A stretch of 40,234 bases of DNA from Chloroflexota bacterium (GTDB lineage: Bacteria > Chloroflexota > Dormibacteria > Dormibacterales > Dormibacteraceae): assembly GCA_005881275.1 (NCBI GenBank), contig VBEF01000066.1:1-40234 (forward strand), written 5' to 3'. A program made the translations under genes and the position numbers. This document shows positions 1 through 40,234 of the stretch, in pieces. The first letter of the stretch is position 1; each line of letters opens with the position of its first letter. The notes under the pieces are model-generated. The model was not told where the DNA came from. It did not search any database and saw only the letters and a program-made list of their open reading frames with translations.

Positions 1-75
1 ATCGGACGAATACGCGAAGTCGCCGCGCACCTTGGCGGCCCCGTCGTGCCTGAGAACGCTCTCGCCGATCCTCAT
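1..75 (-). CDS. Xanthine dehydrogenase molybdopterin-binding subunit, N-terminus only
   Basis: The last 75 bases, read on the minus strand, start with ATG and give 25 codons beginning MRIGESVLRHDGAAKVRGDF. That matches the usual start of xanthine dehydrogenase large subunits (a short lead, then R-x-DG-x-AKV-x-G). The ATG overlaps the TGA of the 2Fe-2S subunit gene (ATGA), so this is the seventh cistron of the purine operon and continues beyond the window edge. The family binds the molybdenum cofactor and hydroxylates hypoxanthine and xanthine. That role is inferred from the start and from the neighbouring subunit genes, because none of the catalytic part lies in the window. Confidence 0.8.
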   Translation of the reverse strand, partial: MRIGESVLRHDGAAKVRGDFAYSSD

Positions 76-521
76 CCCGAGCCTGCGGCCCTGTGCACCG
101 CGTCGAGGATCTTTGCGTACCCGGTGCAGCGGCAGATGTTGCCCGCCAGCGCCTCGCGGATCTGCGCATCGGTGGGATGCGGCATTCGCTCCAGCAGGTC
201 GTGCGCGGCGACCACCAGGCCCGGCGTGCAGAAGCCGCACTGCACCGCCCCGGCTTCCACAAACGCTTGCTGGACCGTGCCGCCGTCCAGACCTTCGACC
301 GTCACGACCGAGCGGCCATTGGCCTGCCCAGCCTGGACGAGGCACGCGCAGACCAGCGTCCCGTCGAGATAGACCGAGCACGAGCCGCACTCACCCTGCT
401 CGCACGCGTTCTTCGACCCGTACAGGCCGAACCTTTCGCGCAGCATGTAAAGGAGGCTTTCACCTTCCCAAACGCCGTCGACAGCGCGGGCTTTGCCGTT
501 GACCACGCAGCTGACCTTCAT
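72..521 (-). CDS. Xanthine dehydrogenase, 2Fe-2S subunit
   Basis: The protein has 149 residues and carries both iron-sulfur motifs of the small subunit of XDH/CODH-type molybdenum hydroxylases. The plant-ferredoxin-type cluster is CEQGECGSC with a later Cys after YLDGTLV. The C-terminal cluster is CGFCTPG followed by CRCTGY. It passes electrons from the molybdenum site to the FAD subunit in the cytoplasm. I chose the ATG at 521 over the longer GTG form at 539 because the family starts close to a K-V-x-x-x-V-N-G strand and this ATG overlaps the upstream FAD gene's TGA by 4 nt. Length is typical (about 150-165 residues). It lies between the FAD and molybdopterin subunit genes. Confidence 0.95.
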   Translation of the reverse strand: MKVSCVVNGKARAVDGVWEGESLLYMLRERFGLYGSKNACEQGECGSCSVYLDGTLVCACLVQAGQANGRSVVTVEGLDGGTVQQAFVEAGAVQCGFCTPGLVVAAHDLLERMPHPTDAQIREALAGNICRCTGYAKILDAVHRAAGSG

Positions 522-1363
522 GCCGCCCCCCACGCCCACGAGAGGCAGCGCCGCGCCAGCACGGCCAATGCGTGACGGCGGTACGCAGCGGTTCCGCGCA
601 CGTCATCGATCGGTTTTGCCGCCTCGGCGACCAGCTTCCCAAACCGATTCAAGGTGGCGCCACTCACAGGCCTCCGGCCCTCCCAGTCGAGCTCGCCCTG
701 GATGAAGTTCTCCGCCGCGACCGCCCGGAGCGGTGTCGGCCCGGCGGAGCCGATGCCGGTACCAACACGCCGGTGACCCGGATCGATGGATAGCGCAAAA
801 GAGCACACGGCGATGACCATCGCGTTGCGCGTCCCGACCTTGGAGAACTGCTGCGGTCCTGGCGCTGGCTGGACCAGAAACGCCGCAATGAGCTCATCCT
901 TCCGCATCGCGTTTCGCTTGGGCCCGGTGAAGAACTCACGCACGGAGACGTGGCGAGTGCCGGCCTTCGATGCGAGCTCAACCCACGCATCCGATGCAAG
1001 CAGCGGCGGCAGAGCGTCACCCGCGGGCGAGGCGGTGCCCAGGTTGCCGCCGACAGTGCCTCGGTTGCGGATCTGGGGCGAACCGACCGTGCGCGACGCC
1101 ATGGCGAGGCCGGGCAGCCGGTCGCCCAGCTCATCGATCAACCGTGTGTAGGTCACACCAGCACCGATGCGCAGCATCCCGTCCACAGGCCCCCACTCTC
1201 CGAGCTCGCGTATGCGCGTCAGGTCGAGAATCGACGTCGGGCGCCGATGATCGAGGTTGATCTCCACCATCACATCCGTGCCACCCGCGATGGGTGTCGC
1301 CTCGGGATTCGCGGCCTTCATGGCGAGGGCCTCCGACCATGTGGCCGGTTGAAGGAACTGCAT
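518..1363 (-). CDS. Xanthine dehydrogenase, FAD-binding subunit
   Basis: The protein has 281 residues and is the FAD subunit of a three-subunit molybdenum hydroxylase. The two FAD loops are visible: PIAGGTD near residue 25 and the longer IRNRGTVGGNLGTASPAGD near residue 105. ILDLTRI and the C-terminal CODH-FAD region are also present. It transfers electrons from the 2Fe-2S subunit to NAD+ or another acceptor. The ATG at 1363 lies in a TGATG overlap with the uricase stop, and the gene ends in an ATGA overlap with the 2Fe-2S gene, so translation is probably coupled. A longer open frame runs to 1819 but only opposes uricase codons, so I did not use it. Confidence 0.94.
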   Translation of the reverse strand: MQFLQPATWSEALAMKAANPEATPIAGGTDVMVEINLDHRRPTSILDLTRIRELGEWGPVDGMLRIGAGVTYTRLIDELGDRLPGLAMASRTVGSPQIRNRGTVGGNLGTASPAGDALPPLLASDAWVELASKAGTRHVSVREFFTGPKRNAMRKDELIAAFLVQPAPGPQQFSKVGTRNAMVIAVCSFALSIDPGHRRVGTGIGSAGPTPLRAVAAENFIQGELDWEGRRPVSGATLNRFGKLVAEAAKPIDDVRGTAAYRRHALAVLARRCLSWAWGAA

Positions 1364-2232
1364 CACCAGGCCAGGCCCGGCTCCGGAGCGTCGTCGCGCA
1401 AGACGGTGCCTTCGATCAAGCCGTACGGCCGGTCCGCGGCGTGGAAAACCTCGTTGTCGTTGGCCATGCCGAATGGCGAGAGGTCGACCACGAAGTGGTG
1501 CCGGTTCGGCATCGTCATCCGGATCTCGGCGACCTCCGCTCGAGCCTGGAGCACAGCCTCGCCCATGGCATAAAGCGTCTGCTGCAGCGAGAGGCTGTGC
1601 TTGGTCGCGAACGTCTCCAAGAGCAACCGCCGAATCTCTTCGAAGGACGCGCGCCAATCGATGTCCGAACCGGCGTAACGCCAGCGCGCCTCTACCGACG
1701 TGGCCAGAACGCGGTCGTGGGTCTCGGGCAGCGTCGTGAAACGGTCCTTGACGAAGCCGTGGAACTCCGAGCCTGTCGACTTGAGCACGACAAGGTCGCC
1801 GATACCGCCGACCACCCACGTGCCGTCATCGGTGCAGGTCACCATGGCCACGCGCCTGTCCGAACCGGCCCGAACGAAGGCGTGGTCGTGGGGCTTGCCC
1901 CGCACGCTGACACGCTCCCAGGCCTGCTCCCCGATGTGGACGCGTGCCCGATACACCGATGCGAACTCGCCCACGAAATGTCGCGCGAGCCTGATGCCGA
2001 ACTCCTCGATCTCCCCGATCGGCTCGCGAGCGAACGCGAATACGGTGTTCTTCTGCGTGTCCGTAGGCACGACCTTGCTGTTGTCGCCGGTGAGATGGGT
2101 TTCGGCGAAGTCCCCCGCCAGCGCCACACTTACGGTCAGATCCCTCACCTCGTGCAGCGCGCCGGACTTGGTGACGCGCACCACGTGCGTCTCGGCCTTG
2201 CCGTACTGGTTGTCTCCGAGAAGGATCGTCAC
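1363..2232 (-). CDS. uox: Urate oxidase (uricase)
   Basis: The 289-residue cofactor-free uricase oxidises urate to 5-hydroxyisourate with O2, releasing H2O2. The signature VPTDTQKNTVFAFA is at residues 55-68. The catalytic elements described for fungal uricase are visible: Lys12 in the QYGKA motif, Thr57 in the PTD motif and the His of NRHHF near the C-terminus. Length matches single-domain uricases (about 290-300), and it is not fused to OHCU decarboxylase as in Bacillus PucL. It starts with GTG at 2232, overlapping the TGA of the HIU hydrolase gene (GTGA), and stops in a TGATG overlap with the FAD subunit gene. It is the fourth gene of the adenine-to-allantoin operon. Confidence 0.97.
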   Translation of the reverse strand: MTILLGDNQYGKAETHVVRVTKSGALHEVRDLTVSVALAGDFAETHLTGDNSKVVPTDTQKNTVFAFAREPIGEIEEFGIRLARHFVGEFASVYRARVHIGEQAWERVSVRGKPHDHAFVRAGSDRRVAMVTCTDDGTWVVGGIGDLVVLKSTGSEFHGFVKDRFTTLPETHDRVLATSVEARWRYAGSDIDWRASFEEIRRLLLETFATKHSLSLQQTLYAMGEAVLQARAEVAEIRMTMPNRHHFVVDLSPFGMANDNEVFHAADRPYGLIEGTVLRDDAPEPGLAW

Positions 2233-2558
2233 GTGCCCTTGTACGTGGTGTAGCCGAACGGGCTAAGCAACAGGGGCACGTGCAGGTTTCCGCCTTCGAA
2301 GCTGAACACCACGGACACCGCCGGATAGAAGGCGCCCAGGCCTGATCGCTCGAAGTAAGTGGCGGTCTCGAACTCGAGCCTGTACTCCCCGGCCTCGATG
2401 TCCTCATCGGTCAGCGAGCGGACGCGCCCGTCGGCGTCAGTCTCCGCGCTTGCAACCTGCTTCCAGTCGCCATCGGGCTCGTGGCGGTGCAGAGTCACGA
2501 CCAGGCCGGCCGCGGCGGTGCCACGCATGGTGTCGAGCACATGAGTGGAGATGCTCAT
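2229..2558 (-). CDS. uraH: 5-Hydroxyisourate hydrolase (transthyretin-like)
   Basis: This 109-residue transthyretin-related protein hydrolyses 5-hydroxyisourate, the uricase product, to OHCU. Family marks are the N-terminal STHVLDT with its conserved His, the central GRVRSL with Arg, and the C-terminal HVPLLLSPFGYTTY. The diagnostic C-terminal tetrapeptide is normally YRGS; here it reads YKGT, a conservative deviation at two positions. The gene overlaps its upstream partner uraD and downstream uricase by 4 nt each, which fits the consecutive steps they catalyse. A cytoplasmic homotetramer is expected from the family. The ATG at 2558 is the only sensible start. Confidence 0.96.
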   Translation of the reverse strand: MSISTHVLDTMRGTAAAGLVVTLHRHEPDGDWKQVASAETDADGRVRSLTDEDIEAGEYRLEFETATYFERSGLGAFYPAVSVVFSFEGGNLHVPLLLSPFGYTTYKGT

Positions 2559-3046
2559 CGTTCGAGAAGCGCCAGGACCCGGAGCCTTGTAATCTTGCGC
2601 TGCTCCGCCGCCGCGACCTCCAGCTCCGTGTAAGGGTCGTTCTTCATGCGCTGGCGCAGCGCATGAAGGATCTCATCCGCGCCACGACCGCTGGCGGCGA
2701 TGAGAAACACGTGGCCGAAGCGATCTTCATACCTGCGATTTTCCGACGCCAGGGCGGTGAGCGTCTTGGCGGACGCCTGACGGACCCCGCTTTGCTCGCG
2801 CTCCGAAGCCGCTGGGGCGTGGCCGCCGACCTCGCCAATTCGCGGATGGGCCGCGAACGCTCGCAGCCAGTCGCCGGCGCTGAGCTCGGACCAGGCCTCC
2901 TCCGCGGCAGCAAACAGCATCTCGAGGTTGGGGTACGGCCGGCCGCTCGCGACGCGCGCGGCCCATGCTCGGTTTGCGAAACACGCGTGCAGCTCGTCCT
3001 CGGCTTCGGAGGCCGGCAGCGAGTTGAACGATTCGAGACCGGTCAC
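2555..3046 (-). CDS. uraD: OHCU decarboxylase
   Basis: The 163-residue protein converts 2-oxo-4-hydroxy-4-carboxy-5-ureidoimidazoline to S-allantoin. It shows the alpha-helical family's catalytic motif AHPRIG near residue 66 (His as general acid) and the later NRRYEDRFGHVFLI block with the conserved Phe-Gly-His. Length is normal for stand-alone UraD. It starts with GTG at 3046 inside a GTGA overlap with the adenine deaminase stop, and ends in ATGA with uraH. With uricase and UraH it forms the complete urate-to-(S)-allantoin segment. No allantoinase or allantoicase is visible in the window. Confidence 0.95.
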   Translation of the reverse strand: MTGLESFNSLPASEAEDELHACFANRAWAARVASGRPYPNLEMLFAAAEEAWSELSAGDWLRAFAAHPRIGEVGGHAPAASEREQSGVRQASAKTLTALASENRRYEDRFGHVFLIAASGRGADEILHALRQRMKNDPYTELEVAAAEQRKITRLRVLALLER

Positions 3047-4713
3047 TCAATCCCCAGCGGTACCAGCTCGAAGCGGTTGACATCGACCAGGCCGCGGTCG
3101 GTGATCTTCAGCTCGGGGATGACGGAGAGCGCGAGGAAGCTTAGGGTCATGAACGGCGACTCCATCGTCACGCCCATCTCTTGGAGCCTGCGCTCCATCG
3201 ACTTCAATCGTTCATACACATCGGCAAGCGGCCGATCGCTCATGAGGCCCGCCACCGGTAGTGGAAGCTCCTCAACGACATGGCCGCCGTCCGCGATGAC
3301 GATGCCTCCGCCGATCACAGCCAGCCGCATCGCGCACGCGGCCATGTCGTCATCGTCTACACCAAGCGCGACGATGTTGTGCGCGTCGTGGGCCACGGTC
3401 GACGCGAAGGCGCCACGTTTGAGCCCCACGTTGGTCGCAAAGCCAAGGCCGATGCGCCCGCTCGCGTGATGGCGCTCGATGACTGCGATCTTGACGAGGT
3501 CACGGCCTGGATCGGCAGTGACACAGCCGTCCCTGACCGTTGGCTCTACGACCTCAACGCCGGTGATCAGCTGCGCCGGGATGACGCGCATGACTCGAAT
3601 CCTCTTTGGTCCGACCGCGATTCGAAAAGAAGTTGCGTCGACGGGAGCGACGGTGACGGTCTGCCGCACCCATTCGGGAACGTCGAGGTCCACGAAATGC
3701 GGCGGCGCGCCGCGCTTGAGCACCCGGCGAGGACGGAAGGACTTGAGATCGTCGAGGACCAGGATGTCGGCCTGGTAGCCGGGCGCGATCGCGCCGAGCC
3801 GCCACAAGCGGTGATAGGTCGCCGGGTTGATTGTTGCCATCACAACCGCGTCTTCAGGGCTGATTCCGTCCCCGACCGCGACGCGCACCATCTGATTGAT
3901 GTGGCCCTGCTCAACGATGAAATCGGGCTCGCGGTCATCGGTGCAGAAAGCGCAGCAGTCGGTGCCGTACTGCCTGACCAGCGGCAGCAGGTCGCGAAGG
4001 TTGCGCGCGATCGACGCCTCACGAAGCAGCACCCACATGCCGAGACGCCGCTTCTCCAACGCCTCTTCGAAGGTCGTCGCCTCATGGTCGGAGCGGATGC
4101 CGGCCGCGATGTAGGCGTTAAGCGCAGGCCCGCGAACACCGGGTGCGTGCCCGTCGACGTGATCTGTCAGCCCGGTGCTCAGCTTGGCGAGCTCCGATGG
4201 CCGGCCTGCGATCACTCCTGGGAAATTCATCATCTCCGCCACGCCGATGGTGCGGCGACGGCGCAGCAGACTCTCGATGTCGCCCGGCGTGAAGGGCCGC
4301 CGCGGGGACTCGAACTGCGAGGCGGGAACACACGAGGAGGCCATGACAAAGACATCGAGGGGCAGATCCGTGCAGCAGTCGAGCAGCCAGTGAATGCCAT
4401 CGGTGCCGAGCACGTTGGCGATCTCGTGGGGGTCCGCGACCACTGCCGTGGTCCCGTGCGCAAGGACGGCGCGGGCAAACTCGTCGACCATCAGCTTGGA
4501 CGACTCGATGTGCATGTGCGCATCGATGAAGCCCGGGACCAGGTACGCGCCTGAGACGTCTAGTCGCTCGCCGCCGTCATATCGACCCAGCCCGACAACG
4601 TGGCCATCCTTGACTGCGACGTCGACATCCAGCCACTCCTTAGTGAACACCGAGAGGACATGGCCTCCGGACAGCACAAGGTCGGCCGGTTCGTCACCTC
4701 GCGCGACAGCCAT
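3043..4713 (-). CDS. ade: Adenine deaminase (AdeC type)
   Basis: The 556-residue metal-dependent amidohydrolase deaminates adenine to hypoxanthine, the feed step for the xanthine dehydrogenase below it. Visible marks are the metal-binding GFIDAHMHIESS (about residue 58), HGTTAVVADPHEIANVLG, the GVAEMMNFPGVI region, DGHAPGV, CTDDREPD with the metal-ligand Asp, and the AdeC C-terminal region with the D-x-H-N segment. Length is just under the usual 570-590. I chose the ATG at 4713; a frame stays open far upstream to 6354, but that part opposes the molybdenum hydroxylase gene and is not protein-like. It is the first gene of the purine operon, and its promoter must lie in or across the 33-bp divergent gap at 4714-4746. 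Confidence 0.93.
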   Translation of the reverse strand: MAVARGDEPADLVLSGGHVLSVFTKEWLDVDVAVKDGHVVGLGRYDGGERLDVSGAYLVPGFIDAHMHIESSKLMVDEFARAVLAHGTTAVVADPHEIANVLGTDGIHWLLDCCTDLPLDVFVMASSCVPASQFESPRRPFTPGDIESLLRRRRTIGVAEMMNFPGVIAGRPSELAKLSTGLTDHVDGHAPGVRGPALNAYIAAGIRSDHEATTFEEALEKRRLGMWVLLREASIARNLRDLLPLVRQYGTDCCAFCTDDREPDFIVEQGHINQMVRVAVGDGISPEDAVVMATINPATYHRLWRLGAIAPGYQADILVLDDLKSFRPRRVLKRGAPPHFVDLDVPEWVRQTVTVAPVDATSFRIAVGPKRIRVMRVIPAQLITGVEVVEPTVRDGCVTADPGRDLVKIAVIERHHASGRIGLGFATNVGLKRGAFASTVAHDAHNIVALGVDDDDMAACAMRLAVIGGGIVIADGGHVVEELPLPVAGLMSDRPLADVYERLKSMERRLQEMGVTMESPFMTLSFLALSVIPELKITDRGLVDVNRFELVPLGIE

Positions 4714-4746
4714 CCAGTGTGCGTCGATGACGGAGACTTTAGCGAT
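4714..4746. promoter_or_regulatory. 33-bp divergent gap between two catabolic operons
   Basis: Only 33 bases separate the ATG of adenine deaminase (minus) from the ATG of the molybdenum hydroxylase (plus). CGGAG about 11 nt before the plus-strand ATG is a weak ribosome-binding candidate. I see no clear -10/-35 pair. The promoters must overlap each other or lie inside the opposite coding regions, so the two operons could be co-regulated. Confidence 0.4.
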
Positions 4747-7008
4747 ATGGCGAGCGCGAACGCCGGACCCATTGGCAGGAGCCTGAAGCGACTCGAGGAC
4801 GGGCGCCTTCTCCGTGGCGAGGGGCGGTTCGTCGACGACGTGGCCCCGGTGAACTGCCTCCATGTCGCGTTGCTGCGGAGCCCCGTGGCCAGCGGACGGC
4901 TGGCGGGGGTGGACCTGGCGAGCGCCCGTGAGGCACCCGGAGTCGTTGCCGTCTTTGCGGCAGGCGACCTTGCCGGCTCTTGCGGCGCCCTCGCCGTTCA
5001 CCTGACCACGCCGGGCGCCGTCTCGCCCGAGAGGCCGATCCTCGCCGCCGACCGAATTCGTTTCGTGGGCGAGATGATCGCCGCGGTCGTCGCGGACACC
5101 CGGTACGCAGCCGCTGACGCGGTCAACCTGATGAGCCCTGACATCGAACCCCTCCCCGCCGTCGTCACTTTCGAGGATGCGATGGCGGAAAACGCGCCGC
5201 TCGTGCATGAGGCCGTGCCCGAGAACCTCTATTACCTCGGCCATCGCGCTTACGGGAACGTGGAGCAAGCCTTCGAGCAAGCGGACGTGATTGTGGAGGG
5301 CGAGGTGACCCATCCGCGCGTCTCGCCCGCGCCCATGGAAGGCCGTGGGGTGCTCGCGGTGCCCGACGGCGCTGGGGTCGCGGTGTGGACATCGACCCAG
5401 GTGCCGCACCTGGCGGCCGAGGCGATCGCGGAATGCCTCTCTCTCGAGCCATCGCTCGTCCGGGTCGTTGCGGCGGATGTCGGCGGCGGCTTCGGCATCA
5501 AGGCCCAGGTCTACCCGGAGGAGATCTTGCTTGCCTGGATCGCGCGCCGGCTCAACGCGCCGGTGAAGTGGATCGAGACCCGATCCGAGCACATGCAGGC
5601 CGCGAGCCACGCTCGCGACCAGAACGTGAAGTTCAGCGCCGCGGTGCGCCAGGACGGGCGCGTGCTCGGCTTGCGCGTAACGATCTTTTCGAGCATCGGC
5701 GCCTACGGGATCCGGCCGTTCGGTCCGCTGCTCGATCCATTGGGCACGGCTGGACTCATGACCGGGCCGTACGACATTCGCGACTACGAGTACGACACGT
5801 ACGCGGTCGCGACCAACAAGAGTCCTGAGGGCCCGTACCGCGGGGTCGGCATGGTCACAGCGGTCCTCGCGCACGAGCGGCTGATGGATCTGATCGCGGC
5901 GCGGCTCGGCGTGGATCCCGTCGAGGTGCGCCGCGTGAACTTTGTGCGGCCGGAGCGAATGCCGTATCTGAGCGTCACCGGACATGCCTACGAGTCCGGC
6001 GACTACATCGCCGCACTGGAGTCGGCGATGCGCGCATTCGACTACGCGGGCACGCGCAACGAGCAGAAGAAGGCGCGGGCAGAAGGCCGCCTGTTCGGCG
6101 TCGGCATCGGCTCGTATGTCGAGTACACCGGCGCGGGCTCGTCGACCTTCAAGGGCCGCGGCATGATGGACATCCCCGGCACCGACACGGCTCGTGTGTG
6201 GCTGGCCGACGACGGCGCGGTGCATCTCCAGACCACGTGCCCGGCGGTGGGCCAGGGCTCGCACACCACGTTCGCGCAGGTCGCGGCTGCAGGCATCGGC
6301 ATCGAACCCGAAAGCGTTGTCGTGGAGCAGACGGACACGGCTCAGGTCGGCCATGGGACCGGTTCGTTCATGAGCCGCGGTTCGGTCACCGCGGCCACGA
6401 GCACGTACCGCGCCGCATCGCTGTTGCGCGAGGCGATCCTGGAGGCCGCCTCATACCGGCTGGAGGTGCCGATCGACCGCGTGTCAATCGACCGCGCGAC
6501 CCTCTCGAAGCTCGCCGCGGACAACGACGGCAGCCTGGACGTCTCGGTGACCTACGACGCGGTCCAGGCATCGCACCCCTACGCGACCCACATGTGCGTG
6601 GTCGAGGTCGACGCGGCCACCGGAGCTGTCCAGATCCTTCGCTACGTCGTGGCCGAGGACTGCGGCGTGCTGATCAATCCCATGATCGTCGAAGGCCAGG
6701 TCGCGGGCGGGGTGGCGCAGGCGGTCGGAGCGGCCCTGATGGAAGAGGTCGCATACGGCCCGGACGGCGAGCTGCGATCCGGAACGTTGCTCGACTACCT
6801 GGTCCCAAGCGTGGGCGAAGTGCCTCTGGTCGAGATCGAGCACCTCGTCACCCCGTCCACGGTGCACGAGCTCGGCACCAAAGGAGTCGGCGAGGGCGGC
6901 ACCATCGGTGGCACCGCCGCGATCGCCAACGCGATCGCCGACGCGCTGTCGATCACCGACGTGACGCTGCCGCTCACGCCAGACCGGATCGTCGCCTTGA
7001 TGCAGTGA
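4747..7008 (+). CDS. Xanthine dehydrogenase-family molybdopterin-binding subunit (lone large subunit)
   Basis: The 753-residue protein belongs to the large-subunit family of XDH/aldehyde oxidase/CODH enzymes, which hydroxylate heterocycles, purines or aldehydes. The N-terminal hammerhead domain starts GRSLKRLEDGRLLRGEGRFVDD. The Moco loop GGGFGIKAQVYPEE follows near residue 250. The substrate loop reads GPYRGVGM, not the AYRCSFR loop of true CO dehydrogenase. The catalytic Glu is present in GVGEGGTIGG (Glu716). No FAD or 2Fe-2S subunit gene is next to it on this strand; those of the divergent purine operon are the nearest. It is followed by a CoA ligase, hydrolase, crotonase and F420-type enzyme, so the substrate may be a heterocyclic or aromatic compound. 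The ATG at 4747 leaves no overlap with adenine deaminase. Confidence 0.9.
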   Translation: MASANAGPIGRSLKRLEDGRLLRGEGRFVDDVAPVNCLHVALLRSPVASGRLAGVDLASAREAPGVVAVFAAGDLAGSCGALAVHLTTPGAVSPERPILAADRIRFVGEMIAAVVADTRYAAADAVNLMSPDIEPLPAVVTFEDAMAENAPLVHEAVPENLYYLGHRAYGNVEQAFEQADVIVEGEVTHPRVSPAPMEGRGVLAVPDGAGVAVWTSTQVPHLAAEAIAECLSLEPSLVRVVAADVGGGFGIKAQVYPEEILLAWIARRLNAPVKWIETRSEHMQAASHARDQNVKFSAAVRQDGRVLGLRVTIFSSIGAYGIRPFGPLLDPLGTAGLMTGPYDIRDYEYDTYAVATNKSPEGPYRGVGMVTAVLAHERLMDLIAARLGVDPVEVRRVNFVRPERMPYLSVTGHAYESGDYIAALESAMRAFDYAGTRNEQKKARAEGRLFGVGIGSYVEYTGAGSSTFKGRGMMDIPGTDTARVWLADDGAVHLQTTCPAVGQGSHTTFAQVAAAGIGIEPESVVVEQTDTAQVGHGTGSFMSRGSVTAATSTYRAASLLREAILEAASYRLEVPIDRVSIDRATLSKLAADNDGSLDVSVTYDAVQASHPYATHMCVVEVDAATGAVQILRYVVAEDCGVLINPMIVEGQVAGGVAQAVGAALMEEVAYGPDGELRSGTLLDYLVPSVGEVPLVEIEHLVTPSTVHELGTKGVGEGGTIGGTAAIANAIADALSITDVTLPLTPDRIVALMQ

Positions 7009-8384
7009 CGCCGCTCCCCTACCAGCCCGTCAGCTACCTGGAGTGGAATGCCGCGCGACGCGGCTCGAGCGCGGCGATCTGGGAGGGAGGCGCCGAGATC
7101 ACCTTCGAGGAGCTGCTCGGCCACGTGCGTCGGATTCAAAAGCTGCTGGCGGCGAGAGGGGTGCGCGAGGGCGATGTCGTCGGCGTTCGGCTTCCCAACG
7201 TTTGGCAGTACGTCGCCCTGGAGCTCGCGATCCCCGACCTCGGCGCGGTCATCGTGCCGATGCCGCTGACATTGGGCGAACACGAGGTGCGTTGGGTCAT
7301 GGAGAAGACACGGCCGCGCTTAGTCATCACGGGTGGCGAGCTCGGAGCATCGGCACAAGGACTTCCGATGCCTCCCACGGCCAGGCCCGATCCCGCGAGG
7401 ATCGTCGAGATCGCCATGACCTCGGGCACCACCGGAATGCCCAAGCTCGCCTCGCTGTCCGCCCGCCTCAAGCAGGTGACCTTCGAGAGCTTTACCGCCC
7501 GCCTCGGCATCACCGACGTCGATCGCGTCCTGCCGATGACGCCGCTGACTCAGGGCATCGGCGGGATGTGCCTGTACTGCATGCGCCATGGCGCGGCACT
7601 CGTCATGCTCGGCGAGCCGCACTGGACTCCCGAGCACTGCCTCGCCACCGCTGCCGGCGCGGCAGCTACCGTGATGGTCGGCGTGCCGACAAACGTGATC
7701 CGGATGCTCAACCACTCGATCGCCTTGCCGGCCGTGCGCGCGGTCGCCGTGGCCGGGGCGCCGCTGCCTCCCGAGATCGCGGAGCGTTGGGAGACGTCGA
7801 CCGGGATCCCGATCTCGAGCTTCTACGGGTCGATGGACGCCGGCCAGCTGGCGGTGGCCAGCCCGTCTGATCCGCAGCGTCTTCGCTGGACAACGGTGGG
7901 CCGGCCCCACGATCGCGCCGAGTGGCAGATTCTCGATGGTGAGATCTGCATGCGCGGGGACCTCGTGCAGGACCGCTACTGGGGCGAGGAGTCAGGCCCC
8001 TACTCGGAGGACGGTTGGGCACATATGGGCGACCTCGGTTTCGTCGACGAGTCGGGATTCCTCCACGTCGTCGGTCGTGTGAAGGACATCATCATCAGGG
8101 GCGGCACGAACATCAACCCGTACGAGGTGGAGTCGATGCTACGCATGCATCCGGCCGTTTTCGACGCATGTGTCGTCGGCCGGCCGCACCCTGAGCTCGG
8201 CGAAGTACCTGTTGCATTCGTGGTCGGGGAGCTCGATAGAGAGGAGCTCGAACGGTTCCTGGATGGGCGTGGCCTGGCTCACTACAAGTGGCCTGTGGCG
8301 GTGCATCGACTCGACGAGCTGCCCGTGTCGGGCCCGGGCAAAGTCAATCGCAAGGCGCTGCGTGAATATGCTCGCGCGATGTGA
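7005..8384 (+). CDS. AMP-dependent acyl-CoA synthetase/ligase
   Basis: The 459-residue ANL-superfamily protein should activate a carboxylic acid through an acyl-adenylate, usually to the CoA thioester. Visible core motifs are the P-loop MTSGTTGMPK (138-147), YGSMDAG in place of the usual Y-G-x-T-E, GWAHMGDLG, GRVKDIIIRGG with NPYEVE, and the C-terminal GKVNRK lysine (about 446). It is shorter than most members (500-550), mainly before the P-loop. It starts with GTG at 7005, which overlaps the stop of the hydroxylase gene (GTGA), and ends 17 nt inside the next gene. In this operon it probably activates the acid made from the hydroxylated substrate. The substrate cannot be read from sequence. 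Confidence 0.88.
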   Translation: MTPLPYQPVSYLEWNAARRGSSAAIWEGGAEITFEELLGHVRRIQKLLAARGVREGDVVGVRLPNVWQYVALELAIPDLGAVIVPMPLTLGEHEVRWVMEKTRPRLVITGGELGASAQGLPMPPTARPDPARIVEIAMTSGTTGMPKLASLSARLKQVTFESFTARLGITDVDRVLPMTPLTQGIGGMCLYCMRHGAALVMLGEPHWTPEHCLATAAGAAATVMVGVPTNVIRMLNHSIALPAVRAVAVAGAPLPPEIAERWETSTGIPISSFYGSMDAGQLAVASPSDPQRLRWTTVGRPHDRAEWQILDGEICMRGDLVQDRYWGEESGPYSEDGWAHMGDLGFVDESGFLHVVGRVKDIIIRGGTNINPYEVESMLRMHPAVFDACVVGRPHPELGEVPVAFVVGELDREELERFLDGRGLAHYKWPVAVHRLDELPVSGPGKVNRKALREYARAM

Positions 8385-9150
8385 CGACATCGACGTCACG
8401 TGGTTTCAGGCCGGGCGCGGCGACCTGCTGATCCTCGTTCACGGTCTCGCCGACGACCACCGCGCCTGGCGCCGCGCGCTCCCTGACCTGATGCTTCGCC
8501 ACCGCGTGCTCATGTATGACCTGAGGGGTCACGGCGAGACGACGCTCGGTAAGGCTGAGGGAACACTTGCGCAGCTGGGGTCCGATCTGGTCGCGCTGAT
8601 GGATGCGCTCGTCGTGGAACGCGCCGCCGTCGCCGGCTTCTCGCTCGGCGGCACGATCGCGATGCGGGCGGCGATCGATCACCCAGAGCGCATCGACGCG
8701 CTCGTCCTGGTCGCGACCTCGAGTCGAGTCGGCCGCGCCGCGGCGGACTGGTACCGGCAGCGGGTGGAGATGGTCGAGCGCGACGACCCGCAACTTCGCG
8801 CGACGCTCGACGGCGACACCGCCGATGTCTACAGAGAATCGCCGGCGGAGCTGGAAGAGGGTCTGCTGATCCGCCGCCAATCGACCGCCGACCCGCACGG
8901 TTACGGCAACGCGTGCGCGGCGATGGCGGCGCTCAACGCCTCGCCGCTCGACACCGAGCTGCACCGCATCACGGCGCCGACGCTGATCGTCGCCTCCGAC
9001 CTCGACCGCCACTGCCCCCCGAAAGCGGCCGAGATCATCGCTGCAGGCATCACTGGGAGCCGGCTCGAGGTCATGACGGGAGCAGGCCATCCGATACCGG
9101 TCGAGAAGCCGTGCGAGCTGGCGGCTTCGATCAACGCCTTCCTCGGCTGA
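8368..9150 (+). CDS. Alpha/beta hydrolase (enol-lactonase-like)
   Basis: The 260-residue single-domain hydrolase has a full catalytic set: LVHGLADD oxyanion loop (24-30), GFSLGG nucleophile elbow with Ser92, an Asp in ASDLD (211 or 213) and GAGH with His241. Its layout resembles 3-oxoadipate enol-lactonases and C-C or ester hydrolases of aromatic degradation, but the substrate is unknown. The ATG at 8368 overlaps the ligase 3' end by 17 nt; no closer in-frame start keeps the first beta strand. It is followed after a TGATG overlap by a crotonase. In the operon it could hydrolyse a ring-opened intermediate or an acyl-CoA. Confidence 0.87.
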   Translation: MLARCDDIDVTWFQAGRGDLLILVHGLADDHRAWRRALPDLMLRHRVLMYDLRGHGETTLGKAEGTLAQLGSDLVALMDALVVERAAVAGFSLGGTIAMRAAIDHPERIDALVLVATSSRVGRAAADWYRQRVEMVERDDPQLRATLDGDTADVYRESPAELEEGLLIRRQSTADPHGYGNACAAMAALNASPLDTELHRITAPTLIVASDLDRHCPPKAAEIIAAGITGSRLEVMTGAGHPIPVEKPCELAASINAFLG

Positions 9151-9929
9151 TGTCTGGCGCCCTGCGTCGCGAGTGGGGATCACACGAGATCCTCACCCTC
9201 ACAATCGACCGAGCCGAGCGGCGCAACGCGCTGGATCCGGAGCTGCTCACCGCGCTCGCCGAAGCGCTCCAAACCGACGGCGTCGGGGCGGCGATCGTGA
9301 TCCTCCGAGGCGCTGGGACTGAGGCCTTTTCCTCGGGATATGACATCTCGCGCCTGGCCGGTTCCGTCGAAGACCTCGACGCGGACGCATTCATCGGCGA
9401 AGCCGTCAGCGCCCTGCGCGCGTGTCCCGCGCCGGTCATCGCTCAGATTCACGGTCACTGTCACGGCGCGGCAGTCGAGATAGCGCTGAGCTGCGACCTG
9501 AGGATCGCGTCCGATGACCTGCGGATGTCGGTCCCGGCGGTCAGCCTCGGCGTGGTCTACCGCTATCAGTTCCTCGCCCGCCTGGTGCAGATCTGCGGGC
9601 TTGCCCGAGCCTCTGACCTCTTGCTGGCGATGCCAGAGCTGGACGCGGAGCGAGCACACCAGTGGGGCCTCGTGACCGAGATCCTGCCCGCATCTCAGGT
9701 GCCCAAGCGCGTCCAGGAGCTTGCCGAGAAGCTGGCCACCTCGCCGCTCGCGGCGGTGAAGGGCACCAAGGCGAGCCTGAACCTCATCGCCGCTCGGGCA
9801 ATCGTGGGCGAGGACCTTCAGAAAGCGCAGCAGGTACGCGCCCAGGCGGCCGCCAGCCCCGAGCGCAACGAGGCCGTACGGCGCCGCAAGGAATCCATGT
9901 CGCGGCGCTCGCGCCCCGAAAACCGGTGA
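9150..9929 (+). CDS. Enoyl-CoA hydratase/isomerase-family (crotonase) protein with atypical active site
   Basis: The 259-residue protein has the crotonase fold markers: RNALDPELLTAL, the first oxyanion segment SSGYDIS (61-67), and the second, HGHCHGAAVEIALSCDLRIAS (101-121). The two glutamates that act as acid/base in classical enoyl-CoA hydratase align with Ala130 (VPAVSLG) and Asp156 (RASDLLL), so ordinary hydration is doubtful. The family also covers isomerases, ring-cleaving hydrolases, decarboxylases and dehalogenases. It starts at an ATG in TGATG with the hydrolase and ends in GTGA with the next gene. It presumably acts on the CoA thioester made by the ligase two genes upstream. The specific reaction is not known. 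Confidence 0.87.
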   Translation: MSGALRREWGSHEILTLTIDRAERRNALDPELLTALAEALQTDGVGAAIVILRGAGTEAFSSGYDISRLAGSVEDLDADAFIGEAVSALRACPAPVIAQIHGHCHGAAVEIALSCDLRIASDDLRMSVPAVSLGVVYRYQFLARLVQICGLARASDLLLAMPELDAERAHQWGLVTEILPASQVPKRVQELAEKLATSPLAAVKGTKASLNLIAARAIVGEDLQKAQQVRAQAAASPERNEAVRRRKESMSRRSRPENR

Positions 9930-10852
9930 CGGCCTTCGACGTCAGCGTCGGGATCAGCCCGCGCCAGTCGTTCGACAGCTGGGCCGAGTTCGTCAAGGGA
10001 CTCGAAGCAGAAGGTGTTCGGCGGCTCTGGGCGATCGACTCGCAGCTCGCTATGAAAGACGTCTACACCGGCCTGGTCGTGGCCGCCCTGAACACCACAA
10101 GAATTGGCCTCGGCACCGGCGTCACCAACGCGGTGACGCGGCACCCGACGGTCACGGCCAACGCGATCGCCGCGGTTGCCGAGATCTCGCATGGGCGGGC
10201 GATCCTCGGCCTCGGCGCCGGTGACTCGGCGCTCTACGGAATCGGGCTCAAGCCCCAGAAGGTGGTTGAGGTCGAGGAAGCGATCGGCTTCTTTCGCTCC
10301 AGGGTCGACGCAGTTCCGATCTACCTCGCGGTGAGCCAGGAGCGGATGTGCCAGCTGGCGGGCCGCCAGGCGGACGGCGCGATCGTCATGGGTCCCGCGC
10401 AGCCCGACATGGTGCGCCGGCAGGTCGAGTGGGTCGAGGGCGGGCTGAAAGCGGCGGGCAGAGACCGAAGGACCTTCGAGATTGAATTCATCGCGACCGT
10501 CGCCGCGTCACCTGATGACGTGCGCTCGTGGGCGTCGACGCAGGCTCGCCTGCTCGCCCACCACCGCGAGCTGCCCGAGAGCCTTGTCCCGTTTCGCGAC
10601 GAGATCAAAGCCAGCGAGGAGTCGTATGACTACGCCGAGCATCTGTCGACGCACGCGACGCACAGCGGCGCCGTGTCGGACGAACTGGTGCGCACCTTGG
10701 CGATCGTGGGCACCCCGTCCGAGTGCGTGGAGCGCTTACGCGGGTTACAGGCGACCGGGCTCGATTCGATGATCTTTCCGCTGGCGGGACGGGGCCGCCT
10801 CGAACGCTGGCGGAAGCTCCGCGATGAGATCCTTGCTCAGATCATCGTGTAG
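9926..10852 (+). CDS. LLM-class (F420-type) flavin-dependent oxidoreductase
   Basis: The 308-residue luciferase-like TIM-barrel protein resembles F420-dependent reductases of the methylene-tetrahydromethanopterin reductase group. It has the IGLGTGVTNAVTRHP strand and ISHGRAILGLGAGDSA, the usual cofactor-binding turn. It could use F420 or FMN; the sequence does not decide. The GTG start at 9926 overlaps the crotonase stop (GTGA), making this the fifth and last gene of the plus-strand catabolic operon. Its 3' end overlaps that of the convergent SDR gene by 16 bp, leaving no room for an independent terminator. A second, dissimilar LLM enzyme lies at 14.5-15.5 kb. Confidence 0.87.
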   Translation: MTAFDVSVGISPRQSFDSWAEFVKGLEAEGVRRLWAIDSQLAMKDVYTGLVVAALNTTRIGLGTGVTNAVTRHPTVTANAIAAVAEISHGRAILGLGAGDSALYGIGLKPQKVVEVEEAIGFFRSRVDAVPIYLAVSQERMCQLAGRQADGAIVMGPAQPDMVRRQVEWVEGGLKAAGRDRRTFEIEFIATVAASPDDVRSWASTQARLLAHHRELPESLVPFRDEIKASEESYDYAEHLSTHATHSGAVSDELVRTLAIVGTPSECVERLRGLQATGLDSMIFPLAGRGRLERWRKLRDEILAQIIV

Positions 10853-11619
10853 CCGCCGCTGACCGACAGCGTCTGGCCGGTGATGTACGACGCGCGGTCG
10901 GAAGCGAGGAGCAAAACCGCCGGCACGACGTCGTCCGGAGTTCCGAGGCGACGCAGCGGATAGCCCTTGGCGGCCTTCTCGCGCACCTCGGGGGTGAACA
11001 TCGCTGCTTGGTCCGACGACCACATTGACTCGTCGCCTGAGGTCTCGGGCGAGCCGGGGATGAGCCCCGGACACACGACGTTGAGCGTGATGCCGTATTT
11101 CCCGACCTCGCGGGCGATTGCTTTCGACATCGCGATCACGCTGGCTTTCGTGCCGCTGTAAACGGCCTCCCGCCACTCGCCGATACGCCCCGCGTCCGAC
11201 CCGATCGAGACGATGCGGCCATAACCGCGCTGCATCATCGGGTCGAGGACCGCGCGAACGCTGTTGATGAAGCCCCACGTGTCGATGGCGATCTCGCGCT
11301 CCCACTCGGCCCGCGGCTTTTCCACGAACAGGCGGTCGACGGTCCAGCCGGCGCAGTTGATGAGAATGTCAACCCCTCCCATCGAGCTTTGCGTGAACTG
11401 CACCGTGGAGGACACTGAATCCCAGTCCGTGACATCGGTGTGCCGCGCCACGACGGTGCCGTGGGGAGCCTCGGTTGCGACTTTCTTCGCCTGCTGCTCA
11501 TCGACGTCGGCGATCACGACGCGCGCTCCTTCACCGGCGAATCCCAGAGTGATCGCCCGCCCGAGGTTGGACGCGCCTCCGGTCACGATGGCGACGCGGC
11601 CGTCCAGCCCGAGATCCAC
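10837..11619 (-). CDS. Short-chain dehydrogenase/reductase
   Basis: The 260-residue classical SDR has the NAD(P) glycine motif TGGASNLG (13-20), VVIADVD favouring NAD, the NCAG strand, Ser141 in VSIGSDAG, and the catalytic YSGTK (Tyr154, Lys158). NVVCPGLI and the C-terminal ITGQTLSVSGG are also present. It resembles 3-oxoacyl-ACP reductase and 2-hydroxycyclohexanecarboxyl-CoA dehydrogenase types, so it could join the convergent catabolic operon's pathway, but it is the last gene of a minus-strand run. It starts with GTG at 11619, 2 nt after the stop of the preceding membrane protein gene. Its 3' end overlaps the LLM gene by 16 bp. Confidence 0.9.
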   Translation of the reverse strand: MDLGLDGRVAIVTGGASNLGRAITLGFAGEGARVVIADVDEQQAKKVATEAPHGTVVARHTDVTDWDSVSSTVQFTQSSMGGVDILINCAGWTVDRLFVEKPRAEWEREIAIDTWGFINSVRAVLDPMMQRGYGRIVSIGSDAGRIGEWREAVYSGTKASVIAMSKAIAREVGKYGITLNVVCPGLIPGSPETSGDESMWSSDQAAMFTPEVREKAAKGYPLRRLGTPDDVVPAVLLLASDRASYITGQTLSVSGGYTMI

Positions 11620-11621
11620 GT

Positions 11622-12269
11622 CTAGCCGGCGGCCTGCGGCAGCGCCTGCGGCGAGGCGCCGAACCTCTCCTCGAGGAACCGCCCGTTGGCGAGGAGAGCG
11701 TTGGAGTCTTTCTTTTGCACCGCGTCCGCGACCTCATTCATCTTGGCCGCGAGAAGCGTCAGCTGCTCGCCCAGTATCTGGTCGGCCGTCTTCCCGTTCT
11801 GCATCTTGTGCAGCGTCGCGTAGGCTCGGGGAAGGCTGACGTAAGCCTGCAGCGCCGAAGGTAGATAGTCCGTCGCTGTCCGGCCGACGACAAACAGGTC
11901 AGGCGACCCAGGCGGGAAATCAGCGTAGTGCGGAAGGATCCCCATGATCGTGTCGGCGATGTCCTGCAGCTTGGCCTCGAGGTCGGGCGTCAGCTTTCCA
12001 TAGGCGATGTTCAGCTGGCGCTGCAGGCTGCGCCGAATGCTCTCGGGGTCAAATGACGTTCCGCCCGCTGCCACCTTCGGCGGGCCGGGCGCTAGCAGCG
12101 CACCGATCCCGTACATCACTCCGACCACGACTGGCCAGAAAACGCTCCTGATCGCGCCCGTGAAGACAAGCAGCAACCCGAGGATCGCCAGGATGGCGCC
12201 GACGATGTTCTTCCCGCTGTACAGGTACCTCAAGAACGGGTTGACTTCGATCTTTCCACCTTGGAACAT
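11622..12269 (-). CDS. Hypothetical two-TM membrane protein
   Basis: The 215-residue protein is not assigned to a family. After about 18 residues (MFQGGKIEVNPFLRYL) come two closely spaced hydrophobic segments (about residues 20-37 and 44-60) forming a hairpin anchor. A soluble part of about 150 residues, rich in helix-forming residues, follows (RRSLQRQLNIAYGKL, LPRAYATLHKMQNG, AAKMNEVADAVQKKD). The C-terminal half is probably cytoplasmic by the positive-inside rule. The ATG at 12269 follows a weak GGAG. It lies 2 nt upstream of the SDR gene, so the two are probably co-transcribed. No catalytic motif is visible. Confidence 0.7.
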   Translation of the reverse strand: MFQGGKIEVNPFLRYLYSGKNIVGAILAILGLLLVFTGAIRSVFWPVVVGVMYGIGALLAPGPPKVAAGGTSFDPESIRRSLQRQLNIAYGKLTPDLEAKLQDIADTIMGILPHYADFPPGSPDLFVVGRTATDYLPSALQAYVSLPRAYATLHKMQNGKTADQILGEQLTLLAAKMNEVADAVQKKDSNALLANGRFLEERFGASPQALPQAAG

Positions 12270-12342
12270 ACGTGGCTCCAGTCAGGGTAACCAGGTCGGT
12301 GAGCGCTGTGAGCTGAGGGTTCAGTGCGATTCGAAACGGTCC

Positions 12343-12957
12343 TCAGGCTCGGTGCGCCGCTGGACGGGCGGGTCCTCCCTCGTCGGCTCCGAGCAACAGT
12401 CGGAGGCTCAGGAGCAGGACAAAGGCGATAAATGCCAGCGGCGCTACGAAGTCGAGTGCGCCAATACCAACCAGGCCGGCCACCGCTCGCGCCACGCAGG
12501 CGATCGCGACGGCGATCCCGATTGCGCGGATCCACAGCGAGTCGCCCATCGGCGCGACAATCGCGAACGCGGCGACCGAGACGAACAACCCGGCGTCGGC
12601 GAAGTCTTCGACCACGGTCAGCGTGTACGCGGTATCCGCGGACAGATTGGACATGGCAACCATGACGAGCGGAATTGCGTTGGTCGCAAGCTCAAAGGCG
12701 ACGAACACGGCAACCACGGGTTTGAGCCACCGATTCGGCCCTATCGAGAGGGCAAACGCGACAAACGGCGCCACCGCGATCGCGCCGAGGATTTGCTGCA
12801 GCGCGATCACCGACCCGTGCGCCTTATAGAAGGTTGCGATCTTCGTCCCGGTCTCGGCGCCGGTCGGCAGCGACACCATCGCCGCGCTTATCAGCAGGAT
12901 GACCACGAACACGATCCCCCATCCGCCCGCGGCGCGGCCCGTACCGAACAGTCGCAT
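12343..12957 (-). CDS. Multi-pass membrane protein, DUF4386-like
   Basis: The 204-residue protein has about six hydrophobic segments with short polar links, including WGIVFVVILLISAAMV, LQQILGAIAVAPFVAF and a long C-terminal segment ending LLLSLRLLLGADEGG. The pattern fits small DUF4386-type integral membrane proteins of unknown function; I hold that assignment loosely. The ATG at 12957 lies in TGATG with the upstream sensor-like gene, so the two are translationally coupled. A 73-nt gap with no obvious hairpin separates it from the next gene on this strand. No enzymatic motif is visible. Confidence 0.7.
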   Translation of the reverse strand: MRLFGTGRAAGGWGIVFVVILLISAAMVSLPTGAETGTKIATFYKAHGSVIALQQILGAIAVAPFVAFALSIGPNRWLKPVVAVFVAFELATNAIPLVMVAMSNLSADTAYTLTVVEDFADAGLFVSVAAFAIVAPMGDSLWIRAIGIAVAIACVARAVAGLVGIGALDFVAPLAFIAFVLLLSLRLLLGADEGGPARPAAHRA

Positions 12958-14345
12958 CAGTTGGCGACGAGCTCGGATTGCTGCCTGCCGCGGCCCAGCG
13001 TCAGGCCGACCGCCACCACGTCGGCGGCCTTCTGTAGTCGCTCGCGCTCACGTTGTGCGTAGGGCACTCCGTGCCGGCGCGGACCAAGGGCGATCCGGCC
13101 CACCTCGCGATCCCCGGCACGAAGCGGAACGACGAGTACCGCGTCGCCCGACCAGGTGCCCGAAATGTAGCTTGGTTGGCCATCCAAATCTCCGTTGAGG
13201 AATAGCGCCGCGCCGGTGGCGTCGGCCCCCTCTCGCGCAGTTCGCACGAGCCGTTCGGCGAGCCTCTCGCCGTCCATCACGTCGATCACCGCTCCGATCT
13301 CGCTTTCGAGAGACTGCATCGAGCGTTCGAGATCCCGGGCATCCTTGAAACGGCTGTCGACGAGTCGCTGCAAGGCGTTCCGCACCGGCGTGAACAAGGT
13401 GGCAATCAACGCCACCGTGATGATGATCGCCGCGTCAGAGGACTGTCCCGTGGCGCTCACGAAGATGCGCTGGAGGGTTCCGGTAAACGCGGCATAGAGT
13501 CCCGCAAGAATCGCGGTCAGCGCGATGTAGACGATCGCCCGATTGATGATGAAGTCGATCTCGTAGAGGCCATAGCGAAGGATCGCGGCCCCGGCGGCGA
13601 TGGGCACCAGGGTGTAGGTCAGCGTGAAGACAAGGAACTCGGCGTCATTCGAGAGCAGGTTGTGGTTCCAGATGTTGACGGCGATGTCGCCGATGAATGC
13701 AAGCACCACCACGGCCGCCGCCGTCGCCATCCACTTCAGCTGCTGCCGCAACACCGGACCAGCCCTCCGCCAGCGCAAGGCGAGGGCGGCCAGCCCAGCA
13801 ATGGCTGAGGCCACGGTGAGCAGCACCCCGATGTCGCCGAAATCGAAGGCGTTGGACGGCGTGACGACGGCGTCGGCGATCAGACGTACCACCAGCCCGA
13901 GCACCGCCGCAGCGGCGGCAAAACCCCAGAGGCGCGACAGCAGACGGCCATCGGGGAAGAGAAGAAGGCCCAAGGTCAGCGGAAGGAAGATGCCGCTCTG
14001 GACGAGGACGTGCGAAACGTTGTTTGCCAGTGACGCCGCGGGCAATGACCAGCCCGGTGCGAGGGCAAGCTCCGCGTAAGCGCCCAGCACGACCGCGCCC
14101 GCTGTAGCCAGCCCGGACAGGGAGAAGATCCAGCCGATCGCGTGACGGGGATGCTGGGAGACGATCAGGGCCCCCACGAGTGAGAAGGCGACAGCTCCGA
14201 TGAAGGCAACTACCGTGCTCCAGATGGCTGCCCCGGGAAGAAAGGCCCTGAGGTGCTGCGACAGCATGAGCGCAGTCAGCGGGATGCACGCCAGCGTCAG
14301 TCCCAAGCCAAGCCAGCCGAGCAGCCGAGCCCGTTGCGAGGTCAC
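12957..14345 (-). CDS. Membrane sensor-like protein with GAF-like C-terminus, no kinase domain
   Basis: The 462-residue protein has about eight membrane segments over residues 1-310. The sequence RYGLYEIDFIINRAIVY lies before the last ones, a block common in membrane sensors of actinobacteria and Chloroflexota. A linker with a short coiled region (RLVDSRFKDARDLERSM) leads to a GAF-like domain of about 130 residues ending GLTLGRGRQQSELVAN. Such N-terminal parts are usually fused to a histidine kinase or a diguanylate cyclase; neither DHp/HATPase nor GGDEF follows here. It starts with GTG at 14345, overlapping the stop of a 33-residue membrane ORF. It is coupled to the next membrane protein by TGATG, so they may form one sensing unit. 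Confidence 0.75.
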   Translation of the reverse strand: MTSQRARLLGWLGLGLTLACIPLTALMLSQHLRAFLPGAAIWSTVVAFIGAVAFSLVGALIVSQHPRHAIGWIFSLSGLATAGAVVLGAYAELALAPGWSLPAASLANNVSHVLVQSGIFLPLTLGLLLFPDGRLLSRLWGFAAAAAVLGLVVRLIADAVVTPSNAFDFGDIGVLLTVASAIAGLAALALRWRRAGPVLRQQLKWMATAAAVVVLAFIGDIAVNIWNHNLLSNDAEFLVFTLTYTLVPIAAGAAILRYGLYEIDFIINRAIVYIALTAILAGLYAAFTGTLQRIFVSATGQSSDAAIIITVALIATLFTPVRNALQRLVDSRFKDARDLERSMQSLESEIGAVIDVMDGERLAERLVRTAREGADATGAALFLNGDLDGQPSYISGTWSGDAVLVVPLRAGDREVGRIALGPRRHGVPYAQRERERLQKAADVVAVGLTLGRGRQQSELVAN

Positions 14346-14443
14346 GGCACCGACAGAGAATGAGGCAAGAGCACCACCCAGGTCCAGGCGAACGTGATCA
14401 CGACGTACGACGCCAGAGGCCTGCGCCTGACGAGGGAGATCAT
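14342..14443 (-). CDS. 33-residue single-TM ORF coupled to the sensor gene
   Basis: A 34-codon frame starts ATG at 14443, eight nt after a good AAGGA ribosome-binding site, and stops with TGA overlapping the GTG of the sensor gene (GTGA). The peptide begins MISLVRRRPLASY, then has a hydrophobic stretch VVITFAWTWVVLLP, so it should insert as a single helix. The pattern resembles the first helix of CPBP-type intramembrane proteases (R-R-x-P-L-x-S-Y then a W-rich helix), so it could be a truncated remnant of one. It could equally be a translated small membrane protein or leader that sets translation of the sensor. Size alone makes it uncertain. Confidence 0.45.
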   Translation of the reverse strand: MISLVRRRPLASYVVITFAWTWVVLLPHSLSVP

Positions 14444-14498
14444 GCCGGGCGTCCTTGGGTTGTCGCGCGGTTTTGCCGGTTGCGGCGAGTATGGGCGT

Positions 14499-15485
14499 CT
14501 AGACGCGGGCTCGCAAGCCGAGCTGAGGAAACACTTCCTCCGCGAAGCGGCTGAACACGCCCCCCTCGGCGGCGTTCGGAAGGTTGACGATGAAGTACTC
14601 GATCCCCAGCGTGGCGTACTCGTTGACGATCTCAGCGATCCGATCCGCATCGCCATGCAGCGGGTGCCACGAACGGATGAACTCCTCGTCCTGGCCCGTG
14701 CGCCGGGCTTGGTCGGCGACGACCCGGTCGATCTCGCGCTTGTCGCCTAGGATCGTGTAGAACTCGATCGTCTTCAACACCGAGTCGTAGTCGCGGCCCA
14801 CCGCCTCACAGTGCTGCCGCACGACCTCGAGCTTGTGGCGCACGGTCGCGACGTCCGCGTTGAAGTTGCAGGCGTCGCCGTACTGGGCGACGAGCTTCAG
14901 CGTCACCTTCTCCCCACCGCCGCCGATCCAGATCGGCGGGTGCGGCTTCTGGACCGGCTTCGGCTCATTGACGGCGCCACGGATCCGGTAAAAGCGACCG
15001 TCGAATGTCGCCTCGTCCTGGGTCCACATTGCCTTGATCACCTGCAGCGATTCGCGAAGCATGCGCAGCCGGTCCGGCGTGTCGGGATACTCGTACCCGT
15101 AAGCCTCGTACTCGTGCCGGTACCAGCCCGCGCCTATGCCGAGGATGAGCCGGCCGTGGCTCATGACGTCGATGCAGCTCGCCATCTTCGCGAGCAGCGA
15201 CGGCGGCCGATAGCTGTTGCAGGTCACCATCTGGCCGAGACGGATCGTGCTGGTATCGCGCGCCAGCGCCGCCATCGAGGTCCAGCATTCGAACACCGCC
15301 TCGAGCTGCGGCGTCGGCACGGTGTGGAAGTGGTCGTAGAGCCAGACGGCGTCATAGCCGGCTTCCTGAGCCTCATTGGCGCAGCGCGACATGGTTTCGT
15401 ACTTCTCGACCGGGTCGTGTATGTCCGCCAGATCCATGCGCCATCCCTGGGGCAGGAAGACGCCGAACTTTAGCTGACCTGACAC
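14499..15485 (-). CDS. LLM-class F420-dependent oxidoreductase
   Basis: The 328-residue TIM-barrel flavin/F420 enzyme has the N-terminal LKFGVFLPQGW strand, GYDAVWLYDHF, the IRLGQMVTC strand, SHGRLILGIGAGWYRHEYEAYG (the group's signature turn) and PPIWIGGGGEKVTLKL. These mark the F420-dependent LLM branch common in mycobacteria and Chloroflexota. The substrate is unknown. It starts with GTG at 15485; GACAAT six nt upstream would suit a leaderless start but deviates at the first base. The gene lies 34 nt downstream of the LppM-like lipoprotein gene and 55 nt upstream of the small membrane ORF at 14443. Confidence 0.9.
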   Translation of the reverse strand: MSGQLKFGVFLPQGWRMDLADIHDPVEKYETMSRCANEAQEAGYDAVWLYDHFHTVPTPQLEAVFECWTSMAALARDTSTIRLGQMVTCNSYRPPSLLAKMASCIDVMSHGRLILGIGAGWYRHEYEAYGYEYPDTPDRLRMLRESLQVIKAMWTQDEATFDGRFYRIRGAVNEPKPVQKPHPPIWIGGGGEKVTLKLVAQYGDACNFNADVATVRHKLEVVRQHCEAVGRDYDSVLKTIEFYTILGDKREIDRVVADQARRTGQDEEFIRSWHPLHGDADRIAEIVNEYATLGIEYFIVNLPNAAEGGVFSRFAEEVFPQLGLRARV

Positions 15486-15519
15486 GCCCTAATTGTCGGC
15501 TGGTTCAGCGAGTCGGCGC

Positions 15520-16440
15520 TTACAGCTTGGTCGGAGGCGGTGCCTCGGGCGGCGGACCGGGCCACGCCGTCGGCGCGTCGCTCACATGCGAGGCCTGGGA
15601 TGGGGTTGGTTCCACGGCGACGGGCTGAACCGCCTGTTGAGGAGCCGGGTGGAGCATTCCGCGCCAGGGAATGAACATTCCCAGCACGAAACCGACCGCG
15701 ATCGCGATGAAGCCGACCGCGATCACGAGTCGAAAATCCTGGAGCGGAGAAGCCACGTTTGCGACGAGCCCGGCGTCGGCCCCGGTGGTCGCGGTCAACG
15801 TTTGCGTCTGGGTCCACGACAGCTTCCAGATCGCAGTCTTGCGGTCGAGCGTGAACAGCGCACCTGGAGCGGAGCTGATCGCGTGGGGCAGTGTGACGGC
15901 GAACGTGATCACGAAAATCGATGCGAGCTCGTCCTGGCTGATCATCTGCTGCGCGCCAGGCGAGGGCGTCGGCTTGGCCGCCGGCGCCGTCTTGAACGTA
16001 TACGTGTCCGACTGGCCCGAGGTGCTGTGGGTCGCCGATGTGAACATGCCGCCGGTGTTGGAGAGATTGATCGCCGAGCCGCTCGTCGCGCCGGCGGGAT
16101 TCAGCTTCGAGGGCTGCGTCAGGAAGGCAAAGGCGTCCTTTTCAGACCTGAAAGGAATCGAGACGAGGGCGCCGGTCTCGTCGCCTTCGGTTACGACGGC
16201 GATCTTGCCGCCGGGGTACTGCTTCTGGAGCTGGGTGTTGGCCGATGCGATGTCCGCCGCACTGAAGCCGGACACCGAGGCGCCGCTGGTTCCCTGCATC
16301 AGCGATTTCGGGAACAGGAACTTCATCCCTACAGTGACCGAGCCATCCGCGTTGAACGTCGCGCTTGTGTCGTAGCCGCACGCAGCGGCGGCGAACACGA
16401 GGGCACCGACCAGCATCGCTTTTCCGATCGCCCTTGGCAC
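15520..16440 (-). CDS. LppM-like (DUF3153-type) lipoprotein
   Basis: With the GTG start at 16440 the protein has 306 residues. A positively charged lead (VPRAIGKAM) precedes the signal segment LVGALVFAAAAC with a lipobox cysteine, then CGYDTSATFNADGSVTVGMKF, which resembles the LppM/DUF3153 beta-rich ectodomain. Near the C-terminus one membrane helix (LVIAVGFIAIAVGFVLGMFI) is followed by a proline-rich tail, the topology of LppM. It should sit on the outside of the cytoplasmic membrane. LppM in mycobacteria is a surface-associated lipid-binding protein; transfer of that role is inference. The longer frame to 16584 would run into the divergent threonine ammonia-lyase gene and is rejected. Confidence 0.75.
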   Translation of the reverse strand: MPRAIGKAMLVGALVFAAAACGYDTSATFNADGSVTVGMKFLFPKSLMQGTSGASVSGFSAADIASANTQLQKQYPGGKIAVVTEGDETGALVSIPFRSEKDAFAFLTQPSKLNPAGATSGSAINLSNTGGMFTSATHSTSGQSDTYTFKTAPAAKPTPSPGAQQMISQDELASIFVITFAVTLPHAISSAPGALFTLDRKTAIWKLSWTQTQTLTATTGADAGLVANVASPLQDFRLVIAVGFIAIAVGFVLGMFIPWRGMLHPAPQQAVQPVAVEPTPSQASHVSDAPTAWPGPPPEAPPPTKL

Positions 16441-16494
16441 GGCCGATATGTTGAGCGACAGGCGCGCATTTCGATCCCGGTTAGCCGAGATGCC

Positions 16495-16500
16495 TAATCT
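16495..16500 (+). promoter_or_regulatory. Leaderless-type -10 box of threonine ammonia-lyase
   Basis: TAATCT lies 7 nt before the ATG at 16508, the spacing expected when transcription begins at the start codon. No Shine-Dalgarno is present in between. It supports the ATG at 16508 over two upstream in-frame ATG codons. Confidence 0.5.
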
Positions 16501-16507
16501 GTCAGCG

Positions 16508-17473
16508 ATGCCTGATCTCGAGGAGCCGACCTTTGCGGACGTGCTGGACGCGGCCAGGCAGATCCGGCCGTACCTGACACCCACGCCTCTTCGCCGCTAT
16601 CCCGCGCTCGAGCGCCTGGTCGGGACTGAGCTCCACGTGAAGCACGAGAACCACAACCCAACCGGCGCGTTCAAGGTCAGGGGCGGGATCAACCTCGTCA
16701 GCCGGCTCAGCGACGACGAGCGGCGGCGCGGCGTGATCGCCGCCTCGACCGGCAACCACGGCCAATCGGTTGCCTTCGCGGCCCGGCTTTTCGGGGTCAG
16801 CGCCATCATCTGCGCGCCCGCCGCGGCCAACCCGGTCAAGGTCGAGGCGATGCAAGACATGGGCGCCGAGGTGATCCTCGACGGCGACCGCTACGACGAC
16901 TCACGCCGCAACGCCGACCGGCTTGCGCGCGAGCACGGCTACCGCTACATCCATTCGGGTGACGAGCCGCTCCTGATCGCCGGCGTCGGGACCCACACCC
17001 TGGAGGTGCTTCAGGAGCATCCTCGCATCGACACCGTCATCGTTCCGATCGGGGGCGGGTCAGGTGCGGCCGGCGCGTGCATCGCGGCCAAAGCGGTGAA
17101 TCCTGAGATCAAGGTGATCGGGGTCCAGTCCGACCAGGCCCAATCTGCCTATCTGAGCTGGAAATCCGGCTCCCTCCAGGACTCGCCCAACCGGACCCGT
17201 GCCGAAGGCCTCTCGACAGCGGCGCCATTCGAGCTGCCGCAGCGAATCATGCGCAGGCTGCTGGACGACTTCGTTCTTGTCTCGGACGACGAGATCGATG
17301 CAGCGACGGCGCTGATGATCGAAAAAACGCGGACCCTGGTCGAGGCCGCCGGGGCCGCTGCGCTGGCCGGCGCCCTAAAGCTGCGCAACCAGCTACGGGG
17401 ACGCCGCCTTGCGCTGATCTGCAGCGGCGGGAACATCAGCCCGGCACAGTTGAAGGCGCTGCTGGCGGGCTGA
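16508..17473 (+). CDS. Threonine ammonia-lyase (PLP-dependent, tryptophan-synthase-beta fold)
   Basis: The 321-residue enzyme should deaminate threonine (or serine) to 2-oxobutyrate. It has the PLP-lysine motif ENHNPTGAFKVRGG (Lys56), the ASTGNHGQS strand, the phosphate-binding loop GGGSGAAG, and the C-terminal SGGNIS that contacts the pyridine nitrogen. It lacks the C-terminal regulatory ACT domain, so it is a catabolic-type or serine/threonine dehydratase rather than an allosterically regulated biosynthetic IlvA. The ATG at 16508 is chosen because of the TAATCT box 7 nt upstream. It ends in TGATG with a peroxiredoxin gene. The divergent neighbour is the LppM-like gene, 67 bp away. Confidence 0.9.
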   Translation: MPDLEEPTFADVLDAARQIRPYLTPTPLRRYPALERLVGTELHVKHENHNPTGAFKVRGGINLVSRLSDDERRRGVIAASTGNHGQSVAFAARLFGVSAIICAPAAANPVKVEAMQDMGAEVILDGDRYDDSRRNADRLAREHGYRYIHSGDEPLLIAGVGTHTLEVLQEHPRIDTVIVPIGGGSGAAGACIAAKAVNPEIKVIGVQSDQAQSAYLSWKSGSLQDSPNRTRAEGLSTAAPFELPQRIMRRLLDDFVLVSDDEIDAATALMIEKTRTLVEAAGAAALAGALKLRNQLRGRRLALICSGGNISPAQLKALLAG

Positions 17474-18030
17474 TGTCCGACTTCTCTCGGTTTCCCGCGC
17501 CGATCGACGACGGAGGGGCGGCCGGCCTGGAAGGCAAGAGACTGCCCAAAGTCAGCCTCCCCTCCACATCGGGATCGGCCGTCGACCTCACGAGCATCGT
17601 CGGCACGCTCGTCCTTTATGTGTATCCGCACGCCACCGGCACGCCTGACCTGCCGGCACCCGGATGGGCCGATATTCCGGGAGCGACCGGCTGCACGGCT
17701 GAGAGCTGCGCTTTTCGCGACCGAGAGCCGTCGTTCCAGGCGGCCGGCGCTTCGGTGATGGGCCTCTCGGCGCAAACGAGCGAGGCGCAGGCGCAGTTCG
17801 CGGCTCGAAAGAGCATCACGTTTCCGCTGCTCAGCGACCCGGATCTCGACCTATCAAGAGATCCCGGCCTCCCCACCTTCCGCGCCGGCGGCCTGCACCT
17901 TTACAAGCGGCTGACGCTGGTCGCCGAGTCAGGCACGATCGTGAAGGTCTTCTATCCCGTATTTCCACCGGATACGCATCCTGCGGACGTCCTGCAGTGG
18001 CTCCAGGGTCACCTCGATGCCGGCAAGTGA
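17473..18030 (+). CDS. Peroxiredoxin (BCP/PrxQ-like)
   Basis: The 185-residue AhpC/TSA-family thiol peroxidase has PGATGCTAESCAFRD with the peroxidatic Cys74 and a probable resolving Cys79 five residues later, the PrxQ/BCP spacing. SITFPLLSDPD follows, as in the family. It reduces hydroperoxides using thioredoxin-like donors in the cytoplasm. An insertion before the catalytic Cys (TGTPDLPAPGWADI) makes it slightly longer than E. coli Bcp, as in a distinct BCP subgroup. The ATG overlaps the stop of the threonine lyase gene by one base. Its last 102 bp overlap the 3' end of the convergent HAD gene. Confidence 0.9.
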   Translation: MSDFSRFPAPIDDGGAAGLEGKRLPKVSLPSTSGSAVDLTSIVGTLVLYVYPHATGTPDLPAPGWADIPGATGCTAESCAFRDREPSFQAAGASVMGLSAQTSEAQAQFAARKSITFPLLSDPDLDLSRDPGLPTFRAGGLHLYKRLTLVAESGTIVKVFYPVFPPDTHPADVLQWLQGHLDAGK

Positions 18031-18630
18031 CGCGATAACCGCATCGGCATCGCGCAGCTCGGAAGCTGCATGCGTGTTCGTCACGCCTAGCGCCGTCATG
18101 CCGGCGCCACGCGCGGCGCGGATTCCCGCCGGGCTGTCCTCGACCGCGAGGCACGCGTTCGCCGGCACCTCCAACCGTTGGGCCGCCAGCCGGTAACCGG
18201 CGGGATCGGGCTTTCCGCGCGGGGTATCTTCGGCGCTGATGAGCACCTGGGGCACTTGTAGGCCGGCCAACGCGAGATGGCGCAACGCCGGCTCGCGCCT
18301 GGCCGAGGTCACAATCGCCCAGCCGCCAACCGGCAGGCCGGCGATGAGCTCGGCCGCTCCGTCCAAAGCGATAACTGAGGCATGCAGCGTTGCCTGACGC
18401 GAAGCGATGTTGAGTGCCTCGGCGACCGGATCCACCGTTGGAGCGAACTTCCGGATGAGCTCCAGCGCGGTGAGGTGGATGTCCGAGAGCACGACGTCAG
18501 GTGAAACGCCCCGGGACGTTGCCCACTCGGCCCAGGCGGCTCGAATCGCGGGCATGGTGTCGACCAGCACGCCGTCGAGGTCGAACACGATGGCGCCGGC
18601 GTCGAAGCTGCCGGATTGAAAGCCCGTCAA
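17929..18630 (-). CDS. HAD-superfamily hydrolase, subfamily IA
   Basis: The 233-residue phosphatase-like protein has all HAD motifs: IVFDLDGVLVDT (nucleophile and acid Asp), IVTSARR (Ser/Thr motif), GKPDPAGY (Lys) and VEDSPAGIRAA (acidic pair). It resembles sugar-phosphate phosphatases and beta-phosphoglucomutases; substrate unknown. The start is taken as TTG at 18630, as no ATG precedes motif I. The C-terminus runs about 25 residues beyond the normal end of the fold (from QDVRRMRIRWKYG), and this tail lies wholly inside the convergent peroxiredoxin gene. Its 5' end overlaps that of a second, broken HAD gene by 15 bp. Confidence 0.88.
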   Translation of the reverse strand: MTGFQSGSFDAGAIVFDLDGVLVDTMPAIRAAWAEWATSRGVSPDVVLSDIHLTALELIRKFAPTVDPVAEALNIASRQATLHASVIALDGAAELIAGLPVGGWAIVTSARREPALRHLALAGLQVPQVLISAEDTPRGKPDPAGYRLAAQRLEVPANACLAVEDSPAGIRAARGAGMTALGVTNTHAASELRDADAVIASLAGIEVTLEPLQDVRRMRIRWKYGIEDLHDRA

Positions 18631-19136
18631 TTGCGTGGAGTGATTTTCGACCTCGACGGCGTCCTCGCGATCTCTGAACCGCTTCTCGCCGAGGCCGCTA
18701 TCGCACTGTTCGCCGAGAAGGGTCAGGTAGTGACGGCCGACGATTTCAAGCCGTTTATCGGGATGGGAGAAGACAGATACATCGGCGGCGTGGCCGATCG
18801 GCTAGGCATCGAGCTGGACCTGGAGCGCGACAAGGCTCGCCTGTACGAGATCTACCTCCGGGTCATCAAAGGCCGGCTGCGGCCGCTGAGTGGTGCCGTT
18901 GAATTCGTGAAGACCTGCCCGCGCCGGACATATTCCTGGAAGCATGCCGCCGCGTAGGGCTGCCGGCGTCGGCGTGCCTGATCGTCGAGGATGCCGTGAG
19001 CGGGGTGACTGCGGCCAAGGCGGCGGGAGCTCGCTGCCTGGGCATCACGTCCACTTTCGACGCGGCGCAGCTGGCTGATGCGGACTGGATCGCCCCCGAC
19101 CTCGCGCATGTTCCGCCCGATGCCCTCGCCTGGTGA
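18616..19136 (+). pseudogene. HAD-superfamily hydrolase with internal deletion and frameshift
   Basis: The first frame (from TTG 18616) gives about 100 residues with motif I GVIFDLDGVLAIS and a normal cap domain up to GAVEFVKT, then goes out of frame and stops at 18957. From about 18920 the next frame resumes with PAPDIFLEACRRVGLPASA, VEDAVSGVTAAKAAG and a natural C-terminus ending at the TGA at 19134-19136. Together the parts are about 45-50 residues short of a HAD-IA protein. The segment with motif II and the GK of motif III is missing. So a deletion of about 150 bp, not a multiple of three, removed the middle of the gene. It cannot encode an active phosphatase as read, unless the sequence or assembly is wrong here. 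Confidence 0.8.
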
Positions 19137-19211
19137 TGTTGGTTCCCCAGACCGCCCGGTTAGCCACTACAGTTGGACGCGTTTTCGACCTGACTTACGA
19201 AGGGGCCAGGA

Positions 19212-20066
19212 ATGCCTACCGCCGTCGCCAGGAAGGACAAGAAGCGGAAGAAGAAAGACGGCCAGTGGCCGCCCAAGAAGCAAACCGCCCTGTCCAAGGC
19301 CGACTACGAAAAAGAGCTCCGCCGGCTCCAGGTCGAGCTGGTGCAGCTCGAGGAGTGGGTCAGGCATCGTGGGCTGAGGGTGGTCGTTCTCTTTGAAGGA
19401 CGCGACACGGCCGGCAAAGGTGGCGTCATCAAGCGCATGACTGCGCTGCTCAACCCTCGGTATGTCCGGGTCGTGGCGCTTCCGGCGCCGACCGAGAGAG
19501 AAAGAACGCAGTGGTACTTCCAGCGCTACATCGCCCACCTGCCGTCCGCGGGCGAGATGGTTCTGTTCGACCGAAGCTGGTACAACCGCGCGGGCGTCGA
19601 GCATGTGATGGGCTTTTGCACCGACGACGAGTACGAAGAGTTCATGCGGACGTGCCCGCAGTTCGAGCGAATGCTCGTCCGCGCCGGCGTCATCCTCATC
19701 AAATACTGGCTGTCGGTCAGCGACGAGGAACAGGAGCGGCGGTTCCTCGGCCGCATCAATGACCCCAGCAAACGATGGAAGCTCAGTCCGATGGACCTCC
19801 AAGCGCGTGCGCGTTGGGTGGACTACTCGGAGGCGAAGGATCAGATGTTTGCGTACTGCGACATCAAGGAAGCGCCGTGGAACGTCGTCGAGACGGACAA
19901 CAAACGCGCCGCGCACCTGAATCTGATCAGCCACTTCCTCTCGCTCATCCCGTTTGAGGAAGTGCCGCACGACGAGATCAAGCTGCCGCCTCGCCAAAAG
20001 CGCAGCTACACAAGACCGCCGAAGAGCACACAGCGCATGGTGCCAATCAGTTACGAGGTGAAGTGA
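19212..20066 (+). CDS. ppk2: Polyphosphate kinase 2
   Basis: The 284-residue PPK2-family protein transfers phosphate between polyphosphate and nucleoside di- or monophosphates. A basic Lys-rich head (residues 7-15) precedes Walker A FEGRDTAGKGG (61-71). The lid motif DRSWYNRAGVEHVMGF begins at residue 120, and LSPMDL and YCDIKEAPWNVV mark the rest of the core. Length suits a single-domain class I PPK2. The ATG at 19212 follows AGGGGCCAGGA. A CBS-domain gene begins 3 nt after its stop, so the two are very likely co-expressed; CBS domains usually sense adenylates, which are PPK2 substrates or products. That functional link is inference. Confidence 0.95.
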   Translation: MPTAVARKDKKRKKKDGQWPPKKQTALSKADYEKELRRLQVELVQLEEWVRHRGLRVVVLFEGRDTAGKGGVIKRMTALLNPRYVRVVALPAPTERERTQWYFQRYIAHLPSAGEMVLFDRSWYNRAGVEHVMGFCTDDEYEEFMRTCPQFERMLVRAGVILIKYWLSVSDEEQERRFLGRINDPSKRWKLSPMDLQARARWVDYSEAKDQMFAYCDIKEAPWNVVETDNKRAAHLNLISHFLSLIPFEEVPHDEIKLPPRQKRSYTRPPKSTQRMVPISYEVK

Positions 20067-20069
20067 AGG

Positions 20070-20450
20070 GTGAAAGTCAGGGATCTGCCGCCCGGCCGCC
20101 TGCTCTCGGTCGACCCGCAGACCAGGCTGGCGGAGGTGGCGCGCCAGATGCGCGGCCATGACGCAGACTCGGTCGCCGTCATGTCGGACGGCGCGCTGGT
20201 CGGCATCATCACTGAAAGAGACCTCGTGCGCGCGATCGCCGATGGAGTGAATCCGAGCCAAACGGCGGCCGGCGTGATCATGACCGCGGACCCGGCCACC
20301 GTCACCGCGGATGAAGATGTGAGCGTAGTGGCGTTGAAGATGATGAGTCTCGGCGTCCGCCACCTGCCGGTCGTGGACGGGCAGGGAAATCCGCTCGGCC
20401 TTGTGTCGGCGCGCAACCTGGTGGCGGTGCTCGACCGGGCTCAGTCCTAG
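20070..20450 (+). CDS. Two-CBS-domain protein
   Basis: The 126-residue protein consists of a tandem CBS (Bateman) pair and nothing else: the first repeat has DSVAVMSDGALVGIITERD, the second GVRHLPVVDGQGNPLGLVSARN. Both end in the typical G-(I/L)-(I/V)-(T/S)-x-R-(D/N) turn that can bind ribose-phosphate of adenine nucleotides. It starts with GTG at 20070, after GAGGTGAAGTGAAGG that overlaps the ppk2 stop. It may report AMP/ATP status to PPK2 or another partner, but nothing in the sequence names the partner. The Rieske gene follows after 5 nt. Confidence 0.9.
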   Translation: MKVRDLPPGRLLSVDPQTRLAEVARQMRGHDADSVAVMSDGALVGIITERDLVRAIADGVNPSQTAAGVIMTADPATVTADEDVSVVALKMMSLGVRHLPVVDGQGNPLGLVSARNLVAVLDRAQS

Positions 20451-20455
20451 GCGGG

Positions 20456-21415
20456 ATGCTCGACGACCCGGTCCTGGTCGAGGACTGGCATCCCGTAGCG
20501 CGCGTCGAGGACCTCGCCGACGGGGGACCGCTGGCTGCTCGGGTCCTCGGCGAAGACCTCGTCGTCTGGCGCTCGGGCGAGGAGTTTCATGCCTGGCGCG
20601 ACCTCTGCGTGCACCGCGGAACACGTCTGTCGCTCGGACGCATCGTCGACGGCGTCCGGCTCGAATGCCCGTATCACGGCTGGACGTACGGCTCGGACGG
20701 ATGCTGCGTCTTGATGCCGGCGCACCCTGAGCAGACCCCGCCGGCAAAGGCGAGGGTTGCGACGTATCAGGCGAAAGCGCGGCACGGCGTCGTCTGGGTC
20801 ACGCTCGGCAGCGGCGCGACGGATATCCCGGCATTCGAGCTGATGGACGATCCCGGACACAACGTTTTGATGTCCGGGCCTTATCACGTGAAAGCCAGTG
20901 GCCCTCGCGTCATAGAGAACTTTCTCGACGTGGGTCATTTTCCATTTGTTCATGAGGGCATCCTCGGCGACCGTTCCCGTCCGGAGATTGCCGACTACGA
21001 CGCCGTCGTCAGTGCCGACGGCGTGCTGGCCACGGGAGTCAAGGTCTATCAGCCCGACCCGTACGCGACCGGCCATGGCGCGACGGTGACCTACACCTAC
21101 CGCGTCCACCGCCCGCTCTCCGCGTCATTCATCAAACACGGGGAGCACTCCTTCGGAATGCTGCTGTCAGTGACACCGCACGATGCGGTTGACAGCAGCG
21201 CGTGGATGTGGATGGCGATGGACTACGAGCCGACCTCGGAGATGGTCGACTTCCAGGACCGCATCTTCGCCCAGGACCGTCCCATCCTGGAGTCGCAGCG
21301 GCCGGAGCTCCTGCCGCTGGACCTGCAGGCGGAGCTTCACCTACGGAGTGACAGGACGGCGATCGCCTACCGGCGCTGGCTGCGCGAGCTGGGCGTGCGC
21401 ACCGGCGCTTACTAG
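20456..21415 (+). CDS. Rieske 2Fe-2S ring-hydroxylating-type oxygenase
   Basis: The 319-residue protein is a class IA-like oxygenase alpha subunit. The Rieske centre is CVH at 51-53 and CPYH at 71-74, with a 17-residue spacer. The mononuclear iron motif ENFLDVGHFPFVH follows with Asp158, His161, His166 and the bridging-type Asn155. It resembles O- and N-demethylating Rieske monooxygenases (vanillate demethylase type) more than dioxygenases. A reductase gene is not adjacent. It follows the CBS gene by 5 nt and ends 54 bp before the convergent YiiX-like gene. Substrate unknown. Since a purine operon lies 15 kb away, methylxanthine demethylation is a possible but unsupported idea. Confidence 0.9.
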   Translation: MLDDPVLVEDWHPVARVEDLADGGPLAARVLGEDLVVWRSGEEFHAWRDLCVHRGTRLSLGRIVDGVRLECPYHGWTYGSDGCCVLMPAHPEQTPPAKARVATYQAKARHGVVWVTLGSGATDIPAFELMDDPGHNVLMSGPYHVKASGPRVIENFLDVGHFPFVHEGILGDRSRPEIADYDAVVSADGVLATGVKVYQPDPYATGHGATVTYTYRVHRPLSASFIKHGEHSFGMLLSVTPHDAVDSSAWMWMAMDYEPTSEMVDFQDRIFAQDRPILESQRPELLPLDLQAELHLRSDRTAIAYRRWLRELGVRTGAY

Positions 21416-21469
21416 GCCTCCCCATGTATCGGGGGCGCAGGTCCAAGCCAGGCCGGGGACTGTAGCTAC

Positions 21470-22069
21470 TCAGGTTCGAGCTCGCACGCCGAACCGCGTG
21501 GCCAGGTCGGCAGGCAGCGTGATGTCAGGGTCGAGGTCCAGGAGCAGGCCGCCCGCATGCAGTGCGCGAACAACGAGCCCGGAACAGATCTGGTGATCGG
21601 CGCGCATCAGCCGTAACGACCATCCGGTGAGCAGGAAGATGGCCGACCCAAGAAGAGCGAGATAACCGAAAGCCTTCCCAACCTGGGCGTTCGCGTAGTC
21701 CACAGAGCGCCGCCGGCCGTCGGCGCCGAATTCCGGGCCGAGCCGAACGAGGTGGTACTCGTTCGCCCTGTACCTGGAGATCGGGCTGCGGCGAACCCCA
21801 GTGCTCTCCGCCTCGACAAGCGCACCGTCTCTGCCGACCACCAGGGCGGAATGGCTCCAATGCGCGTAGACGGCTTCGGCGCCCCGGAAGCGCCAGCGCT
21901 GGCCAGCGCTGATCAGCCGGGAGATCGGGTTGTGGCGGTGGGTCAGCACGAAGTCGCCAGGGTCGAACTCGGTCGCCTCTTCACCGGGGCCATAGCGTTC
22001 GACCCTGGCCACACCATCACCGTACGGCAACGGTCTCTTGGCGAAAGTTCGCTGACTTGTCGCCCTCAA
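21470..22069 (-). CDS. YiiX-like permuted papain-fold cysteine peptidase/amidase
   Basis: The 199-residue protein matches the permuted NlpC/P60 (YiiX/YaeF) pattern. There is FDPGDFVLTHR near residue 36, the catalytic His in HWSHSALVVGRDGALVEAES, and the catalytic Cys in ICSGLVVRAL near the C-terminus. GRRRSVDYANAQVGKAFGYLALLG and a hydrophobic stretch (SAIFLLTGW) between them are usual in this family. It may cleave a peptide or lipid amide near the membrane; no signal peptide is seen. I take the TTG at 22069, because GAAGGGAG lies just upstream; a GTG at 22012 is the alternative. It diverges from the DUF1206 relic across 18 bp. Confidence 0.72.
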   Translation of the reverse strand: MRATSQRTFAKRPLPYGDGVARVERYGPGEEATEFDPGDFVLTHRHNPISRLISAGQRWRFRGAEAVYAHWSHSALVVGRDGALVEAESTGVRRSPISRYRANEYHLVRLGPEFGADGRRRSVDYANAQVGKAFGYLALLGSAIFLLTGWSLRLMRADHQICSGLVVRALHAGGLLLDLDPDITLPADLATRFGVRART

Positions 22070-22087
22070 CCGTTCTCCCTTCGAAGC

Positions 22088-22812
22088 ATGGCGACGATTC
22101 AGGCGAACGCGAATTCGGTCAAGCAGGCCGCCGCGAATCCGGGCCTCGAGCTGCTCGAGAGGCTTGGCTACGTGGTGCGGGGGGCCCTGTACGCCGTCAT
22201 GGGCGTGCTTGCGCTTCGGATTGCGATGTCAAAGCCCGACGGACAGGCGGTCGATCTGACCGGCAGCGTGGTCTTCCTGATCGCCAACCCGTTCGGGAAG
22301 TTCGTCCTGCTCGTGATCATCGTCGGCTTGGCGGCCTATTCGGTCTGGGGTCTCATACGGGCGATCTTCGATCCGCTGCATCGAGGCAGCGATCCGTCCG
22401 GCTACTTGGAGAGACTCGGCTTTATCTCGAGCGCGGTGTCGTACGCGGCGATCGCGGGATCGGCGTCGGCCTGGGCCAGTTCGTCGAGGCCTATCGCGCT
22501 GTCTTCAAGCGAGACCTCAATGGCGCGGAGATGAGCGAGATGCAGCGCAAGGTCGCTGTTGCGCTCGGCCGCTTCGGGATGTTTTCGCGGGGCGTCGTCT
22601 TCCTCGTCATCGGCTGGTTCATCGTCCAGGCCGGGGTCCACCATGACCCCGCCAAGGTCCAGGGGTTTGGCGGAGCTTTCATGTTTCTGCTCGCCCAGCC
22701 GTTTGGACACCTGGTCCTGGGCACCGTCGCGCTCGGATTCATCGCGCTGGGCCTCCACTCCCTTGTCTGCGCGCGATGGATGCGCTTGCTGGGCAGCTCG
22801 GGAGCGGCATAA
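22088..22812 (+). pseudogene. DUF1206 membrane protein broken by a frameshift/deletion
   Basis: The first frame (ATG 22088) encodes GYVVRGALYAVMGVLALRIA, a GSVVFLIANPFGKFVLLVIIVG pair of helices and LGFISSAVSYAAIAG, which is the first half of a six-helix DUF1206 protein, before it goes wrong and stops at 22534. From about 22453 another frame resumes with GIGVGLGQFVEAYRAVFKRDL, then FGMFSRGVVFLVIGWFIV and the last helix pair to the TAA at 22812. The combined product is about 240 residues against about 270 in the family. Helices three and four are joined without the usual loop and second PFG segment, so a small deletion as well as a frame change is likely. Function of DUF1206 is unknown. Confidence 0.75.
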
Positions 22813-22843
22813 CCGCGGCGGCGCGCAAACTCGTGGGAGTCAG

Positions 22844-23707
22844 ATGAGCGCCGTCAGGCTCCAGACCGCGCGTGCCACGAGCCTCTTGATCCTGAGCCCC
22901 AGGGCGGGATCGATGAATCCGGACGTCGAAGCGAAGATCCGCAAGGCGTTCGACGGCAGTCTGATCGTCGAGTTCGATCCGAGGATGGACCTCGACAATC
23001 TGATCACGCGCACCGCCACGGTGATTGTCGCCGGGGGCGACGGGACGATCGGATGGGTCGTCCGCAGGCTCGTGGACTCAAAGCACCCAGTCGGGATCAT
23101 CTCCATGGGGACATTCAACAACTTCGCGAAATCGCTGCACCTGCCTACAACCGTCGACGCGGCCATTCGAGTGGTCAAGAACGGAAAGCCCCATCCCATC
23201 ACCCTCGGTCGCGTCAACGGCACTGTTTTCCTGGAGGCTGCCGCAATCGGGTTGTTCGGCGCGACCATAGCCGCGGGCGATGCGGCCAAGGACCTGGCCT
23301 TCGGGGCGTTCGCCGACGCGGCCAGGAGGGTGATCACGGCCAGGCAGTTCAGTTACGAGCTGACCGGCGATATCACCGGTGAGGGAAGCGCCATGTCGCT
23401 GGTCTTCACGAACACCAGGTCGATCGGCACTCAGATGCCCGTGAGCGACAAGACGCCGGAGGATCCTTTCCTCGAGCTGTCGGTCCACGCCGGCTCGAAC
23501 CGCACTGACATCGTCAGGCGTGTGCTTGCCCGCACTGTGCTCTCCAAGGATGGCGAGGAGGGTCTCGGCCAGCGGTTCAGGTTCCGCAAGCTGCAGGTCA
23601 CCACCAAGCCGCGGGCTCGGATCTACGCCGACAACATCCGCGTCGGCCTGACCCCCGCGTCGATCTCGGCCGAGCTCAGCGCGCTCAAGGTCATCCTGCC
23701 TCGATGA
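22844..23707 (+). CDS. Diacylglycerol kinase-family lipid kinase
   Basis: The 287-residue protein has the DAGK/sphingosine kinase catalytic fold: LLILSPRAG (nucleotide-binding strand near residue 14), VAGGDGTIGWVV (the GGDGT signature at 64-68), and PVGIISMGTFNNFAKSL, equivalent to P-L-G-T-x-N-D-F. The C-terminal beta-sandwich has FLEAAAIGLFG. It should phosphorylate a lipid diol with ATP at the inner membrane face. ATG at 22844 follows GGGAG by 4 nt. It overlaps the next gene, a PAP2 phosphatase, by 4 nt (ATGA), so a lipid kinase and lipid phosphatase are translationally coupled. Confidence 0.92.
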   Translation: MSAVRLQTARATSLLILSPRAGSMNPDVEAKIRKAFDGSLIVEFDPRMDLDNLITRTATVIVAGGDGTIGWVVRRLVDSKHPVGIISMGTFNNFAKSLHLPTTVDAAIRVVKNGKPHPITLGRVNGTVFLEAAAIGLFGATIAAGDAAKDLAFGAFADAARRVITARQFSYELTGDITGEGSAMSLVFTNTRSIGTQMPVSDKTPEDPFLELSVHAGSNRTDIVRRVLARTVLSKDGEEGLGQRFRFRKLQVTTKPRARIYADNIRVGLTPASISAELSALKVILPR

Positions 23708-24426
23708 GCGCGCAACCGAAGGAAGCCGCGAAGGAGATTCTTGCCGGCGAGCCTCAGGAAGCCGCCAGGAGCTGGTTGGGCTGGACCGCGCTGGCGATGT
23801 TCGTGTTGTTCGGCATCGATACCGTCCTCGTCCTGGATGGCTTTTGGCTGCCCATCGACGTCAGGATCACGACCTTCATCCAGGGCCTCAACTGGGGTCC
23901 GATCGTGTACCCGATGGAGCTGATCAACGTGACGGCGGGTTACTGGCAGGTCCTGGCCGGCGTCATCGCAATCGTTGCGCTCTTCGTGGTTGAGCGCCGC
24001 GCGGGGTGGCTGATGCTGATCGGCAGCGTCTCGAGCCTGCTCGACAACATCATCAAGCTGCTCGTCTCGCGCCAGAGGCCGACTGTCGACCTGGTCCACA
24101 TCCTGACCCCGGCCAGCGGTTTCAGCTACCCGAGCGGACATGCCGTCTTCTTCACCTGGATGAGCTTCATGCTCGCGGTGTCCCTGGCGCCGCGAATCAA
24201 GCCGGTCTACCGACCCGCCATCTGGCTGGTGGCGACCACCGTGATCGTGCTGACGTGCATCGCGCGGGTCTGGGCCGGTGATCACTGGCCCAGCGACGTC
24301 ATCGGCGGCGTGCTCCTCGGCGCGGGCTGGTCCGCGCTCGTGCTTTGGCTGCCCGAGCGGTGGCTCCCATCACCGAGCTTTCGGTGGTTCAGCGGTCGGT
24401 TGCGGAGGCGGTCGCCGAGCCACTGA
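23704..24426 (+). CDS. PAP2-family membrane phosphatase
   Basis: The 240-residue integral membrane protein has about six helices and the three PAP2 motifs: KLLVSRQRP (Lys118, Arg125), YPSGH (143-146, His146) and ARVWAGDHWPSD (Arg188, His194, Asp198). It dephosphorylates phosphatidate, phosphatidylglycerol-phosphate or undecaprenyl-pyrophosphate, with the active site facing outwards. Start ATG overlaps the lipid kinase stop by 4 nt, which suggests opposed or sequential lipid phosphorylation steps. The N-terminal 22 residues are polar and unusual for the family but remain in frame after a clear coupled start. Confidence 0.93.
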   Translation: MSAQPKEAAKEILAGEPQEAARSWLGWTALAMFVLFGIDTVLVLDGFWLPIDVRITTFIQGLNWGPIVYPMELINVTAGYWQVLAGVIAIVALFVVERRAGWLMLIGSVSSLLDNIIKLLVSRQRPTVDLVHILTPASGFSYPSGHAVFFTWMSFMLAVSLAPRIKPVYRPAIWLVATTVIVLTCIARVWAGDHWPSDVIGGVLLGAGWSALVLWLPERWLPSPSFRWFSGRLRRRSPSH

Positions 24427-24456
24427 TGGTCGACCGTCGCCCGTTTGGGGTTGACA

Positions 24457-24467
24457 CTTAGCCTAAG
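24457..24467. promoter_or_regulatory. CTTAG-C-CTAAG dyad after a TTGACA box
   Basis: In the 71-nt gap before the histidine kinase, TTGACA (24451-24456) is followed directly by a perfect 11-nt dyad CTTAGCCTAAG. It resembles half of a DtxR/IdeR-type operator (TTAGGTTAGSCTAACCTAA), but is too short to claim that. No good -10 hexamer is seen at normal spacing. Confidence 0.25.
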
Positions 24468-24497
24468 AAGGCCGAGCGCCGCAGGCCCGGTGGCAGA

Positions 24498-25919
24498 ATG
24501 CTCGCCACCACGAAATACGGGCTTAGCGGAATGGGATCGCTTGTTCGCTTCGGACTGCTCGCCCTGGTGCCGGTGGTGGCCCTGGGAGCGGTGCTGGCGC
24601 ACGAGCTGAATGCGGACGTTCAACGGCGGTACCTGGACACGGCGCGGAGCAGCGCCACGCTCATAACTCAGGTCGGCATCCAACCGCTCCTCAATGCTCA
24701 GCAGGTGACCGACGGGTTCAGCCCGGCCGACATCGCGACGATGGACGAGAAGCTGCAGGGGGCCGCCCTCAGCGAGGAAGTCGACCGTGTCAAGGTCTGG
24801 AATCGGAAGGGGACGGTCGTCTACTCGGACAACCACGTAATCATCGGCAAGAGTTTCCCGGTGGACGACGACCTTGGCCAGGCGCTGGCCGGGAAGGCAA
24901 ACGCCAACCTCACCGACGGCCGCGACGCGGAGAACGCGGAGGACAATCTCATCGGCCCGTTGATCCAGGTCTACGTGCCGTTGGTCTTCAAGGGGAGCTC
25001 GTCACCGAGCGGGGCCTTTGAGCTGTACCTGCCCTACACGCCCGTGCAGGCGGCCATCGACCGCGAATCAAATCAGCTGTACCTGCTGCTGGCGGCCGGA
25101 CTCACGCTTTTCTACGCGTCTTTGTTTCCCGTTGTGCTGCTTGCGGAGCGCTGGAGGCGCCGCCTGCTGCACGAGGCTGAGGCGACCGCATTGGCAAACC
25201 TCGCAGTGCTCGAGAGGCTCAACAAGCTCAAGACCGAATTTCTGACCCGCATCAGCCACGAGTTCCGGACCGCAATGGTCGGGATCGAGGGCTTCAGTGA
25301 GGTCATCCGAGACTCGGAGCACATCGACCCACTTGAGGTGAGGGCTTACGCGAACGACATCCACCACGACGCCGAGCGGTTGGACCGAGCGTTCAACGAG
25401 ATGCTAGAGCTCGACCGGATGGAGAGTGGTCGAACCGTTCTTCAGGTCGCGCGGATGGACATCAATGAGGTCATCAGGGAAGTTCTCGAGTCGATTCGCC
25501 GAGACAGTCCGCAGCGTGTGCTGCTGGCCAGGCTCGACGATTCCGCCCCGGCGGTGCCTTGTGACCGCGAAAAGGTCGCCCAGGTCCTGGCAAACCTGGT
25601 CGGCAACGCGATCAAGTTCTCGCGCAAGGGCGCTGAGGTCGTGGTGACCAGCGAGTCGGACGCCGAGCAGGTGACCGTGACCGTGAAGGATCACGGCCCG
25701 GGGATGCCTCACGACTTCGACGATCGGCTGTTCACGGGCCGTCACGCGAACGGCGGTGGCGGGACCGGCCTCGGTTTGCCCATCGCGCGCCAGATCATCG
25801 AGATGCACGGCGGCCGCATCTGGTTCGACAGCGCGGCCGGTCAGGGGACGGAATTCCACTTCACGCTTCCGCTCAAGGTCAGACCCTCGCGCGAGCTGAA
25901 GGCGGTCGTCCGAACCTAG
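24498..25919 (+). CDS. Orphan membrane histidine kinase
   Basis: The 473-residue sensor kinase has one N-terminal helix (16-35), an extracytoplasmic sensor region to about 193 with a dCache/single-Cache-like pattern (VDRVKVWNRKGTVVYSD), and a second helix (about 194-216). HisKA follows with RISHEFRTAM, where His254 is the phospho-acceptor; the usual Pro after T is Ala. The HATPase has the N-box NLVGNAIKFS, DHGPGMP and GGTGLGLPIA. No response-regulator gene is adjacent, so its partner is elsewhere. Start may be ATG 24498 or ATG 24531; the later one still keeps the first helix. It stands alone after the lipid kinase/PAP2 pair. Confidence 0.92.
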   Translation: MLATTKYGLSGMGSLVRFGLLALVPVVALGAVLAHELNADVQRRYLDTARSSATLITQVGIQPLLNAQQVTDGFSPADIATMDEKLQGAALSEEVDRVKVWNRKGTVVYSDNHVIIGKSFPVDDDLGQALAGKANANLTDGRDAENAEDNLIGPLIQVYVPLVFKGSSSPSGAFELYLPYTPVQAAIDRESNQLYLLLAAGLTLFYASLFPVVLLAERWRRRLLHEAEATALANLAVLERLNKLKTEFLTRISHEFRTAMVGIEGFSEVIRDSEHIDPLEVRAYANDIHHDAERLDRAFNEMLELDRMESGRTVLQVARMDINEVIREVLESIRRDSPQRVLLARLDDSAPAVPCDREKVAQVLANLVGNAIKFSRKGAEVVVTSESDAEQVTVTVKDHGPGMPHDFDDRLFTGRHANGGGGTGLGLPIARQIIEMHGGRIWFDSAAGQGTEFHFTLPLKVRPSRELKAVVRT

Positions 25920-26006
25920 TCGCATCGAGCCGGCCTATGGCTCGGATCGAAACAATTGATTCGCTTTATCGCCGAAATCGACCTAGCCTCACGTTACTTA
26001 CACGAG

Positions 26007-26255
26007 ATGGGCGACACCGAAGCAATCCTCTACGGCTCAGCCGAATCGGGAGAGTCGACCGCGATGGTCGACCTCCTGAACGAGCTCGGCGTTCAGTTCG
26101 AGTATCGGGCCATCGACCGCGATCCGGTCGCGATGCGTGAGTGGGAGCAGCTGGACGGCGACCGGGTGCCGATGCTGCGGATGGGAAACAATTCGATCGT
26201 TCGAGGATTTGACCGGATCAAGCTGCAGCAGCTGTTCGGTTGGGTGGGCTGCTAG
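26007..26255 (+). CDS. Glutaredoxin-like protein without active-site cysteines
   Basis: The 82-residue protein (ATG 26007) follows the glutaredoxin/NrdH fold: strand EAILYG, helix AMVDLLNELGVQFEYRAID, and the cis-Pro strand VPMLRMGNNSIVRGF. Where CxxC should stand after the first strand it reads SAESGES, with no cysteine. The only Cys is the last residue. It therefore cannot act as a dithiol reductant in the usual way; a binding or regulatory role is possible. It lies alone between the histidine kinase (87 nt upstream) and a small membrane protein gene. A longer in-frame start at 25956 adds unconserved residues and is not favoured. Confidence 0.65.
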   Translation: MGDTEAILYGSAESGESTAMVDLLNELGVQFEYRAIDRDPVAMREWEQLDGDRVPMLRMGNNSIVRGFDRIKLQQLFGWVGC

Positions 26256-26295
26256 CCCGGACTCGTCCCTGGATTAGAGTTCGCGGTGGTCGACG

Positions 26296-26778
26296 ATGCC
26301 ACCGATTGTTCTATTTGGGATTCAGTTCACGCTCAGCCTGGCCGCTTACACGCTCATCGCATGGTGGTATGTCGCGCCTCGCCTGTCCGGACTGCCGCGC
26401 GAGGTTGCTTTGATGCCGCTGCTCTGGGTGCATGCCTTCCGCATCGTCGGCGGGACGATCCTGGCTCCCGGGGCTGTCGACGCCGCGGTGCCGGCGGAGT
26501 TTCGCACGATGATCGGTTACGGCGACATCACGACGGCCGTCCTCGCCCTGATCGCCCTGCTTGCGCTGCGCTATCGCCTGACCTGGGCCATCGCGTTGGT
26601 GTGGGTCTGCCTCACCGTCGGGATGCTGGATACAGTCAACGCCATCATCCAATCGATGCGTTTCAGCGTGTTCACCCATGGTCTAGGCGTGAACTGGGTG
26701 ATCGTGACGATGTATGTGCCGGCGCTGCTGGTGAGCAGCGTCTTGATCTTCATCCAGCTGCGCCGGCGCGCTGCTTAG
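26296..26778 (+). CDS. Small integral membrane protein of unknown function
   Basis: The 160-residue protein has about five hydrophobic segments: VLFGIQFTLSLAAYTLIAWW, a stretch around LMPLLWVHAFRIVGG, TTAVLALIALLALRY, LTWAIALVWVCLTVGML and VIVTMYVPALLVSSVLIFI. It ends in a basic tail (RRRAA), which would be cytoplasmic. No family could be assigned. ATG at 26296 is used; a TAGAGT box 17 nt upstream (26273-26278) could be its -10 element with a very short leader. It is followed by 90 nt before the PfkB gene. Confidence 0.7.
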   Translation: MPPIVLFGIQFTLSLAAYTLIAWWYVAPRLSGLPREVALMPLLWVHAFRIVGGTILAPGAVDAAVPAEFRTMIGYGDITTAVLALIALLALRYRLTWAIALVWVCLTVGMLDTVNAIIQSMRFSVFTHGLGVNWVIVTMYVPALLVSSVLIFIQLRRRAA

Positions 26779-26868
26779 GGCACCACAGACCGGGGGGCTC
26801 AGAGCAGGACATCCAGCCGGCGCGGCAAGATACTCACGCGGATTGGCACTAGGCTGTCACTCGCAAAT

Positions 26869-27780
26869 GTGATCAAGCGCCTTGTCTCGCTGGGCAGCGT
26901 GATCGTTGACCTCATCCTCGAGGTGCCCGCGTTCCCCGACCGAGGAGGCGACGTGCTGGCGTCGCAGCGCGGGATGGTCGCGGGCGGGGCATTCAACGTG
27001 CTCTCGGCTGCGGCCAGGCTGGGGTTGCCGGGAATCTACGCCGGCCAGCATGGAACCGGACCGTTTGGCGATCTCGTGCGCGCCGCTCTGACCGGCCAGG
27101 GAATGCTGGCGATCATGCCGCCGAGCCCCGATCTGGACACCGGCTGGACTCTGGCCCTGATCGAGCCGGACGGAGAGCGAACCTTCGTGACAGTCACGGG
27201 CGCCGACGCGGTCGTGGCTCCCGACTCACTGCGTTCGATCGAGTACCGGGACGGCGACGCCGTCTACGTCTCGGGCTACGACCTCGCCTACCCGAACGCA
27301 GGAGGCGCGATCGCCGACCACGTGGCGACCCTGGCGTCGGAGCTGGTCGTGGTCCTGGATCCTGGCCCGCTGGTGGCTGACATCGAGGCCGGGCGGCTCG
27401 CGACTGCCTTGCGCCGGGTGGACATCCTGAGCCTCAACAGGCGCGAGCTCGACGCTCTCGGCGGCCTGCAGCCGGTGATGAGCCTGGTCCGGCAGGAGGC
27501 CACCGTGGTTTTGCGTGAAGGACCCGACGGTGCGGCGATCCATCGCGCCGGGTCCACGCCCTTGACCGTTCCGTCGGTCCCGGTGAAGGCCGTCGACACC
27601 AGCGGCGCGGGCGACGTCCACGTCGGCGCCAACCTGGCCGGGCTGGCGCGTGGGATGACCTGGCCTGACGCGGTCCGCTTGGCCAACCGGGCGGCGGCTT
27701 ACGCGGTGTCGCGGCCCGGGCCCGCGGCAGGGCCCACCGACGAGGAGCTGCGAGAGTTCGGCGCGACCCGCTGGGAGTAG
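26869..27780 (+). CDS. PfkB/ribokinase-family kinase
   Basis: The 303-residue kinase shows the PfkB fold: SLGSVIVDLILEVPAFPDRGGDV, GGAFNVLSAAARLG (first signature), and the C-terminal signature VDTSGAGDVHVGAN with the catalytic Asp in GAGD. It should phosphorylate the hydroxymethyl group of a sugar or nucleoside. GTG at 26869 is the start; TAGGCT lies 13 nt before it, giving a possible promoter with a leader of only a few bases. An NCS1-type permease gene follows 42 nt later on the same strand. That pairing suggests uptake and phosphorylation of a nucleoside or related ribosyl compound, but the substrate is not readable. Confidence 0.9.
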   Translation: MIKRLVSLGSVIVDLILEVPAFPDRGGDVLASQRGMVAGGAFNVLSAAARLGLPGIYAGQHGTGPFGDLVRAALTGQGMLAIMPPSPDLDTGWTLALIEPDGERTFVTVTGADAVVAPDSLRSIEYRDGDAVYVSGYDLAYPNAGGAIADHVATLASELVVVLDPGPLVADIEAGRLATALRRVDILSLNRRELDALGGLQPVMSLVRQEATVVLREGPDGAAIHRAGSTPLTVPSVPVKAVDTSGAGDVHVGANLAGLARGMTWPDAVRLANRAAAYAVSRPGPAAGPTDEELREFGATRWE

Positions 27781-27822
27781 CATTTCGGCGCGCTCAGCAG
27801 TCGGTATTTGGGGAGGGAAGCA

Positions 27823-29277
27823 ATGGCGACTGAGGTGGCAGTCCGACCACGGGAAACCCTGTCGGTAGAGCAGAACGGCATCAACGTCATCTCCGACGCG
27901 GAACGAAAGGGCCGTCCTCGCGATCTGTTCTGGCCGTGGTGCGCGGCCAACATCGCGGTGCTCGGCATCAGCTACGGCTCCTTCTTGCTCGGCTTCGGGG
28001 TGTCGTTCTGGCAGGCGACCGTCGCCGGTCTTATTGGGACGATCCTGTCCTTCCTCCTGGTCGGCTTCGTGTCCCTTGCCGGCAAGCGAGGGTCCGCGCC
28101 GACGATGGTCCTCAGCCGCGCCGCCTACGGAGTCCACGGCGGAAGGATCCCGGCGGCCCTGTCATACATCCTGCTTGTTGGTTGGGAGACCGTCCTGGTT
28201 TCGCTCGCCACCCTCGCCACGGCGACGGTGTTCGATCGGCTCGGCTGGGGCGGCGGCGACGCAACCAAGATCATCGCGTTCCTGCTCGTCGCGGGCGTGG
28301 TCGTTTTCTCCGGCATCTTCGGCTTCAACGTGATCATGCGGCTGCAAGCGTTCCTCACCGTTGCGCTCGCGATTCTCACGGTGGGCTACGTGGTGCTGAC
28401 CGTCGGCCACATCAATTGGGGAACCGTGACGTCGATTCCCAATGGATCACCCCAGGCGGTGCTTGGCGCGCTGATCTTTGCCGCGACCGGCTTCGGCCTC
28501 GGTTGGGTGAACAGCGGCGCCGACTACTCGCGTTACCTGCCCCGTTCTGCCTCGAGCGCGGGCGTCGTAGCCTGGACGACATTCGGCGCGGCAGTTGCGC
28601 CGGTCCTGCTGGTCGTGTACGGGCTCCTGCTTGCGGCTTCGGACCAGAAGTTGAGCCAGGCGATCGGCTCGGATCCGATCGGCGCGCTGACCACCCTGCT
28701 TCCCACGTGGTACCTGGTGCTCTTCGCGTTGGTGGCGATCGGCGGCCTGATCGGCGGAGCGGTGCTCGACATCTATTCGTCGGGTCTGGCGTTGCTCACC
28801 CTCGGCCTGAAAGTCCCGCGCTGGACGGCGGCGGCGATCGACGGCGTGATCATGATTCTCGGCACCATCTACGTGGTGTGGTTCGCGAGCAACTTCATCG
28901 GTCCATTCGAAGGCTTTCTGATCACCCTCGGTGTGCCGATCTCTGCGTGGTGTGGTGTCTTCCTCGCCGACCTCCTCCTGCGAAAGCGCGACTACTCGGA
29001 GGCCGACCTTTACGACCCGCGCGGCCGGTACGGACCAATCAGCTGGGTCGCGGTGGGCACGACGCTGGTCGCGACCTTCCTGGGTTGGGGCCTCGTCACG
29101 AATGGTTTCGCCGCGTGGCTCAGCTGGCAGGGTTATCTGCTCAATCCGTTTGGCCTCGGACCAAAAGACGGTGGCCCTTGGACCTACGCCAACCTCGGCG
29201 TGCTGGTGGCGCTGGTCGTGGGATTCGCCGGCCAGTTCTTGCTGGCGCGTTCGCAGGTGCGCAGACAGGAAACGTAG
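27823..29277 (+). CDS. NCS1-family nucleobase permease (purine-cytosine permease type)
   Basis: The 484-residue transporter has about 12 membrane segments and the NCS1 pattern: RPRDLFWPWCAANIAVLGIS at the first helix, GKRGSAPTMVLSRAAYG in the substrate-site region, and later GWVNSGADYSRYLP, the conserved S-x-A-D-x-x-R-Y block, then DIYSSGLALLTLGL. Members import cytosine, purines, allantoin or hydantoins with H+ or Na+. ATG at 27823 follows GGGAGGGAAGCA, an excellent ribosome site. It lies 42 nt after the PfkB gene. With the purine operon elsewhere in the window it could supply adenine or another base; this is inferred. Confidence 0.93.
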   Translation: MATEVAVRPRETLSVEQNGINVISDAERKGRPRDLFWPWCAANIAVLGISYGSFLLGFGVSFWQATVAGLIGTILSFLLVGFVSLAGKRGSAPTMVLSRAAYGVHGGRIPAALSYILLVGWETVLVSLATLATATVFDRLGWGGGDATKIIAFLLVAGVVVFSGIFGFNVIMRLQAFLTVALAILTVGYVVLTVGHINWGTVTSIPNGSPQAVLGALIFAATGFGLGWVNSGADYSRYLPRSASSAGVVAWTTFGAAVAPVLLVVYGLLLAASDQKLSQAIGSDPIGALTTLLPTWYLVLFALVAIGGLIGGAVLDIYSSGLALLTLGLKVPRWTAAAIDGVIMILGTIYVVWFASNFIGPFEGFLITLGVPISAWCGVFLADLLLRKRDYSEADLYDPRGRYGPISWVAVGTTLVATFLGWGLVTNGFAAWLSWQGYLLNPFGLGPKDGGPWTYANLGVLVALVVGFAGQFLLARSQVRRQET

Positions 29278-29627
29278 GCAGGTAGACGGCACCCGCAGGC
29301 GAAAAAGAAGCGACCCCAACGAACCGCCTCTTCGACCACGGAGTCTGCCTTGCGACCACTCCGTGTCCGTTGAACGTGTCCCTTGGGGCCACGGCCAACA
29401 CTACACGGCCATGCACAAGGTGCCTGTCGATCTTTGTTCCATAGCCAGGCTACGGCCTGTCCCGCCACGCCCCAGGAGGCCGCTCGACTTTCCGCCAGGA
29501 CGTGACCGATCCGTCGGCGCGGCGGCACGATAATCCGCTTCCGACCCGTGTGCCATAGTGGGGCTTGGCCGTGTCCACCACGTCGACTTCCAAGTCAACT
29601 GGCCCGCAAGGCCGACCAACCGGCACC
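29278..29627 (+). other. 350-nt gap rich in hairpins, possible structured RNA or long leader
   Basis: No convincing gene lies between the permease and the dehydrogenase. On the plus strand I see a perfect 8-bp hairpin (29337-29344 with 29358-29365), TTGG/CCAA at 29383-29386 with 29395-29398, GCAC-AAG-GTGC at 29413-29423, and CAGGC-TACG-GCCTG at 29446-29459. The last is a C(UACG)G tetraloop, which favours RNA of this strand. GATAAT at 29529-29534 could be a -10 box for the dehydrogenase. It matches no tmRNA, RNase P, SRP or riboswitch signature I know. Confidence 0.35.
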
Positions 29628-30629
29628 ATGACCACAGCGGTCCTGCATGCGCCGCGCGATCTTCGAATCGAGCAGCGTCCGATTCCAGCGCCATCCGAAG
29701 GCGAGGTGCTGGTCCGGATTCTTTCGGTGGGAGTTTGCGGGTCGGACGTCCACTACTACGAGCACGGCCGCATCGGCGACTACGTTGTCCAACGGCCCCT
29801 GGTCCTGGGGCACGAATCCTCGGGTCGGATAGTCGGTGTCGGCGAGGGAGTCTCACCCGGCCGTGTGGGCGAGCGCGTAGCGATCGAACCGGGCGAGCCA
29901 TGCCGCCGCTGCGAGCAGTGCCGGACTGGCAGATACAACCTGTGTCCCAACATCCGATTCCACGGCACGCCTCCAATCGATGGAACGCTGGCGGAGTTCG
30001 TCGCCGTGAGGGCGGAGCTCGCCTACCCCGTGCCCGACGAAATCAGCGATAACGCCGCGGCGCTGCTCGAGCCGCTTTCCGTCGGCATCTGGGCGAATCG
30101 CAAAGCAGGTATTCAGATCGGGACTTCGGTGCTGATCGCCGGAGCCGGGCCGATCGGCCTGGTCGCGACAAAGGTGGCAAGAGCCTCCGGAGCGACGCGG
30201 ATCACTGTGACCGATGTCAACCGCAACCGACTGTCGGCGGCGTCGGCGTGCGGCGCCACCCAGGTTGCCGTCCCAGGTTCTGACAAATTCGCCGGCGAGT
30301 TCGATGCATTCATCGACTGCTCCGGTTCGCCGGCCGCGATCGATGCCGGCATCCGTTTGGTCAAGCCCGCGGGATCAGTCGTCCTCGTCGGGATGGGTGC
30401 AGACGAGCTGACGCTGCCGCTCGCGATCATCCAGCGACGCGAGCTGGTTGTCACCGGCACATTCCGGTACGCCAACACCTGGCCGGCCGCGATTGCTCTG
30501 GTCGCGTCTGGACGAGTCACGCTCGACGACCTCGTCACCGGCGAGTTCAGTCTTGCCGACGTAGAGAAAGCCCTGACCGCCGGCCGTGATCCGCACAGCG
30601 TCAAGGCAGTGGTGCGGCCTGCGCCGTAG
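29628..30629 (+). CDS. Zinc-dependent polyol (sorbitol/xylitol-type) dehydrogenase
   Basis: The 333-residue medium-chain dehydrogenase has the catalytic zinc ligands CGSDVHYYEHG (Cys37) and GHESSG (His62, Glu63), with a third Glu in LLEPLSV. The structural zinc cysteines are 92, 95, 98 and 106 (PCRRCEQCRTGRYNLC), and the nucleotide-binding GAGPIGL is followed by an Asp that favours NAD. The HYYEHG and structural zinc pattern places it with sorbitol/xylitol dehydrogenases, which oxidise polyols to ketoses. ATG at 29628 starts directly at the conserved MTTAVLHAP. A TTG at 29565 would add 21 unconserved residues. It follows a 350-nt gap that may hold its promoter and leader. Confidence 0.92.
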   Translation: MTTAVLHAPRDLRIEQRPIPAPSEGEVLVRILSVGVCGSDVHYYEHGRIGDYVVQRPLVLGHESSGRIVGVGEGVSPGRVGERVAIEPGEPCRRCEQCRTGRYNLCPNIRFHGTPPIDGTLAEFVAVRAELAYPVPDEISDNAAALLEPLSVGIWANRKAGIQIGTSVLIAGAGPIGLVATKVARASGATRITVTDVNRNRLSAASACGATQVAVPGSDKFAGEFDAFIDCSGSPAAIDAGIRLVKPAGSVVLVGMGADELTLPLAIIQRRELVVTGTFRYANTWPAAIALVASGRVTLDDLVTGEFSLADVEKALTAGRDPHSVKAVVRPAP

Positions 30630-30663
30630 AGCCCGAACTCACGAAGTTCCTAGCTCTTTCTGA

Positions 30664-30673
30664 GTGAATTCAC
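30664..30673. promoter_or_regulatory. GTGAATTCAC perfect palindrome before the glycosidase gene
   Basis: A 10-nt perfect palindrome sits about 34 nt before the probable TTG start at 30707, in the 77-nt gap after the polyol dehydrogenase. It could be an operator for a sugar-responsive repressor. No flanking consensus is seen, so it is only a candidate. Confidence 0.2.
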
Positions 30674-30706
30674 AAGAATGCATGCTGTCGTTTTGGCTTA
30701 GGGGAG

Positions 30707-31759
30707 TTGAAAAGCCTCATCGTTTTGGTCTGCATCGCGTGCCTCCTCGGCAGCGAGACGTGGGCCCAACCGCAATCTGATCCGCCTCTCGTCGGCTTCA
30801 GCTTCAGCCCGAACCTATCGGAGTGGGCGGGTCGTGAACCCGATGCGGACCTGCGCCGCCTTCTGACTGAAACGCACCCTGACCTCGTCCGTCTGCCGAT
30901 CTATTGGGACGCGGTGCAGTCAAGCCCTGGCGTCCTTGACTTCACCTCGATCGATGAGCTCCTCGAGGTGGTCGCGGAGCACAACAAGACATCCGCCGAC
31001 CCCACGCGCGTGGTGCTCACAATCGGCGCGCGCAACTTCCTCTACCCCGAGCTTCATCAGCCGGCCTGGGCTGGACCGCGCGAGCAGCCTTACATCAACA
31101 GCTCGCAGACAGGGTCGGACTATCGAGCCTACTTCGAGACGAGCATCACTCGCTACATGGACTCCCCGCTGCTCTACGCATGGCAGGTGGAGAACGAGCC
31201 CTTTGACCTTGTGCACAACGACATAACCGCCGACGACCGGATAAGCGCATCTCAGCTCACCTGGGAGATCGATCGCGTCCACGAGCTCGACCCCGTCCAC
31301 GACGCCGTCGTCACGACTTACAACGGATGGAACGTGACTATCGACATGATGCAGCTGTACGCGGCTCCGGTCTTGGCGCGACTGGGGGGCTCGAGCGGGC
31401 ATCCGGAGGAAGCGCTGCAGGCGGGCGATGCGCTCGGTCTCGACCTCTATGTCGACGGTCCGCCAATCAAGGCCGACTTTGCGACCGTGGGGCTCCGTAC
31501 CGTCTGGAAGCAGCAGGCAGTCGACTTCTGGGCCAATCGGGCTCACGGGATGGGCAAGGACTTCTGGATCGCCGAGATGCAGGCGGCACCGTGGGGCGAT
31601 GAGACAAGCTTCACGACGTCCGACCTCCTCAAGGGTGCAGCCGACTACCGCCGGGAGCCGGTCGACGTGGTGCTGATGTGGGGCGCTGAGACCTGGCTTG
31701 AGGATCCGATATGGCTTTCCGCCGTGACGCGCGCGATGGATTTGATGCGGTCGAAATAG
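30707..31759 (+). CDS. Secreted clan GH-A glycoside hydrolase-like protein
   Basis: The 350-residue protein starts with an apparent signal peptide (KSLIVLVCIACLLGSETWA), cleaved near Ala20. The mature part is a TIM-barrel of clan GH-A type: PDLVRLPIYWDAVQ, a NEP motif in WQVENEP with the probable acid/base Glu164, and WIAEMQAAPW with the probable nucleophile Glu290. This fits GH5/GH42-like enzymes acting on beta-glycans, but the family cannot be fixed. Start is TTG at 30707, with AGGGGAG abutting it, which is closer than ideal, so the true start may differ by a few codons. It follows the polyol dehydrogenase by 77 nt. Confidence 0.7.
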   Translation: MKSLIVLVCIACLLGSETWAQPQSDPPLVGFSFSPNLSEWAGREPDADLRRLLTETHPDLVRLPIYWDAVQSSPGVLDFTSIDELLEVVAEHNKTSADPTRVVLTIGARNFLYPELHQPAWAGPREQPYINSSQTGSDYRAYFETSITRYMDSPLLYAWQVENEPFDLVHNDITADDRISASQLTWEIDRVHELDPVHDAVVTTYNGWNVTIDMMQLYAAPVLARLGGSSGHPEEALQAGDALGLDLYVDGPPIKADFATVGLRTVWKQQAVDFWANRAHGMGKDFWIAEMQAAPWGDETSFTTSDLLKGAADYRREPVDVVLMWGAETWLEDPIWLSAVTRAMDLMRSK

Positions 31760-31801
31760 GCGGGTCGGAATCCGCTTCCATCGCGACTGGTTGATGTTGT
31801 T

Positions 31802-32302
31802 ATGACCGAAACCAGCCGGCAGTCGATCTATGACCTCGAGCTACCACGACTCAACGGCAAGCTCGAAAGCATGTCCGTGTATTCCGGGAAGGTCGTGCTT
31901 GCGGTCAACGTCGCGTCGCGCTGCGGGTTCACGCCGCAGTACGCCGGCCTGCAGGCGCTGCAGGACCGCTACGCAGATCGAGCCTTTGTCGTGGTCGGCT
32001 TTCCGTGCAACCAGTTCCTGCACCAGGAGCCGGGGACGGCCGAGCAGATTCAGGAGTTCTGCAGCCTCAATTACGGCGTGACTTTTCCCCTCTACGCCAA
32101 GCTGGACGTCAAAGGACCAAACCAGCATCCGCTGTATTCGATTCTCAGTGAATCCGCGGACGACGCCGGCAAGGCGGGCAACGTGAAATGGAATTTCGAG
32201 AAGTTCCTGGTCGGGCGCGACGGACGTGTCCTCCGGCGCTTCCGTTCGAAGGTCGTCCCCGAAGATCCCGCCATCGTCGGCGCGATAGAGTCACTCCTCT
32301 AG
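31802..32302 (+). CDS. gpx: Glutathione peroxidase-family thiol peroxidase
   Basis: The 166-residue protein has the GPx catalytic tetrad with Cys rather than selenocysteine: VNVASRCGFTPQY (Cys41), GFPCNQF (Gln71) and VKWNFEKFLV (Trp130, Asn131). Cys87 in FCSLNYGVTFP is the usual resolving cysteine of thioredoxin-dependent GPx, so it is likely a thioredoxin peroxidase despite its name. Length is typical for bacterial BtuE/GPx. ATG at 31802 lacks a clear ribosome site. It stands between the glycosidase (same strand) and the convergent sigma factor gene, 25 bp away. Confidence 0.94.
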   Translation: MTETSRQSIYDLELPRLNGKLESMSVYSGKVVLAVNVASRCGFTPQYAGLQALQDRYADRAFVVVGFPCNQFLHQEPGTAEQIQEFCSLNYGVTFPLYAKLDVKGPNQHPLYSILSESADDAGKAGNVKWNFEKFLVGRDGRVLRRFRSKVVPEDPAIVGAIESLL

Positions 32303-32327
32303 CCGCTTCGAACACCGGGCCGGGACG

Positions 32328-33647
32328 TTAGCGCACGATCTGCTCGGCGGCGCATTCCGCGGCTCGTCTTGTCAGGAGCTTGCGCTCCGCCAGGTTTTCC
32401 GTTAGGGACGCGGCGCGTTCAAACTCGGCGCGCGCCTCCTGAGCCCGGCCCAGCTTCCTCAGGAGGTCTCCGCGGACGGCCGGCAATAGGTGATACGACT
32501 TGAGCGACGGCTCGCCGACGAGCGCGTCCACAAGGTCGAGCCCGGCATCAGGACCGAATGCCATCCCTACGGCGACCGCCCGATTCAGCTCGACGATCGG
32601 CGAAGGGGCCAGCTGCGCGACCGCGTCGTAGAGGGCCACGATCCGGGGCCAGTCCGTATCCCCCGGGGTCGCCGCTCGAGCGTGGCAGGCGGCGATCGCC
32701 GCCTGCAGCCCGTACGGACCAAGAGCGCCGCCCATCATCTCGGCACGCTCGAGCGCCGCCAGGCCCCGCCGGATGAGCAAACGGTCCCAGCGTGTTCGGT
32801 CCTGATCGAGCAGGAGGACGGGCTCGCCAGACGGTCCGATACGAGCACTCAGACGAGAAGCCTGGATCTCCATCAGCGCGACGAGCCCATGGGCTTCAGG
32901 CTCGGTCGGGGCGAGCTCGGCCAGAATCCGGCCGAGGCGGAGCGCCTCCTCGCACAGCGCAGGTCGGACCCAGTCCTCGCCCGCCGTAGCGGAATACCCT
33001 TCGTTAAAGATCAGGTAGATCACCTCAAGTACGGAAGCGAGGCGCGCAAGGCGTTCGACCCCGCCGGGGACCTCGAACCTGATGTGCGCTTCGGCGAGGG
33101 TCCGCTTGGCGCGAACAATCCGCTGGGCGATGGTCGAGACAGGGACGAGGAAAGCCCGCGCGATCTCCTCGGTCGTGAGCCCGCCAAGGACGCGAAGTGT
33201 GATCGCAACCCGCGCGTCCTTCGAGAGGATTGGATGGCAGGCCATGAAGATGAGGCCGAGGAGATCGTCCCCGACCTCCTCGTCGAGCGCCGTGTCCACG
33301 TGCAGGGCTTCCTGAGCCCGCTCGAAGTCGCGTCCGATCTCTTGGTGCTTGCGCTCGAGCGTCTTGCGGCGCCGGATGAGGTCGACGGCGCGGTGTTTCG
33401 CGGTTCCCATAAGCCAGGCCCCCGGCCGGTCCGGGACGCCTTCGACAGGCCACTGCTCGACCGCGGCGACGAGGGCGTCTTGTGCGAGCTCCTCGGCCGT
33501 CCCGATGTCGCCGACGACACGAGCCAGCCCAGCGATAAGCCGGGCCGACTCGATGCGCCAGATCGCCTCGATCGCACGATGGGCAGCTGTCGCCGCTGTC
33601 TCACGGCGACGTGGGCCTTCGGGTGCGTCTACGTTTCGCCGACCTAT
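32328..33647 (-). CDS. ECF42-type RNA polymerase sigma factor with C-terminal extension (ATA start)
   Basis: Read from the ATA at 33647 the protein has 439 residues. Region 2 is HRAIEAIWRIESARLIAGLA to GAWLMGTAKHRAVDLIRRR (residues 23-95), and region 4 is VAITLRVLGGLTTEEIARAF with the helix-turn-helix. The long C-terminal part carries TPR-like helices (AALERAEMMGGALGPYGLQA), as in ECF42 sigma factors, which are known to pair with DGPF/YciI proteins such as the gene upstream. No ATG, GTG or TTG exists in frame between the upstream stop and Met80, which would remove most of region 2. AAGGAG stands 8 nt before the ATA. So ATA is the likely start, or a frame error hides it. Confidence 0.85.
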   Translation of the reverse strand: MGRRNVDAPEGPRRRETAATAAHRAIEAIWRIESARLIAGLARVVGDIGTAEELAQDALVAAVEQWPVEGVPDRPGAWLMGTAKHRAVDLIRRRKTLERKHQEIGRDFERAQEALHVDTALDEEVGDDLLGLIFMACHPILSKDARVAITLRVLGGLTTEEIARAFLVPVSTIAQRIVRAKRTLAEAHIRFEVPGGVERLARLASVLEVIYLIFNEGYSATAGEDWVRPALCEEALRLGRILAELAPTEPEAHGLVALMEIQASRLSARIGPSGEPVLLLDQDRTRWDRLLIRRGLAALERAEMMGGALGPYGLQAAIAACHARAATPGDTDWPRIVALYDAVAQLAPSPIVELNRAVAVGMAFGPDAGLDLVDALVGEPSLKSYHLLPAVRGDLLRKLGRAQEARAEFERAASLTENLAERKLLTRRAAECAAEQIVR

Positions 33648-33655
33648 GGCTTCAG

Positions 33656-33661
33656 CTCCTT
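33656..33661 (-). promoter_or_regulatory. Strong Shine-Dalgarno (AAGGAG) pointing to an ATA start
   Basis: AAGGAG on the minus strand begins on the last base of the YciI stop codon and lies 8 nt before ATA at 33647-33645. Spacing is ideal, and there is no competing ATG, GTG or TTG in the sigma factor frame. Confidence 0.6.
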
Positions 33662-34008
33662 CACATCCCCTCGTAGTCGAGTACCTGACGGACCTCGAAG
33701 GTCCCGCCCTCGTAGGGTGCCCGTTTTAGCCACTCGAGGGCCTCGTCGATCGAGCGCACCTGCCACAGCCAGTACCCCGCCACGAGCTCCTTGGTTTCCG
33801 CGAACGGCCCGTCGATCACCGTGCGCTTCCTGCCGTCGAAACGAACGCGCTTGCTCTGCGAGCTGGGGTAGAGGCGGCCAGCCTCGAGCACCACCCCCGC
33901 CTTAACCAGCTCCTCGTTGAATTTTTGGTACTCCGCCATAGCGTGGGGCGTTGGGGTAGTCGCCGCCTCACTCTGCTCGCCTTCCTTAGCCATTATCAGC
34001 ACACGCAT
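33661..34008 (-). CDS. YciI/DGPF-family protein
   Basis: The 115-residue ferredoxin-like fold protein has the family motif VIDGPFAETKELVAGYWLWQV and the terminal EALEWLKRAPYEGGTFEVRQV. The name-giving DGPF and the conserved His/Asp/Gly positions are visible. DGPF proteins are the usual partners of ECF42 sigma factors; their biochemical activity is not known. ATG at 34008 follows GGAGGAGACCTGG, a strong ribosome site, so the longer form starting at 34029 is rejected. It is the first gene of a two-gene unit with the sigma factor, whose ribosome site overlaps its stop codon. Confidence 0.92.
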   Translation of the reverse strand: MRVLIMAKEGEQSEAATTPTPHAMAEYQKFNEELVKAGVVLEAGRLYPSSQSKRVRFDGRKRTVIDGPFAETKELVAGYWLWQVRSIDEALEWLKRAPYEGGTFEVRQVLDYEGM

Positions 34009-34168
34009 CCAGGTCTCCTCCAGTTGCACTTCCGAGTGGTCAGGGCTCAGGCCGCTTGCGGCCTTGCCCCCTCATCGAATGGCCGGCGCCCTTTTCGACA
34101 TTCAACTGCCGGAGACGCCACACCACACGAAGAAGTACCGGAGGCTGAATTGCGCAGCTAGCGCGCCG
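34009..34168. other. 160-nt gap, leader or promoter region of the YciI-sigma unit
   Basis: The gap holds a GC-rich inverted repeat AGGCCGC/GCGGCCT at 34049-34064, about 40 nt upstream of the YciI start. No ECF promoter motif can be identified with confidence, and I see no small gene. Confidence 0.35.
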
Positions 34169-34405
34169 TCAGGTGCCGGTCTGGACCTGCTCCCACGCGG
34201 CCTGGCACCCGACGCAGCGCACCGCCGACGGCAGCGCCGCCAGGCGCTCGGCGCCGATCCGTTCTCCGCAGTCATGGCACAGACCGTCAGCGGCCGCGCC
34301 GGCGGAGGCTGCCCGACCGCGCTCCAGAATGCGTTGGATCTCGTTCGCGACAGCCTGGTCGCTCATCGCCTGCGTCTCATCGGCATCGCGGAATCCTCGG
34401 CTCAC
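34169..34405 (-). CDS. Small DksA/TraR-type C4 zinc-finger protein
   Basis: The 78-residue protein has the four-cysteine finger CHDCGERI to CVGC (Cys43, 46, 64, 67) of the DksA/TraR family, with the typical I-P/L-P...RC spacer (ERLAALPSAVRCVGC). An N-terminal helix (SDQAVANEIQRILERG) precedes it. TraR-like short forms bind in the RNA polymerase secondary channel and change promoter use; full-length DksA coiled coil is absent. The GTG at 34405 gives the usual short-form length. The ATG 13 codons later is possible. It lies 26 nt after the alpha/beta hydrolase gene on the same strand. Confidence 0.88.
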   Translation of the reverse strand: MSRGFRDADETQAMSDQAVANEIQRILERGRAASAGAAADGLCHDCGERIGAERLAALPSAVRCVGCQAAWEQVQTGT

Positions 34406-34431
34406 GGATCTACGTTACAGCGCCCCAAGAC

Positions 34432-35223
34432 TCATGTCGGCTGCTCCTCCAGGAAGGCAAGGGTGACCGCGGCGAAAAGTGGCGAGTTCGCGATGTTGTA
34501 GTGGGTTAGGCCCGGAAGGATCGCCAGCGCGTGACCGCCTTTCGGCCTCCCCTCGCCCATCCAGCCGCCGTCGCGGAGGCCGCCATCGAGCAGTTTGAAA
34601 ACTTCGACGTAGTGGCTCGGCGGGGCCATGTCCGCGTCCGCGGCGACGACGAGTGTAGGCACCTGTAGGCCGCGAACCTCCTCGGTGAAGTCGAAGTCCT
34701 TGGACATCGCCTCGCCGATCTTGTCCAGCAGCCGGGGGAAGTCCTCAGGGCGTGGTGCGACCCGTTGGTACAGCTGATACATGGGCGTGTCTCGCATGAA
34801 CTCGGCGGCCGCCGCACTCACCTGGCCTTGCTGTGCCCGCATCTCCGGATAGATTGCGTCCGGCCGCAGGTTCGCTGAGGCCACGACGAGCCGCCGGACC
34901 TTGGCCGGGTACTTGGCCGCGGTGTGGAGCGCCACCCCACCGCCGAGCGAGTAGCCCACCAAGTCAGGCGTGGCCAGCCGCAGATGGTCAATGAGCGCGG
35001 CGATGTCGCCGGCCATCAGCTGGACGTCGATCGGTCGATCGATGTCAGCAGTCCGGCCATGTCCTTGCAGGTCGACGGCGACGACCTGGTGGCGCTCCGC
35101 GAGCAGCGGTAGAACCGGACCGAACATCTCGCCCGACCCGAGCCCCCCATGCAGCAGGATGAGCGGCCGCCCGCTCCCGTGAGTCTCGTAGTAGAGGTTG
35201 ATGCCGTTGACTTCGGCGTACAT
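34432..35223 (-). CDS. Alpha/beta hydrolase
   Basis: The 263-residue hydrolase has LILLHGGLGSGEMF (oxyanion loop), GYSLGG with Ser92, an Asp in AADADM (196 or 198) and LTHYN with His241. The AVDLQGHGRT strand is conserved. It resembles the 3-oxoadipate enol-lactonase/haloperoxidase-like branch (MYAEVNGINLYYETHGSG start). Substrate unknown. ATG at 35223 follows AAGGAG by 6 nt. A 96-nt gap separates it from the nucleotidyltransferase gene upstream on this strand, and its promoter is probably there. The DksA-like gene follows 26 nt downstream. Confidence 0.9.
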   Translation of the reverse strand: MYAEVNGINLYYETHGSGRPLILLHGGLGSGEMFGPVLPLLAERHQVVAVDLQGHGRTADIDRPIDVQLMAGDIAALIDHLRLATPDLVGYSLGGGVALHTAAKYPAKVRRLVVASANLRPDAIYPEMRAQQGQVSAAAAEFMRDTPMYQLYQRVAPRPEDFPRLLDKIGEAMSKDFDFTEEVRGLQVPTLVVAADADMAPPSHYVEVFKLLDGGLRDGGWMGEGRPKGGHALAILPGLTHYNIANSPLFAAVTLAFLEEQPT

Positions 35224-35319
35224 GGTGATGCTCCTTGCGTGAACGAGAAATCGGGTTCCAGAGGTAGAGACTCCCCGGGCGCACCGAATTCATCGGCGGC
35301 GGCGCCCTTCGTATTGGCC

Positions 35320-36096
35320 TCAGCAAAGGTCAGCAAGGCGCTGCGCGACAGCATCTGCGTGCGGTAGACGCCCCTCCGCCCCCTCGCGCATGAGCGCGAG
35401 AACCGATGCGGCGAGGCCCGCGCGGAGCGCCGCGGGCTCCGCCGCGCCGACGTGGGCCGACTCGAAGCGGGCGAGGGTCTCAGCGGACAGGTCGTCGTAG
35501 CCGCGCGCCTGCGCCGCGGGCAGACCTTGCCGGACGCAGGCAAGCGAGAGCGCGTGGTCGCGCACGGCGCCGACGTAATGCTCGGCCTGCCACACACGCT
35601 TGCGTTCGATGCACGCGCGAGCGTGCAGCGCATAAATGACGCCCCACCCGAAGATATCCACAGCGACCGCAGGCATGGGAATGAAGAGGTGCCCCGCGGC
35701 CGCCGGCGGGGCCACCTCGGACTCGCCTGCCGCTATATCGCCGAACAGAAGCCGGAATCGTGGCCCGGCTGGACGAAACTGAGCCGCCGGTGTCATCGAG
35801 AGGTCGCACTGAAGCTCGTGCGGTAGCAGGAATACGCGGTACGTGGTCGGACCGCGCTCTAGGTCGACAAGGTGCACCGCGTCGAGCTCGTCGACGAGCG
35901 TTCGCGTCCAGTCGTTGAGCACGTCGTTGACCAGCACGCGGTCGGCGATGCCGAAGGTGAGGTCCAGGTCGGAGTAGCGGTCTCCGCCGTCACCGGCGAG
36001 CGAGCCGACAGCGGCTCCGGCAACGACGCGCTCATCCTCCTCCGCGAGCCGTAGCAAGCGGTCGCGCAGAGCATCTCGCTGCTCAACAGTGAACAC
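35320..36096 (-). CDS. Nucleotidyltransferase (aminoglycoside-adenylyltransferase-like)
   Basis: The 258-residue protein (GTG 36096) has the polymerase-beta-type motif GS at 31-32 with DRYSDLDL (Asp43, Asp45), and a third acidic residue in LQCDLSMTP. A helical C-terminal domain (YALHARACIERKRVWQAEHYVGAVRDHALSL) follows, as in ANT and Lnu-like proteins. It transfers a nucleotide to a small molecule; the acceptor is unknown. A TAGGAT box 8 nt before the GTG supports a leaderless start here. The longer frame from GTG 36153 lacks family similarity in its first 19 residues. The gene diverges from an APH-like kinase, 73 bp between starts. Confidence 0.82.
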   Translation of the reverse strand: MFTVEQRDALRDRLLRLAEEDERVVAGAAVGSLAGDGGDRYSDLDLTFGIADRVLVNDVLNDWTRTLVDELDAVHLVDLERGPTTYRVFLLPHELQCDLSMTPAAQFRPAGPRFRLLFGDIAAGESEVAPPAAAGHLFIPMPAVAVDIFGWGVIYALHARACIERKRVWQAEHYVGAVRDHALSLACVRQGLPAAQARGYDDLSAETLARFESAHVGAAEPAALRAGLAASVLALMREGAEGRLPHADAVAQRLADLC

Positions 36097-36104
36097 GAGA
36101 CGCG

Positions 36105-36110
36105 ATCCTA
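36105..36110 (-). promoter_or_regulatory. Leaderless-type -10 box of the nucleotidyltransferase
   Basis: TAGGAT on the minus strand lies 8 nt before the GTG at 36096, with no Shine-Dalgarno. It is one member of the divergent pair with the box at 36158-36163. Confidence 0.45.
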
Positions 36111-36157
36111 CCTCTGCAGTGTCAGGAACGGTTTCCAGCTGCAGTGGACGCACCGGG

Positions 36158-36163
36158 TAGGCT
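36158..36163 (+). promoter_or_regulatory. Leaderless-type -10 box of the APH-like kinase
   Basis: TAGGCT lies 6 nt before the GTG at 36170, the standard leaderless spacing. No ribosome site is present. Confidence 0.5.
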
Positions 36164-36169
36164 CGTTCG

Positions 36170-36940
36170 GTGCCAGGCCCCGGTGAGCAGCGCTTCGATC
36201 TGACCGCGTCAAAGGCCCTTGCATTGGAGGCCGCGCGGGAGTGGGGCCTCGAGCTCGGGGAGCCGTTCGCCTTCTCGTACGTCTCTTACGTTGCGCCCGC
36301 CGGCGACGCAGTGTGCAAGGTCGCATGGGAAGGGGACACAGAGTCGCTGCATGAAGGCGACGCGCTGGAGCTCTGGAACGGAGACGGTGCGGTGCGACTT
36401 CTGCGCCGGTCAGGGCGCGCACTCCTGGAGGAGCGCGCGGTGCCGGGCAACGACTTGTCGGCTATGCCTGACGAGAGGGGGACCGCGATCGCCGTGAACC
36501 TTGCGTCTCGGCTGTGGCGTCGTGCGGGATCTCCGTTCCGGCCGGTAGCGCCTGAGGTACAGCGGTGGCTCGACAATGCGGATCGAGAGGGGAGCGAGCT
36601 CGCTCCGCTCGCTCGCGAGCTGCTCGCCGAGCTCGATCCGGTGGCGCAGTGGCTGGTGCACGGTGACTTTCACCACTACAACATCCTTCGTCGAGGCGAT
36701 CAGTTCGTGGCGATCGATCCCAAGCCGTACCTCGCCGATCGCGAATACGACGTGCCCTCATTCCTATGGAACCCGCGAGGCAACCAGATGGAAGATCGGC
36801 AGCGGACTGAGCGGCGCATCGCAGCTTTTGTCGCGGCAGGTCTGGATGAATTCCGGATCCGCGCCTGGACGGTGATCAGGGGCGCGTACTTGCGGCCGGA
36901 CTTCTCCGGCCCGATCAGAGCGCTGATCGAGGCGCACTAA
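36170..36940 (+). CDS. Aminoglycoside/streptomycin 6-phosphotransferase-like kinase
   Basis: The 256-residue protein matches the APH(6)-like branch of the protein-kinase-like fold: the catalytic loop LVHGDFHHYNIL (Asp166, Asn171) and the metal site AIDPKPYLADREYDV (Asp183), followed by PSFLWNPRG. The N-lobe has VCKVAWEG with the ATP lysine. Such enzymes phosphorylate aminoglycosides, hydroxyurea or unknown hydroxyl compounds. GTG at 36170 is supported by TAGGCT six nt upstream. It diverges from a nucleotidyltransferase of the kind that also modifies aminoglycosides, so the two may form an intrinsic small-molecule modification pair. Resistance is not shown. Confidence 0.85.
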   Translation: MPGPGEQRFDLTASKALALEAAREWGLELGEPFAFSYVSYVAPAGDAVCKVAWEGDTESLHEGDALELWNGDGAVRLLRRSGRALLEERAVPGNDLSAMPDERGTAIAVNLASRLWRRAGSPFRPVAPEVQRWLDNADREGSELAPLARELLAELDPVAQWLVHGDFHHYNILRRGDQFVAIDPKPYLADREYDVPSFLWNPRGNQMEDRQRTERRIAAFVAAGLDEFRIRAWTVIRGAYLRPDFSGPIRALIEAH

Positions 36941-36959
36941 CTGAACGGGTTGGCTAGCC

Positions 36960-37805
36960 TCATGCTCCCTGGATCCGATGCGCCGCCCGACGAAACGGCA
37001 GTCCTCGGTCCTCGCGCAACCAGATGTAGACGAGCGGCGCGATACCGATGACCGATATGACGATGTAGCCGACGATGCCGCCGAAGAAATCGAACGCGGC
37101 GTGCAAAAGCGACACGCCGACGTAGGTGATCAGGATGGCCAATGTGGGGCGAAGGCGGCCGTTGCGTGCGGCGTGGAAGATCACCCCGCCGAGGATCGCC
37201 GTCCAGAGGCCGTGGCCGAACGGAGCCAGCAGTCCCCGAACGAGCTCGTTCAGGACGACTGATGGCAGCGAAAGAAAGAGTTGATTCCCCTGGACGACAA
37301 AAAGCGATGCGAGCGCGTAGCCGCTGCTCTCCAGGGCGGCGAAGCCAAATCCGACGGTCGCTCCCAGGACCATGCCGTCACGTGTCGTGTAGGAGCGAAT
37401 CCCCAACGCGAAGAGGACGACCAACACACCTTTTACGAGCTCCTCGATGAACCCGACCTTCAACGTCCCGAACAAGCCCGGCCCAAATACCAGCCAGAAC
37501 TCGAGTACCGAGGCGGCCAGTGCACCCAACACACCGGAGAAGATGAATGCGGACACGATGCGCCTCGGCGATAACTCCGGGCTCGGATCGTGGTCGAGGT
37601 ACCAAACGACTGCGGTGACCGGCACAAGGAAGCTGCCCAGCAGGACGACCGTCGGCAGGAGGATCAGATTATTGGTGTAAAACGTGTCGGCGACCGTCGC
37701 GACCCACAGCACCAGGCCAATCGGGAAAACAAGCCACCAGCGCGGCGCCCAGACGTGCCTTGTTGCCGCGGTTGTCGATTTTTCAACGTCAGGTCTTGTG
37801 ATCAT
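36960..37805 (-). CDS. PrsW-family intramembrane metalloprotease
   Basis: The 281-residue membrane protein has about eight helices and the PrsW catalytic elements: FIEELVKG (Glu121, Glu122), GFGFAALES (Glu159), PFGHGLWTAI (His198) and LLHAAFDF (His235). PrsW proteins cleave anti-sigma factors or other membrane proteins within the bilayer; no anti-sigma gene is adjacent here. ATG at 37805 opens MITRPDVEK, so an upstream extension to 37862 is unlikely. Three GGGTGA-type half-sites lie 23-53 bp upstream. The gene is convergent with the APH-like kinase, 19 bp apart. Confidence 0.9.
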   Translation of the reverse strand: MITRPDVEKSTTAATRHVWAPRWWLVFPIGLVLWVATVADTFYTNNLILLPTVVLLGSFLVPVTAVVWYLDHDPSPELSPRRIVSAFIFSGVLGALAASVLEFWLVFGPGLFGTLKVGFIEELVKGVLVVLFALGIRSYTTRDGMVLGATVGFGFAALESSGYALASLFVVQGNQLFLSLPSVVLNELVRGLLAPFGHGLWTAILGGVIFHAARNGRLRPTLAILITYVGVSLLHAAFDFFGGIVGYIVISVIGIAPLVYIWLREDRGLPFRRAAHRIQGA

Positions 37806-37827
37806 GTCGCAAGCTTCTCGCGCGCCT

Positions 37828-37858
37828 GGGTGACCCGGCATCACCCGGTGCGGGTGAT
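37828..37858. promoter_or_regulatory. Three alternating GGGTGA/TCACCC half-sites upstream of prsW-like gene
   Basis: GGGTGA at 37828-37833, TCACCC at 37841-37846 and GGGTGA at 37852-37857 lie in the 120-nt gap before the PrsW-like gene. The last two form a perfect dyad ATCACCCG-GTG-CGGGTGAT (37840-37858). The layout is operator-like. As RNA the dyad could also form a hairpin, but no T-run follows. Confidence 0.4.
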
Positions 37859-37925
37859 TCACGCGGTCGCATCATCTCCACCAGGGAGCTGCTGGCGGGC
37901 TGCCGGCGCGCGAGATCGAGCAGCA

Positions 37926-38138
37926 TCAATTGGCTACCCCGCGCCGCCACAGGCTGACCCCTGTCATGACGACCGCCAGCGGTGGCACCAGCCACCACGC
38001 GTTGATGCCGTTCGCCACCGTGACGCCAGTTGCCGCAAGAGCGAGGACCATGACGATGGCGACAACCAGGTCATCGCCCACGATGAAGTGGTAGAGGAAC
38101 TTCGGGACCACTACAACGACTTCGACCACGGCGCTCAT
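37926..38138 (-). CDS. Small two-TM membrane protein
   Basis: The 70-residue protein starts MSAVVEVVVVVPKFLYHFIVGDD, then has two hydrophobic segments (VAIVMVLALAATGVTVANGI and WWLVPPLAVVMTGVSLW) and a short basic tail. ATG at 38138 overlaps the stop of the COG4280-like gene by 4 nt (ATGA), so the two are translated together and may form a membrane complex. No family is recognised. The longer frame to 38255 opposes and overlaps the upstream gene and is rejected. Confidence 0.7.
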   Translation of the reverse strand: MSAVVEVVVVVPKFLYHFIVGDDLVVAIVMVLALAATGVTVANGINAWWLVPPLAVVMTGVSLWRRGVAN

Positions 38139-38863
38139 GTCCGCACCACCTCCAGCGCCTGGTGCCGCGCCCGCCGCTCGAGACCTATGAAGCTGAGAGC
38201 GGACAGGCCGTAGAAGACCAGCAGCAAGACGATGTCGGCGTCGCTCTGCGGCCACAACACACCGAGACCCTCGAGCGCCCAGAACGTGCCGAACGACGTG
38301 AGCATCGTTCCAACGACCAGCTGCAAGAAGCTGCGCGGAATCCGCTGGATCGGCCCCTTCAGCGCGAATCCGACGGCTCCGACCAGCACGAGTGCCGCCG
38401 CGCCGCCAACGATCGATGGCCCGAGCTGGCCTGCGCTGGCGCCCACCGAGACGACGATGATCGCGATCTCGAGCCCTTCCAGGGAGACGCCCTTGAAAGC
38501 GAGAAATGCGGCCGTCGCATCAAATCCGGCCGCTTCAGGAGGTCCTTCCTTCGGCTCCTGTCCGTGATACCCGGCGAAGCCGCGAGCCGCCACACGAACA
38601 ATGCCCTTGCGGTACCACTGCAGTCCGAACAGCAGCAGCAGACTTCCGATAACCAGCCGCAGAGGGCCGATCGGAATCGCGGCGAGGGCAATGCCTGCAA
38701 CCGCGACCACGACCACCAGCACCACGAGGCCGGCCGCGGCGCCCATGAGGGTATGGCGGTAGCCCCGTGTGGCCCCGACTCCGACCACGATCGTGACCAT
38801 TTCGATCGCCTCTACAACAGATGCGAGGAAGGTCGTCAGTAGGACGACGCCGGCGCCTGTCAT
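38135..38863 (-). CDS. Multi-pass membrane protein with duplicated E-x-x-E helix (COG4280-like)
   Basis: The 242-residue protein has about seven helices and an internal repeat: SVVEAIEMVTIVVGVGATRG (16-35, Glu18 and Glu21) and SLEGLEIAIIVVSVGASAG (127-145, Glu129 and Glu132). Each repeat has E-x-x-E within a membrane helix followed by VVxVGA. The arrangement recalls the acidic helix pairs of metal-cation transporters such as FTR1 (R-E-x-x-E) and GDT1 families, so a divalent-metal transport role is suggested by analogy only. ATG at 38863 overlaps the dehydrogenase stop (ATGA); the stop overlaps the small TM gene. The COG4280 label is from memory of the pattern and not certain. Confidence 0.7.
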   Translation of the reverse strand: MTGAGVVLLTTFLASVVEAIEMVTIVVGVGATRGYRHTLMGAAAGLVVLVVVVAVAGIALAAIPIGPLRLVIGSLLLLFGLQWYRKGIVRVAARGFAGYHGQEPKEGPPEAAGFDATAAFLAFKGVSLEGLEIAIIVVSVGASAGQLGPSIVGGAAALVLVGAVGFALKGPIQRIPRSFLQLVVGTMLTSFGTFWALEGLGVLWPQSDADIVLLLVFYGLSALSFIGLERRARHQALEVVRT

Positions 38864-39747
38864 CGCGCGACGGTCACCCCTGCATCACTCGTCAGTCCCA
38901 GCCTGGCGGCGCTGACGTCGAGGCGGCCATAACCCTCGCGGACGAGCCTTCGCCATCGATCCGCGATAGCGGTGGCCACAGGAATCGCGTCGGGCCCCGA
39001 GGCGGCCGCCGTCAGGTCGAGATCCTTGAGCGCCCACTCGAGCGGGAACTGCGTGCTGTGATCCGACTTCTCCATCTTGGCTAGCCTGGCCAGCGCCGTC
39101 CCCGATGCCAGCGGCCCGCCCTGCACGGCCGCGAGCAACGCGCTGTAGGGAACGCCAAGGCGATGCGCGGTGGCGCTCGCCTCGGCCGCGGCTTCGACCT
39201 CGAAGGCAAGCCAGGTGTTGAGCACGAGCTTGAGGCGCATCCCCAGCCCGGCCGCGCCGAGCCAGAGCACACGCTGACCGAGAGCGTTGAACACCGGCTC
39301 GGCCGTCGCCCGAGCGCGATCAGGACCGGAGGCGAGGATGGTGAGCTGACCGTTTCGGGCCGGATCGCGCGTGCCCGACACCGGTGCGTCCACAAAGTCG
39401 ACATCCGGTCGGATATTCGCGACCTCCTTGATCATCAGCTCAGTCGCCTCGACGCCGATCGTGCCCATCTGGGCCCAGATGCCGTTTTGCCGCATGGCGG
39501 CAAGGGCGTTTTGACGCAGCATCACATCGTTCACTGCGTCTCCGGTCGGAAGCATGGTCACAACAACGTCAGCCATCCGAATCGCGTCGGCGGCTTGGCC
39601 GTGTGCTGTGGCGCCCCGCTCCGCCAGCCGCGTGGTGGCCGCCGGCGTGCGGTTCCAGACGTCGACGGTGAAGCCCTGGTCGAGCAGGCGCTCGGCCATC
39701 CCGGCGCCCATGATGCCCGTCCCGAGAAGACTTACTCGTGGATTCAT
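38860..39747 (-). CDS. NAD(P)-dependent 3-hydroxyisobutyrate-dehydrogenase-family reductase
   Basis: The 295-residue beta-hydroxyacid dehydrogenase has the Rossmann motif LLGTGIMGAGMAERL (GTGIMG at 9-14), the substrate motif DAPVSGT (120-126), and the catalytic Lys173 in LGMRLKLVLN. WNRTP with Arg after the second strand suggests NADP. It reduces or oxidises a beta-hydroxyacid or related aldehyde; tartronate semialdehyde, glyoxylate and 3-hydroxyisobutyrate are the family choices. ATG at 39747 follows GAGGAGGT by about 7 nt, one of the best ribosome sites in the window. It lies 12 nt after the aldo/keto reductase fragment and is coupled to the membrane-protein genes below. Confidence 0.9.
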   Translation of the reverse strand: MNPRVSLLGTGIMGAGMAERLLDQGFTVDVWNRTPAATTRLAERGATAHGQAADAIRMADVVVTMLPTGDAVNDVMLRQNALAAMRQNGIWAQMGTIGVEATELMIKEVANIRPDVDFVDAPVSGTRDPARNGQLTILASGPDRARATAEPVFNALGQRVLWLGAAGLGMRLKLVLNTWLAFEVEAAAEASATAHRLGVPYSALLAAVQGGPLASGTALARLAKMEKSDHSTQFPLEWALKDLDLTAAASGPDAIPVATAIADRWRRLVREGYGRLDVSAARLGLTSDAGVTVAR

Positions 39748-39759
39748 TGAAAAACCTCC

Positions 39760-40041
39760 TCAAACCGATTCGGGCGTTGGTCCGCCCACAGCGACTTCCG
39801 CGGAGATCATCTCGTCGATCCGCCGCAACGCTTGCTGGTCGAGCTTAAGGTCGGCCCCCGCGATCGCATCGTCGATGTGCCTCGGGTTGCGCGTGCCGAC
39901 AATCGCGACCTGGACCGCAGGGTTGGCGAGAGTCCACGCGACCGCAAGCCGGCTGACCGTTGTGCCGAGCTCCAGATGCGCGAAACGCCCGAGGGCGTCC
40001 ACGATGCGCAGGTTTCTGCGATAGAGCTCACCTTTGAACAC
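39760..40041 (-). pseudogene. Aldo/keto reductase, 5'-truncated C-terminal fragment
   Basis: About 93 residues match the C-terminal third of aldo/keto reductases: VFKGELYRRNLRIVDAL, the cofactor-binding SRLAVAWTLANPAVQVAIVGT and RNPRHIDDAI, with a normal end. Upstream of about 40042 the frame stays open to the window edge but reads CRPDQVICRKACPESGH, which is not aldo/keto reductase sequence. So the N-terminal two-thirds with the Asp/Tyr/Lys/His active site is absent. On the opposite strand an MFS gene, itself lacking its 5' part, begins at the same place. A genomic rearrangement or an assembly join explains both. Confidence 0.75.
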
Positions 40042-40061
40042 GTGCCCCGATTCAGGGCACG
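40041..40061. repeat. Inverted repeat at the junction of two truncated genes
   Basis: CGTGCCC (40041-40047) and GGGCACG (40055-40061) form a perfect 7-bp inverted repeat with a 7-nt spacer. It lies exactly where the aldo/keto reductase fragment (minus) and the MFS fragment (plus) meet. It may be the site of the rearrangement, or chance. Confidence 0.5.
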
Positions 40062-40234
40062 CCTTTCGGCAAATTACCTGATCGGGGCGGCAAGCGTGAT
40101 CTATGCGCTCTCGTCGGTTCTCATCGTTGTCGTGCCCAACCCGGTCCTGGCGGTGATCGTGTTGCTCCCCGCGGGAGCGGCCTGGATCGCGGTGTTGTCG
40201 GATATCAACGCCGAGCTCCAGCTCTTTCTCCCGG
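40042..40234 (+). pseudogene. MFS transporter, internal fragment (MFS_3/enterobactin-exporter type)
   Basis: From about 40042 the plus strand reads PRFRARLSANYLIGAAS, then a hydrophobic helix (VIYALSSVLIVVVPNP) and the strongly family-like LLPAGAAWIAVLSDINAELQ, up to the window edge. This is the loop and helices from about the second half of an MFS_3-type major facilitator. The first half is not upstream: that space is occupied by the aldo/keto reductase fragment on the other strand. It is therefore cut at its 5' side and continues beyond the window at its 3' side. A GTG at 40042 could start translation, but the product would lack the first helices. Confidence 0.7.

Follow-up and report, generated by a model that had tools for sequence, protein, structure and literature searches.

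A five-gene module with an orphan molybdenum hydroxylase subunit facing a purine-degradation operon in an uncultured Dormibacterota bacterium

Enzymes of the xanthine oxidase family are, as a rule, depicted as complete sets in which each has its own subunits, and the quinoline 2-oxidoreductase large subunit QorL operates with its own QorM and QorS. The reductive nicotinate pathway of Eubacterium barkeri and Azorhizobium proceeds by Mo-enzyme hydroxylation, reduction of the oxo-pyridine and hydrolytic opening; to our knowledge, it involves neither an initial CoA ligase nor an F420 enzyme. In the 2-furoate (Hmf) route, HmfE is presumably of the crotonase fold. This route combines a CoA synthetase, a Mo-dependent acyl-CoA dehydrogenase and a CoA hydrolase (excerpt of PMC6678421) and needs a ring or lactone hydrolase (excerpts of PMC6678421 and PMC12064950).

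The module described here consists of five plus-strand genes at positions 4747-10852 of the window, that is, of the whole analysed stretch of 40,234 nucleotides (Table 1). It resembles hmfABCDE in this combination of enzymes and differs from it, in a comparison by description only, in having no FAD and FeS subunits, in having LLM and an SDR, and in its nucleobase setting. The earlier note saw a coupled unit facing the purine operon, which stands, and added that the mix matches no known pathway, which is not supported as put: since the Hmf route, as excerpted, shares CoA synthetase, Mo dehydrogenase and CoA hydrolase (PMC6678421), the module is less unlike known pathways than was held.

Table 1. 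Features of the module, the spacer and the facing operon.
Feature	Positions	Strand	Basis or remark
2Fe-2S subunit of xanthine dehydrogenase	72..539	-	
XdhB-like FAD subunit	518..1381	-	172/310 bits; start codon provisional
Uricase	1363..2232	-	
5-Hydroxyisourate hydrolase (transthyretin family)	2229..2558	-	
OHCU decarboxylase	2555..3046	-	
Adenine deaminase (Ade), first gene of divergent operon	3043..4713	-	ATG at 4713
Invariant 36-bp stretch from the Ade start codon, ending 2 bp short of the MoL start	4709..4744		identical in 7/7 species
MoL, Mo large subunit of xanthine-oxidase-family hydroxylase, quinoline 2-oxidoreductase-like	4747..7008	+	Pfam MoCoBD_1/2
Lig, short (459 aa) acyl-CoA ligase, GTG start	7005..8384	+	Pfam AMP-binding and C-terminal domain
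ABH, alpha/beta hydrolase	8368..9150	+	family scan; nearest models PcaD(C) among best 25 of 37 NCBIfam models
ECH, crotonase-fold enzyme	9150..9929	+	family scan and alignment
LLM, luciferase-like protein, GTG start	9926..10852	+	family scan; nearest is F420-dependent Mer
SDR, convergent	10837..11619	-	nearest model BadH; 16 nt overlap with LLM

Gene coupling and conservation among relatives

The coordinates and successive overlaps (4, 17, 1 and 4 nt from MoL through Lig, ABH and ECH to LLM) given in the earlier note hold, the 33 bp it placed between the divergent starts is exact (4714-4746), and the family labels of all five genes are correct at superfamily level. None of the five proteins passes a curated NCBIfam cut-off among the models compared (all 13 for MoL, all 21 for LLM, and the best 25 of 102 for the ligase, of 37 for the hydrolase and of 71 for the crotonase), so homology does not fix the substrate or the order of the steps.

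The same five-gene set was sought in other genomes, which the note had named as its own first refutation test, and is conserved. The genes of relatives were called with a crude GC3 script and tblastn, and neighbors took their names from a family scan, from BLAST against a named gene or, where marked, from inspection by eye. Of 101 genomes, 13 have the crotonase at no less than 61% identity, namely 12 of the 17 of the genus and one of another genus. In 10 of these 13 all five genes stand in order, and the other three are interrupted by contig ends. The module is beyond chance, as its order recurs in other species at 61-86% identity, with gene ends coupled or overlapping, and pN/pS is low (0.16-0.32 in 14 gene-by-species comparisons). 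The claim of one coupled unit is borne out. MoL and the ligase share a single open frame of 1,223 aa in G016. This could be an assembly error, but the same state in G006 (L068; 1,076 aa, running into the contig end) lowers that likelihood without being proof. Two genomes of the set count against the pathway proposed below: the LLM frame of G005 is interrupted by a stop or frame change, and G007, of the same genus and 95% complete, has no crotonase, ligase, LLM or focal-type MoL.

Outside the genus, ligase and hydrolase are adjacent in seven further genomes from five other genera, and at four of these seven loci an LLM (54-59% identity) heads a Mo-hydroxylase operon. Crotonase orthologues are few there (75% identity in G039; 52-56% in G035, G082 and G091), so the crotonase may be optional. 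The rarity of the ligase was judged from two exact peptide patterns and an even draw of 400 genomes of the phylum. The convergent SDR belongs to the unit as its sixth member: it lies downstream of LLM in 10/10 relatives whose contigs extend that far and adjoins the ligase in three further genomes. It scores 216/431 bits against BadH. In plasmid records the best place of every record is below 60% identity, with the best among the matches listed at 39% for MoL, 33.5% for the ligase, 39% for the crotonase and 32% for LLM; the module is absent from the six plasmid neighborhoods inspected (one without annotation). The gene set is undescribed among the titles and abstract openings listed in our literature search, whose scope excluded most subscription journals.

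Active sites and the orphan large subunit

MoL carries the active-site loop PYRGVGM and a GEGG motif with the base Glu (PDB 1t3q being the alignment reference for the loop and this Glu), and YRGVG and GEGG are found in 14/14 focal-type MoL sequences, its own counted. It shares the YRGVG loop, GGGFGxKA and the catalytic Glu with QorL. Its best PDB match by E-value is CoxL (8uem, 6.1e-137), with quinoline 2-oxidoreductase a close second (3.5e-135, nearly full length). The best NCBIfam score is that of glyceraldehyde dehydrogenase alpha (547 bits, cut-off 790), and MoL is also below cut-off for CoxL (TIGR02416, 464/991 bits), PucD (293/784 bits) and XdhA (386/780 bits). PucD/XdhA, whose operon faces the module, are of the same superfamily; MoL is only 28-30% identical to them and has other residues in the loop and at the position presumed to correspond to Glu802 and to bind purine, where it has A and xanthine dehydrogenase has E. 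We take this position to follow bovine xanthine dehydrogenase numbering and to require an acidic residue. Judged by its sequence, MoL is quinoline-oxidoreductase-like, neither a xanthine nor a CO dehydrogenase, and may act as an N-heteroarene hydroxylase.

The earlier label of Mo hydroxylase is right as to family, but only the large subunit is present: genes for the medium and small (FAD and FeS) subunits are absent from the module, and the nearest ones belong to the facing xanthine dehydrogenase operon. Unlike QorL, MoL is therefore an orphan, a point the note had overlooked together with the SDR membership and the xanthine dehydrogenase large subunit. Since the module supplies MoL with neither FAD nor FeS subunits, the electrons of MoL would most likely leave via those of the facing xanthine dehydrogenase, whose XdhB-like FAD subunit may also serve MoL in electron transfer. 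In this lineage, however, large subunits are often orphans, with 23 of 59 other matches having no same-strand FAD gene within 4.5 kb (a count over seven chosen genomes whose 67 matches include three below the family cut-off), so the missing subunits do not prove sharing. That MoL might be the subunit missing from the xanthine dehydrogenase operon was considered and rejected, since the host encodes an XdhL of its own at the end of contig C107 (L085), 86% identical across 660 aa to its G013 counterpart, which is PucD (847 bits, 784 needed). In the window, the gene for this large subunit would continue past the contig end, after the 2Fe-2S gene.

The ligase has the P-loop SGTTGMPK, YGSMD and the catalytic-Lys motif GPGK (conserved residues in 17 sequences), YGSMD presumably occupying the place of the usual YGxTE. 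A malonyl-CoA synthetase was rejected by eye, as Phe precedes this position and not Arg, which we take to be the MatB feature. The hydrolase scores 156/256 bits against PcaD (TIGR02427), below cut-off, and has a presumed Ser-Asp-His triad in 19/19 aligned sequences, its own counted. The crotonase has a single acidic active-site residue, E110 (Glu in 10 of 11 sequences, Asp in G091) and Ala130 at the second-Glu position (11/11), followed by an invariant Y137-R138. The two-glutamate pattern of enoyl-CoA hydratase, which we assume to be E144 and E164 in the rat enzyme (positions matched by eye), is not found.

Mer, the F420-dependent methylene-H4MPT reductase, is the best solved relative of LLM (E 7.8e-33, best of 13 PDB sequences), and LLM is below the cut-off of the Mer model (TIGR03555; 121.8/348.7 bits). 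The host genome has a CofD-family match of 330 bits, in the strong class; CofD-family matches occur in 21/21 genomes but also in 10/14 controls, E. coli and other non-producers among them. Kinship to Mer and the strong CofD-family match are consistent with the earlier F420-type label. A C1 role for LLM in this operon is unlikely.

The shared spacer and the nucleobase setting

The invariant 36-bp stretch is probably a shared control region. The alignment that shows it comprises the seven species in which Ade occupies this site, whereas G013 and G039 differ there, and 50 of the 66 flanking Ade-coding columns are invariant in the same alignment. By eye, a GGAG lies inside it, 11 nt ahead of the MoL ATG.

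Nucleobase genes around the module include those for Ade, 8-oxoguanine deaminase, xanthine dehydrogenase, uricase, HIUase, OHCU decarboxylase, AllB and AllC, and further for cytosine deaminase and an NCS1-family permease. In G039, the module runs on from a Transp_cyt_pur/NCS1-family permease gene of the same strand, with a cytosine deaminase gene facing it; the association with the purine operon noted earlier thus widens into a nucleobase link. Among the seven genomes of other genera that carry ligase and hydrolase as a pair, a uricase match is absent in five and on another contig in two, so purine adjacency does not show a related substrate.

A candidate pathway and competing explanations

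We tentatively read the unit, at somewhat less than even probability, as encoding the breakdown of a small heteroaromatic acid, co-regulated with the purine-degradation island. Hydroxylation with CoA-dependent ring opening, as hypothesized earlier, is the best fit, the heterocyclic acid being what we infer. The ligase would form the CoA thioester first, or else act straight after hydroxylation, and the QorL-like MoL would hydroxylate a ring carbon adjoining a heteroatom. The Mer-like LLM would then reduce the hydroxylated (oxo) ring by hydride transfer from F420H2, the crotonase would hydrate an activated double bond, the SDR would oxidize or reduce a hydroxyacyl or aldehyde product, and the PcaD-like hydrolase would split a lactam, lactone or thioester, with the acyl product passing to central metabolism. 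This hydroxylate-reduce-open logic is like that of the reductive nicotinate pathway, compared by description only, to which the module would add a CoA ligase and an F420-type enzyme. As substrate class we favor a nicotinate-like N-heteroaromatic acid; nicotinate itself is unlikely. Doubtful as well is a fuller scenario, in which a QorL-type subunit that lost its own FAD/FeS partners would dock on those of the head-to-head xanthine dehydrogenase, itself switched on through the shared spacer, and would supply an F420-coupled CoA-thioester route for a heteroaromatic acid, by which a non-purine base or a ring from a cofactor (e.g. nicotinate) is salvaged from dead cells. If true, the proposal would add a catabolic pathway to an uncultured phylum, bring F420 chemistry into heteroaromatic acid breakdown and provide a concrete example on which large-subunit swapping within the xanthine oxidase family could be tested. 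CoxL-like large subunits of this type should not be tallied as CO or xanthine dehydrogenases in metagenomes.

An Hmf-like route for furoate (or pyrrole or thiophene carboxylate) would make the ligase a furoyl-CoA synthetase, MoL the furoyl-CoA dehydrogenase large subunit, ABH the ring or lactone hydrolase and ECH a 2-oxoglutaroyl-CoA hydrolase, with LLM and SDR peripheral. The excerpted descriptions fit in part, with an HmfD synthetase, an HmfABC Mo dehydrogenase, HmfE as proposed CoA thioesterase and lactone hydrolysis lacking an assigned gene (PMC6678421), and a separate putative ring hydrolase (PMC12064950); enol-lactonase is nearest to ABH among the best 25 of 37 models. However, the companion subunits HmfB and HmfC have no counterpart in the module, LLM and SDR are unnamed in those excerpts (PMC6678421, PMC12064950), and no gene link joins furoate to nucleobases, which leaves this route rather improbable. 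Purine or pyrimidine breakdown itself, for instance of a modified base that MoL would hydroxylate and whose open-chain acid the CoA enzymes would process, draws on the conserved head-to-head arrangement, the invariant spacer and the G039 permease and cytosine deaminase. We consider it quite improbable, as PucD already provides the purine operon with a large subunit and has E, not the A of MoL, at the position presumed to bind purine, and as a distinct candidate set, one that includes a barbiturase-family gene, exists for pyrimidine oxidation.

A further alternative is that the module degrades a cyclic acid, aliphatic or aromatic, with MoL as aldehyde oxidoreductase and LLM as a Baeyer-Villiger-type flavin monooxygenase. 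It would suit the top NCBIfam score of MoL and the G091 locus, where a related crotonase, hydrolase and SDR are accompanied by genes for acyl-CoA dehydrogenase, PaaK-like ligase and amidase, and by a thiolase gene recognized by eye. Such LLM roles are proposed in SAR202 Chloroflexi (excerpt of PMC5395668). The QorL-type loop of MoL and the nearness of LLM to Mer speak against it, and we give it a decidedly low probability. An aerobic CO dehydrogenase module has next to no chance: CoxL is the top PDB match of MoL just ahead of quinoline 2-oxidoreductase, but YRGVG replaces the missing CSFR loop and the CoxL cut-off is missed, on which grounds MoL as a CO dehydrogenase was rejected.

Two observations on relatives of MoL count in favor of the heteroaromatic-acid reading. 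The LLM-linked large subunit is the sister of the focal MoL clade (support 97/98, with a long-branch warning). Related MoL proteins, group B, were read in four of five genomes (G018, a fragment only, was left out); at the G010 locus the gene-calling script found no FeS gene. The clusters around group B genes are large and also hold a second Mo hydroxylase, Amidohydro_2, DUF1989 and a cyclase.

Composition and conservation of the module

The genome that contains the window comprises 2.94 Mb in 127 contigs and is 86% complete, with the window forming the whole of its 40,234-bp contig C1. The module is made of coupled genes with intact active sites. The earlier note had described five overlapping plus-strand genes; they lie at the positions it claimed, with overlaps of 4, 17, 1 and 4 nt, and a Pfam scan agrees with its family names. 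None of the five proteins reached an NCBIfam cut-off among the models listed.

Features of the module, its neighbours and a candidate pyrimidine route
Feature	Sequence	Position	Strand	Remark
MoL (large, Mo-containing hydroxylase subunit)	window	4747-7008	+	Pfam family agreement
Ligase	window	7005-8384	+	Pfam family agreement
Alpha/beta hydrolase	window	8368-9150	+	Pfam family agreement
Crotonase	window	9150-9929	+	Pfam family agreement
LLM (luciferase-like, Mer-like protein)	window	9926-10852	+	Pfam family agreement
SDR	window	10837-11619	-	overlaps LLM end by 16 nt
Three ORFs	window	11622-14345	-	conserved in relatives; no Pfam or NCBIfam match; membrane-spanning stretches by eye
Second LLM	window	14499-15485	-	TIGR03560, 300 bits (cut-off 231); also downstream in relatives
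Rieske oxygenase	window	20456-21415	+	C-terminal domain of vanillate O-demethylase type
Predicted aminoglycoside/hydroxyurea phosphotransferase family protein	window	36170-36940	+	PF04655, 91 bits
Candidate oxidative pyrimidine route	L091	11808-19700
Candidate oxidative pyrimidine route	L090	14083-19185
Candidate oxidative pyrimidine route	own genome, C51	4820-9444

At an E-value threshold of 1e-20, the crotonase query matched 95 of 101 genomes, mostly through paralogues. A gap in identity separates 13 genomes, our own included (61-100%), from G035, G091 and G082 (52-56%) and from the remaining matches listed (at most 40%). Twelve of the 13 belong to the genus, which is represented by 17 genomes, and the other is G039, from another genus. 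The earlier note had proposed searching other genomes for the same set, and ten of the 13 carry all five genes in order (G000, G001, where MoL is cut by the contig end, G002, G003, G004, G010, G013, G014, G016 and G039). The set is cut by contig ends in G005, G008 and G009, with the LLM frame of G005 broken as well, and a focal-type MoL adjoins purine genes at contig ends in G006 and G011. No crotonase, LLM or focal-type MoL was found in G007, G012 or G015 (95%, 63% and 70% complete). Coupled or overlapping gene ends are kept from species to species, and pN/pS is 0.16-0.32 (14 gene comparisons, three species). Of 400 genomes drawn across the phylum, 15 gave a ligase match at E 1e-80 or better, and these 15 all belong to the same class. 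Scanning 84,980 named species by pattern gave 22 loci, 21 of them in MAGs titled Chloroflexi, Dormi(i)bacterota, Dormibacteraeota or Dormiibacter and one titled only 'bacterium'.

Some genes are also linked outside this operon. Seven genomes from elsewhere in the family, spread over five other genera (G020, G021, G023, G025, G029, G032, G034), have the ligase adjoining the hydrolase; in G020, G023 and G032 the ligase also stands next to the SDR (69-73%). In G020, G023, G029 and G032 a Mo-hydroxylase operon begins with an LLM gene (54-59%) and has FAD and/or FeS genes within about 10 kb. One open frame of 1,223 aa spans MoL and ligase in G016 (L023), as does a single frame in G006 (L068/L099), on a contig that breaks off within the ligase. 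In G091, relatives of the crotonase, hydrolase and SDR lie near a periplasmic binding protein, acyl-CoA dehydrogenase, PaaK-like ligase, LLM and amidase and, judged by eye from N-termini, Liv-type permeases and a thiolase.

The orphan molybdenum subunit

The MoL loop PEGPYRGVGMV aligns to PIGAYRGVGF of quinoline 2-oxidoreductase, where CO dehydrogenases carry CSFR, and YRGVG and the catalytic GEGG are present in all 14 focal-type sequences. At the position that we take to be Glu802 of bovine XDH, MoL has A and the xanthine dehydrogenase large subunit (XdhL) has E. In a 26-sequence tree, the ten purine-linked MoL form one clade, united at 100/100 with the four group B relatives; three LLM-linked large subunits are sister to both (97/98, at a point where long branches meet and the program issued a warning).

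Group B (the second copy of G010, with G022, G024 and G035) faces a GntR-MoL2-FAD-FeS operon, FeS being undetected by script in G010. Its loci (L096, L097, L098, L082), where this second orphan MoL stands opposite GntR-MoL2-FAD(-FeS), also hold DUF1989 proteins, Amidohydro_2, CMD, a cyclase, a malonyl-CoA-synthase-like ligase and an SDR (parts not each checked per genome) and, by eye, a Liv-type transporter; they are candidate catabolic clusters.

No same-strand FAD gene lies within 4.5 kb of the focal-type large subunits (8/8, seven genomes). The same is true of 23 of 59 other large-subunit hits in these genomes, and orphan large subunits are therefore common in the lineage. What distinguishes the focal type is that all eight face an FAD-bearing operon, that of purine catabolism in five and of group B in three. 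Our own genome has eight large-subunit hits (an XdhL fragment being below cut-off), five FAD hits (one weak) and five FeS hits. Over all large-subunit hits in the seven Dormibacterota genomes (G002, G004, G010, G014, G016, G022, G035), 31 of 67 are orphans by this measure, some of them close to where a contig stops. Sharing of subunits may be a general trait of the lineage.

The nucleobase setting

In relatives, the minus-strand operon runs adenine deaminase (Ade)-OHCU-HIU-uricase-FAD-FeS-XdhL-8-oxoguanine deaminase, and facing it are AllB, AllC, DUF3830, an NCS1-family permease and then cytosine deaminase. In the G002/G013 set, cut-offs were passed by 8-oxoguanine deaminase (615 bits, cut-off 532), XdhL as PucD (847, 784), AllC (537, 479), AllB (474, 358) and cytosine deaminase (507, 483). 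The permease takes its name from a Pfam Transp_cyt_pur match in the G039 copy, its NCBIfam NCS1 score of 119 being below the cut-off of 353. Contig C107 of our own genome reads permease-DUF3830-AllC-AllB / deaminase-XdhL and stops inside XdhL, which most likely places it directly against the window's left end. Since our own genome and its relatives carry a separate XdhL, xanthine dehydrogenase is complete without MoL. Uricase, found in 28 of 42 family genomes, is commoner than the module.

Ade is absent between OHCU decarboxylase and MoL in G006, G011, G013 and G016, and in G039 the permease and then the module share one strand, faced by cytosine deaminase. The seven species having Ade there share every base of a 36-bp stretch that runs from the Ade start codon to 2 bp short of MoL. 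Variation is seen, by contrast, in 16 of 66 adjacent Ade-coding columns, and dS between module genes lies at 0.65-1.45; this pattern points to a putative shared control region.

Elsewhere, a PF09663 (barbiturase/cyanuric-hydrolase family) protein, with 377 bits in G002, adjoins Mo-hydroxylase FAD and large-subunit genes, the large subunit having the loop PYRGAGR, together with a cyclase relative and a malonyl-CoA-synthase-like ligase. Thirty of 42 family genomes carry PF09663; in our own it stands beside FAD-FeS-MoL on C51, and an NCS2-family permease and a cytosine deaminase-like gene lie near the locus in G004. By family membership, the protein is a putative barbiturase and the locus a candidate oxidative pyrimidine route.

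Active sites, substrate and known systems

In all 17 sequences aligned, the ligase keeps its P-loop and terminal lysine and has D where the YGxTE motif normally carries glutamate. Among solved structures, it is closest to feruloyl-CoA synthetase, MenE and malonyl-CoA synthetase. All 19 hydrolase sequences show the presumed triad. The crotonase keeps its first acidic residue (Glu in ten of 11, Asp in one) and invariant Y137 and R138, but has Ala in place of the second acidic residue (11/11), making a plain hydratase mechanism less likely. Among 13 PDB sequences, Mer is the best match to the LLM. According to excerpts of a review (PMC8498797), LLHTs of this kind use F420 directly to oxidise or reduce diverse substrates. 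A CofD-family hit is present in 21 of 21 genomes searched (own best 330 bits); as the family also matches 10 of 14 control genomes, F420 synthesis by the host is no more than likely.

We infer everything about the substrate and step order of the proposed route. Nicotinate would be the favoured substrate, the sole grounds being that it is a base-like ring freed from NAD and would fit both reduce-then-open chemistry and the nucleobase setting. In known nicotinate pathways of the reductive type, the ring is reduced and then opened.

On present evidence, the module is a fresh assembly of known kinds of parts. The Hmf furoate route, as described in excerpts of PMC6678421 and PMC12064950, has in common with it the idea of a CoA ligase and a Mo dehydrogenase, and requires a ring hydrolase. 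These excerpts do not mention an LLM or SDR, both present in the module, and they give the Hmf Mo dehydrogenase companion subunits of its own, unlike that of the module.
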